Positions 1-64,000 of a stretch of 64,000 nucleotides of DNA are shown here, piece by piece. The translations under genes and the position numbers were made by a program. Where the stretch lies: assembly GCA_023634235.1 (NCBI GenBank), contig JAMKCF010000029.1:1674001-1738000 (forward strand). The letters are read 5' to 3'. The notes below the pieces were generated by a model, which was not told the DNA's origin, searched no databases, and was given only the letters and a program-made list of their open reading frames with translations. The stretch is from Pisaster brevispinus. Its lineage: Eukaryota; Echinodermata; Asteroidea; Forcipulatida; Asteriidae. Every line of letters begins with the position of its first letter. The stretch's first letter is position 1.

Positions 1-2070
1 ATATATAAAGTATAAAGTAAGCAAAAATGTTTCAGGTCTAAATTTTAGGTTAATGGGCTCGTTCAAGGTAGGGTACTTTTGGTAATTACTCCACAAGTTA
101 GTGATCAGAAAAACTTACTTGGTAAAGAGCTGTTGATATAGGGTAAAACTTTGTTAGAAACGGCACCCTTTGTGGTATTGTGGTTTTAGAGAGAGAGGTA
201 ACCCCCCCCCCTTGAGTCTGAGAAAGACTCATTCAGACATGAAGCCTTTCTCAGGCATTCTGAAAGCACACACTTTGCAACAAGGGAATTCCCAGTGCCC
301 CCTAGGTGCCCCCCACCCCACGAAAAAAATCAGGATAGTGCTCACAAAATTAAATTAAACAAGAGGGAAAAGGAGGAAAATTCGCGTATGTATCCCCCCC
401 CCCAACACACACTTCAAAGCAATGCCCCTTTCCTGCCGAAAAAGTATTGGCTACGCCGCTGACTTCGATGGCCCAAAATGTTCACAGGTTTGTATACTTT
501 ATGCATAGGCCTATGTTGGAGTACACCAAGTGAGGACACTGGTCTTTGACAATCTGAGTATACCAAAAGTATCTACCTTTAAGACATCAAGTTATATCCG
601 ATTAGAACAAGTAGGCCTATACACAGCGAAGAGGTAAGAGAACTTAATTGAAGTGAAAGTAAAATCGGAAGGGAGTTTGGAAGTCGGAAGGTTCACTGCA
701 TGTTTTTCGACCCTGCAAGTAGAGCACTTATCTTTGTTTTCCCATTATTTTGACCATGTTGTTGTTTTTGCGACTTCCCCATTGGTTTTGTACACAAGAG
801 CGAAGCGAAGACGTACTCGCCATGTCAGACCACTTACAGTATCACCGATACCACAACTTGAACTCAGGTATTCGAAATTCGAAACCGCTGATTTTTGATA
901 GAAAAGAAAAGAATTTCATTTCGACTTGGGATTCCCCCTGACTGGAGTGTCAAACTCGTGATGAATCCTGAGGTATCAAAAACTAACAGTCTTACACTCT
1001 TCATAAGAGTGTAAAACCAAAACCAAACATTACTGAAGTTGAAAGCGATGTTACCAATTGGTGTTTCCTTCTTTGTAATAATACCAACTAGGTTATATAA
1101 TAACAACTAGAGCTTAAGTGTTCGTACAAACGAACACAGAGAGGTTTCAGTTGGTGGAACAAAAATAAAAATATTAGTGAAAAAAAAAATATATGTACGA
1201 AATCAATAGGTGTTTCGGCTACCAGGCCTAAACCCCTAATAATTTTGGAGGCTATCATCTTTTTACTTGCGGCTGAGAAGTTGAATTGCGAAGGATGCTA
1301 CAATGTGGTCGAGAAACTGGCATTTATGTGCGCCCATGGCAGCCTTCCACATCAACCTATGACCACGGAGCACAGCCAGAGATCAAAAGTGTTTGATTTT
1401 TCCGGAGGGAGGAAACAGGAGGTCCCGGAGGAAAACCCCTCGTGGCATTTAACGTACAACTCGACTCACATAATGGGTCTAGCTGGGACAAGGGTCACAT
1501 TGGTGAGGCGAGCGCTGTACGCACTAGCCATTTATGCCGCCCCTGCTGGTTAGAAAGAATTGACGGGACTTAGCTCTCTCGTTAGGCCTAGATCAAATTA
1601 CAAAAAGACCGTATATGACAAAAGATTTCTAAATAAAGTTCATATTGTTAAATACAGATGTTTTACCCCAAGGGCACTTTGGTTGGGGGGGGGGGGGCAG
1701 AGGGGGGTTGATTTGCCCGAAATTTTACACACTCAGATAAAAACATTTTTAAAGTACCATTTTCTAATACCAGCAGGTAAACGTCTGTTTTGATTTCTCT
1801 GTCACTCCCCCCCCCCCCTCTAGCCGTGCCCGAATTTTCCCCAACGTTTTGCCCGAATTTGGGATGGAGTTTTCCCCCTGCGCCCCCACCCCCCCCCCCC
1901 AACTTCGGGGTCGGCTCGTACGCCTATGTCTGTACGTCACGAACAAAAATAGTTCTAAAATATCATTTGTCTTAAATGCAACAATATATACATTACGAAA
2001 CCTATAGCATGCATCTTGTTGGGAATAAGCAATTATAGATAAAAATAGGCGTAACTTAAATACTTATTGT
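1..2070. other. Intergenic, no gene recognised
   Basis: No open frame here looks like a conserved protein. The stretch holds short C or G homopolymers (near 203, 1686, 1806 and 1890) and one dispersed repeat at about 1240-1470, listed separately. A short imperfect palindrome built on a tctgagaaa motif lies near 217-285 and resembles others at 14.93, 37.65 and 50.53 kb. Confidence 0.6.
1240..1470 (+). repeat. Dispersed repeat, copy 1
   Basis: This segment matches, in inverted orientation, the segment at about 18935-19155 inside WDR36 intron 8. Shared landmarks are a gcggctgagaagttgaa-like block, a gaccayggagcacag block, and tgatttttccggagggagga. The frame open at 1245-1553 is therefore part of a repeat and not a gene. 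The other copy ends in an ATT run, and this one begins next to taataat, as expected for a retroposed element. The family is not identified. Confidence 0.65.
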
Positions 2071-3207
2071 TCAGCCTTCTTGGCCCAGTTTGTGCTTGAG
2101 ATATTGAAGAGCTGTGGATGGCTTGGGTATTTCAGACCACCTGCATCTTACCATCGGGCGAAGAACCTTCATAAACTGAGGGTGTTTAGCAGTGTAGATG
2201 ATTGGGTTGATACAACTGTTGCATAGGAGGATCGTAGCACCGTACAGTGCAAACTTCCTGCTGGTTGGGATGAAGAGTGAGATGAAGTAGGGAGAGATGC
2301 AGAGTGAGAAGGCACAGCAGGTCACAAAGAGATTCTTGGTTATCAGGAGCTGCTGGCGGCTGAACTTGTTTTTCTCTAGCACTGCCGGATCATCAGAGTC
2401 GGACGTTGGCATCGATACCACGCTGGTCTCCTGGCTTGCCTCCAGCGCCCTGGATGAGCTGTTGTTCTTCTTGTATACCCTCTTCTTAAAGTGACGTCTC
2501 ACGTGGATGTAGATAATAAGGTAGCTGATGATAACTGTTATCATGGGAACGGGGAAGAAGCCAATGGTCTGAATGAGGTTGTACTCGTCTCCTCTGGGGT
2601 GTAGGTCTTTGTCCGTGCATGTGTCGTCCCTGAGGTCATGTCCTAAGCTACCGACACCAATGGTGATAGGGAACAAGATGATGAAGAACGGGATAACCCA
2701 GGAGAAGGTTACGATGCCAGCCATCTTATATGGCGTGAAGAGCCTTGAGTAGATGCTTGGGCGGGTAATCCTGATCATGCGGTTTACAGAGATCAGGGCC
2801 AGGTTGTAGAGGCTAGCACCCAGGCCAGTGTGCCACATAAATGCTGCTACCTGGCATGGGACAAGACTCGGCAGGGGCCAGGTGCCGTCACTCAGCAGTG
2901 CTACGGCATTCCACGGGAGAGATAGGGAGGTCCACAGGTCAGCCACGCTGAGATTGACCACCAAGACATTGGTCATCGTCCGGACACTCTTACTCATGAT
3001 CACAGACAGAATCACCAGCAAGTTACCAATGATTCCTAGCGCCGCGATCAAGATCCACAAACAGGCAATGAGCACCAGAACACTGTAGGGATGGAGTTCC
3101 ACAACCGCTGTTGTCTCACTACTCGAGCCCGTCGTCGATGAAGTGAAGTTTTCATGAGCAAAATTTTCCTCGGTTGAAGGAAATGTTGAGTTGAACTGGT
3201 TAGCCAT
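2071..3207 (-). CDS. Rhodopsin-class (class A) G-protein-coupled receptor, intronless
   Basis: This encodes a 378-residue seven-helix plasma-membrane receptor; its ligand is unknown. Start: the frame stays open to 3294, but that upstream codon is TTG. The first ATG is at 3205-3207 and gives an outward N-terminus with N-glycosylation sites at N6 and N20. Helices lie near 43-68 (GN at 61-62), 78-103 (LSVAD, D90), 117-143, 162-184 (W170), 211-236 (P221), 288-312 (ISPYF) and 318-338 (NPIIY, 334-338). C118 and C197 are placed for the conserved extracellular disulfide. A Ser/Lys-rich third loop spans about 240-285. The DRY motif at the end of helix 3 is replaced by NRM (142-144), and helix 6 lacks the usual CWxP tryptophan. 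These traits resemble the expanded invertebrate orphan receptors often labelled melatonin-, moody- or GPR84-like. That subfamily label is tentative; class A is certain. Confidence 0.93.
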   Translation of the reverse strand: MANQFNSTFPSTEENFAHENFTSSTTGSSSETTAVVELHPYSVLVLIACLWILIAALGIIGNLLVILSVIMSKSVRTMTNVLVVNLSVADLWTSLSLPWNAVALLSDGTWPLPSLVPCQVAAFMWHTGLGASLYNLALISVNRMIRITRPSIYSRLFTPYKMAGIVTFSWVIPFFIILFPITIGVGSLGHDLRDDTCTDKDLHPRGDEYNLIQTIGFFPVPMITVIISYLIIYIHVRRHFKKRVYKKNNSSSRALEASQETSVVSMPTSDSDDPAVLEKNKFSRQQLLITKNLFVTCCAFSLCISPYFISLFIPTSRKFALYGATILLCNSCINPIIYTAKHPQFMKVLRPMVRCRWSEIPKPSTALQYLKHKLGQEG

Positions 3208-5755
3208 TATCGTTCGGTTTGCTGCTGTTGTCGGGTTGTACAGTGCAAACCTCCAAAAACATTCGTCTGTATGGGTCTGTGGCCAGTACAACAACTAAAG
3301 TATCCTGCTACCGGAACTTTTTATTAAATATATAAAAACTTTGCCATCGTCTGTTCTCACGGAAATAATCTAAGGGACAATGGTTTCACAGGAAGTGTAT
3401 TATGCACAATGCAAATAGTTGATCGATCATGAAAAGATATCGAAAGGGCTTGGTTTCATTTTTGTATTTTTTCAATCGAAGGATTCTAAAGTGCAGTTCA
3501 CAGAATAGGTAAGCCCTATGCAGAAAATTAAGTTTCTATAGAAACTGATTTCTAAGATGCAAGATGTTGACACTGATGTCGTAATCCTTGTAATGAAACC
3601 CAAGAAGCCCTCAAAAGTGTGGGACAGAAGTATCGGTAAAGAGTGTTTAAGAACTTTTAATTTACCTTGACAATAAAAGACTTGAACTTTGCCTAATAGT
3701 GTCACTGCTCGTTTGAATTACTTTCAAGTTGTGAAAAATAGAATTGGCTGTTGCAAACTGCTTACCAACCAAAAGGACATAATAAATGCAAAAAGTAGTT
3801 CGTGGCCTGACGTTTCGACCCTAGCCCCCTTTTTAAATTGTTTTATTTCAAGTTGTTATTACCACTAAATTTCTGTTATTATAAAATTTTCAGAGGAAGG
3901 AACTGAGTCACGCCCTATAACAAAGGTTTGATCTCTAGGTTGGTTTGTGGCTTGCAATCTGTTACCATTGTTTTATCCTATAAAATCACCCTATCATCGC
4001 GTCTTCAACATTCACAAATGTTATGTTTTTTAAGCACCATAAAGTATTATTTGGGGGAAAAGTCAAAGGTGTGTCGATAGAGTATTTGCTGGGGTTGGCA
4101 ATAAGTAGGACCGCCCCACCCATAGTCCTTCCTCGGATTGGGGTGCACCACACTTGTCACAATTGTCACAAAATGAATCCCGTCTGGAGTTGAGAAGTAA
4201 TGTAAAGTTTGTGTTGAAGTATAGTAATACAGTATCAGTGTCGTAGTATTAGTAATACTATACTTAGAACAAATTTTGTTTAGGAACGGAAGTACGAAAT
4301 TGCCAAGTGAAACTGACAGACAAAGAAATACAAAAAACCCATTGTCTCTATTCGTCCAGGCCCGCGAGAGCGGGGGGTGCTGTGGGTGCTGCAGCACCCC
4401 TACCAAAAATGACGGGGGTGCTGGAATATGCTATAGCACCCCTACTTTTCGAACGTTAATGTTCGTTGTAACATAATAACTAATTTTAACTCACCCCTAA
4501 AATCCCTGAAAAATGTGTAACACTTTATAACAAATCAATGTTTAATGATAGATAAATAAGGATAGGTAAATGATGGCGCTGTCCCATTCAGTGACGCTCC
4601 GACACTGTTGACTTGAGATATACACACAAAACTGTAATTTATTTTTTTTACGAGTTTTATGGGTAGGGTCGACATATGGGTATTATGTTTGTAATTTTGT
4701 CAGGTTGACCGGGTTAGTTGACAAATATAAACGGGACCAAAGGAACCGATTGACAGATGTATCAATAAATGGATTGTTATGAGAGACCGCGAGGATATTT
4801 TTTCAGATCCTCTCTTTGTAGCAATAACATGTTTCCATGCCTTCTTGGCAATTATCAGTTGCGTGTTGGTATTATAATCCGTTTGTCTGTAATTCGCTTG
4901 GGTTCAGGTAAATGTAGTTAATCCGAATGCGGATATTTAATCCTGAGTTGAGTTTTCAGTATGTGACCTGTTCTTCCAGTAAGGAGATTAGGATGTTTAG
5001 TGTTTCGTCCGGGTCTACAAAACCCGAATCATCAGGGGTTGGGGCAAACTGTTTGGGGGTTTGACCCCGGTTTAGTTTTGCTCTGATCAACTTTTCCGTT
5101 ATGTTTTGATCTTTTCTGTACGCAATGAAAGGGGGATCTGGAAAGAGGACATCTGTTACAATAGAGGAAATATAATTGGAGGGGGACTTTTTATTTACTC
5201 ATTGTGACTGCAAATTGGAAGTAACAGGATATCCCAGTTGGGATATGTGGTGACAGGGATATGGTGAATCAAATTTTTAAGAAACGAAAATACTGCTGTA
5301 TACATGTATACTAATATTAATAAGAAAATAATTTAATTGAAACAAATTTTTAAATAGTTTTTCGCTGTATTTTATTTCCACTTATTTAAATCTGTTCTTA
5401 ATAACTGCTGAACGATTTGTGAGAATTACCTGTGTCTTGTCCGTTTGTTTATGTTATTTATTTATTTATTATTATTTTTGTAGGGTCTTTAAGAAAGCAG
5501 GGTGAAAGAAATGAATCTACTAATGTTTGTCGGAACATAGCTGTCGATGCTGTTTTAAAAAAGAACAACTTATGTAGAATATAGGGGGCCTACAGTGCTG
5601 TATTTCCTTTGTGTTTGTATTAAATAAAATGCATTGTGGGGTTATTATTTTTTTTAATTGCCGATAATATCTCACCTCCAAAAGGTACATTTAAGTGCCA
5701 AATAATGGCTCAGAATGCACGACAGAGCATCTAGGACCCCAAAACTTCGTAAGAC
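3208..5755. other. Intergenic, upstream of GPCR and left flank of satellite
   Basis: No gene is recognised. A tatataaa-like stretch at about 3329-3341 lies ~120 bp upstream of the GPCR start codon and could hold its promoter, but nothing confirms this. Near 4368-4443 a gggggtgct/agcacccc motif recurs in both orientations and can form small hairpins. The rest is AT-rich unique-looking DNA. Confidence 0.5.
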
Positions 5756-8073
5756 CCCAATCGGGCCCGGGCCCCAATCGGGCCCGGCTGCAATCGGGCC
5801 CGGCTGCAATCGGGCCCGGCTGCAATCGGGCCCGGCTGCAATCGGGCCCGGCTGCAATCGGGCCCGGCTGCAATCGGGCCCGGCTGCAATCGGGCCCGGC
5901 TGCAATCGGGCCCGGCTGCAATCGGGCCCGGCTGCAATCGGGCCCGGCTGCAATCGGGCCCGGCTGCAATCGGGCCCGGCTGCAATCGGGCCCGGCTGCA
6001 ATCGGGCCCGGCTGCAATCGGGCCCGGCTGCAATCGGGCCCGGCTGCAATCGGGCCCGGCTGCAATCGGGCCCGGCTGCAATCGGGCCCGGCTGCAATCG
6101 GGCCCGGCTGCAATCGGGCCCGGCTGCAATCGGGCCCGGCTGCAATCGGGCCCGGCTGCAATCGGGCCCGGCTGCAATCGGGCCCGGCTGCAATCGGGCC
6201 CGGCTGCAATCGGGCCCGGCTGCAATCGGGCCCGGCTGCAATCGGGCCCGGCTGCAATCGGGCCCGGCTGCAATCGGGCCCGGCTGCAATCGGGCCCGGC
6301 TGCAATCGGGCCCGGCTGCAATCGGGCCCGGCTGCAATCGGGCCCGGCTGCAATCGGGCCCGGCTGCAATCGGGCCCGGCTGCAATCGGGCCCGGCTGCA
6401 ATCGGGCCCGGCTGCAATCGGGCCCGGCTGCAATCGGGCCCGGCTGCAATCGGGCCCGGCTGCAATCGGGCCCGGCTGCAATCGGGCCCGGCTGCAATCG
6501 GGCCCGGCTGCAATCGGGCCCGGCTGCAATCGGGCCCGGCTGCAATCGGGCCCGGCTGCAATCGGGCCCGGCTGCAATCGGGCCCGGCTGCAATCGGGCC
6601 CGGCTGCAATCGGGCCCGGCTGCAATCGGGCCCGGCTGCAATCGGGCCCGGCTGCAATCGGGCCCGGCTGCAATCGGGCCCGGCTGCAATCGGGCCCGGC
6701 TGCAATCGGGCCCGGCTGCAATCGGGCCCGGCTGCAATCGGGCCCGGCTGCAATCGGGCCCGGCTGCAATCGGGCCCGGCTGCAATCGGGCCCGGCTGCA
6801 ATCGGGCCCGGCTGCAATCGGGCCCGGCTGCAATCGGGCCCGGCTGCAATCGGGCCCGGCTGCAATCGGGCCCGGCTGCAATCGGGCCCGGCTGCAATCG
6901 GGCCCGGCTGCAATCGGGCCCGGCTGCAATCGGGCCCGGCTGCAATCGGGCCCGGCTGCAATCGGGCCCGGCTGCAATCGGGCCCGGCTGCAATCGGGCC
7001 CGGCTGCAATCGGGCCCGGCTGCAATCGGGCCCGGCTGCAATCGGGCCCGGCTGCAATCGGGCCCGGCTGCAATCGGGCCCGGCTGCAATCGGGCCCGGC
7101 TGCAATCGGGCCCGGCTGCAATCGGGCCCGGCTGCAATCGGGCCCGGCTGCAATCGGGCCCGGCTGCAATCGGGCCCGGCTGCAATCGGGCCCGGCTGCA
7201 ATCGGGCCCGGCTGCAATCGGGCCCGGCTGCAATCGGGCCCGGCTGCAATCGGGCCCGGCTGCAATCGGGCCCGGCTGCAATCGGGCCCGGCTGCAATCG
7301 GGCCCGGCTGCAATCGGGCCCGGCTGCAATCGGGCCCGGCTGCAATCGGGCCCGGCTGCAATCGGGCCCGGCTGCAATCGGGCCCGGCTGCAATCGGGCC
7401 CGGCTGCAATCGGGCCCGGCTGCAATCGGGCCCGGCTGCAATCGGGCCCGGCTGCAATCGGGCCCGGCTGCAATCGGGCCCGGCTGCAATCGGGCCCGGC
7501 TGCAATCGGGCCCGGCTGCAATCGGGCCCGGCTGCAATCGGGCCCGGCTGCAATCGGGCCCGGCTGCAATCGGGCCCGGCTGCAATCGGGCCCGGCTGCA
7601 ATCGGGCCCGGCTGCAATCGGGCCCGGCTGCAATCGGCTGCCCGGCTGCAATCGGGCCCGGCTGCAATCGGGCCCGGCTGCAATCGGGCCCGGCTGCAAT
7701 CGGGCCCGGCTGCAATCGGCTGCCCGGCTGCAATCGGGCCCGGCTGCAATCGGGCCCGGCTGCAATCGGGCCCGGCTGCAATCGGCTGCCCGGCTGCAAT
7801 CGGGCCCGGCTGCAATCGGGCCCGGCTGCAATCGGGCCCGGCTGCAATCGGGCCCGGCTGCAATCGGGCCCGGCTGCAATCGGGCCCGGCTGCAATCGGC
7901 TGCCCGGCTGCAATCGGGCCCGGCTGCAATCGGGCCCGGCTGCAATCGGGCCCGGCTGCAATCGGGCCCGGCTGCAATCGGGCCCGGCTGCAATCGGGCC
8001 CGGCTGCAATCGGGCCCGGCTGCAATCGGGCCCGGCTGCAATCGGGCCCGGCTGCAATCGGGCCCGGCTGCAA
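5756..8073. repeat. GC-rich 16-bp satellite array, ~140 copies
   Basis: The unit ggcccggctgcaatcg repeats head to tail about 140 times, almost without substitution, in otherwise AT-rich DNA. Each unit contains the 8-bp palindrome cgggcccg and two CpG sites. Four 18-bp variant units (near 7631, 7712, 7779 and 7892) all lie in the right-hand 300 bp, while the left 1.8 kb is homogeneous. The left edge (5756-5785) has degenerate units. Because 16 is not a multiple of 3 and the unit lacks stops in four of the six frames, frames of ~790 codons stay open across it; these are artefacts. True length may differ from the assembly. Confidence 0.97.
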
Positions 8074-8890
8074 TCAATTAGTGATCCGAATTAGCCATCT
8101 CCAAAATTAAGTGTGCCCAGTGGTATGGTTTATGGGACTTAGGAATACAATTCCATCTTTTATTTAACATAAAGGGTAAAATACTTTACGGCGAGTGCAG
8201 TCATAATAGTAAGTATTTGTGACAAGTGCCATACATTAAAGTATGACAGAAAATGGCTTTTATTGTAGTGACTAGTTAGGTATCAATTAGTGATCCGAAT
8301 TAGCCATCTCCAAAATTAAGTGTGCCCAGTGGTATGGTTTATGGGACTAAGTAATACAATATCATCTTTTATTTAACATAAAGTCGAGTGCAGTCATTAT
8401 AGTAAGTATTTGTGACAAGTGCCATACATTAACGTATGACAGAAAATGGCTTGTATTGTAGTGGCTAGTTAGGTATTAATTAGTGATCCGAATTAGCCAT
8501 CTCCAAAATTAAGTGTGCCCAGTGGTATGGTCTATCGGATTATGGAATAAAATTCCATCTTTTATGCAACATGAAAGTAAATCAACTTTACGATGAGTGC
8601 AGTCAAAATAGTTAACGTATGGTCGAAAATGGCGTGTATTGTAGCGGCTAATTAGGTATTAATTAGTGATCCGATTTAGCCACCTCTAAAATTAAGTGTG
8701 CCCAGTGGTATGGTCTATCGGATTATGGAATAAAATTCCATTTGTTTATGCTACACGAAGGGTACATGGGGGTGAGTGCATGTTTGTCAGCAGTTGCTTA
8801 ATATGAGGTCTTAATTGTGGCGGCTAATAACTCCCTAATTGTGCAACTAAATGAGCTAATTCGGTCTACGAGTGTGGCCATTGATATGTT
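8074..8890. repeat. Tandem repeat, ~190-bp unit, about 4 copies
   Basis: Units begin at about 8074, 8282, 8475 and 8658, each with aattagtgatccgaattagc or a close variant followed by a shared tgtgcccagtggtatggt block. Spacing shrinks (about 208, 193 and 183 bp) through internal deletions, and divergence rises to the right. The first unit directly abuts the 16-bp satellite. Confidence 0.9.
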
Positions 8891-9143
8891 AGTGAAAAAT
8901 ATTGAAAACATTTATACTATAAAGCAAAATTATTAAAAAATTCGTTAAATTTAAAAAAGAAGGGAGACCGAAATTTCACCGCCTTTAACTGTATGGATTC
9001 TAATTTTCCTGATTACGCGGCTGGCCGGCCCTTGAATACGCGGATGGGAAATCTGGCCCAATACGCGGCTAACTTCAGTCTGGTATTCATTCAGTACATC
9101 AGCTAAACGCAAGTATAATTCTCTATGTAAAAAATTATATAAA

Positions 9144-12100
9144 ATGCCTGGAGGGAGCCAAATATTTGTTGGTTTTCGAGCTTTAGGCTTCCACTGTAAC
9201 CATGTTCCGCTAGCACTCCGCTATAACCAAAGACACAAGGATCATTATGTTGTTACGGCCGTGGGAAAGGCTTTCCATACATACAATGTGAGTACAAAAA
9301 TAATAAAAACTAAACGGCAACCAGAACCAGGGAAAAATGTCCGCATGCGGCCGCCACTTTTCGCGGTCCTACTAAATACCGTCAACACACCGTCAACACA
9401 CCCAAAATTCGTTCTAATTCAACAAAAGAGGCATAGTAGAACTGTTAAGTATGGGCAGAAGGAGAAGTTCCATTGGTTTAGATTACATTTCATTTATGAA
9501 AATGGAGGTTTTTCTTCACGCAAAAAAAATATTTCTAAGCAGAGTAGACATTGGCTGCCATCTTGCCTTCTCTATTCTAACTGAACTTGGCTTGGACTGT
9601 ACCATTCATGTATATGGTTGTGCAGGTAATGCAATTATCATGCCATGAACAACAGAGGGCACCTTGCTGCAGAGATTTTGTCGTTAATCAAAATGCCTAA
9701 CTTCATCATTCAAATGTAGGCCCTACATGCCCTACTCCTAGATAGAACTATTCGGTTCGTTCCGCTATCGTCTCCCCGAACTATTTGGTTCGTTCCGCTA
9801 TTGCGGAACGAACCGAACAGGTCGGGGAGACGATAGCGGAACGAAAATCGAATAGTTCTAGGAGTATACATGCCCTAACTTCCCTAAGTCCTGATCTTCT
9901 GGGGCCCCTCACGGCCCGCGTATTATTTTATCCCTGCCCCGGGTATCCCTTTGCCAGATTCACACGTAACAATCGCCCTCTATTCCCTATTGGTGTGTTG
10001 TGTGATATTATTGTCCCTTTAGCGTAATGGTATGGTCCGCGCTCCTCCGAGGCAAAATGGCTGCCGATTTCGTAGAGCTGTACGTAGAGAAAATTTTCGT
10101 GAACTGAAAATGGCAAATTTCAGACAATTTACCTCCTGTTGTTAAGCCAAATGAGGTCGTATTGACCAGTATTAAAGGTTCCAATACTACTTCTGTTGAA
10201 TTATAACGGATGGGACGTAAAGCCGTTGGTCCCGTGTGTTGTGTAACGCACGAAAAGAACCCAGTGCACTTATCGAAAAGAGAAGGGGTCCGCCCCGGTG
10301 TTCCTGGTTTGATCGGCTGCATATTGCGCCACAGCACCTTGTAAACCATTACATGGTGCTATGTAAAGGAGTAGGTCTCATACTTCAAACGAAGCCCCAC
10401 ATACCTTGCAGGAAACATGAATGTTAAGCGCTTAGAGGCTGGCCTGCAGTAGGCGCTATACAAATACAATATATTATTATAACGTTTTGTGCATGCGTTG
10501 ACGGTGTGTTGACGGTGTGTTGACGGTGCAATTCGTGTTGACGGTATTACCCACTTTTCGGGTCCTACTTACTAAAGACCGTCAACACGAACAGTACTGT
10601 TAACACACCAACAACACCTCCAATAAATATTTTAAATCGACAAAAGAGGCATAGAATTTTTAAGTATGGGCTAAAGCCAAAAGAGAATTTCCATTGGTTT
10701 GAAGTTACATTTCATTTATGAAAATCAAAATGGAGTTTTTTCACGTGAAAAAAATTATCTCTTTCTAAGCAGAATTTTTACTCAAAAGGCCTGCTTTATT
10801 AATAAATACTTCATTGCCACTCTGGCACTCAATCAATAAAACATGAATATATACAGGAATTTTAAGCTTTTAAAAATTTAAGCACACAAAGTTAGGCCAT
10901 AGCACAAATCAATTCTTGCTTACCAGAATAAGGTTACCAGTGAACAATTTCACATGTACCAATAATGGTTGGTATCCTGCTTACTTTTACTGAGCAAAAA
11001 GTTGTTAAGCAGTATTTTCTGCTTAAGCAGCCCTATGAAATTGGGCCCAGGTCTTGTTGCATAGAGACCCCCCCCCCCGACATGTGTAGCTTTAACAATT
11101 TAATTGTATGATACAAGTAAATTAACACTACAGCACTTTATTCTCCTTTATTTTCTCTTGCAGTGTTCAAAACTAGGAATCGTCAGTGTAAGTAAGTACC
11201 CAGTCGAGTTTGATGGTTTTTATTTTCCAGAACCCATGTCAGAATGATCTATGTGAAGAGTTCTAAGTCAAAGTCAACACCACCCTCACCCCAAACTTGT
11301 GGTTGCGGTTACTAAAATGGGCCAAAGATTTCCTGTAAAAAAAGTTGCATTCTAAAAAAAAAAGTTGCGCCTACATTGACCTCCGTTTTGGGAGTTATAG
11401 TATACACCAAGAAATTGGCCCCCTAAAATGGTGAAAATGGTAGACACGTATTTTGCGGAGTTGCGTTTCCGCGTCTACAAGGGGTCAATAGGAGGGCTAA
11501 TTCTTGCTGCTGCAGACTAGTCAGCTGAAGTGAAACTATTCCTGCAAGTCCCTGCGTAGTATGTGAAGTTCGTATCTTTCCAAAAAAATGTACAACTCTG
11601 ATAATTTATTCACATTTTCATTCATTTTAAAATGACGCTCTTTGATCAAACATTCCGAAAAAAGAATGTCGGGAATAAGACTGAAATTAAACCTTATGGG
11701 AATTGAAATTTAACAGTTTTGTTTTGTTGCATCTATGAGTGTTTTCCTGGAAGTTCAATCTAATATCTCCTGCTGCTGCATGCTCATTAAAAACCGGAAG
11801 TGTGTGGGGCTTCTATGTCACAGCTTTCAACCTTATTTAGCTGGATGCAGAAGTGCTACATTTTTCCATTTTTCGCCAGCACTTTTAAAATGACGCTCTT
11901 TGATCAAACATTCCGAAAAAAGAATGTCGGGAATAAGACTGAAATTAAACCTTATGGGAATTGAAATTTAACAGTTTTGTTTTGTTGCATCTATGAGTGT
12001 TTTCCTGGAAGTTCAATCTAATATCTCCTGCTGCTGCATGCTCATTAAAAACCGGAAGTGTGTGGGGCTTCTATGTCACAGCTTTCAACCTTATTTAGCT

Positions 12101-15100
12101 GGATGCAGAAGTGCTATATTTTTCCATTTTTCACCAGCACTTGTTGGGTAAGTAAGAAAAGGAAGGCCTTAACTGAGATAACTGCTGCGGTTCAATCATC
12201 ACGTAAACAAGCATTGAAGCCTCAGATGCCTATAGCAACACCCTTAGCAACAGCTGCAGCTGTACACAACAATGTAGCTACAGCGGCCAATTTGGAATTG
12301 TAGAATATATTTATATTTGTCATGTTGACAAAATGGTTTGAACATAAATGCCTGCGATCTCTGCACTTTCTGATAGATTATTTTGAGCATCAGGGTCACC
12401 ACTGAAATCTCTCCTCTTGTTCGAGTAATATCATGTTTGTATGTTTGACATCCTCCAAATGTGTGTTGTGACCATACTAGCATGGTAAACTATAAAATAA
12501 TAATAATAGAACTTGTAATGCGCCATGTCTGTCACATAGTGATAGTGACACTCCTGGCACAGAAAAAAACCCTTAACAAAACGTGACATCTGAGAACCAT
12601 ATACAAATAAATAGAAGGAGAAACGTCTTGTTGAAACAACTTAACTTTGCTGGTTGTACTTCCAAGGTAATGCCCATCCTGATGACATCACATGCCTAGC
12701 TGCAGATGCCATCCTGGTCTTTACAGCTTGTCAGAATATTGTACGGGCATTCACCCAGGGTCGACAGGTAAGAGAAATAACATCAGGTAAATGTAGCCAA
12801 ATGGGAAACACTTACACAGTGGTAGAAGATCTGCTGGTTAAAAAGCCCACTGTTCTTGAATATACACTCGTTTACTTCGCTCAGAGTAACGGCAATTCAC
12901 AATACAGTATGTCCTCTACAATTCACCTGGGAGAGACAATTTTTCCAAAGAGGGTGGACAAATCAGCTGCATACAGGCAAATCTTTCAAATTGTTGCAAT
13001 TTGGAATTGCTCCTTATCCTTTTCAAGAATTGTTCATGCACAAAAACACCTACAGTGTTTTGTAATTAGTGAGTAATGATAACAAACCTAAATTTGCCTC
13101 TTGAAGTACAATCAGCGGAACATACGGACCGCCATTTTGTGAAGTCAAAAATTTGGTTCAACAAAATAGCTGCACGTGTTCTGCCATGAAATGAGACAAA
13201 ACCACACAACTGCAAGGGATATTTATGTGAATCAATATCTTTCCAACCATATGGATTTCATAACAAATGCTTTTTATTGCCCAAAGTACCCAATCCGAAG
13301 GCAATGTGCCTCTTTAAATAGCTTATATGATTGTGAAAAACGTTGACCAGCTTCGCAATTAATAACCATCTGATGCCTTCAGCACAGCCCAGAATAACTT
13401 AGCCTTGCTACTTTGCAAACCATGAACTGGGTGAAACCAAAACTTGTCGACCTACCTTTCTCATGATCTGTGAATATGACCTCTTCTGGGGAAAGCTGTA
13501 TGAGGCCACACTGTATCACATGTATTACATTGCCTGAATATCTGAGGTCACACTGCGAGGCTTGTGAATAACGCCAGATACTGGCCTTGCGCACCTGGCA
13601 AGATCCTGCCAGATGTACCCTTGACCTGTGTGTGAGTGTTTGTGTGTGGTCTATTCAAAACCACATGGAGACCTAGGACAAAACAGAAAAGGACAAACAA
13701 AAGGTCTCCATATGGAAATTCTAAAGGCAGGGTGCTTCACAAGAAATTGTGTGTATAAAGCCTATGGGAGAATGTTAAGTACCGGGACAATGGAAAGAAC
13801 AACAGAATACTTCACAGGAATGCATATATGAGAACATGTTTGTGTGTTAGAAGGTGACTCAAGAAGAACTTGGCATATCAACTCCAAACTTGGTTTGTGG
13901 ATTGGTCTCGGTATCTCCTAGAAGCTAGATTATTGGACCCCTTAGGTCAAATGTCATTGCGGTTAAAAACAAAAGAAATGTCGTCTGAGCAATAACGCAG
14001 CAAGGACTTGGCATGTGAACTCCAAACTTGGTTTGTTGATTGGTCTTGGGATCCCCAGAAACTTATTGGTTGTGGACCCCCTAAGTCAAATGTCAAGGTC
14101 ATCATGGGTAAAACACAAGAAATGTCGTCCAAGTGATAACTCGAGAAGGACTCGGCATATTTTCTCTAAACATGGTGTGTGGATTGGTCTTGGCATCTCT
14201 CAGAAACCTATTGTTTTTAAACCACCTAAGTCAAATGCCAGGAAACGGACTTGCTTCAGGGCATTTGAGTTTACCAAACACGACTTTTCTTGTTTGTAAG
14301 AGAATTTATCGTAACAATAAGTGCCTCATGGACTTGGGCTGGAGCAGAGTTTATGTCCTGTGACCAGTCAGATGGGTGGGTTAAAACACGGAGGCCATAA
14401 ACTTATATCTAATCTTTTTGAATTTGTCGTTAGGTCATCTATACATACACAGGACATGAGAAAGATGTTCTGTTACTTCTGCCATTCGGTGAGCATCTGG
14501 TGTCAGTTGATGAAGCCAGCAATCTCAAAATATGGGACATTAAATCTACAGGTAAAGTATTGGATTGTATTTTTTTTAAACATCCGGCCTAGCGGTCTAG
14601 TGTGCAGTAAGCTCAAGTTCTGGGCCCAATGTCATGGCTCTGCTTACCATAAGCAAAGAATTGGCGCTTACGGAAGCAGGGAATTCCGCGCTTACATCAA
14701 GCGTTTCTAGGCATTCCTCGCTTACACAGCTAGCGCAGAAATTTGGCGCTTGCTCAGTAAGCGAAGAATGGTGATCGTAATCACAGAGTTCGGCGCTAAG
14801 CAGAGCCATGAAATTGAAGCCCTGGTGGCCAGGTCATCAGAGTGTGGGTTTGATGAGTCCTGGTCATGACTCATTAGAAATTGTTTCGTCTGAAATGCCC
14901 CCATTAATTGGAAATCAAACATTTGAATCTGAGAAATGATTCATGCCTGAATCGTTTCTCAGACTTTTGAGGGTTGGGTTCATTTGCGAATGCTGCGGCC
15001 ACTGGTGCCTTTGGTACCCGCTTTCACTTCCCTGAACAAGGATGGATTCTATGTTCTTGTGAAAATATTGTGAAAGTTTTTTTGCTGCTTTTGCAACGAG

Positions 15101-18100
15101 TAGAAACTGTATTCAGCTGAATTTTTCACAGCTGACTTTTATTGTATTTGTCTTCATAATTTTGCCTATAAATCAGTATGACGTTGACAAAAACCAATCT
15201 ACGACCCTACCTTTGAATATCGCATTATGAATACATATTATTAATATTCCCTTTATGTAGGCCTACAACATATCTGAAACCATACATACCTTGATATAAA
15301 GGTAGCTTTACATACACAGTTTGTTGTTTTTTTTAAATGTAACTTTCTTGTGGTTTCGATTGTCTTCAGAGGTTTATCTTGAGATTCAGTTTAGCAACGA
15401 AAGCTTCCAGGTTTCTGCCCTCATGCACCCGACTACTTACCTCAACAAGATCCTTCTTGGAAGCAGACAGGGTACCATGCAGATATGGAATATCAAATCA
15501 AAGTAAGGTGTCTCATTCGAAACAGCAAATCTGTACAAAGCTATGGACCTATCCACTATGTTCCACCCCTTTATAATGCATTGACCAATCCAAATGTGAG
15601 AGATAGATAATTATCATGCTCTCGCCATTTTGAATAATAAACCATTTTTAATAAACCGTTCTTATAAAGCGCATTACACACAGAATCCCAATTGAGAACA
15701 AACAAACAAAATTAGTCAGAGTTTAACAAATGAGTTTATCAGAGTTTAAAAAGATGGCCACACAATGATAAAGGTCTACAAAAGTCTGATACATTAAAAT
15801 TCCATGACGAGTGCAAATTGTAAGTTTCTGCCATTTGTGTTGCTGCACAGTGCCTTTTGTGTGTGGTATTGCGCAGAGAGAGACATCTGTTGTAAGTCTT
15901 TCCCAAGTTGGCTTCGCTGATAGACAGTTGCAATGGTTGGTGGGACTTTACAGATTGCTCTTTTATAACAAACTCATTTGAAACGATATGAATTTTTTTT
16001 TTTTTTGCAATGTTGAATTGGAGACTTTGGGATGATTACTGCCAGTAGCTGACAAACAAAATAATCTTGTAATCTTTCCCCAGGTTAATCAGCACCCTTT
16101 AACTCCAAACTACTCATTGGAGGACCCAACCTTAGGTCTGTCAGCTCATTAAGTATACTTGAATTGCCTGGAGGTAATGGTAGTTTTGTGATTGGGTTTT
16201 GTGTCCAGATGGGTGATTTTACAAAGTGTGCAAATTTTTAGTTGCATTGTATTTATTTGATATTTTATGTCTGTAATCTTTATAGAGGAATCTTATTCTG
16301 GCTAATTGGTTTGGGTTGAAGCTTCTTTACATGGATATTAATTGTTCTTGATTTACTATCTTGGTTCTTTCCTCAGTAAACTTGTGTACACTTTCAAGGG
16401 CTGGGGATCTCCAGTAACAGTAATAGAGCAGGTAATAGAGTTGTTCCCTGATTGCAAGATGTAAATGTTGGCGGCTCTGCAATTATTATAAGTTATCACA
16501 CAAGCGCGAGTGGAATACAGAAAAATATAGTGCGTCTGCGTCCCATATCCAACGAGGCCTTCTAGCGCGTCTGCGTCCCATATCCAACGACGCGCTATAT
16601 TTTTCCGTATTCCACTCGCGCGCGTGTGATAACGAATTTATCTTCCAGCCTAGTATAATTTTTCATGACAAGCGTCACACGTGCAACGCGCAAAGTTTAA
16701 AATTTCAGAGCGTTATTTCATGACGAACAGCATGCACGCGCAAAGTTTAGAATGTAATTTTTGCACTGACCGTATGCGAAGCGTGACGCATTGACACTCT
16801 CAATATGCAGAGTGCAATATAAAAACTGGGAGAAGGTTATCGTTTGATATCACACTCCAGTTCGAGCATCTGATTGGAGGATTAGCGCGTACTGGAAGAT
16901 AAAGCCTGATGTATAACCTGTGACATTTTAGATCCACAGAGCCTGGACTTCTTTCAGGCAGGGTTTGTGCACAACTCAATGGAAGAAAACAAAATCTTAC
17001 ATTTTAGGGAAATTGAACTGTAAGTTTTTTTAAGAACGTTTGATACAAAGAAAAGTGATATATCTCAAGCTTGTGTAGCAGTTATTTTTATAATTCTTGA
17101 TTTTTGTGTGGTAAATATGATACAGCGTAATACATTTCTCATATGACCAGTGCAATATCTTGCCTGCCAGGAGACACCCAGGAATATCAAAGGTCATTCT
17201 TTTTATTATCAAGATGACATGGTCCATTGACAAGTCCATTTGAGGTCAACTTCTTACTTTCCATACAAGTGTTTTCTGCCATTGGGTACACAGGACACCA
17301 GTCTAGGGTCTCGTTTCAATTTTTGACTCTGATTGATTGATGTACAGGCTCCAGCAGTAGATGTCGTAGCAGTCGGTCTTGACGATGGCCGAACCATTGT
17401 CCACAATTTGAGATATGATGAGACCATTGTTACTTTTACCCAGGACTGGGGCCCAGTGACAGCCATTTCTTTCAGAACAGGTAAATAGTTTATAATTCAG
17501 AACAGGTAAATAGTTTATAATTCAGAACAGGTAAATAGTTTATAATTCAGAACAGGTAAATAGTTTATAATTCAGAACAGGTAAATAGTTTATAATTCAG
17601 AACAGGTAAATAGTTTATAATTCAGAACAGGTAAATAGTTTATAATTCAGAACAGGTAAATAGTTTATAATTCAGAACAGGTAAATAGTTTATAATTCAG
17701 AACAGGTAAATAGTTTATAATTCAGAACAGGTAAATAGTTTATAATTCAGAACAGGTAAATAGTTTATAATTCAGAACAGGTAAATAGTTTATAATTCAG
17801 AACAGGTAAATAGTTTCTAAAAATTTTCCTCAAATCATTCCTAAGTCAGGATTTGGGTCAGACTTTTAAAGGCATTAATGAGGTGCTGTTAAACACTTAC
17901 CAGGGTCCACTTCCATAGAGCTGCTTACAACAATAAGATGCTTACCAGAATAAGGTTACCAGCCAAAATACCATATCTCATGAACCATCTAGGACTGGCA
18001 TCCTGCTCATTTGTGCTTAGGAGAATATTTTAAAGTCATATTTTCTGCTTAAGCCAAGCCCTCTTCACATCATGTGAAAGGTGTACCTTAAATCCTAGAA

Positions 18101-21100
18101 CAGACTCCTTAGGAGCAGCAGCGTCTCTTATAAGCATGGTCAGTTGCCCAAACATCCAGGGACCACTCAAAATCTTCTCCACGTGGTCAAGCTGGCTAGG
18201 TCAAGGTTGTCAAACTTGATACCTGTATAACATGAAATATGGACCAGTGAAAATGCTGGAGGGGTATTTAATGAAACAAGAGTCTAGTCACTGAAAGTGT
18301 GAAAGGAAACCTGCTTAGGATTGTGGGATTTTATTCCTACCAAAGAAATTTGCTACTAAAGAATTGTTTCTTCTTAATACCTTTATGAAAATTTACCTTT
18401 TCAAAGTTCTTTTTCCTTTGGAGACTGGGTGGGGGAAGGTGGCATCATCTAAAAAAAAGGCAAGAATATTTTATTTTACTTTACTCCATACAGTGGGTTT
18501 TTTCAAACTAATAATGAAATGCGAATTGAACGTCATTGTGTTTCTTAATCAGACGGCCAGCCCATCATGGCCACTGGAAGCACACCTGGGCACATTGCAC
18601 TCTGGAATCTAGAAGAGAAACGTCTTCAAGCTCAAATGAGAAATGTCCACAAGTCTGGCATCGCTGGCATGAAGTTCCTATCATCGGAACCAGTCATGGT
18701 GACAAACTCTTCTGATAACGCTCTCAAGGTGTGTTGGATGTCCGTCCCATCACCTATCAGTGTTTCCCTTGGCATGTGAACTTCTTGCATACTTCCTCAA
18801 AGAGAAATCAAACTCTCATGCATCTGTTATGTAGAGTTTGGCTGCCATAGTCGTCCTGCTTAAGGAATTGTCAAACTCGGCAACAAACACAAGTTAAACA
18901 CTAATTCTCTTAGAGCTGAGTGTTGGTTCTCTCCTATGCCACGAAGGTTTTTCTCTGGGCTTTCCGGTTTTCCTCCCTCCGGAAAAATCAAATACTTTCG
19001 ATCTCTGTCTGTGCTCCATGGTCATATATGGGTCAATGTGGCTGGCTGACAAAGGCCCCCATGCATGCCTGTGGCTCCAACACGTTGTAGCCACATCCTT
19101 CACTGTTCAGCTTCTCAGCTGCAAGTAAGGATGATTAGCCTTCCAAAATATTATTATTATTATTATTATAGATGTTAGAAATTTTGTTTCTGGATGTTTT
19201 CATAACTTGATTTTATGAAATTTGTCATTGAATCTAACAATTTTCAACATATTGTAGCTGAAAACCTTGTGTTAACTTTGCAGTGTGCTTGATACTTAGT
19301 TACATGTTTAAATTTGTCAGTTAAAATCAATAGTGATTCTTAACTATTTTGTGGAAATTGCTGATAGAGTTTGATTCTATTTACAACTATTTATTTTCTT
19401 GTATTAGATGTGGGTATTTGATCAGCCTGATGGAAGTGGACGCCAACTACGTGTTCGTGCTGGTCACAGTGCACCCCCAGCTAAGATTAAGTTCTATGGG
19501 GAAGAGGGGCAGAATATTCTTAGTGCAGGTATACATGTAGTTGATGTCACAAATTACGACTTTTTTTATAAGAGTGTGACTTTCCTTTGTTTGAATTGGT
19601 CATTAAGTCTCATCCACTGTGATTTTTGAGTGATAGATGCCTGCAATATAATATGTGGTGAATGCATCTACGCAGTACACAGTCAACCCTCCTATTGTCT
19701 GACAATCGTATATATCATCCACTGTGATTTGATTGATAAATAAACTATGCCAGCCTGCAGTGTGATATCATGTGGCATCTACACAGTACACAATCAACCC
19801 TCCTACTGTCTGACCATTCAATATCATCCATGGTTGATTTGAATGATAGATAAACTTTGCCAGCCTGCAATATGATATCATATAGTGACTGCATCTACAC
19901 AGTTGTTCCACCACACACAACCCTGACAGTTGACTGGTTTTGCATTGTCAGTCATCTCAGTGGCAAAGATCAATCAAGCTCGGGTGAGCACAATACCATG
20001 AATTGGACAAAGAGGGTTCAAATCCTGTTGCAGTCAGACCCATGAGTCATTTATCAGCAGATACTATTTTCATAACGATAAACTCATTTAGGCTCAGAGT
20101 GAAGGGGATTTTTAAGGAAGTTGTGGCATCAGCGTTTGAAAATAAATATCAACCAAGCCTTGCAGTTTGAAAGACAATCACCCCATGAAGCTTGTGGCGT
20201 TTCTAAGTCTCATATTTTCTCCTTAAAACATGATGAACAGTGTTCTTGTTTGTCTGAATGATTTGTCTCTGAAGGCCAAGACAGTAGCTTGAAGTCGTTC
20301 TCCACACTGCATGAGAAGCACAACAAAGACCTTGGCCAGGCTAACCTGAAGAAGAAGCTCGGTAATAAGAAGACTCATCTCAAGGAGAGATTCAAGATGG
20401 CGCCTATCACACAGTTTGCTGCAGGTATAAAAATGAACACATAGATATTTTATATAAAAAAAACCAATGTCGATCTGAAATACTGTTAAAAAAAAAATTG
20501 TTAAGCAGCTAAAGACACAAAATCACCACAATTGAAATAAGCACATCCATACTTGTTCAGAAAAACCTTACATAACTGCTTTGGTTTTTGTTTGTTTTCT
20601 CCAAGGCAAAACCATCTAACTTGATATGATTTCCAAAGGATGATCAGGTCCTTGTTTTGCAGAATTCCAGGGTTGAAATCAACAATTAAATCAGAATAAT
20701 TATAGTGTACATTTATGATGCACATAGCCTGTCATAAATGACACTCCTGGTGCAAAGTGTTTTCCTATCTGGTGGAGAATGATTTTATGAGATGAAGCAA
20801 CTGAAATACAACACCATGGAAGGTATACAAGTTGAGGTGGTGCATATTGCTGCCAGACCTTGCTAGAAACATTCTTTATGATAAGTTTACTGGGTTCTTA
20901 TACATGATTTACACAACACATTGGACATATGGTTTTATGTCCCACTTGGAGGACAAAGCAATGATGGTCAAGTGTCAAGACCAGTTCTCAAACCAACATT
21001 CTGCTGATCAAAAACACCAGAGCTTGAGTCCAGGGCCCAATATATAGAGCTGCTTAAGCAGAAAAAAATTGCTTAACATTTGTTTGCTAAGCAGAAATGA

Positions 21101-23855
21101 GCAGGATACCAGTCACAAGTTGTACATGTGACATGGTAGTTTGTCTGGTAACCATATTCTGGTTAGCATTATTTTGTTGTGCTTAGCTACTTTTTGGGCC
21201 TAGTTCTCAAACCAACACTCTGCTAGACCGCTCAGCTGCAACACGCCAGAGCAATTACAAGGTTTCTTTTTCCATTCGTTCCTTGCGTGATAAACAAACA
21301 ACTTAATTTGTATCTTTTCGTTGCCACCTCCCTAGAGAAGAGTCGTGAGAGTGAATGGGACAGCATAGCAGCATGTCATCAAGGAACAAACATAGTGACT
21401 ACCTGGAACTACCAACGTAGTACTATGGGCAACCACAAGATAAAGTGCCCCCATGTCAAGCCATCAGCAGCTGTTGAAGCCACGGTAAGCGGGTCCTTCC
21501 CTTCATAGCAGCATTTATAGTATAATCAAGGCCAGGCTCCAGTTTCATAGAGCTGCTTAAGCACAAAAAGTAGCTAAGCGAAACAAAAGTATGCTTACCA
21601 GAATAAGGTTGCCGGTCAAAATGTCATGTCGCATGTTCAGTTTGTGACTGGTACCCTGCTCATTTTTGCTAAGAAGAAAATTGTTCAGCAATACTTGCTG
21701 CTTAATTGGGCCCAGATTGTAAGCTTAGATTTCTCTGCTAAGCGAAAAATGTTATGAGGTGTCAGTCACAACAATGCAAAGTCTATGAAATCATGGCTGG
21801 TAATCCGTTTCTACTTAGTAAGATTTTCAATGTGCTTAGCATATTTTTGTTATGCTTACTAGCTTAGTAGTGCACATTTTAGGAAATGTTTATCGAATCT
21901 TGACATGCAGTTTGGCTCGAAAAATGGAACATCGTAGAGGGGCTTGACCTGTAACAGTTTGGTTGGCAGGAGGAAGCAATGCTAGGATGTGAGTCTTCCT
22001 TGTGTTGGGTTGTAGCCAAAGAGTGGGTGGCTGGACTATTTTTGTCATGGATGTTATTGCATTAGTTGGTTGTAAACTTCATGCAGATTATGTAAAATAA
22101 AAACAAATTTTTGAACACACTATCAAAAGTTCATATATGAATATTTATTTGTGTGTTTTAGGCCATTGACATCACTTCATGTGGAAACTTTGTCGTGATT
22201 GGTTGGAGTACAGGTCATGTGGACACTTACAACATCCAATCAGGGATCCACAGGGGTTCCTATGGCAGCCAGAAAGGTAAAGTTGTCTTTTCTGTTGTTT
22301 TTCAAACTTTATGCCACTCGGTAGAAGAATAAAATAAAGGCCTTGTCTGGCTCTTTCACATTGATTTATAATAAATAAAGTAAATTTTTAAATTTCATGT
22401 TGTATATTTTCATAACGGTTAGCATGATATTATCCAATTAGCATTCATTTTATGAATTATAAGAGTTAGTTTGTTTGGCAGCGTATTGTTTGGCGGGAGT
22501 TAAATATTTGTTTTAGCATCACTTTGGTTGGGTAACTTAGTTGGTTTGAGTGCAATGAGTGTACAAAGTTGAATATTGAATGCCAGATGCCAGACTATTA
22601 AACCCAAGCTTTACAGAAAGCACATCAACATTGACAGTGCGTGATTTAGACCAATTTATTTTAGTTGATCTACATAAGGCCATTTCAGCAAGCAACTCTT
22701 CTGATGCAACAATAGATCAGTGCACGTGCAGACATTGACCATTACTACCGTCTTGTGGCTTCGCAGTCAGAAGCCATAGAAAACCTCAAACATGGTTTCC
22801 CTTTTTAGCATGAGAGACAGGTTTCATTTCTTCAAGTCACGCAAAAAGGATTAAATTCTGAGGTCCTTCAAACTTCTGCTTGCTCAAATATCAATGAGAA
22901 GCCGTACTCGAAAATAAAAACTCTTAGAAACCAACCTTAAGGAGGTATTGCATAGGGTAAAGAGACTTTTAATTGGAAGGGTTTGGAAAGTATCCAAATT
23001 ATGGAAACCAAACAGTAACAGTTAGGTTGTGCATGGACCTTACTTCATGGAAAGAATATTATTTTGGTTTATTATACAGGGATGAGAAATTTAGACTTTT
23101 ATCTGAGTTCAGAATTTTTAAGTTTCCCTGGTAAACAAAAAAACCGCTGTATTTTTCTCCAAAGAAAAGTAAGTCATGCTCTTTGATCTACTTCTCTAGC
23201 ACTGAGGATACTGTTTCTAAAAGCTCCTCAAAATATATTACTCCAGGGGTTGTCAAAAGGTGAAAATGTTATTATTATACAGATGTGAGAAAAAAGCAAC
23301 AACATTCAATCTTGTGAAAGGTCTCAGCTTCAAGCCAGACAAGGTTTTTATAAAGCTCCGAATTAGACAAATACTCAGTAGAGCTTAAGTCTAATCAAAA
23401 TGTTGTTGTCTTTTTGTTCAGCTCATGAGGGCGCAATACGAGGCCTTATTGTTGACGGACTCAACCAAATGGTCATCACAGGGGCGTCCGATTCCAAACT
23501 GAAGTTCTGGAACTTTAAGTCCAAGAAGTTGCTTGGACATCTATCCATGAATGCAGCTGTCAACCAGATGCTTCTTCACAGAGACAGGTTGGATTCAAAG
23601 CCGTTTTGTAGTATATTGCCTTGGGTGACGTGGGCATCAGGTTGGCTCGGTGGTGGTTTCTTTCCCTGCCTTTTACCTCTGTGGACCCCGGTTCGAATCC
23701 CACCTCGGACCAGAGCTTTAGCATGTAGATCAGGTTTTCAGTCCCTACCCTATTGCATGGGTTTTCTCCATTTGGGGTTTTCCTCACACATCTAAAACTG
23801 AACATTTCTTCTTGTTTCCTATACCCCATCCTGTTATGATGTGTAATGAAATAAG

Positions 23856-23930
<75 letters not shown>

Positions 23931-26900
23931 ATATATCAATGATTGGTGAAGTGTACTAGACGCAAGTTCTGTTGACAAACTCAATGGGATGTGGGTTCAA
24001 ACATTTAAACATGTATGTCCTTGAGTAAGACACTTAACTATAATTGCTTCTCTTCACCAAGGAGTAAATGGGTACCTAGGAGGAATGAAATAACTTGTCC
24101 AAAGACGTGTACAAATGTTTTTTACCATAAGCCTCTCAATTGGATGATTACTGGGTGTATTATATCCTTTGTTGTCTTTTACTTCTGTTTTTTTTTTTTT
24201 TTACTTTTATAAAAGTATTTTTGACTGTCATTTGTTTTCATTTTGGTTATTTAGTTCGATGCTTGCTGTTGCAATGGATGATTTTGTTGTCGCCATTGTT
24301 GATACTGACCTGAGGAGGGTTGTGAGAAGGTTCAAAGGTCATCAGAACAGGGTCACTGACTTGGTAAGAGATTGTGTACATTTATTAATGCTGATTGCTA
24401 GCTATTTGTATGATTCACACACTTTTGCATTCAGGCAGCCCCTTGCCATTTTGAACAAGATTTGAAAAACATTGAATTATATTGCTGTTTGTCTCTTCAT
24501 ACTACAGACCTTCAGCCAGGATGCTCGATGGCTGGTCACATCATCAATGGACTCAACCATTCGAACGTGGGACCTCCCATCCAGCAGGTAAAAAAACAAC
24601 ATTCTTAAGGATGATGGTGATTTTACTTTTGCATGACCATCTTGCCAACAAAATTTACAATTATGCCATTGGTCTTTCCCCACACACCTCATACAGCAGA
24701 TTTAAGTGATAATGAGTGTGTGAATCTTCATTCATAAATACCCCAGACAGTGAAAGCAATGTAAAGTTCTAACAACATTTTACCCTTTGGACTTTTGGGC
24801 ACGCATTGCATGTACATGTAGTGATTGTTCAATACATTAAATGGTAAGCTTTACAGGCTATGAATATGATATCAAACTTGGCTGTTTTTTGTGGATGATT
24901 TGGAAGTTATAAATCTCACTCCTCATTTAATTGATTCTTGTGATTATTTTGTTGATGGAGTGTATTCATTGTTCATTTCCCAGTTGTTTTTATGATTTTG
25001 TTGACATTAGTGGATTGTTTTCCTTACCAGTATTTTCCATTGCCATGATTATTTTGTTGATATTATTGATTTGGTTTTTGGGGGTCCATTTTTCAATTGT
25101 TGTGATTTTTCTGTTAATATAAGTGGACTTTTTTCATTGTCAAAATGTTTGCATTATGATTATTTTGTTGATGCTAGTACACTGTTTTCATCGATTGTAT
25201 TCCCATTGTTGTGATCATTTTGCTATTAGCAGACAGTTTTCATTGTCCATATTTTTCATTGTTATGGGTACTTTGTTCATATTAGTGGACTGTTATTATT
25301 GTCCATATTTTCTATTGTTATGATTATTTGTTGATATTGATGAACTGTTTTTACTTTGCATAATTTCATTATTGTGAATATTTTATTCAAATTGGTGGAC
25401 TGTTTTCATTGTCCATATTTTTAATTGCTTTGATTATTTCATTGATGTCTTTGGACTGTTAATTTGTCTTATTTTATTTGTTTTTATTTTGTTGATACTG
25501 TGGACTGTTTTTATTGTCCATATTTTCCATTGTATTTATTTTGTTGATTTTAGTGAATTGTTTAATTTTCCATACTTTTCATTATTATGAATATTTCAAT
25601 TAGATTGGTGGATAGCTTTCTACTAGAAGATGCTGCAACTAGTATAGCTCTCTCCCCAACTGGGGACTTTTTAGCTACGTCACACGTTGATGACCTTGGC
25701 GTGTATCTTTGGTAAGGAACACAATTGATTCTGTTTCAGAAGGAACTCAGAACTTGGTCTGTCTCTGCAAACAATTGCTATCCCAGTTCAAGGAATTGTT
25801 TGATCTTGAAAAAAGTAAATTTATGACCTTTTAACTGAAAACATTCTTTTCTGAAATACAGCATGGAAATTGTTATCTGTTGTGATTTGCCAGGTAAAAA
25901 TAAGCAAGTTTAAGAACTTGCACAATATGCAAAACATAAATCAGTTATTGTTAACATTTGTTATGAAACCACCTATTTCGCTAACACTCGGTGATGTGGC
26001 ATTTTTCTTGCACAATCTAAAGGTCAAACAAGACGCTGTACGCCCACGTGCCAATACGTCCCCTGCCAGATAACTATGAACCCAGCATTGTATATCTTCC
26101 AGGAACTAGCCTTGAGCCAGAGGGTAAGTCTTTGTGATAGATGATTCAGAAAAACTCATTATCCTTCAAAAGGAAGCATTTTCTTATTGTGGCTGTGCAT
26201 CACAGAGTGAAGTAGGTTATCTAAGAGATTGGCAGAGTACGGTCCAAATCATTGTACTTGTGTCCTAGAGCAGGACATTTAAACATAATTTGCTTTGTTC
26301 TTTTGGTGGGGCATTAAGCTTTAGGGTCCTTGCGATGTGTAATGGACATAAAAGAAACTAGTACCTGTCAGGCATGGTTGGCTGTAGAATATACCTCATC
26401 ACCCAGAGAACCCATTCAAGGCTTTTTATAAAATGGGTAACATCAATCAGACATAACTTTGTATACTCGTCGAAAAAGAGTATTTTATGTAAAGTGTTAA
26501 AAAAATGTATTTACATTGTGAAGTATTTATGTTGCCGAGATAGTTTGACAGCAAAGAGATAAAGGGACTTGGTTTATCACCGTTGCCATAGACAGACATA
26601 TTGTATTTGGCCCTCTTGTGGTCACTCACAGACCTGCAGGGTGTATAGATGACACTAATGACTGCATTGCCAGATAATTTGTGTATACTGACTTCCCTAT
26701 CATTCGCTAGAGAATAAAATGGAGTTCATATTTTAAAAAAAAGATCTTAATCTCTTTTTATAGAAATTCATGAGATAGATTCTGCAGAGCTTGAATCTGA
26801 TGACCTCGTGTCAGAGTTCATCTCACCACAACAGATCTCAGCTGAGCTGATCACGCTCTCGCTCCTGCCCAATTCAAGATGGAAGAGTCTTACCAACCTT

Positions 26901-29900
26901 GAACTTATCAAGGTCAGAGTTCAAACGCATTTTTTTTTTATCACAGAATCTTTGTGTTTTTATGATGGTGGAGTTTTCCCTGTGCTGTATTCTTGGTACC
27001 ATACAGGATACTCTTCCTACTTAAGTCTGCTTTTTGATTTTTTTTGCCCTTGGATTAGAAAAATATTTATTAAAACAGCTAGAAAAGTCCATAAAGCCTA
27101 CACCATTTGTGAGTGTAAGTCAGCCCTTGTGTTCGATAAAATGTTTCGACTTTTTTCCACAGACTAAATATCATGCCTGCTTGATACTCTCTGGTACTGC
27201 AACAAATAATTTATTTTGTACCTGGAGTTGGGACCAAACCCATGGCCTTTGATATTCAAGCTCTGTAGAGCAGGTTTCTTGAACATAAAGTACAGGATTT
27301 GTAATTATTATAAGAAACAATGAATAGTTTGAATTTGAAAGCTTACTGATATGTTAAGGTAATACTAGCTTTAATCCTCGAAGGCTCGATTTCACAAAGC
27401 ACTAAGATTCATCCTAAGATGAGTTGTCAGTATTACCATAGTGATTTGTATTGTGACATCACACTTTGCTTAGCAGTTAAGATCAATCTTAGGTCTTTGT
27501 GAAATCGAGCCCAGAGAAATATGCAGTAGTGTTCAAGTCAAGGAAACATTACTTTGTTTCTGTTTTTATTTTGACAGAAAAGGAATAAGCCTCAAGAGCC
27601 ACCCAAAGTGCCAAAGGCAGCTCCTTTCTTTCTTCCAACGGTAGCAGGCCTCACACCTAAATTTGTAACACCAGACACTGAGGAAGATAAAGACAAGGCA
27701 AGTCCATTTTTATTCTTTCTATTTTATATTTGTGGTAGCATAGGATTACTTAAAAGCACTTTTGCTGCTAACCACAACAATTTATCATGGCAATATTTTG
27801 TTCAGTAAAGACTGTTTACCAGTTAAATTGCCATGTTACATTGTTGTGACCGGTGCCCCTCTATTTTTGGCTTAGCTGAACACGTCTTGAGATGTGGCCC
27901 CTTTCTTCATATCCAAATTAGAGAAAAACAGTCTGGTGCAATCTCCATAGAATGTAAGATGTAATGTTTTCTCCCATCGGGGCTGTGTACACATCCTGCC
28001 TGCAGGAAGTCCAGGCTCCGTGGCATGTTTGCGAACAATTGATGTCACAGGTTGACACAGTTTGTATTTTGTAGCTCAACGGTCTATTCATATCGATAAT
28101 CGGGATCAGTGGAATTTTTTGATGATAATAAAAGCTGTATAGTTTCACTCTGTGAAGCGTGTATGAAAACATATGTGTTGTGTTTTGAGCATGATGTAAG
28201 ATTGTTATGTAACGGATTGTAGTCGTTTAGGGGTCACAGTGGGAGGTAAATTTGATGGCACCACATGCGATAGACATACATTGCCAAGTAAAAATATTTC
28301 ACAGCTCAGGAATAACCTCCTGTTGAATGGGACAGTCAGCTTGGCGTAGTGGTATCTTCCCTTGCCTTCCACCTCTAGGACCCTGGTTTGATTCCTGCCG
28401 GGGGCACTGTGTCGATTAGGTTTTCATTCCCTGCCTGAATGCGTGGGTTTTTCCTGGACTAATGCTCTGGGGTTTTCCTCCTACATCTAAAACTGAAACT
28501 TCCTTTCTTGTCTTCTCTCTCCATTGGGTTCTTGGCTAGTATAGTGATTCAGTTCGCTTTTCTGAGAGTCCTTGGCTTTACAACCAGAATTAATCACTAA
28601 ATAAATAAAAACAAATGATTGTCTTTTCCTAGGATACGGGAAGAGCTTTCAGTCAGCAGAGCTTTGGGTCACAGTCCGTCCTGTCAGCAGCTCTGGAAAA
28701 GAGTGTCCATACAGAAACATGTAAGTTACACTGATGTGTATAGACCCCGTGCACAAGGCGTAGTGCACTCATACCAGCCTATCCTGTCTGCACTGAACAT
28801 TCAACTCCCAAAATGGTGGAAATGGTAGACGCGCATTGTTCGGAGGAGCGTTTCGCGTTGTGCAAGGGGTCTATAGAAATCAATAGACCCCTTTGCATAA
28901 CGCTAAACGCTACAAGTACGCTGACGTCACACATACGTTTTTACGCATAAAGAACACCTATCGTCCAATGATCTGCCTCCTTTTGGCCTCAGGGATGGCA
29001 CTCTACGTCATATGCAAGGGCTCTATTGATAAAAGAACAAACTCTCTCTTTTATTTATTCATTCTTTATTCATCTTCTTCCTCATTCTCTTTAAGGCATG
29101 TGCAGATGCAATTTAGGTCTTCATATCCTAGTTAAATACACTTTCAGGAAATGTACAGCAGTTAAACATTTTTTTTTTTTTTTTTTTTTAAATCCGCTAA
29201 CAAAAGCAAATGGAATGGGTTCACCTTTGACTTGTGAATTGGTTTAATTCTTTAGTTCTGTGTTATTTGGTGTTGCCACAAACTCACAGTAAAGTTTGTG
29301 CAAGGACTAAAGTTTAACTAGAGGTTGTTTAGTGGCATACGTAGGGCATGTGCACAGAAGTTGTAGTGTAAACGACTCTAGTCACGCCATGTCAATGTGA
29401 CTGGCAGCTCAATGTGAATTAGCATTTTCTGATAACTGGTCCACTCTGCCCTGTGCTATGAAAACGGCTACTGATAACCAGTGATGTGACCATGCCCGGT
29501 AGGCTGGTTCCAAATAGTAGACTAGCGTAGTCCAACTATCTTCGACTAGACAGAGTTTGGGCTAAATTAGTTGAACTATGGTCAACGTATGGCCCATGTA
29601 TGATGAGCATTGTCTTCTCAGTGCTCCTGAGTCCTGTAGACAAACTCAATTTCTAGGCACCATGGGTAGGATTTGAATCTGTGACCCATCGCAGTGTAGA
29701 GAGGGAAGTGTTACGTGAACGCAACCAGAAACAAGCTTTAGATGTAAAATTCACTGACAGAAACAATATCTGAGAGCAATGCAAGAGTGGGTTGGTAACC
29801 TGAAGCAATTTTCAACCGTTTAGCATTTGTCATTTGCAAAGAAATTCAGTAGACACATTTGTTCGTTTGTAAATTCCACCATCTTGAAACCAAGCTCATA

Positions 29901-32069
29901 ACCAAACCAGCAACTCGGTCACAGTCATGACAGCTATGTCACCAGGTTGGGGGAGGCGGAAAGTAGGGGAAATCTGGGAATATTGAGAAAAAGGAGTTTT
30001 GATTAGAAAGTTCAAGATAGAGTTTGTATCAATCCTCTTGTCATTTACACTATTTCAGAAATACTCTTACAATTTATGGGGGGGGGAAGCTGGGAATTGT
30101 ACAAAACAAGTGCCAGGAAAAGAAGATCTATTGTAAGTGCAAGATTTCAGCATGTCATGGCCATTTGCCAGTTGTTTATCAGAATTTCCAATTAATATTT
30201 GGATTTGGAAGGCCATGTCTGAATGGAGTGACTTCAGCTATGGCTATGGCTGCTGGCTATGGCTGCTGTCTGTAATGACTATAATAAAGAACAAGTCTTA
30301 ACAGCAACCTGGCCTTAGCCTTTACAGAAGTCCTACTGTCAGGCTCTGCCTAGTTACCAACCTCTGCAAAACTAAAATAGAGTTATGAAACCACTCGGGA
30401 AATATGTTTGGAGACTAGTCTAAAAAGAAAGAGAGAAAACATGAAGAACAAAATGTGTAGTTTCTTGATCTCAAGGTAATAGAACAAACAGGAATTTTTC
30501 ATTAATAGCAAAAAAACTTGGAGCAGTATTACCCAAACTCTGAGTAATTGGTTGAGAATGTAAGAGGAAAGGGTAATAAACTCTGGGTTTTTTTTTAGTT
30601 TAGTTATTTTTTGTTTCTTTACTTCCCAGAAAAAAACGTTTATTTTGGTATATCAATCTATATTGGGTTCATCAGGAGGTAAAAATACTACAGTAAAATC
30701 CATACGATGATGTCTTAAATGTAATTGAATTTATTTTAATCCCCCAATCAATAGCACACCTCAGTCAATTATATGAAGGGGAAAAGGTCAAAACAAGGCT
30801 TGCTACATTTACAAGTTGACAATACCCAAATTTACTAGCCCTAAAAATTACAATATTTGTCTGAAAAAGATGATTTAAAAACAAAACAATACTCACAGAG
30901 AGCTCTTTGACATTATCCCTCCCAAGTAAACAGTATTTGGCAATGCTCCCTACAAGTTAGAGTGAAATACCCACAGAAAGTAATTGTGCTCTTTCTCGCT
31001 GAAGGCTAAAATGGAAAAGAGAAAGGTCCAAAGATAACGGACACAAACTTTAAGGTTTTACAGTAAATACCTAAATACGAAAGGAAGATTGAGGGCGCAC
31101 TTGCTCACAACCTTACCAAGTTCACTTTTTGTGTTCACAGATGAAGATGTTCTTGCTCTTATGAAAGCACTGTCCCCATCAGAGATTGATGTGGAGCTTC
31201 GTAGTCTGTCACCTGTCGGGGGTGGTTCAACGCAGGCCATGAAGCAGTTTCTTGTTTTCCTTCGCATGAGTCTAGTTACCAACAGCGATTTTGAACTCAT
31301 ACAGGCTTACCTGGGACTTTTTGCAAAGGTGAGTGAGTCTCTTAGCAGGCTTGGCCATAGAGGTTATTTTGTGTATGTACGCTCATAGTAGTTCGTAATA
31401 GTGTGCCCGTTATTATTATTATTATTAACAAACATGACCCTGGGTCACATGATAATATTTCTGCAATGGCGTAGAGCTGCCAACTCTCCCTGATTCTGCA
31501 GAAAGTTCCCTGAAAATAAACCAATCTTTCCATGTTCTGATGAACAAATTTGAAAATCTCCCTGATTATGGAAGCTTTGTCCCTATAATGTTGAATGTAA
31601 TTCTAAACATCTCCCTGATTATCGGACAAAAACTCCCGATTGCAAGATGCAAATGTTGGCAGCTCTGAATGGCGTGCTGATTGGTTCCCCAGGAAAGGCT
31701 GGGGAGAAAACAAATACAAGTTACTGAGGGCTTGTCAAGTTGGTTTAAATCATGTCATAAGAGGGCGCTGTTATGAATAACTACAAGCTATCAATCACTG
31801 ACGCCTTGAGCCAAGACTAGTGTCTGTGATGTTTTGGATTAAAGCGACTTTTTATATAGTATCCCAGACAAATACTAATTACAAGAAGGAGAAAGCTTAG
31901 CTATTATGGCGTGGGAGTCAAGTAAATCCAAATGTAGGTATTTCATAAAAGTTCAAGGTGTAAAGAAAAAAGAGGAACCTAATTAGTTTAATTTAACCTG
32001 TGTAACATCCCACGCACTACAATCATTTTTAGCTGTTTCGCGCAGCGGAACAGCTCTTGTTTTCGTTAA

Positions 32070-32107
<38 letters not shown>

Positions 32108-34421
32108 GTATTTTTCAGACAAAATTCGTTCTAAGCGGCTTTTTGCATAGTTCCTAAGGAGCAATTGCAATGAAACTTTCAGTGATGAAAGGCATTGGTG
32201 CAATGATGATTTTAAAACAATTATGTCATGATGACGTCATCACCTGTCACGTGACGTCATCTTAAAGTTTCCTTTTTTTTAATATTTGAAAATCTATATC
32301 AAATCAACCACAAGAGACCGTAGGTTTCTGTTTGCGGGATTGGGTGGGGATAAATTAGGTCTTCATTTTATTCAGTGTGCGTGACCTCACATAACCTCTA
32401 CTTCCGGTCTAAACAGGAAGTGCTTTGTAATTCAAAAGTGGAAATAGTTATGAAGTTGCTTTCAACGATGTTATTGTCTGGCAAGGGTGGGCAATTACAA
32501 AAAAATACCGATGACGTCACAACACACAAGAGCGCCCTCTAGCGGCAGGTTGAAAACTGATCAAAATGGACTTTTTGAAGATGTGTGTGGTGAAGTTTTG
32601 TGTATTCACTTCAAAATTTACACACATGTTGATCGTCGAGCAGCCATCATATGTGTGAAATTTCAGATCGATGACGTCATCGGGGGTCACGTGACGCGGC
32701 ATTAAAGGTGCCTTTTTTAAAGTCGTATATCTCCCTAAATGTTAGTGCGATCATGTTGAAACTTGGTAGGTTGTTGGATATTGGCAAGTTCTTGTAAATT
32801 CTGAAATGATGTCGTAATGACGTCATCACATGATTTTTTATGATTTTTTCTATTTTTTGCACCTTTTAGTCATAAATTGCTTACAAAACGTGGTATAATC
32901 CAAATTTTTTTTTAAACAGGCTTGAACGTCATAACTACTTTGAATACAAAAAAAACTTTCAAATTCAGTTGAGTAATTTGAAAAAGTTATGACGAAACAG
33001 CTCGGCATTTGTGCACAAATGCAACATGTCTAGTTTTTGTTCTGAATTGTGCTATTAACATTTGTTTTATCTGGAATATTCAAGAGAATATTATAACACT
33101 AAAACCATATGAGGGTAACAATTATTATTTGTTTATTACCTTTAACACCGATGAGTATTAAGCACTGTATATCAGTTGGATCGCTGGCAGATCACGTGGG
33201 TGGGATCGGAACCCAGGACTTTTGCCATGCTAGAGCAGATGTCTTATCACATAGGCCACTGACCTCACAGAACTCAGGAAAGTACTGAGTATATATTGCT
33301 TAAAACACATGGCAACTGTTGATGTAGCTGTGATGATATTTGTTTTAGTGAATTTGCGGATGATAGTGCTTTAATTGCATTCCATAGTGGACCAGAAAAT
33401 AATCATGGTGCTGCTCTCAAAAAATTTATTGAGAGATTTGATAATTCTTTATAGTGTTGTAGTTTGAGCACTACTTGAGTACTACTTGAGTACCATTTTA
33501 TCGATACTCTTAGGCTACTGGTACTTTTACTCGGCAAGCAAAATACTTGTAGTCCATACTTGACTGAAAATAATCTATATTTGAATCTACTCTGACTTTC
33601 AGTACTTGTGGTCAAAAAACCACTTTCCTTTCTGCCTTGAACCAAGACTAATGCAAGCAGAGGGTGGTTGTGTAAGATTCAGCCTCACTTTCAAATCAAC
33701 TTGAGTTACTGCTATTGTCGGTGCTGTGGTCTTGGGCTCAACATACATTAATTGTGCATGCTCAGTGATGCATAGCAAATTATTCCATTGTGTCAAGGGT
33801 AATGGACAATGTACGTGGAAAATTTATGGGTTTGTTTATACAATGCAAAAATTATCATATACACAATTATTTGTCTCCTCCTACCCCCCCCCCCCCCCCC
33901 CAGGCAAAAACCTGATGATTTAATTTAAACCGATTATGAAAATAAATTAAATGAATGAACAGATAATTATACTGTGATAAAGAAATAGACAAATGCATGT
34001 TTTCATGTTTTCATGTTTTAGGGCAGTAGTTAAGATTATGTGAACCAAATTATTGTTTAATTGAGAAACAATTTCCACTCAGATTGCAAATGAGGTAGAA
34101 AGAACATGTATTCTTTATCGTCACTTCAACTGTTGCTGGTAATTATTTTATAATAAATAATGTCTGAGATGAGAGGAGTGGATAGAAGATTATCTATCCC
34201 CCCAAAAAACAGTTGTGAATCTTACTGTTTGAAACTCTCCTGATATTTGTCTCAATCTTGCTCATTTACAGCTCCATGGTGATGAAATAGCAACAGAACC
34301 CAGCTTGGTTCAAGAGGTGAACCAATTGGTTAATGTTCAGCAGTCGTCATGGCAACGTATCCAAGCACAACTCAACAAGTGTCTGTGCTTGATAACGTAC
34401 ATGAAAAACCCTGCTGTGTGA
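9144..34421 (+). CDS. WDR36: WDR36/UTP21, small-subunit processome WD40 protein (22 exons)
   Basis: WDR36 is the UTP-B complex component Utp21, needed in the nucleolus for 18S rRNA processing. Exons: 9144-9287, 11164-11191, 12667-12767, 14434-14551, 15370-15502, 16377-16431, 17348-17480, 18553-18728, 19408-19528, 20275-20424, 21336-21484, 22162-22276, 23422-23587, 24255-24363, 24508-24587, 25604-25711, 26023-26123, 26764-26912, 27578-27697, 28633-28720, 31141-31328, 34272-34421. They sum to 2,682 nt (893 residues plus stop), and phases agree at every junction. Length is close to human WDR36 without its extra N-terminus. Recognisable blocks in order: GFRALG near the start, GKAFHTY, HPTTYLNKILLGS, QDWGPVTAISFRT, ATGSTPGHIALWNLE, WDSIAACHQG, AIDITSCGNF, GLNQMVITGAS, MDSTIRTWDLPSS, SPTGDFLATSHVD, then the Utp21 C-terminal domain (about 660-893) with PKVPKAAPFFLPT and ELRSLSP. 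Two WD40 propellers precede that domain. Intron 19 has a GC donor. Exon borders are my reading of the sequence. Confidence 0.97.
9724..9875. mobile_element. Foldback hairpin element in WDR36 intron 1
   Basis: The left arm (about 9724-9800) is the near-exact inverse of the right arm (about 9806-9875), with a loop of a few bases around tatt at 9800. The arms share ggttcgttccgc/gcggaacgaacc, ctatcgtctcccc/ggggagacgatag, and tactcctag/ctaggagta at the ends. Such compact palindromes are typical of non-autonomous DNA elements, but no family is identified. Confidence 0.85.
10913..11050. mobile_element. MITE-like family A, copy 1 (intron 1)
   Basis: This shares gcttaccagaataaggttacc and the terminal gcttaagcagc...atgaaattgggccc block with copies at 17.90, 21.03 and 21.53 kb. 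This copy keeps the right end and has lost the left terminal repeat. Confidence 0.75.
11625..12140. repeat. Near-perfect 258-bp tandem duplication
   Basis: Positions 11625-11882 recur at 11883-12140 with only two or so substitutions (for example gctacat against gctatat near the right end). It lies in WDR36 intron 2. It is either a very recent duplication or an assembly duplication. Confidence 0.95.
13854..14243. repeat. Three-copy ~140-bp degenerate tandem repeat (intron 3)
   Basis: Units start near 13867, 14006 and 14149. Each begins with a version of acttggcatatcaactcc, followed by tggtttgtggattggtct and a ctaagtcaaatg block near the end. Copies differ by roughly a fifth of positions. The array ends ~190 bp before exon 4. 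Confidence 0.85.
14617..14822. mobile_element. MITE-like family B, copy 1 (intron 4)
   Basis: The ends form terminal inverted repeats: gggcccaatgtcatggctc at the left and the inverse of gagccatgaaattgaagccc at the right. The interior contains gcagggaattccgcgcttac, which recurs in the copy at 56.77-56.96 kb. Confidence 0.85.
16492..16633. mobile_element. Inverted-repeat element with internal duplication (intron 6)
   Basis: Outer arms (gttatcacac...gcgagtggaatac and gtattccactcgc...gtgtgataac) are inverse copies of about 45 bp. Between them gcgtctgcgtcccatatcc occurs twice in direct orientation. The flanks are not obviously related. Confidence 0.85.
17471..17816. repeat. 25-bp minisatellite that duplicates the exon 7 splice donor
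   Basis: The unit ttcagaacag + gtaaatagtttataa is repeated 14 times without change, apart from one base in the last copy. The first ten bases of the first unit are the last ten coding bases of exon 7, and the rest is the start of intron 7. Each unit therefore carries an identical 5' splice site (cag|gtaaat) and an upstream ttcag that resembles a 3' splice site. Confidence 0.97.
17900..18062. mobile_element. MITE-like family A, copy 2 (intron 7)
   Basis: Left end gggtccacttccatagagctgctt and the inverse-related right end gcttaagccaagccc bracket the family core with ataaggttaccag and a gactggcatcctgctcat block. Confidence 0.8.
18935..19155 (-). repeat. Dispersed repeat, copy 2 (intron 8)
   Basis: This is the inverted match of 1240-1470. 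Read on the minus strand it begins in a short ATT microsatellite and runs through the tttttccggagggagga block. No coding capacity is evident. Confidence 0.7.
19607..19930. repeat. Three-copy ~115-bp degenerate repeat (intron 9)
   Basis: A block with catccactgtgattt, gccagcctgca, a gatatcat-like stretch, gcatctacacagtacac and caaccctcctactgtctga recurs about three times with moderate divergence. Confidence 0.75.
21033..21201. mobile_element. MITE-like family A, copy 3 (intron 10)
   Basis: It opens with gggcccaatatatagagctg and ends with tactttttgggcc. These ends are inverted repeats, and the core has gagcaggataccagtcac. It is one of the two most complete copies. Confidence 0.85.
21534..21714. 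mobile_element. MITE-like family A, copy 4 (intron 11)
   Basis: It opens with ggctccagtttcatagagct and closes with gcttaattgggccc, ~50 bp downstream of exon 11. The same core appears in copies 1-3. A further fragment (agcaaaaatgagcaggatac) is at 57687-57720. Confidence 0.85.
23636..23931 (+). mobile_element. tRNA-derived SINE, copy 1, with (AAAT)n tail (intron 13)
   Basis: The head looks like a polymerase III promoter: ttggctcggtggt resembles an A box and ggttcgaatcc matches the B-box consensus. The body contains gcatgggttttctcc, ggggttttcctc and acatctaaaactgaacat, shared with copies at 28.33, 43.09 and 52.45 kb. It ends in about 20 aaat repeats (~23851-23930). It begins ~50 bp after the exon 13 donor. 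Confidence 0.88.
24935..25600. repeat. Degenerate ~75-bp T-rich tandem repeat (intron 15)
   Basis: Some eight or nine diverged units carry versions of attattttgttgatatt, gtggactgttttcattg and tccatattttccattg. The array fills nearly all of intron 15 up to the exon 16 acceptor. Confidence 0.85.
27383..27512. mobile_element. Short inverted-repeat element (intron 18 to 19 interval)
   Basis: Ends ggctcgatttcacaaagc and ctttgtgaaatcgagcc are inverse copies of ~18 bp, with further inverse matches inside (ctaagattcatcctaaga against atcaatcttaggt). Total ~130 bp, no coding capacity. It lies 66 bp before exon 19, inside intron 18. Confidence 0.88.
27698..27703 (+). other. GC-type 5' splice site of WDR36 intron 19
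   Basis: Exon 19 ends in aag and is followed by gcaagt. The reading frame continues exactly into exon 20 at 28633, and no nearby GT donor keeps both the frame and the protein alignment. AAG|GCAAGT is the usual context of the rare GC-AG introns. Confidence 0.85.
28332..28611 (+). mobile_element. tRNA-derived SINE, copy 2, abutting WDR36 exon 20
   Basis: The head has agcttggcgtagtggta (A box) and ggtttgattcc (B box). The body has tgcgtgggtttttcctgg, ggggttttcctcc and acatctaaaactgaaac. The 3' part (gagagtccttggctttacaa) matches copy 4 and ends in ctaaataaataaaa. The tail stops about 20 bp before the exon 20 acceptor, so little more than the tract tgtcttttcctag separates them. Confidence 0.88.
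28740..29034. mobile_element. Two adjacent inverted-repeat elements (intron 20)
   Basis: The first (about 28740-28875) runs from tagaccccgtgcacaaggcg to a right end cgcgttgtgcaaggggtcta, its inverse. The second (about 28880-29034) runs from caatagacccctttgcata to tatgcaagggctctattg. Related single ends occur near 11.48 kb (acaaggggtcaat) and 63.47 kb (tgcaaggggtcaaatag). Confidence 0.75.
32029..33040. repeat. Probable degenerate transposon relic (intron 21)
   Basis: The segment starts near gctgtttcgcgcagcggaac, with a ~30-base T run at ~32071-32102, and ends near acgaaacagctcggcatttg. The two ends share an inverted agctgtttcg/cgaaacagct. Several tgacgtcat motifs recur inside. No protein-coding remnant is visible. 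The transposon interpretation is tentative. Confidence 0.4.
33160..33270 (-). repeat. tRNA-like SINE-head fragment (intron 21)
   Basis: On the minus strand gtggcctatgtgataagaca resembles a polymerase III A box, and gggttccgatcccacc, ~45 bp later, resembles a B box. There is no full cloverleaf, so this is not called as a tRNA gene. Confidence 0.35.
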
Positions 34422-34572
34422 GGTCTCAATTGACGCTGCTGTGTGGATGAGTTGGTCATCACAATCCTCCACCTCCCCCCCCCCCCCCTCCTCCTCGAAA
34501 TTACCATGTTCAGCCTTTGGACAGGTATAAAACATGATTGATAGATCTGATAGATATAATAATTGTATAAGG

Positions 34573-34578
34573 AATAAA
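34573..34578 (+). terminator. WDR36 polyadenylation signal AATAAA
   Basis: AATAAA lies ~150 bp after the WDR36 stop codon on the coding strand. It is the first canonical signal downstream. Confidence 0.6.
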
Positions 34579-37500
34579 GAACATTATTCAGGGTAAAACC
34601 AAAACAATATGATTGATAATGAGTTAAAGAAAAACATAAATAAGTCCAAGAGCTTACTCAAAAATATTTCCACATAAAGTACTGCCATTTGTGAGGATAT
34701 TGACATCAAAACACTCATTTATTTGTGAGCTTGCAAAAAATAACTTTTATTTTAAAAATTCTCGCAATGACCCTGTAACCCTCCAGGCAATGTCATGGGC
34801 CATTTAAAGTGAGCTAATGTGGGACTGCGTCTTCCCAGAGTAAATTATAATAGGCCTATTTATAATACATTTGCGTTTTTCACAGCACATTACATTTGCT
34901 TTAATGACCTTATTTTGAAGTTTCAGTTCATGACCAGAATAAAATATGGCCAATCACCTTTGAATTTGTGTATACCACTACTGCATTCTTGAGTAACAAC
35001 AAATCAAAAACTAAACAGTCAGAAAATTTGTTTAACCACAAACAAATTTGTAAGCACAAATTATATTTTTCTCCTGCAAAATGTGAGTCCAAAGAATTTA
35101 TCTTTCCTGAATGTATTCTGTACATGTATTTTTTGGAAACTTGTTCTGTTATAACAATATGTAAGTTGACTTTTTATAATACAATGACTTGAAAGGTATT
35201 CATTATTTGAAAACCCTGTATTAAGTTGGTAAGAGTAGTCATCTGTATCATCATCATTATCATAATCATTATCATTATCAATATTAAAGCATTCCAATCG
35301 TGCCTTAAGTTTTGATAAAATGTACATCTTTTTGAGCAATATGCCGCCCCCCCCCCCCCCCCCCCATCACACACCCAGACACCCACATCAAAAATGCATC
35401 TCTGTGAAGCATTATTTTGTTTGGGTCTTTCCCATTGTCCCTTCACTTAACATATTCCCATAGTCTTTTTGGACACTAATTTCCTCGTGGAGCACCCAGT
35501 CTTTAGAATTACCCAGAGGAGACCTTTTATTTTCCCCTTTTTCGTTTTGTCCTCGGTCTCCATAAGGTACCAGTCACTCTGTGGACGTTGCTTCGTTCTG
35601 TACACTTAAGAAAAATCCCATTCTTCAACACTGTAACAAACACTGTGTGGACGTTTTCAAGTCCCTTCGCTGTGTAGACATCTTTTGTTCGCAGGTTCAC
35701 ATTTCGTACGTGACACTTAAACACACCTAACATGTTGGTTGACCTGGTAAATCAAGCACTTCTCTTTGTTTTCCCATTGTTTGCCTTTTTTGAAGTGAAA
35801 TGGACCACGCTCTTGGTTTAAATGAAGAGGACATGACCCCACAAGGAAACTTTTAAATTCCCATTGTATTTTGTTCTTTTGGTTTTGTGTTTTTATTTTG
35901 CACGCTTTGAGAACATCTTTGCAACCCAACATCACCCGGTGGTTCCTGGAAAATATCCAGACGTCGTCACACAATCCATAGACCTTCCTATTACAACGTC
36001 ACAGCCGGAGTTTTTGCCAACCGAGCTTGAAATTCTGAGGGAAGCCATGAATGCAAGATCGCCACAGTTTGTAATAATGGTACACAAACATTCAAAATAG
36101 TGTTGACTTTGTTGGAAACGAAGCAACCAATCATGGGATGCATTTTGGGGTAATTCAAAGGTTGCAGAAATGTTGAATTTGGTCACAACGTGTGTTAACA
36201 GATTGAATGTTTTGCTAACATTCGGCCGTCCATGCCAACCAGCACGGGTTGTTAATTAACAATAGAAAGGTCTACTGCTTTGTATTTGGTATTTGAGTTT
36301 AATTAAGGATTAACGTTTAATCATTTATATGGTTTCTTAGTCATAAAATAGGTTTTTTTTGTTCCTCTCTGAGTTATTATGGTACATGATGTGGTTGAAG
36401 TTTTACCTTTGCTGCATCGTGTAATTTTAGATATCAGAGACCTGCCGAAGAGCTCGTGCACGTGTTCTACACATGATAAATTAAAGACCTCAACTGCAAA
36501 AGAAATCATTGTGAGGTTGACATGCGATGGGGATTAATGACAAGTAATGTCTTCATACTGCGTTTAATTATCAACATTTTTTTCGCCCACTACTTTAGTA
36601 AGCTACCTTTTAGTAATCATAGTACAAACTATATATACATTTGTATATTTAATTTGCTATATATGGAATGTTTGAAATAGAAAATGTGTATCCCTGACCT
36701 TCACACTGGTGATCGTGCATTCGTTCAAATAACGGTGTGTTCAAAAATAAGTACATGTAGGTGAGGAGAAAAATGAAATATACAAATAGCTTTTTACTGA
36801 ATATGTTTTTTTTTTATTGCAGTAATCTACATTTTGTTACGATAGAAACTGCACTCGATGGGAAAAGGTATCCAAAAGGTTGAATCGTCAGAAAAAATAA
36901 GAGAGCAAAAAACAAAAATTCACTTCTTCTTTTTTGACAAATAAGTTGTGTAACTAAAACAAAACGATACAAACAAGATATTGAAAACAGAAAAATGTAA
37001 TGATTTGATGGCATCATTCAACCGCAAACCCTTAAAACAAAACGAGAACCTGAAGAGAAATGTCAAGAAATAAAGCCATCCTTCTCCGCGTCTTGACAAA
37101 TACACAAAGACGTTTTGTAGTGCTGACCAAAACAAAAACGAAACCAGAAGCAACATTCTTGGAAACGATCACTTGTTTTTTGTCTGTGCTGGTAAAAGAA
37201 TATGTTAAGCTAGCAATGCTTTCTTTATTAGGTGTACGGCATCAAGCTGTCTTCTTATTAAACCTAATCTTGTGCGACTGTATTATAATCTCCCTGTAAT
37301 TTTGGAAACTCAATTTCTTTGACCATTTTTTGTGTGTACTGTGACTTTCTGCGTTTTATAACAACTGACTAGAGGTTGATTGTAATTAATTAAGCCTGGG
37401 TTTGTGCGTACAATTTGCATATTTAGATAATTAATTGGTGTAAAGCCGGTCGGACAGACTGGCTCACGCATACTACGGGAACCCTTGGTGCCCACCATCG

Positions 37501-39519
37501 CTGTACGTATACGTTTGGTAATCACTCTAAAAAAAAATAGCGGCAATAAACGTGCTTTCGATAGTATAAAGCATTTTGAGAAACATTACAATTCGAAATA
37601 ATGTGGTTATGGAAAAATATATAAATTTTTTTATCCCCAAAAATTTAAATCTGAGAAACGTTTACTGTCAGAAACGTTTATCAGATTAAAATTTTACTGT
37701 CAGAAACGTTTCTCAGGTTGTGTAGTCCTAGTATATAGGGATTATTCTTCCTGCGTGGACATATTCGCTCCGGATTTTCGGCGATATCTCAAAAACGCGA
37801 CCTTTTGAAATGAAAATGTCACAGGTTGGTTTTATTGTATATGTATATCTATATTTATATAGGATTAAAACAATCGAACGGTTCCAAAAACCAAATGTAT
37901 ACTTTGCCTTAAATTTTGTAATATAACAAAATCACGAAAAAGACATTTATCACAGTGTAGCCATCTGGGGTTTTCTCCAACCCAAGTATTTGTAACAAAA
38001 CCGAGGCTGGGGAAAAAAAAGAAACCTGGTTCTCTTTTTTTCTGCAGTGGATATTAGAATTCATTACTGTTATTGGATACAAGGAACATGACCAAGATGG
38101 CGGCGGCATGATAAAGGTTTTTTAAACAGACCCGAAACGTTGGGTAGTGGTGGAGGAATCCCAACCGAGATACCTGTTGGTTCATTTCCCTCTTGACTCA
38201 TATATCGGTGTAAAAGCAAAAGCAGATATCATAACTATATAGTTTCATTTCATAATAATGACTGCTGATAAACAGAGAGTATAAATGGATGGAGTAGTTC
38301 AGTAAAAGGTGAGAACATTCAACAGTTATCACGAGGGCATTGTTTATGAGCGCCATAGTAGACAGAAATACACGATGATAGAGCGAGATGGGGAACTCGG
38401 GCTGAAATGTGAAGTGAGCACTGGGTGCCATTTTGAGCGAGCAGCTCTTTTGATGCAACAATAGATCCGGGCAGACAATGAAAATTGCTATCATTGGTAT
38501 AACAAAACATTTGCTTGCTAAAATGGCCCCAGAGTATGTCACGTTCCAATAACAGATAGAGCTCCAGTTCCACATCTTGTGTCTTCGGCGCTGTATAATA
38601 TTTGACCCCCCCCCAAAAAAAAAAACAAAAAAAAAACAATTGAAACAATGACAAGACGAAACAGACTTATAAACAGCTGCCGTAAGACGGACAAACAGAT
38701 CGTGGAATCACAACACATACCAGCTTCAATATTCTATATCTTTCTGAAGAAAAGATGTTCTTATATACATGAAAACCTTTAGTGTGTCCATAGAATGTCC
38801 AGGTTCACACGTTGTATGCAATGCTTATTTTTTTTATTTTACCAAACGATATCATGGCTCCATAAAAAAACTAGTATTTTGTTGCCCTATTGTTATGAAA
38901 ATGTTCCTACTGGATTTTGACGTAGCCCCCAAATTATAATTCGCACTCATACTGGATGTTTGATAAATGGTAACAAAAAGGTACACCACTTTGAATATGC
39001 TCAACGTAAAACATTCTAGACAATGGGCCCTTCTAAATAAATAAATGTCTGAACACTCGGTGTGAGCAACGCATAATTTGACGGCAAAGCGCTGGCTGAG
39101 ATGCTTCAAACACAAAACGTCATCTGAATTTATAATAATATTACGGTTTGTTGATTTTCCCCCCATTATTACCGCTGCATAATTTCCGATCATAATATTC
39201 AGGAGAATTTTCCTCTTGAACGATTTGCCATTGTTATAACAATGGCACGGCAAGTACCGTGCAGTATTGATGACTCCGTGGTAGTAATAAAAGCGTTACC
39301 AAGGTTGCACCACCCGTATCCTTGGCATCGATTGAAAACCACTCCCAGCATCCAACAGGAAAATTGTAATGAATAAAAGACAAGAGTGCGGGTTGGCTGG
39401 TTGGCATGGAGACAAAAAAACGCAGCCAAATTCTGGTAGCACAACAGTCAATACTTATTTACTGTGTACTCACAGATGAGACTGCAGTCCACTGGTAGAC
39501 AATTGGTGTTTGCTTAAAC
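34579..39519. other. Intergenic between WDR36 and the CARD gene
   Basis: No conserved gene is recognised. Contents include a C run at ~35347-35365, a MITE-like element at 35975-36275, and a short foldback repeat at 37649-37719 that twice contains gtcagaaacgttt. A segment near 38433-38530 shares gatgcaacaatagatc with ~22.7 kb in WDR36 intron 12. The scattered minus-strand frames near 38.2-38.7 kb have no recognisable domains. Confidence 0.55.
35975..36275. mobile_element. MITE-like family C, copy 1
   Basis: Imperfect inverted ends (catagaccttcc and gaaaggtcta) bracket ~300 bp. Internal matches to copies at 52.75 and 54.73 kb include a tttttgccaacc block, gttggaaacgaagcaacca, and attcggccgtccatgccaacc. 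Confidence 0.85.
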
Positions 39520-42500
39520 ATGGATCGCGCTACTCGGAAAAAGCTGCTGGAATCCAAGAAGGCAGAGCTCGCTGAAGCGATTGATGCAGATGCAATCGCT
39601 AAGGAATTGGTCTCAAAAGATGTGATAAGCGAAGGCATCAGAGACCTGATTCTAAAGCTGAAGACCAACAAGGAGAAGACCAACAAACTAGTGGACGCGC
39701 TCAAGATTTCAAAGGGGAAGAAATTTGAGCTGTTCTGCAATGTGCTGAGTGAGCAGGGTCATGAGAAACTCGCCGAGGAGCTCTTGCCGAAAGATAAAGA
39801 CAAAGACACTGATGGGAGGCGTAAGAACAGAACTCCATCTGCTGGTGGTAAGTATACCAAGCTTGGGTTACACCATATTTAAAACGACTACTTATGGAGG
39901 TACAGCCTTGTAGCCAATTGGCCCCGGGGCACGTGCCCCTACAATTTTTCCAGTGCCCTCAGGTGCCCTCACGAAAAAATCCGGCAGTGCCCGAGAGAGC
40001 GCACATGGCCCCTCCCCCTGGAAAACAATGCCCTAAGTGCCCCCCCCCCCCCAAAAAATAACAAAACAAAACAACAACAACAAACAAAAACAACAAACAA
40101 AAACAACAAACAAAAACCCTCTCGCAATACCTCTGTGGAGATTGTTTTCCCTGGGCGTTGGCCCTCCAAATTGGCCATCCAAATCCTTCCATGCCCCGCT
40201 GAACATCTCCGCGGAAATAAGATAAGCTAACATTCAAGAAAGATGGTAAGAGGGTTCACCTCCAGCTAGGTTCATGTTTTTATCTCGTCTCACGGAGGAT
40301 AACAGTTTGGGGTAACATTTGATGTAACCGCAATCTTTTGTGTGCTAAGCACATTTTGTGCGTTAACACACTTCAAGAAAACTGCCCTTTATTGAGACGA
40401 TGATCATTCCTTCGGATGAAGAATAACTTATTAAGAACACGTCTGGCTGTTCTTTTGTTTTTCTCAGTACAAAAAAGTCAAGTTAGATTCCTGGTGTCTC
40501 GTGTGACGTAAGCGTGACGTACTGTGGTTCCAACACACACACCACGCCTAGTTCACACAGACTGGTTCTAGTAATCATAACATAAGTAATTTATTGTCAA
40601 TGCATTCAGCCGCTGGTGTTTGGGATCCAGTCAATAAATAGGAAACTCATTATATTAAACGTTGTAGAATAACTCAAGGTATTTTCTTTCCTTTTGTTTT
40701 CCTTTTTTTCCGTAAAAACTCACCTGATAACTTTTGAGTTGAAAAACACGTGGCGATACGGAGTGTACAAATCTTGTCAACATGTCATGTTCACATTTTA
40801 CGAAAGAAGAAGAAAAAAACAACGACCAAAAACATACAAACACAAAACAAAACAAAACCCTCCAAAAAACAAACAGTTTATAGTGTGTCTGGAATTGTTG
40901 GTTTATTTTGTTGATAGTAGGCTAGGCCCTATGTGTTTATCGAAGTGCCGGTATCAAGTCTATACAAAATGGCTTTAAGTTTACAATACAAAAACAAAAC
41001 AGCGTGCCATTTCTTTACAAAAAATAATAATTTAAATTTATGCTTTAAAATATTCATCTAAATGAAAGTATATACATTATGACTGTGTTTCATGACACAA
41101 TGTATGCCTAAATAGGAGTCTGCCAATAGCGGGGAAGGAAGGGGGACCCTCAGTGTAAATGTGTCCATAGGAAGCTTTTACAATTACCGACTCGTTCAGA
41201 AGAGAACAGTTTTGTTTGGATAGTTGTTATGGAGGTGGGGGATGAACTCTGCTAACAACTGTTTAGTTTCCAATAGCATTTCACCTTGGAAAGTAAGAGA
41301 TCCCTAGCTATGAATGCTGTAATTTATTTGATAATATGAGTTGTTTAATATAGAAAAGGGACAGGTTTAGAGTGGGTTCCACCCACAGTGTCGAGTTTGA
41401 GTACATTTAAGATCAAAGGTCAGTTGAAAGAGATAATAGTTTTATTTTATTTTTTTGATGTAATCTGCATATTATGATTGATCAATGCATATTCCGGTCA
41501 TTGTCTTTCCAATAAACACATGCATGTGAAATGAAATGAAACACAAAGTTCTCAAAAGAAATACATAACGATAATATCAATGCAGTTTTGACTAAGTCAT
41601 ACTAACGTATGGCAAGCAGGTTATGTCTAACAATAGTGTGATGACGTGTTTATTCACGGAATAGTTGTTCGACATGGTGTTGTTACACTCTGTCATTAAT
41701 GCATACTTCAACTGTCAGATAATGATGTCATTGCTTTATATTTGCATTACTCGTTCTATGCCTAAGTACATGAGTTTTGTCGTTAGAATAGATGATAAGA
41801 ACCAATAATAAATTTCTCGCACACAGCCGTATTTCAGGCAAAATTGTCAGTCTATTAAGAACTTCATTCATCCGTGAATTAATCATGATCAATCACTTAT
41901 GACACAACAAATGTGCAAGGTCAGGACAACATGGCGGATTGTAAAATTGTTAAAGTATTGCATTTACGTGGGCGTAGCTGGGCATTCATTGGCAGCAATT
42001 GTTTCATTATGGTAAGTCACTGTAGTGCGGATCGCAATATGAAAACTCACTGATTATTAAGTTCATACCATCCGCAAGAGATATATTTCAATTTCAAAGC
42101 TCACTGATTCTAAAGTTCATACCAGTACCAATCCTCCAGAGAAATATTTCCATCTGAAAGCTCACTGATTCTAAAGTTCATACAAGTACCAATCCTCCAG
42201 AGAAATATTTCCATCTGAAAGCTCACTGATTCTAAAGTTCATACCAGCACCAATCCTCCAGAGAAATATTTCCATCTGAAAGCTCACTGATTCTAAAGTT
42301 CATACCAGCACCAATCATCCAGAGAAAAATTTCCATCTGAATTATTATTATAGTGGGGAAAATATCAATTGCAGAAAAAACAACAATCGTTATTGCTTAT
42401 TTCTATTGCTGCAGTCAAAATAAGAAAAAAGTAAGTTGCACGAACCGAAGTCGCTCACAATATAAAACATCTTTTGTTGCTTTTTTTAAATACTAAAATG

Positions 42501-45500
42501 GAATCACCTAAATAAGTTTTCTATGGTAATTTTTCAAGTTTGATGTATGTGTTTATTGGAATCCCTAGAAAGTAGAGAGACTAGAAATAGAGAGAAAGGT
42601 CTGTCTCCCTTCTTAATGCAGATAACTCTGTTAGAAATATAATATTTGTATTAGTTTTAGAAACGGAGATATGTATCTCAACAAATTAATCTGTCTCATA
42701 ATTCAACAATTTTAAAAAACTGTTTTTAAAAATGGTTAACACAGATTTAATGAGTGACTTAGGCCAACGTGTCGTGCACGTCAATTTATTTATAAATGTA
42801 ATAACACAACCTACTTCTTTTTGACTTTCACACAGCACATAACTTGACAATATTTACAATAACGAGGTGAACCCGTAGTGGATGAAATCCTCTAATGTAA
42901 ATGACATTCAGATGATTGACAATTTTACTTTCATTTCTTAAGTTACGTTTCCTGTTCAAATCTCCGTTTTCATTTCGGCATTTAGGCCTAAACAACAGGC
43001 CCAACAGCAATCATGTTCATCTTTCTATGGATACATTTGAAGGAGGATTTTTTTCTGGTGTATTTTACTTTTAGTATAGTAAGTTTATGGTATGACCCTT
43101 TTTGTTTATGAATCCTGGTTTAAATCCTACCTCAGCCTGGAGCCTTCCATTGATTTGCAGCTGATTGCGTGGGTTTTCCTCATTGGGGTTTTCCTCCCAC
43201 ATCTAAAACTGAACATTTCTTCTTGTTTCCATTCTTCCTGTTATTTGCGCTAATTGTTTTGTTGAATGTGTAATGGGATAAATAAATAGATAAATCAATT
43301 TCAAGTGTTGGATAAAACTCCAAGTACAAACTGACAGAGCATTGGAAGAAATCACTTAATTTAATACCCCCAAAAGGCCAACCTCGTTCCCAGTGGTGTA
43401 CAATCTCGCTGCGCCATTTTTTCCCAGAATGCCTTGCTCAATCGTTAAGGGCCTTTTGAGGGTCTTTTTTAAATAAAATAATAATAGCTACGATTTATTT
43501 TATGATGATGATCATAATAACAATAGCCTAATATGAATAATGATAATAATAAAGATCCCCGTTCTTATTATAACACTTTCCAATATCACACTGATTAGTA
43601 TTTCAAGGCAGCTCACTTAAAAATGTAAAGTGTTTATGAAGTGTTTACAATGTGATCCCATTATTCTGAAGAAAAATACTTTCTCGTCATTTAGATTGTT
43701 TTTCACCGAACGAATTTTCCTAGGACGTATAATGTTACAAACACGGATATGCCTAACATACTGTCACGCAAAGCACGAGTAGTTGTAGCTTGCGAACATT
43801 GTTTGTGCGTAGCTACCTTGAAAACTGTTGCTGTGTTATTTTTTCTTTTCCTTTAAATTTTTTTTTTGTTGTTGTTCATTGTCTCAAATGAAAGTATAAC
43901 ACTAAATTTACTAAAGAAAAGAAGCTAGTTAATATTTAATAAAATTATTTACCGTGAATTTGGTTATACATTTTCTTAAAACAAACCAACGATTAAACAC
44001 CCCAACTTCACACACAAACAGCCAATGCAAATTATGTAAATGATGAATCTATTTGTCAAGGCCGAGTAATTCTTTGATCGCCTTTTGTTCTTCCTTTTTT
44101 CCCATACAGACGCAAAATTAAACTCCTCCATTTCAGGCAGTTACGTCGACGTCTTCAAAACCTGTCGTAACTGTTTCATCAGTGACGTATCGGCTGACCC
44201 AGAGAGTTTGATTCGAAAGCTGGAGGCGGGAAATGGAGTCACCCTGACGAGCGCCACCAAGCATCAACTGGAGACCGCATCTCGTGCAGATAACAAGGCT
44301 GAGATATTGTTCAATGCCATCTTGCCCCAAGTCAATGAATACGGGCCGTTCTTCGACATTGTGCAACTCTTACGAGATCCGTTCCCGCATCTCTCCAACA
44401 GTTTATGGGAACAACTGAAGAACATCGTGGTACCCCCAAAGAGTACGTTCTAACTTAGGATAGCCGACCTCGTCTATTTTTGAAATTATAGTGTTAAAAA
44501 TGACGATTAGCTATTTAAATTAGGAATAATTTTGCTGATACCCTGTGCTGGAGTTTAATACCCCAATTTCTTTGTAAATATATGAAGCATTGTCTTTTAC
44601 TTATTTTATTCCTTTTTAACGCGTTCAGAAACTATGGCTTAAAACCGCTTTACACATTGGGAAGAATTTTTAATAGTAGGCTACACTTATTTAAAAAAAA
44701 ACAATTCTCGGGCAATCATAAAAAGGACATACACAGTCAAAACAGCAAAAACATTATAAGAAAAAACAAAAAACAAAACAAACAAACAATACAAACACAG
44801 AGGAAGTGGTGAGTGAACCTGCTAGACTCCGATGGATTGCCCTAAAGAAACTTTCCCCACCAGCTGGTTCTAAGTAGAACAAAGTTCGTTGTTCTGCGAA
44901 AAACCAGAGATGAAGTGGGTCTTTTAATTGAACAGGTCCAAGGAGAGAGAAATCTTTTAAAAGCCACAAGAATAAAATGATTAATGTACTCATGCAACTC
45001 TGGATATTTTCAGTTTGTTTACACATCAAGTCTAACTTTCTTCCATCTGTATTAGGTGGCTCCAACGGTAAGCGCAAGAAACACAGCGCGGGAAGTTTTC
45101 ACTCGTCTGTCCCATCATCATCAGGGAGCTTCAGGGGCTCTCCCAGCAATACCCGAAATGGGGCCTCCAATGACGTGATGAAGTCACTGACAAACCTTCA
45201 GTCAGACTTAACTGAGTCACAGAGTGATAGTCTGAAGCAATCATTACAACTGGAGAAGTGCATACAAACCACAGCTGAAGCCAACATGGCCATCAAGAAG
45301 CTCAAGGAGCAATTAGCACTCGCCGAGGAGGAGCGGGATGCGGCCACGTCCCAAGCAGACACGGCAAGGCAGCAGGCCACTGAAGCACGGCAACATCTTG
45401 ATGTTGGTCTCACTGAGGCAGAAGGAGAGCGGAAGAGGCTAGATGATCAGCATCGCAAGTGGGAGGGCCAGATGAGGAGGCGCATGGCAATGCTGGAGCA

Positions 45501-48500
45501 AAAGGAGACATACCTTGCATCCAAGGAAGTTGAGCTGAAGCGGAGGGAGGAGGAGCAGAGACAACGCACCCAGCTTAATAGACGCCAACAGGACTCCCTT
45601 GAAATGAAAGGACGGGACATGGTCTACCGTGGAGATCGCCAGGATCGTCGCAGCGCCGAGCATTACGTCAGACAGGATAGGATAAAAGAACGTGAAAGTA
45701 ATATCGAGAACAAGGAGTTGCAGCTGGCTGAGAGAGAAGATGAGATCACCAAGAAAGAGGGCGCCCTGAAGAAGAAAGAGATCGATCTTCGTCGTAAAGA
45801 GATAGAGACGGTACGCCTCGAAGAGCAGATAAAGACGATGCAGGTAGCACAGCGAAAGATGGCAACTCAACTTAAACAGAGAGAGCAAACTATGGCCCGG
45901 GCAGAAGAAGATGTCAAGATCATCGGTGAGAGTCTTGAGCAGCGTGAGAAGAATCTTAAGGAGAAAGATGCTAGACTCAAACGGGAGGACTTGAGGATAA
46001 AAGAGAGATCAGAGGAGTTGGAAGAACATCAAAACCTAGTTGAAAAGAAGGAAAGAGAAGTCCAAGAAATGGCACAGGAGCAGCGGGAGTGGGAAAGCGC
46101 ATTGGAAACTAAAGCTGAGGAGATGGGCGATGCTTCAACAGAATATGAGAAGACAGAAGAACTACTGCGTCAGAGAGAAGAGGACCTCAACTTCAAGAAG
46201 AAAGAGTTGGACAGTCTGCAGGATGTCTTGGATTGTCGCTTACAGGCTCAGGAGAGAATGGAGCGTGCCCTGAGGATGATTGAGGTTGAGCAAATACGCC
46301 GTGATAAGGAGCTCCTCAACCGGGAGGCTGAGCACTTCCAAGTGTGTCTCCCAAATCGTGATAAGATCACTGCGATGGAGGATCGCTTGGAAGAGCTGGA
46401 GAAGAAAGACGGGGAGTTACAAAAACGCGAGGAGCTCCTCAGCTGGATTGAAGTCGAGCAGCAGCGTCGAGAGGTAGAGCTGCAGAAGGAAGAACTGATG
46501 ACGGAGAAGGCCCGGCGGAAGAAACAAGAACTTGGGGAGCATGGGGAGCATCCAGATGGGGCTGATTTTGATATGGAGGATGACCAGAGGACCGAAATGG
46601 AGTCTGTTCCGCTCAGTGAGAACCAGGATAATGAACAGGACCAAGAATTAGAAGCACACGGCTTTGAGATTGCTCTGAAGGGTGCCCGATATCCCAGAAA
46701 ATCCCGAAAGGATTTCTTTGACGTCACAGCAGCTGGACTGCATACTGTCGGGGATTTCAAAAACGTGCTTGAGGTAGAAGAAGGGATACCGGCCAGTTGG
46801 CAAAAGCTGTACATGAATGGTCAACTCTTGGAAGACAATATGCCAATACCCAGCGTGGACAATGGAGGTCCTAAACCCAAGTTTGAAATGCGATTGGCAA
46901 CACCTGCTATGAGCCAACGGAACCTTTTCAAGCTGAAGGTGAGTTTATACTCAACTTTTGCGCCCTAAGTTGAATGCTCATTGTTTAATGCATCCTCCGT
47001 ATTCAAACTTAAGATAAACCTTAATTAGGCCAAGTCTTTTATACACTCCTACTCACTCTCCAATCCCCGCATTTTTAAGGATTTTTTTCTACACAAATTG
47101 CATTTTTGTACAAAGTTTTGTTTTTCCGTTAGTCAAAACAAAATCCTATATGCTTTCTAATTAATATCCCTTGTATACCTGGAAAAAAACCACAAGTTGC
47201 AAAGCGAATTTCTTTAATATTATTCCCTCTACTGACGCTTTCCACGTTGTATCGGAAACGTGGTTGTGATCTTTGGCTACACGGCAGTTACAGGTTGAAA
47301 GGCTTCTGACTGGCACCCCGAACAAATATATTGACAAATAGGGAGACCGCCAGCATGGGGCTAGATGGCCTAATTGGTAGAGCGCCGGCACATTCAAGTC
47401 TCGCCCTAGTCAATTTGTCTTTCTTCAATCCAAACTTTAAGATCATTATCAAACTAATTTTTTAAACACTCGTTCATGTCTTGACAGGTAAAAAGTTGCC
47501 ATGGTCCCACCCACACCATTGACTTCTCCTCCGAAGACACCGTGGCGTTGGCCAAGTGCCGAATTTACAAGTACACTGGCATACCCCCTCACCAGCAGCA
47601 GCTGTCATACAAAGAAGTACTACTGGAGAACCACGCCTCTCTCCAGCTCTACTCGATCAGGAAGAATGCAACTCTTGATCTCAGATTGAGGTTTCCCGTG
47701 GTTGCTAAGCTGTCAGACACAGAGGAGCTTGAGATAACCGCAGATGAAATTAACACCACTGCTAACATCAAAGCCACCATATTCGAGAGGACCAAAATAC
47801 CACTAGATCACATAAAGGTAAATGAGCGTTTCTTCGATGACAAACAAACAACAAACACTATACAACAACACAAACCTAAAATCAAACGTCACAACAGTAA
47901 TTTGGACAGAGCCAAATGTGAGACTTATTAGGACTCTAGGTGGCAGCAGACTTACCAGGTAAATCCATTTTTTTCTTGGAAATGTGAGCATGCCATACAG
48001 TTATAATATCTATTGAGCATACTCAGAACGACGTAAACAATGGAAATTTACCTGGTAAGTCTGCTGCCACCTAGCCTCCAATAGTCTCCCATTCTAAATA
48101 TTTTTTTTAATAGTTATTGTTGTGACCAACATCCTGCGAGAAAATTAGACCCACTTTTTACTATACGAAAAACCATACTTTTGCAGCAGAAAAGTAATTC
48201 CTGCTTTTTATTTCTCTTGTTGTTAATTTAGATCTCTTACAAAAACAAACAGCTGGAAGATTACCGCACTTTGTCCCACTACAACATTGACGAGGGTGCC
48301 ATTCTGCAAGTCTCGTGCCCCGTGGCGGTCCAGCTTTTCCCCGGCGGTACCAGCATCAACGTGGACGTGGAACCAGGGATGACCGCGCACCAGCTGAAGC
48401 CGCTCCTTGCCCGCAAGAAGAACCTTCAAGTCGACAAGATGTACCTGGTCTGCGGTGACCAGGTTCTTGCAGATGATCAAGATATCCTTGATCTGCTGCG

Positions 48501-48669
48501 AGCTAACAAGGAGATATCCATGCACGTGGGTAACGTCCTCATTATGTCCTCTTCTGGCCAACTCATTCAGGAAGCCGGTGAAGATAAACCAGATGATTCA
48601 CATCTAGACCAGTCGCTTGATCTGAGTGTGTCCTCACTGAGTCTCAAACAACCTCAGTCCTCCCGTTAG
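39520..48669 (+). CDS. CARD-CARD / coiled-coil / four tandem ubiquitin-like domain protein (5 exons)
   Basis: Exons: 39520-39847, 44110-44442, 45056-46938, 47488-47817 and 48232-48669. The phases join and give 1,103 residues plus stop. The ATG sits in aacATGG. Residues 1-92 form a CARD-like six-helix death fold (ends near LAEELLPK). A second, more diverged CARD-like fold follows at about 125-218. A Ser-rich linker leads into a highly charged coiled coil (about 260-750) of repeating Lys/Glu/Arg heptads. Four ubiquitin-like domains follow: ~755-848, 843-916, 917-988 and 989-1064. Domain 2 contains GIPPHQQQL, close to ubiquitin GIPPDQQRL; domain 3 contains NKQLEDYRTLSHYNI, close to GKQLEDGRTLSDYNI. 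None ends in a processable Gly-Gly. An acidic Ser/Leu tail closes the protein. CARD plus coiled coil is the plan of CARD9/CARMA adaptors, so a cytosolic scaffold in innate or death signalling is inferred. Function is untested, and the CARD calls are by eye. Confidence 0.9.
40039..40120. repeat. C run followed by CAA/AAAC microsatellite (intron 1 of CARD gene)
   Basis: A 14-base C run is followed by imperfect caaacaaaaacaa repeats. The preceding segment (gtgccctcaggtgccctc) resembles one at ~296-345, so both may derive from one dispersed repeat. Confidence 0.6.
42043..42341. repeat. 61-bp tandem repeat, ~5 copies (intron 1 of CARD gene)
   Basis: Units containing tcactgattctaaagttcat start at 42101, 42162, 42223 and 42284, with a degenerate unit before them. 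Each also has ccaatcctccagagaaatat. Copies are nearly identical. Confidence 0.95.
43085..43298 (+). mobile_element. tRNA-derived SINE, copy 3, degenerate head (intron 1 of CARD gene)
   Basis: A B-box-like ggtttaaatcc is followed by gattgcgtgggttttcctc, ggggttttcctccc and acatctaaaactgaacat. The tail is ataaataaatagataaat. The A-box region is truncated or decayed. Confidence 0.8.
43380..43450 (+). repeat. Dispersed repeat, family D, copy 1
   Basis: The segment from caacctcgttcccag to cagaatgccttgctcaatcg matches the minus strand at ~49530-49630 and the plus strand at ~60895-61005. It includes the shared gcgccattttttcccag-like block. Confidence 0.6.
47357..47405 (+). repeat. tRNA-like fragment (intron 3 of CARD gene)
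   Basis: gatggcctaattggtagagc is a good D-arm/A-box sequence, and ttcaagtctcgcc shortly after resembles a T-arm. The anticodon arm is missing, so this is a SINE head or tRNA pseudogene and not a functional tRNA. Confidence 0.45.
47919..48090. mobile_element. MITE-like family E, copy 1 (intron 4 of CARD gene)
   Basis: Terminal inverted repeats of ~45 bp: ctaggtggcagcagactta plus ccaggtaaatcc at the left, and their inverse (ggatttacctgg-like, then taagtctgctgccacctag) at the right. It lies between exons 4 and 5. A relative is at 57.29-57.41 kb. Confidence 0.9.
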
Positions 48670-48879
48670 GGTTTCTTATCCTATCATAGAAACCAACAAG
48701 TTTGACTTTTATCTATATATTGACCTAACTATCCTCAATTCTCTTCGTCCCAAGTGGAACATGACATGGGATTTGACCATCTGCCCACAAGACTGCAGAC
48801 ATAAATAATCTGTTTGGTTCTGGACCAGCAGATAACTCTTTTCAATAACTGAGTGTCTATTCTTTGTACAAGTGTGGCC

Positions 48880-48885
48880 ATTAAA
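48880..48885 (+). terminator. Possible polyadenylation signal ATTAAA of the CARD gene
   Basis: ATTAAA occurs ~210 bp after the stop codon. A canonical AATAAA is not seen until about 50241, so the true 3' end is uncertain. Confidence 0.35.
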
Positions 48886-49524
48886 GGCTCGTCTTTGCAG
48901 TAAACGTGGCTTGTAAAGTAAAAACAGCAGCTGATTGAAGCAACATCGGGATGGTGACAGTAGATTTTAAAGACGAAACTGTGATGGTGAAAAAACTTAT
49001 TATTCCTTTAGATCATTGTAAAATTATTAAAATATTGCTTCATTTGAACTTTAATATTTCTGTTGTAAACTGAATCAGGCCCTCTGCCTCTCCAACCCAT
49101 GCAACCTCATCTTCCTTTGTTTGAAAGTGCAATGTATACATGTTATTTTATTGCCGTTTGAAAGCTTTTGAAAGGACAGAAATATAGCTTGACCGGAATG
49201 CGCCCATGTTTTAAAAACCTGGAAGATTACTCCTATCACTTTGGAGAGGCCATTATGGTTTTAAAGTTGCTGGAAAAGGATGGGGGTTATTACGTATTTT
49301 TCGCACATTTTCCAGGAAATAGTGCAAACCATCTGTTGGACAAGAAGTTAAAATTATTAGTTGTCGAAGTTGAAATTATATTCAACCGCCCTGGACAAGG
49401 ACTGGGCTATTGGTTCAATTCACATGACGTCATCATTACAGTCAATCTTGCCGTTGCGCCATTTTGGGAGCCAATGTCCCTGTGTCAGTGCGAATTAAGT
49501 GATGTGGCGACAGCCTCGCTACCA

Positions 49525-49630
49525 TTGGCAGCGTGCCGTATCGATACCTTTCGTCACGTTATGAGCGAGCAAGGCATGCTGGGAAAAATGGCGCGGCGAG
49601 ATTGATCACCCCTGGGAACGAGGTTGATGC
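49525..49630 (-). repeat. Dispersed repeat, family D, copy 2
   Basis: Read on the minus strand, cgttcccaggggtgatcaat, a gcgccatttttcccag block and catgccttgctcgc match the copies at 43.38 and 60.90 kb. Confidence 0.6.
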
Positions 49631-50526
49631 GGCTCTATTACACCTGTTGACTTCCAAAATGGTGAGCGTTGCACAATCACCGAGTGAGACGTGCGTGCAA
49701 GGTTAATTAGTCAAGGTTTTGAACAGGAAGTAGGACAACTTTAGACTTGATTCAAGTCGGGTCTCGTGCTGATCGAATCAGAATAATGATGTGTGAGATT
49801 TGGATCAAGTCTAGGAAAACCATTGTGTGAACAGATGCTCGCGCGTGTGACGTAATGATTTACTTCAAAATGTGTATTTATTTTTCCTTCATGTTGTTTG
49901 TACATGTTTTTAAATATTTGATCTCAGGAGAGTTGATTGTGCTATGGCTGAAGATTTGATAAGGTAGTAAAAAAGAGAAGGCTGACAAATGTTTATTTTT
50001 TCATCGCAAAATTGTGTGTAAAAATTTAGGAAAAATCATATATTGAATCTAATAATATTATGTGAATCAAGTATAATCGTATAAGATATATAAGATGTGT
50101 AGTATTAAGTGAACGATTATCATAATACTCTCAGTGTGTAACCATCGCAGATTAACATTCTTGCGTAAAATAAGTATTCATTGTTAACATTAACTTTACA
50201 AAATACTTTTGACATTACTTTGACCACAACTTCAACGCTAAATAAAGGTATGGCCATAGATGGGTTTTCTGAACGTCATGCTGATTTATAGGCAACATTA
50301 TAAAGAAAGATACTTTAAAAGTCACATGTGAATGTTTCAGCTGATACTGTTTATACTTGCTGAGCAGCAAAAGCAAAATATATACATGGTATTTTTACGA
50401 GAAAACATCAAATCCCAATTCCTGGATGGAAACGTTCATATAAAAATTAGTCCCGCCTTCATAGTGGGTAACAACCGCATCACTGGCCGCAGCATTCACG
50501 AACGTACATCAACCCTCAGAAATATA

Positions 50527-50554
50527 AGAAACGATTCATGCATGAATCGTTTCT
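50527..50554. repeat. Perfect 28-bp palindrome
   Basis: The sequence agaaacgattcatg is followed at once by its exact inverse. A close relative (gagaaatgattcatgcctga...) is at 14926-14965 in WDR36 intron 4. Confidence 0.9.
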
Positions 50555-51059
50555 CAGATTCAAATGTTTTGGGGTAAAAATTGTCCAAACAATATTAATT
50601 CAAAAGGAAACCTTCTCAAAATAGTTGATACTATCAACAACTGCAGTGCCTCTCACCATTTAAAACAATAATTGTCATTAGTTTTTTGGAGTATTTACCA
50701 ATCTATGACTCTGTACCTTTTAAGAACAGAAAGTTGTCCAATATACGTGTCTTTGTAGTCGGGTAGTATTAATTATTTGAAGAATATTTAAGAGCACATT
50801 GGTACGGTGCTCTTGATATCTTGTTCTGTTTTAGTAAACAGATTCGAACATGAGCCCAACGGTATGAATGTTACTTAACCCACCTGCTTTTTCGTATTTT
50901 AGGGAGAATACTAGAGAGAATTGAATAATTAAACAAGCGGTAGCTAGAGGTTGAACCCCGGTTAACCCTAGCAATCCTGTAAAAACAAAAAACAAACAAA
51001 CACCCCCAACACCCCCAACACCCCAACAAACAAAAACAAAACAAAAACACCTCCAAAAT

Positions 51060-52172
<1,113 letters not shown>

Positions 52173-52449
52173 AACCTTGAGGCTAACCTCGAGTGACCGC
52201 CTGTTTAACTTTTCCTTCCCCTTTACCCAGCACCCAAAGACTTTACAGCACTTTCTCAATTCCTTCTCCAGGCTTACTTTTAAAAATATTTGAAGCACAT
52301 CATTAGAATAAATTATATAGGGTCTGCACAAATTAGTTGAGTTCCGTAAATGTTATACATAAAACAAGCAATAAATAAAAAGAGCGTTAAACTCTCGTAA
52401 ATTCAAGAATCATGAGATTTGTTTAATGATAGTAGACTTAAAATTTAAC

Positions 52450-52750
52450 GATTTATTTTTTATGAGTTATTTATTAACTCTGGTTGTGAATGAAGCCAAG
52501 GATTCCCAGAAAAGCAAACTTACGTACTATACTTGCCACTATCAAGAAACCCATGGGGAACTCCACGGGCATGACTCAGGCATGACCCGGAAACTAGCTC
52601 GAATTTTAGATATGGGAGGACAAACCACAAGGGTTTATTTCCAGAAAACCCACGCAATCGGGAAGGGACTGAAAACCCAATTCACGTAGTGCTCCGGCGG
52701 GATTAGAACCGAGGTCCTGGAGGTGGAAGGTGAGGAAAGAAACCGACTAT
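52450..52750 (-). mobile_element. tRNA-derived SINE, copy 4 (minus strand, full length)
   Basis: Read on the minus strand: head agtcggtttctttcc, B-box-like ggttctaatcccgcc, then gattgcgtgggttttctgg, a tcctcccatatctaaaa block, and the 3' part ggaatccttggcttcat also seen in copy 2. It ends in a T/A-rich tail. Its head directly abuts MITE family C copy 2, and the left part of that MITE is missing, so the SINE may have inserted into it. Confidence 0.85.
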
Positions 52751-52975
52751 GGGAAGCCATAAATGCAAAGCAAAAACAGTTAGCCACATTTTGTAACAGT
52801 GTTACACAAAATATTGATAAAAGGGGGTTGAATTTGTTGGAAACGAAGGAACCAATCATGTGATGTATTTTCTTTTAATGAAAGTTTTATCTGTTAACAA
52901 GATTGGATGTTTTGCTAAAATTCGACCGATCATACCAGCCAGGGCAGATTATTTATCAACAATGGAAAGGTCTAT
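52751..52975. mobile_element. MITE-like family C, copy 2, left end missing
   Basis: It shares gaagccataaatgcaaa, a gttggaaacgaaggaacca block and the right end caatggaaaggtctat with the copies at 35.98 and 54.73 kb. The left terminus is replaced by the SINE. Confidence 0.8.
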
Positions 52976-53029
52976 TCGCCAACCCGACCCACTTAAAATG
53001 GTTCATCGGAACTAAGAGAATAAACAAAT

Positions 53030-53230
53030 GTACTCTAAAAGTTCCTTGGTCAGAATTGACTCGGATTCCGGACCCCGTTGGGCCGGATCCCATTTCTGGG
53101 TCAGGCTGACCCATGGCTTCTGCGATGGTTAGACCCACTTCTGGGTCATTTTGACACTTTCTTAGTTATACTGACCAAGAAATGAGTCAGCGACCAACAG
53201 GACCGGGAATGCGGGTCAATGAGAGTGTTC
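53030..53230. repeat. Repeat with gggtca/tgaccc motifs
   Basis: The segment begins near tgtactctaaaagttcc. It contains many gggtca and tgaccc-like motifs (ctgggtcaggctgaccca, ctgggtcattttgac). The left ~60 bp matches, in inverted orientation, the segment at about 60665-60755 (gagtcaattctgatccgaac). This suggests the end of a dispersed transposon. Confidence 0.6.
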
Positions 53231-53387
53231 TCATACCTTAAATCATTACTTTCCTCTCAGACAGAAATACCCCCCCCCCATAAAACCCTCTGAGATTTCC
53301 ATAACAGAATGAAGACACATTAGGAGGTGGGGAGGGGTACACCATGCCACAAACCAAGCGCCAATACATTAAAGGACCTAGCCGAAG

Positions 53388-53725
53388 GCAAGGTAACAAG
53401 GAGTTAATTATGTAGGAGGAGATCTTCATGCGCGTGGGTAATGTCCTCGTCATGTCCTCTTCTGGCCCGGAGGAAGCCCGTGTAGACCAAGGTCTCTTGG
53501 TCTTATACGGTGTCCTCACTGAATGCAACCTCAGCCAACCCGTCAGTTTCTTTTTATAGCCTATCATAGAAACGGGGTTCTTAGCCTCGACACGTCATAA
53601 ACCATATCCCGTCATGAACCAAAATGTTTGAATTCCATTTATGGCATCCTTTCCCTTTCATCTTCTCGGTCCCCAGTTGGACAGAATTAATGACAGCATT
53701 CTATTTGCCCCCAAAATAAGTTTCG
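53388..53725 (+). pseudogene. Decayed partial copy of the CARD-Ubl gene's last exon and 3' UTR
   Basis: Matches to 48500-48780 of the CARD gene run in the same order: taacaaggag, atgcgcgtgggtaatgtcct (against atgcacgtgggtaacgtcct), catgtcctcttctggcc, gtgtcctcactga, then past the parental stop codon tttcttatccta/ctttttatagccta followed by tcatagaaac. Weaker UTR matches continue (tctcggtccccagttggaca). It covers the end of the fourth ubiquitin-like domain, the tail and part of the 3' UTR. Indels break the frame. No upstream exon is found beside it, so it is a fragment of a duplication or retrocopy. Confidence 0.85.
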
Positions 53726-53964
53726 AATAGTCCCCTTGCATTGGCGGCCATTGTTGATGAAACGTACTTGCGTGAAAGGCTTGCACTGGCACGGTCGTGC
53801 GCAGTGCGTACAAGCGTTCCCCTTTCCCATTGTTTGTCATCAAATTTGGCGGCCAACGACGTCAAGTGCAACCTGGCTATAGTTGCAATGTGACAACAAA
53901 TATTGCATGTGACGTCAATATTGAGTGGGCCGTAGATGTCTATTATATTGACTGGTTATAGGAC

Positions 53965-54075
53965 CATAGATATAGAATAATTATAATACCTAGATCGGAC
54001 GTGCGTTTTTTCTACACAGGCTGAACCAGCGTATTGTACGCGCGTCCGTTCTAGGTATTATATTCTTTATCTATG
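53965..54075. mobile_element. Short inverted-repeat element
   Basis: Left end catagatatagaataattat plus aatacctagatcggacg is the imperfect inverse of the right end cgtccgttctaggtattat plus attctttatctatg. Total ~110 bp. Confidence 0.85.
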
Positions 54076-54295
54076 TATAGGACATGTTACCCTATATGCG
54101 TCAACGAGCGCATATTATTTCAAAGACGGTTTGAAAATTGAAACGCGGGGGTCGTCGCACCATTCTGTACGCAACGCAAAGAAATGAAGTTTCGTGCTGG
54201 AACAAAATTATTTGCATCAAAGTTTACTGATTTCCCTTCAGTTTTTGAACAAGATGCGAAAGAAATGTAGTAAATCTAAAGGTTCTAATACAACC

Positions 54296-54376
54296 ATGGT
54301 GAACTGTTGCGCAGTTATAGGTTGTCAGAATGCCAGATGCGCAGATGTTTAGAAAATTTGAATTTCCATTCACCAA
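54296..54376 (+). pseudogene. Broken THAP-domain first exon
   Basis: The ATG at 54296 starts MVNCCAVIGCQN, which closely resembles the opening of THAP zinc-finger domains (Met, then paired Cys with a GCxN). That frame stops at codon 19. A second frame just after reads FRKFEFPFTK, like the FxxFP motif that follows in THAP domains, and ends at a good donor (accaa|gtaagt). A frameshift thus splits one THAP exon. No downstream C2CH remainder is seen nearby. It is likely a relic of a THAP gene or a THAP-bearing DNA transposase. Confidence 0.6.
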
Positions 54377-54726
54377 GTAAGTGATTTAGTCTGTATTGAT
54401 TATGTGCTTAAACTAATACTTTGACAACAGACCTTATATGCACATGACGTCATTTGAGTAGGGCGCCCTCATTGGCCAATCCTGAGCGCTGCTCGTACAA
54501 AACTGTGCGTTTCCATTGTTACATCATCGAGTTACCTCTAAGATGGCGGCTGGATGACGTCAATGCATAATGTCCATTGATCTCCAATGGAGATCAATGA
54601 TAAGGTCTATATAGAGATCAATGAGTAGGGCGCTTTTTCGTAGAGATCAACAGACGGTTGTTCATTGGTCAATTCTGTACGCCGCGCGTACATGTGCCTT
54701 TCCATTATTTCATCATCGGTTAACAT

Positions 54727-55041
54727 CTATAGACCTTTCTTTTGCAACGTCACAGCCCAAGTTTTTGCCAACCCAGGTTGGAAAGCTATGGAACCCATAA
54801 ATGCAAAACAAAAACAGATAACTACAGTTTGCAACAATGTTACACAAATATTCAAAATTAGTGTTGAATTTATTGGAAACAAAGCAACCGATCATGGGAG
54901 GTATTTTATTTAATTAGAAGTTTACCGAAAATGTTGAATTTGGTTAAAACATCTGTTATCACTATTGAATGTTTTACTAACATTCGGCGGTCCATGCCAA
55001 CCAGCGCTGTTTTTTTTTAGCAACGATGGAAAGGTCTATAG
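54727..55041. mobile_element. MITE-like family C, copy 3 (intact ends)
   Basis: Exact 13-bp terminal inverted repeats, ctatagacctttc at the left and gaaaggtctatag at the right, bracket ~315 bp. The interior matches copies 1 and 2. Confidence 0.9.
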
Positions 55042-56768
55042 AGGCAAGTTCCGGCCATTTTAGTCGACCCCATTGATCTCTATTATACTGACAATAACAG
55101 AGATCAATGGGTTGACCACTGATTAGCAACGCACATGCGCAGTGACGTACTCACTCGAGCGACTCGTTTGGAAGTATAGACTAGTCAACCATCGGTACGG
55201 AGCACTTCCATTCACCTTTCGCCGTACTCAGGTATGGCGCTTCACACAGGATGGTATGAAACAACCAAGAAACCATAGTCCTGAGGCTGGTTTAAAAATG
55301 GTCAACCACAGTAGTCGATCCATAGAGTTATACATAGGAACTAAAGGGCGCACTGGGATGATGCTACGTGTACAAACGCGACGGGACCGCAAGGAGACAC
55401 GCGCGCCATTTTGTACGAGGACAACATTGAATACGAAATACGCAGTGTGCTTGCTAACACGCTATGCGAGCGGCCGTTTTAAAGTTGTTTTGTGGGGTTT
55501 ATCTTATTCGTTTCAATAGAGGATGAACACACAATGTCACGGTTTATTGTCCAAAGTGAGGAATATAATTCTGAAATATTATATTTATTCGGGGATTATT
55601 TAGTACTATTAACGGTCTTCAAAGGCATTCATAAATTTCACAATAAACCCTTTTTATTGTTAACCATTGCTCTGTTCCAACATGCACAAATAGTTTCGAC
55701 GTTGTTTTTGACTACTTACGAAATGGCCGCCGCTGCCCTTGTCGGGCCGCGTAACTAGGCTAGTGCACCATCTAGTTCTTACATAGAACTCTATGAGTCG
55801 ATCAGACTGGGATCCAGACAAAGTAGTCGACCTTTAGTTACCCATGTACTCGAACTTGATGGCGGCTGGATGACGTCAGTGCATAAGGTCCTTAGGCCTT
55901 AAAACCTTGCGTGACACCATCAAAAACAAATCACACCGTGTGGCCATCGGACTGCAGTCAACAGTCCGTTTGTGTATTGGCGTGTAATTATTATTTTGTT
56001 TTTTGTGGAGAACCCAATCGCTTTCAAATGACCCAAAACCTTTAACATATAGACCCTTTTGACTAAATCAAACATATTGAAAAACATCAAACATCTGAAA
56101 ACCATATGGTTCAATTCACCTAGCAGTGGCCATTAGCCACAATGATAAATAATTGCTGTACAATTCCTATGGGAATTCCGGGAGAGCTGGTCATTGATGG
56201 ATTTTTGTGTGTGTGAAAATAACCCAGGATGGGAACAATACTTTTTCCATGCTATTTGGCTAGGTGTAGATGAGGAACTTGGATTTTTTTTAGATTAAAA
56301 AAAAAAAAGTGGCGGAGTACTGATATTTAATTAAAAACGGACTGTTAATTGCAGTACCATGGCTTCACGGAGTGTTAATCTCCTTCAATGTTAACGGAGG
56401 TCTTTTGTTTGTTTGTTTGTTTGTTTGTTGGGGTGTTTGTTTGTTTGTTTGTTTGTTTCTGAGCCGGCCCGTTGACCCCCATTCCATTCAGAATATGCTG
56501 CCAGGGGCAAAGCTCACACTGTGGAATCGCTCCCAAGTTGCCGATTACCGTTGGTGTTTGGTACTCAATTTTTGAATCAGTTAATTTTCTCTGACTCATT
56601 TTGATGTCACTATTTTGGGCCGCTTGCTTGGTTTTCAAAATTGTTGTTTGTCTTCTTTTCATTTGTCCAAAACTCAGACCTTTTAGCTCATTCCCTTCCC
56701 CTGTTTGAACCCAACCGCCATTTGTTTCGGCACTATATGTTGTTTGCAACATATGGGGCTTTTCTACA
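55042..56768. other. Intergenic, mobile-element-rich, no gene recognised
   Basis: The block gatggcggctggatgacgtc occurs near 54542 and again near 55858, in both cases followed by tgcataa and gtcc. This marks another dispersed element spanning or duplicated across this stretch. A TTTG microsatellite is at ~56404-56458. The frames at 55142-55519 and 55492-55758 show no recognisable domain. Confidence 0.5.
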
Positions 56769-56957
56769 GGGCCCAAATCATGGCTCTGATACCGTAGCCT
56801 ACGCAAAGAATCGACGTTTACAGAAGCAGGGAATTCCGCGCTTACGTCAAGCATACGTCACGAGTTGGCAGGGAAATTTTGCTTTTTGTGCGTGTGCATA
56901 CTCCACGTTCCTAGGCACTCTTCGGTGGTAAGCAGAGCCATGAAATCAACCCCAGGT
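56769..56957. mobile_element. MITE-like family B, copy 2
   Basis: Left end gggcccaaatcatggctctg and right end cagagccatgaaatcaaccc are inverted repeats. The interior gcagggaattccgcgcttac is shared with the copy at 14.62 kb. Confidence 0.85.
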
Positions 56958-57293
56958 CTCCTTAACTAACACCATTTAGTTTAAGGAGCGAGGTTCCCCC
57001 CCCCAAAAAAAACAAACAAAACAAAACAAAAAAAACCAAAACAACAACAACTCCCTATCAGGCCTGCCAAAGTCTTGTCCCCCTCACATCTGACTCATTC
57101 ATCTTCCGCCTTGAGGGCGCCACGGTCGGGTACAGTATGCTGGGCACAGTTTTCACAGAGGGGGGTATGTTTGCAAAGGAATGCAGAGCGAATGCGGTCA
57201 ATAAAGGACAAAAGTTTTCCCGTTATAAACCTTGCGCTGCCATTAATAACACCAAACACCAATTGGAGACTTTTGGTGAAACAATGTGGCAGA

Positions 57294-57405
57294 AAACCCA
57301 CTAGGTAAATCCATTGTTCTCGGAAAGGTGCGCATGCTCAGATCTACGGAAACAATGGAAATTTACTTGGTAAGTCTGCTGCGACCTAGCGTTCTAGAGT
57401 CTCCC
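57294..57405. mobile_element. MITE-like family E, copy 2 (shortened left end)
   Basis: ctaggtaaatccattgttct at the left and caatggaaatttacttgg followed by taagtctgctgcgacctag at the right match the copy in the CARD gene's intron 4. The outer left arm is missing. Confidence 0.8.
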
Positions 57406-58343
57406 ATGGCAGCGCCGCGTGCAACACTTCTGTGTACGGATTGGGTCATACCTGGATCATCTGATGGGTCAAATTTCATCGAGCTTCTTAAGTGTTAATA
57501 TTTAGAGAAACGGTTTTTTAAGTTTTTTTACTGACAAATCTATAAATCTTTTTGAACATTTTGAGTGCATTCTGGATTCTAAATTTGTCTACGCATGTCC
57601 GTAAAAACACTCTCTATGATGCACCCATTATAGTCTCATCTCGTGACTTGCTCTTACACAGCTGCATGTTTGGTTTCACTTTCACCCTAAGCAAAAATGA
57701 GCAGGATACCAGTCACAGACAGCGCAGGTAGAGCGCTATTTTGGCAAAGATGGTAATGGTAAAAAGCATCCAGCGAAATTATTTTCGTCTGAAGTGTCCC
57801 CGCTTGATTATATATTAATAAAAGTGTGTCAAATTCACTCCCAAAAGATCATTTGCAGGTAATTTAAACGTTTCCGTGGTGTCCGTTTGAATGGCACAAA
57901 ACTTTCTCAAGATTCTTTCGTTCCAGATTGTAAATACTTTTATTATGAAGACCATGTCCAAATTGACGGCTACGGCTACGACTACAGCTGGATTACCACG
58001 TCATCATGTGTGGAAGTATGGGACGTCCTTATAATATAGTTGTGGTTACGGCTTGAGAGAGAATTCATATATAAGAACATTTACCAAGTCTGATTATGTC
58101 TAAATGAAGTTGAATATGCCCTCCCAGAGTGCTCAAGATTTTTTGCATTTTCTGCGGTGCAGAAGTCTTACTGTGTAATTGGTTATTGTAGTTGTTCGCT
58201 GTGACGCACGAGTTTCTACTTCTTTCTCTTTAAAAGATGAAGTTTACTGCGATAAAGCCATTCAGATCTCTGAAAACTCAGCAGCTGCAACAAATCTGAA
58301 TTGGCAAATCTGTTGATCACAACTAGCTATATTACCTAACACG
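57406..58343. other. Upstream region of the Ras-like gene
   Basis: No other gene is recognised. A fragment of MITE-like family A is at 57687-57720. The GTPase 5' leader must lie in the last few hundred bases. I see no clear TATA box or splice acceptor that fixes it. Confidence 0.5.
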
Positions 58344-58970
58344 ATGAGGCAGCAACGTGAAGACTCTGACTCCTACCGTTTGGTCGTCTTGGGCTCCACG
58401 GGTGTGGGCAAGTCAGCTCTGGTCTCCATGTTCCTGAAAGGTAACATCGACAGGACCTACAGGCCAACGGTTGACGACATTCACGTTGGGTACGCGTGGC
58501 AGGGACGCAGGAAGTGTAAACTTGAAATCCTTGACACATCGGGCAGTTATGATTTCCCTGCCATGCGAAGACTGTATATCTCCACTGGTCACATATTCCT
58601 TCTAGTACATTCCCTCAAAGACCCCAATTCCTTCGAAGAGGCTCTTGGTATCCTGGAGCAGATTAGAGATGAACGCACGGAACAAGATGTGCCAATTCTT
58701 GTTGTCGGTACCAAATCGGACCAGAAACGCCCCGGTTGTGTAAGCAGTGCCGAGGCTGAGCTTAGACTGATTGATTACATGAACGTCGTTAGGTACGTCG
58801 AATGTAACGCCAATAGCGCAGACAGCGTGAACTGTCTCTTTAAACAGGTTGCCAATGTGATGTTGAACCCCCGTGACAGGGCGACTTCTTTGCCGGTAGA
58901 AACGGACGCACAGCCACCAAAACGATCAATGTCATTCCTAAGGAGACTGAAGAGCATTCGCCGAAACTGA
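58344..58970 (+). CDS. Ras-family small GTPase, intronless, atypical catalytic residues
   Basis: The protein has 208 residues, close to the usual Ras-family length. The P-loop is GSTGVGKS (17-24), switch I holds PTVDD (41-45, with T42 as the Mg-binding Thr), switch II is DTSG then SYDFPAMRRL (64-77), and TKSD (123-126) is the guanine-recognition motif. The FPAMRRL stretch is typical of the Di-Ras/Rhes/RASL branch and not of H-Ras. Position 12 of Ras is Thr (T19) and position 61 is Ser (S68). Ser at 61 is known in Di-Ras proteins, and changes at these sites generally lower GTP hydrolysis. There is no C-terminal CaaX box; the end is basic (FLRRLKSIRRN), so any membrane binding would rely on charge. 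The nearest family and partners are not settled. Confidence 0.93.
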   Translation: MRQQREDSDSYRLVVLGSTGVGKSALVSMFLKGNIDRTYRPTVDDIHVGYAWQGRRKCKLEILDTSGSYDFPAMRRLYISTGHIFLLVHSLKDPNSFEEALGILEQIRDERTEQDVPILVVGTKSDQKRPGCVSSAEAELRLIDYMNVVRYVECNANSADSVNCLFKQVANVMLNPRDRATSLPVETDAQPPKRSMSFLRRLKSIRRN

Positions 58971-61202
58971 AATTGTCGACTTGAAGTCAAGACAGCTGCA
59001 AAGAAACTGTGCTAAACTTGTTGAATTGAAGTCAAGACTATACTGCAAAGGAACTGTGCTAATCCTGTTGAATCTTCAGAAAACGACAAAAACATTGAAC
59101 ATATTCTTATTTTACCCTGTATGTATGTAGTATTTTGACTTTGGACGGCATAGTGTGATTTTCATTGATGTTTGTTACTTTTGTCGGTGCGGGGCGTCAC
59201 GTTTGGAAAGGTGGTTTATCTGAACTATTTGTACGTAATCCATTTCTTACCAATGAAATTAATTTCTGTAAGTGATTCTTTTAACTGGTGTCATTTTTAT
59301 CTTTAAAAAAGTAATCTCGACTTTAAATTTGGTAATAAGAGATCTTTTTGTTTCGTTTTCATAGTAGACCTTTTTGCACACTTTATGGAACGAAATCATA
59401 TTTTTACGCAAATCTTAGCGGAAATTTTGCTATTCATCATCAGATAAAACACAACAGGTGCGGTCCCGATTTCCATTGGTAACTGATGACAAAAACTGGG
59501 TGTTGGGGACGAGTGCCTGGCATATACCAGTATTTTGGAAGGAAATCTGAGCACAAACCGAAGTTGTATACAGTTTGCAAAAACCTCTTAGATTCAAAAA
59601 CATCCATTAATTGTTTAGATCCTAACCATTTTCGAATCAGTTAAAAAAGTTCTAAACGAGGTCTTTATTACTTGAAAGGTGTAAATCATATTAACGACTA
59701 CGATTAATAAATGTATATATCATATTACAATTTTTCTACGCAAAAGTAAACAAACACTTACACAAATATTTAACAGAAGACATTTTGAAATGTTATTACA
59801 TTTCAACGAATTTTGATATTTTCCGTTCACAGTGAGCGTTATTATCTCAATGACTTGAGGTTGCAAGTTGCCTTAGTTGCAAAACAGAAGTAAATTAATT
59901 TCTAAAGGTACAGACTATGATACTTAATGAGTTTGTTGTGCATTAACATTTTTTTCTGAGAAATATTGAATAAAAAACCTGATAATTATAGTTGCATAAT
60001 TTTGTTTTTGTTTGTGTTACTTAATCATTGATAACAATGACAACGAGGGCAGAGTAACGGTGGCTATTCTAACAGCCTCTTCGAAAGCACGAAATCGGCC
60101 TCAGCTCCGATCCAAGCCTTAGATTCCCTAGTAAGGTTTATGGTGGCGGTCCAAACAGGAGCAACAGCCGCAGTCGACTGATTTCGAAAAGGCCTACACT
60201 TGGTGTTGACGAACAAACTTTGTCCTTCAGAATGAAGCTGTCATGTGATGAAGACACTATGAGAGTCATGTTCGAAACGTCGAGGATTGCGCAACCGGGT
60301 CTTTCAGTTCTAGAAAAGGTTTTAGCAGTAGGATGCGGAATAAACTCAAGAAGACAGACCCAAGATTCAAGAAGACATGGTCGTTGCCCCTATAAACCCA
60401 AACAACGTCAGAAATAATCAAAGTTGTCAAAATGTAAAGGCCTTAAAAAAGAAATTTACAAATTGTTAGTTATTTGTTAGTTAAACACTTCACAAAATCA
60501 TACCTCAAGTTTGACCCAAATATAGCAGCAAAGTATAAACCATGTGGCCAGATGGATTGCGGATGGAGTTGCCGCACCATTCAGAAGGAACCAGTGACAC
60601 CACGTGCAAAAAGCACACACGGTCAAATGCAGTTTTCGAATGTGCCTAGGCCATTATTTTTAACACAGATTCCGGGTAGAACTGACCCATGGGTGAGACC
60701 CCACGTGACCCGGATCCGAGTCAATTCTGATCCGAACTTTTTTTAGAGTACAGCCTTATAAGTTTAAGGGATACAAACAGGCTTAATTGATGCACCGTCA
60801 AGTGAATTTTCACTTTGTAGAAAATATATAAATAAATAAATAGTGCTATAAGAGTCAATGTAAAGAGCAGTTGTATTATTAAACGGCAGCTCAACTTGCA
60901 GCTTCGTTCCCAGGGGTGATCGATCTCACCGCGCGCCACTTTCTCACAGCATGCCTTGCTCGGGGTAAGTATCGATATGGTGCACGGGAGCGAGGCTGCT
61001 CGACCCCCTTATTATTTATTCTGCCTTGGCTGAGGTCAAAGGAAACATGCAGGCGCAACCATTGATCTCTATAATTGTAGAGATGAATGGGCTCAACGAA
61101 CAACTCTCAGCCAAAGATAATGTTTTCCGTTGACCTCAGTGAGTTTCACTTTGTAACGGTCTATTAAAAAAATGTTTGCAAATCTTTTCATCGAGGGGGT
61201 GA
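58971..61202. other. Intergenic with 3' UTR of the Ras-like gene and repeats
   Basis: A ~35-bp imperfect direct repeat (gaagtcaagac...ctgcaaag-aaactgtgctaa) occurs twice at 58983-59066, directly after the stop. AATAAA at 59969-59974 is a possible polyadenylation signal, 1 kb downstream. Repeat fragments lie at ~60665-60755 (matching 53.03 kb inverted) and ~60895-61005 (family D). No further gene is recognised. Confidence 0.5.
60895..61005 (+). repeat. Dispersed repeat, family D, copy 3
   Basis: cgttcccaggggtgatcgat, a gcgcgccactttctcacag block and catgccttgctcgggg match copies at 43.38 kb (plus) and 49.53 kb (minus). Confidence 0.6.
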
Positions 61203-63120
61203 TCACATGAACTTGATTAATTTATGATGTGTCACGTTGAATCTTATGTCTTTCACAACGCCCTGTCGGTCCACACGTACCTCCACGAACCGGAAAATCA
61301 CGGGGCACTGTTTCAGCGACGTCTCTTTTATAGCGTTATTTTGAGTGTTGATTTGAGACAACTTCGCGTGGCACGTGACCTTCTCTGCCACGTGTGTCTC
61401 GTAGATCATGTAAAACCGCCTCTTCTTGGTTAGTCTGGCCACCGGAGACGTTGATTCTATCCGGCAGTTCAACAGTTTCCGCGGATCCACCTTGCGGATC
61501 CGCACGTTGTAGATGCCTAGCTTGAACATGTTTTGGTACCCGCCCTTAGGTATTGTGTCCTGAGATTGTCCAAGAAAACATTTCGATTTTTGTATTATCT
61601 CAAAGTTATTGGGGCCGCTCATTTGCAAAGTCTCTTCAAGTAGAGTGGTTTCTTCAGTAGACAGTCTTGAACTTTGTCGACCAAGAATACACCTGTATAG
61701 ATTACATTGAAACGAAATGTTAGGTAAGAATACGCAGAAGGTCTCGCAGGTTACCCAGAACTCTTTGGGTAGTTGGATGAGCATGACGTACTGAATTACG
61801 TCTTGAAGTAAGACTGGGAAGTTTTTGAAGTCTTGACAGCACACAAAGAGCCGGTTAATGCTTTTCAAATGCTGCTGACTACAATATTTAATACTGACAA
61901 CTATTTCTAGATCTTAGGCCGTGTGCTGCTAAGGCTATTGCTGAGATGTGGCTATTAGACAATGCGACCTGTGATATGACAATGTTTACACAAGAGCCAC
62001 AGAGCCCCCTGCACGCACACATTGTACACAGCCTAATGGAAAAACACATAACATCCTACATTTTACGAAGATCACCTTCTGATTTTAACTTTTACTATAA
62101 CGCAAGCGACACACCACAAAACTTGTTCAGTCTGTTACTGTTATAAGTCTTGAATTAAATGTGGAAATTAAGACACAGAATGTAAAATTTCCCATTGACC
62201 GGTGTAGTATTTTTGCCTGTCAGGAAATGCCCTATACAATGCAAAAGGCCTCTGGTTTTTTTTAAGCATGGTGCTCTGTACTTCAAGTCTCATAACGGGG
62301 CGGTCCAGCTGCAGCCGCACTGAGCGGCTAATTACCTTCGAACTCGATTAATACGTGCAACCAGTCCGGACTTCCTGTCATGCGCAGTGAAGAAAAGTTG
62401 TTTCTGCGTGTGATCAAGTTTTAAAACAGCCCCCGCGTTCAATGAATGACAATCAGTAAACACCTGAAAGTAGTCCAATAATTTGCTGTAAGCTGAACTT
62501 CATTAAAAACCACACAGGGTTATCAACCATACAAAAGTGGTCAGTTTGTATAGTCCAAAATAAAATCGTTTTGCTGAGAAAACTATTAAAGTTGAACCAG
62601 TCGTGGGGCAATGTTTGGACAATGACATATAATGCTATTAGTAAAACAGATTGTAATACCAAAGACCCAGCCTTTCTTCTTCTTTCGTGTCCATCATCTA
62701 GGGGGGCCTACACTTCAAATTTTTGACCAGGATTGGGCACATCTCACAGCCTTCTTGTTTGCTGCCATCAGGTCTTCAAGGCTTCGTGTAGAAGGTGTGG
62801 CATAGATAGACCCGGGCCCAAAGGTCACACACACTTACTCATGCCGCGAATGCTGACAGCATTTCTAACAAAACTATCATATAAACAAACTTTGGAAGCA
62901 AAATAATGTTGGCCTGAAGTGCACAATGTGACTATGTTTATTTGCTCAGCTCATTTACCTGCAACGGCAAACAGTCGCGACCATTTTCTGATAAAATTGG
63001 TACCGGGGTATACGCAACGTTTTCTCCGAATATCTCACGCACGACACTCTCACAAACTGCTCCCCAAACATCCGGAAGGCCTACAATGTGCCAAAAAGGA
63101 CTAGATTTCACCGTAGCCAT
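61203..63120 (-). CDS. Unrecognised conserved-looking protein, at least two exons
   Basis: First exon 62959-63120: an ATG opens 54 codons (starting MATVKSSPFWHIVGLPDVWG) that end exactly at a consensus donor, cag|gtaaat, in phase 0. Last exon: an open frame ending in a stop at 61203. It has no usable ATG (its first listed start is TTG), so it must be entered by splicing. A double acceptor tagtcag-cag lies at about 61872-61877, in the correct phase, which gives an exon of 61203-61874 and a protein of about 277 residues. The acceptor lacks a strong pyrimidine tract, and extra internal exons cannot be excluded. The last exon is Lys/Arg-rich with alternating hydrophobic strands and ends VTHHKLIKFM. 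No signal peptide, membrane helix or known motif is evident. I do not recognise the family. Confidence 0.6.
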
Positions 63121-64000
63121 CTTCGGCTTATCTAACGTGCTTCCGCTTCATTATGAGATCAGGGCGCCGAAATATTAACGGTTAGTAAAACATTTAAAAT
63201 GATGTCAGTATAAAAGAAGAGGTAAACAAAACAACAAAACTAACACGGTGTTTGTGAATTGAAGTCATGTGGAAACGCATAAATTGCCTATGCTTTTGTT
63301 TTTATTGGTTCGCGCGTATACAAAACAATATCATTTCAATAAACGTAATCCACGCGTGTCCATGTAAGTGTGTGTGACGCAACAGCCCTCCTTGCATATA
63401 AAATATGACGTCACACTTTCAAACAGCGCCATCACTGAATTCAGCTTACCAACAGAGTTGCGCTTTATGCAAGGGGTCAAATAGAAAATAATGACTGCAT
63501 CGAAGTAGGCTTCCATTTTTGCAGAACACGCGATGGTCTCCTCTTTTACCACGAAACCATCCAGTCAGGGACTTCCTAATCGTCTTTATGCATCGTACAT
63601 ATACACCAAATTGTCATGCAATTAGTTGCCACCGAGGTCAGCTTGGAAAGTGTAACTTCACGATAATAAGGCCCTAGCCCTACTCATTAAACTTGTTTTT
63701 GATCATTATTAAACAGATTTGTTTGTAACAAAGACGAATGTAAATATTACCGTCCACCGTAATTAAAACATTCAAATAAAAGAAAAGATCTGTCTGAAAC
63801 CGATCATAAAAATTGTTTTAAATAGTGTTTTTTATCTGTACTTGTCAACAGTACAAAGTCCAATCCACAAACAGACTCCTCCCTTCCAGATGAATATCAA
63901 TACATGAGCAGCAGGAAACTGGTATAGCGTAAAATACTGTGCCAGCACGTAACTCGCTGCCCGTTGTTCCGCATTAAAACCGAAACAGCAACTGGGCCAA
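63121..64000. other. Upstream region of the unrecognised minus-strand gene
   Basis: No gene is recognised. A CRE-like tgacgtcac is at ~63408 and a MITE-end fragment (tgcaaggggtcaaatag) is near 63467. The promoter of the minus-strand gene should lie in the first few hundred bases. Confidence 0.45.

Follow-up and report, generated by a model that had tools for sequence, protein, structure and literature searches.

Gene structure and genomic surroundings

The stretch of Pisaster brevispinus DNA analysed here (64,000 nucleotides, hereafter the window) contains a gene of five exons on its forward strand. It also holds a rhodopsin-type GPCR gene, exons of the ribosome-biogenesis gene WDR36/Utp21, a Ras-family GTPase gene and two tandem repeats (Table 1). 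By translation of the predicted model, the five GT..AG exons splice with intron phases 1, 1, 0 and 0 into a single open frame of 1,103 amino acids. The start codon is preceded at a distance of 24 bases by an in-frame TAG (39496), and an ATTAAA lies 3' of the stop codon at 48880. G+C content was 48-52% in the five exons versus 41% in the whole window.

Table 1. Features of the five-exon gene and of its surroundings (positions in the window; aa, residues of the predicted protein).
Feature	Position	Residues	Strand	Remarks
Exon 1	39520..39847	aa 1-109 + first base of codon 110	+	start Met, CARD1, basic linker
CARD1	about 39541-39783	aa 8-88	+	Pfam PF00619, E 1.1e-9 on exon 1
Exon 2	44110..44442		+	symmetric phase 1-1; predicted second, sequence-cryptic CARD at about aa 118-216
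Exon 3	45056..46938		+	Ser/Pro-rich basic linker, coiled coil, acidic linker, Ubl1, first residues of Ubl2 (from splice sites and phase)
Long coiled coil	45181..46530	aa 263-712	+	hydrophobic period 3.50 in 4/4 species
Acidic linker	46531..46653	aa 713-753	+	net charge -15
Ubl1	46654..46905	aa 754-837	+	divergent, about 19% identical to ubiquitin; PF00240 E 2.1e-7
Ubl2	46927..47694	aa 845-917	+	exon 3 supplies the first four residues, exon 4 the others; PF00240 E 4.9e-14
Exon 4	47488..47817	aa 849-958	+	bulk of Ubl2, first part of Ubl3
Ubl3	47695..48318	aa 918-987	+	interrupted by exon 4/5 intron; PF00240 E 1.9e-13
Exon 5	48232..48669	aa 959-1103 + stop	+	last part of Ubl3, then Ubl4 and a tail lacking diglycine
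Ubl4	48319..48537	aa 988-1060	+	PF00240 E 3.5e-5; 10-12% identical to the other three repeats
Rhodopsin-type GPCR	2074-3294		-	one 407-residue open frame; PF00001 E 1.4e-41
16-base tandem array	5758-8075			144 copies, 99% match; several frames open on both strands
WDR36/Utp21 exons	12645-27164		+	three frames with matches to PF25171 and PF25168 (both below cut-off) and PF04192 (above cut-off)
CAA microsatellite	51024-52161			about 380 copies
Ras-family GTPase	58317-58967		+	one 217-residue open frame; PF00071 E 1.1e-30

The original prediction, made from the letters of the window, had joined these exons in phase into one protein of this length, and the gene model was borne out by the splice signals at all four introns, the open frame and collinear orthologues in other sea stars. 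A fusion of separate genes by annotation appears very improbable. The 4.3-kb intron between exons 1 and 2 would be the place to suspect one, but three public orthologues are the same collinear protein, the coiled coil and the first ubiquitin-like domain (Ubl1) are joined within the frame of exon 3 alone, and the exon 3/4 and 4/5 junctions fall inside Ubl2 and Ubl3.

Orthologues in sea stars

When residues 1-230 were searched against 5.8 billion proteins (E <= 0.01), exactly three of 3332 candidates matched, and all three were from sea stars. These were Asterias rubens LOC117297546 (1,092 aa, 87% identity over residues 1-230 and 89% over the full length), a Patiria miniata protein (1,102 aa, 63% and 65%) and an Acanthaster planci protein named "trichohyalin-like" (1,100 aa, 56% and 64%). 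All three carry CARD and ubiquitin Pfam labels in the public records. In full-length alignment they run from the same first Met through the last residue. No gaps occur around junctions 3 and 4; linker sequence within a few residues of junction 1 (P. miniata and A. planci) and junction 2 (all three) contains gaps of 1-3 residues. The comparison was made at the protein level, and this agreement is one of collinear proteins, not of exon structures.

With the C-terminal part of the P. miniata protein as query (residues 730-1102, E <= 1e-5), 8 of 4693 candidates matched. Three of them were the sea-star proteins, and the other five were unnamed proteins, 26-28% identical, that contain several domains of the ubiquitin family. 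A query from which the coiled coil had been removed (E <= 0.001) gave 3 matches among the 8000 best candidates and none beyond sea stars. The same architecture was not found outside sea stars at the thresholds of the N-terminal, C-terminal and coiled-coil-removed searches and was present in three sea stars besides P. brevispinus, which agrees with the lineage restriction proposed earlier. Such searches require shared 5-residue words, and distant orthologues in other echinoderm classes could therefore be missed. The protein is a conserved new architecture built from known domains and so far seen only in sea stars.

Conservation differed among its parts. The proportion of P. brevispinus residues kept in the three orthologues was 57-87% for CARD1, 69-89% for the exon 2 domain, 25-82% for the first linker and 69-88% for the coiled coil, and for the four ubiquitin-like domains it was 48-92% (Ubl1), 84-100% (Ubl2), 67-95% (Ubl3) and 50-79% (Ubl4). 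CARD1 was thus less conserved than both the coiled coil and the exon 2 domain. Conservation was highest in Ubl2 (100% in A. rubens and 84% in both P. miniata and A. planci), which suggests a specific contact made by this domain.

A CARD and a predicted second CARD at the N-terminus

CARD1 showed both the CARD sequence profile and the six-helix fold over residues 8-88. Its nearest sequence in the PDB was CED-3, a design on template 1cy5 was also close, and by fold it was nearest to APAF-1. The PDB profile search gave 19 matches at E <= 10 from a shallow profile of 4 sequences, and CARD9 and CARD11 were absent among them.

For the domain on exon 2, sequence searches were negative throughout. The P. 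brevispinus exon had no Pfam match at E <= 10, none of the four sea-star sequences matched a CARD family at that threshold, and the sole Pfam match across the set was the unrelated DUF5969 in one sequence (E 0.034). A PDB profile search gave no useful match (best E 2), and profile-profile comparison with CARD1 detected no similarity (hhalign probability 0.15%). The AF2 model of this exon was all-helical (pLDDT 84.5, pTM 0.77), with helices at 11-17/19-26 (a split helix 1), 30-38, 47-55, 59-73, 77-88 and 92-106 in exon numbering, and its best structural matches were the CARDs of APAF-1, MDA5, CED-3, RIG-I and CED-4. The modelled six-helix bundle, with its split helix 1 and with CARDs as top matches, is that of a CARD, although the CARD sequence profile is not recognised. 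On the basis of this predicted fold we are confident that exon 2 encodes a second CARD, as had been proposed by eye. A TRADD-N domain, suggested by the work of Kaur et al. 2021, was considered for exon 2 and rejected, given the all-helical model and the missing Pfam match; the RRM-like alpha+beta TRADD-N had no Pfam match in the whole protein or in exon 2 of the orthologues.

Other CARD genes were also found in the P. brevispinus assembly (549.7 Mb, 512 contigs), where a CARD family search gave at least six matches at no fewer than five places. Two adjacent matches (L003/L004, G000:C16:5181279-5181779) lie in or beside a 190-residue open frame and represent another tandem-CARD gene. At 1429-2401 of L001 (G000:C4) a CARD exon is followed by an exon resembling a death domain by eye, perhaps from a RAIDD/CRADD-like gene. 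On the minus strand of G000:C22 (L006/L007/L008), short open frames downstream of a CARD exon look coiled-coil by eye. The CARD exon of this last gene (L006) had no match at E <= 1 in a PDB search.

Coiled coil

The long coiled coil makes up about 40% of the protein length and is almost free of proline. Its periodicity was reached by none of 1000 shuffles in each of the four species. The heptad signal peaked at about aa 441-615, and in three of the four species its phase stayed approximately the same from about aa 266 to about aa 680, as judged in 70-residue windows of which several carried little signal; in A. rubens the phase shifts after about aa 616. AF2 placed long helices at 276-451, 458-645 and 651-708 of the A. 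rubens protein with low confidence. Domain-domain contacts could not be read from the full-length AF2 model because its confidence was too low (pLDDT 55, pTM 0.26). A single alpha-helix was considered on account of the high charge, but a coiled coil agrees better with the sharp hydrophobic period of 3.5 residues seen in all four species.

Ubiquitin-like array

Pfam family PF00240 matched each of the four C-terminal repeats. Ubl1-3 were above the cut-off in the P. brevispinus protein, whereas Ubl4 remained below it (23.9 vs 25.4 bits) and was above it in all three orthologues. Ubl1 was above the cut-off in all four species (E 2.1e-7 to 4.8e-10) and by its sequence probably has a ubiquitin fold; the full-length AF2 model left it at low pLDDT without a modelled fold and modelled Ubl2 only in part. 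By the boundaries used, about 73 residues separate the starts of Ubl2 and Ubl3, which follow each other without a linker.

The repeats were 19-37% identical to ubiquitin and none of the four ends in GG, so that a conjugatable ubiquitin and a proper polyubiquitin were rejected. The Leu8/Ile44/Val70 patch was not retained either. The position of Ile44 is occupied by Tyr or Leu in Ubl1, Ser or Ala in Ubl2, Ser in Ubl3 and Val, which is still aliphatic, in Ubl4; position 70 is Arg in Ubl2, Ser or Thr in Ubl3 and Gly in Ubl4, and positions 8 and 70 of Ubl1 were poorly aligned. Binding of general ubiquitin readers seems doubtful because the Ile44-centred surface is altered in at least three of the four Ubls.

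The domain order of the original prediction (CARD, second CARD, coiled coil, four Ubls) was recovered in the three other sea stars, including all four ubiquitin folds. Absence of an N-terminal death fold or of a C-terminal ubiquitin fold had been named beforehand as grounds for rejecting it, and both folds were found.

Comparison with known systems

An N-terminal CARD and a long coiled coil within one chain are shared with CARD9 and the CARMA proteins (CARD10, 11, 14), and by analogy the sea-star protein likely works by bringing CARDs together. CARD9 is not known to have a C-terminal domain and the CARMA proteins end in PDZ-SH3-GUK. In contrast, the sea-star protein ends in four Ubls; the whole-protein Pfam scan gave no PDZ-SH3-GUK (MAGUK) domain. 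In CARD9/CARMA a single CARD leads directly into the coiled coil; in the sea-star protein the two are separated by a second CARD and a Ser-rich linker. We do not place the protein in this family because its coiled coil is not adjacent to a single CARD and, with respect to CARMA, because the MAGUK end is absent. Excerpts of the literature describe how the CARD of CARD9 and CARD11 is held against the coiled coil and, on release, nucleates BCL10 filaments, and how ubiquitin at Lys125 of CARD9, near the coiled coil, displaces the CARD, with line broadening of the Leu8/Ile44/Val70 face (PMC6624267). The relationship to CARD9/CARMA put forward earlier was not upheld, in view of the resemblance of CARD1 to CED-3 and APAF-1, the missing MAGUK part and the other candidate gene: the CARD and coiled-coil gene on C22 may be the true CARD9/CARMA relative of this genome, a lead found by eye.

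Two tandem CARDs are also a feature of RIG-I and MDA5, and NOD2 has tandem CARDs as well. Unlike these proteins, the sea-star protein has no helicase, NACHT or LRR, and its Ubls are covalently built in. The CARDs of RIG-I bind K63 polyubiquitin, for which the two tandem Ubls of OASL can substitute (excerpt of PMC4446440), and a structure of MDA5 CARD with polyubiquitin was among the fold matches, judging by its title. For the NOD1 CARD, contact with ubiquitin was mapped by NMR to the Ile44 face in solution and lies near Phe4 in the crystal (excerpt of PMC4134136). OASL resembles our protein in its tandem C-terminal Ubls, which are linked to CARD signalling (PMC4446440, in excerpt), and differs in that the sea-star protein has four Ubls, CARDs of its own and a coiled coil; an OAS-like nucleotidyltransferase domain had no match in the whole-protein Pfam scan. 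With linear polyubiquitin (UBC) the array shares ubiquitin folds arranged head-to-tail without linkers, but not the level of identity, the GG ends, most of the Ile44 patch or the lack of fusion to other domains.

The nearest printed precedent found was that of Kaur et al. 2021, who described marine-invertebrate TRADD-N proteins with death-fold domains and polyubiquitin fusions in the DEDD2 clade (PMC8195603). The likeness lies in the immune-type pairing, in marine invertebrates, of a death-superfamily protein with ubiquitin units. The DEDD2-clade proteins have an RRM-like TRADD-N, usually with a DED, and form variable expanded families (excerpts of PMC8195603), while the sea-star protein combines CARD-CARD with a long coiled coil, is without TRADD-N and is collinear in four sea stars. 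Among the matches listed from the open literature (subscription papers and preprints outside its scope), neither this protein nor a CARD with tandem Ubls was described. The original view that a ubiquitin-like array is added in no described family needs qualifying, given the TRADD-N clade, which usually carries a death-fold domain and is reported to have polyubiquitin fusions.

Possible function

We tentatively propose that the gene encodes a cytoplasmic adaptor-scaffold that nucleates CARD assembly and docks partners via its Ubls, likely in innate immunity or cell death. In this model, the coiled coil, with heptads over up to about 420 residues, would pair chains side by side, presumably as a dimer, and would thereby gather two or more tandem-CARD heads. 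Once released by a signal, these CARDs might nucleate CARD assembly in analogy to CARD9/CARMA with BCL10 or CED-4/APAF-1 with caspases. At the other end, the four packed Ubls would form a fixed docking array, not conjugatable or remodellable like a real ubiquitin chain, that might recruit one or more specific partners chiefly via the conserved Ubl2. By analogy, tandem CARDs, rod and Ubl array would supply the physical components of a CARD switch whose ubiquitin layer is built in. The immune or death role is putative, and the output may run via NF-kB/BCL10. This adaptor-scaffold reading draws on the spliced frame with full-length orthologues in three sea stars (64-89% identical), on CARD1 by sequence and fold, CARD2 by predicted fold, the heptads and the four Ubls, and on the precedents of a CARD with coiled coil nucleating BCL10 filaments (PMC6624267, in excerpt) and of OASL Ubls acting for K63 polyubiquitin (PMC4446440, in excerpt). 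The altered Ile44 surface and the departure from the CARD9/CARMA layout, by a second CARD and a Ser-rich linker, speak against it. The lower conservation of CARD1 relative to the coiled coil and the exon 2 domain would also be unexpected if CARD1 were the chief working part, and its contrast with the coiled coil led us to rate the adaptor-scaffold slightly lower and a structural role slightly higher.

Such a role, in which the protein is mainly a structural or trafficking coiled-coil protein and its CARDs and Ubls are generic oligomerisation modules without function in immunity or death, is nevertheless unlikely. The large share and conservation of the coiled coil would fit it, as would the names trichohyalin-like and leucine-rich-repeat-like, but these names probably reflect coiled-coil composition, the coiled coil is surpassed in conservation by Ubl2, and all four aligned sequences retain both CARD regions. 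Quite unlikely is a regulator of a caspase pathway, in which an initiator caspase or a protein like APAF-1/CED-4 would be bound by CARD1, and the Ubls would connect the complex with an E3, a chaperone or the proteasome, as shuttle or inhibitor. The resemblance of CARD1 to CED-3 suggests little about its partner, since the nearest PDB sequence is weak evidence of one; UBA and catalytic domains were absent from the Pfam scan, and proteasome-shuttle Ubls classically use the Ile44 face, which is altered in most repeats. Rather unlikely, finally, is a cis-encoded mimic of a ubiquitin chain, with the Ubl array folding back or reaching between neighbouring chains and directly controlling CARD assembly via the tandem CARDs or the coiled coil. 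Polyubiquitin acting on RIG-I/MDA5 and ubiquitination of CARD9 would be its analogues, here accomplished within one chain. However, the NOD1 contact (PMC4134136) and the CARD9 displacement (PMC6624267), as described in excerpts of these sources, use Leu8/Ile44/Val70, which the Ubls have not kept, and a long rod separates the two ends of one chain. We infer both docking and chain mimicry as conceivable roles of the array, and we favour a docking platform for dedicated partners over a literal chain mimic on the CARDs because the Ile44 face is mostly lost.

Proteins that public records list as uncharacterized, trichohyalin-like or leucine-rich-repeat-like thereby receive a proper description. In signalling through NF-kB, interferon and caspases, CARD assembly and ubiquitin chains normally act as two distinct layers that enzymes couple to each other. 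A rather doubtful but far-reaching possibility is that the gene represents a genetically encoded ubiquitin chain, that is, a tandem-CARD nucleator joined by a dimerising rod to a permanent mimic of a linear chain, with CARD assembly and a ubiquitin-type signal stoichiometrically locked in one gene. If so, the signal usually added by E3 ligases would be built in and immune to deubiquitinases. In a conserved protein with both layers in one chain, their coupling would be open to study without ligases or deubiquitinases, and it would show a sea-star signalling scaffold outside the vertebrate CARMA and RIG-I designs.
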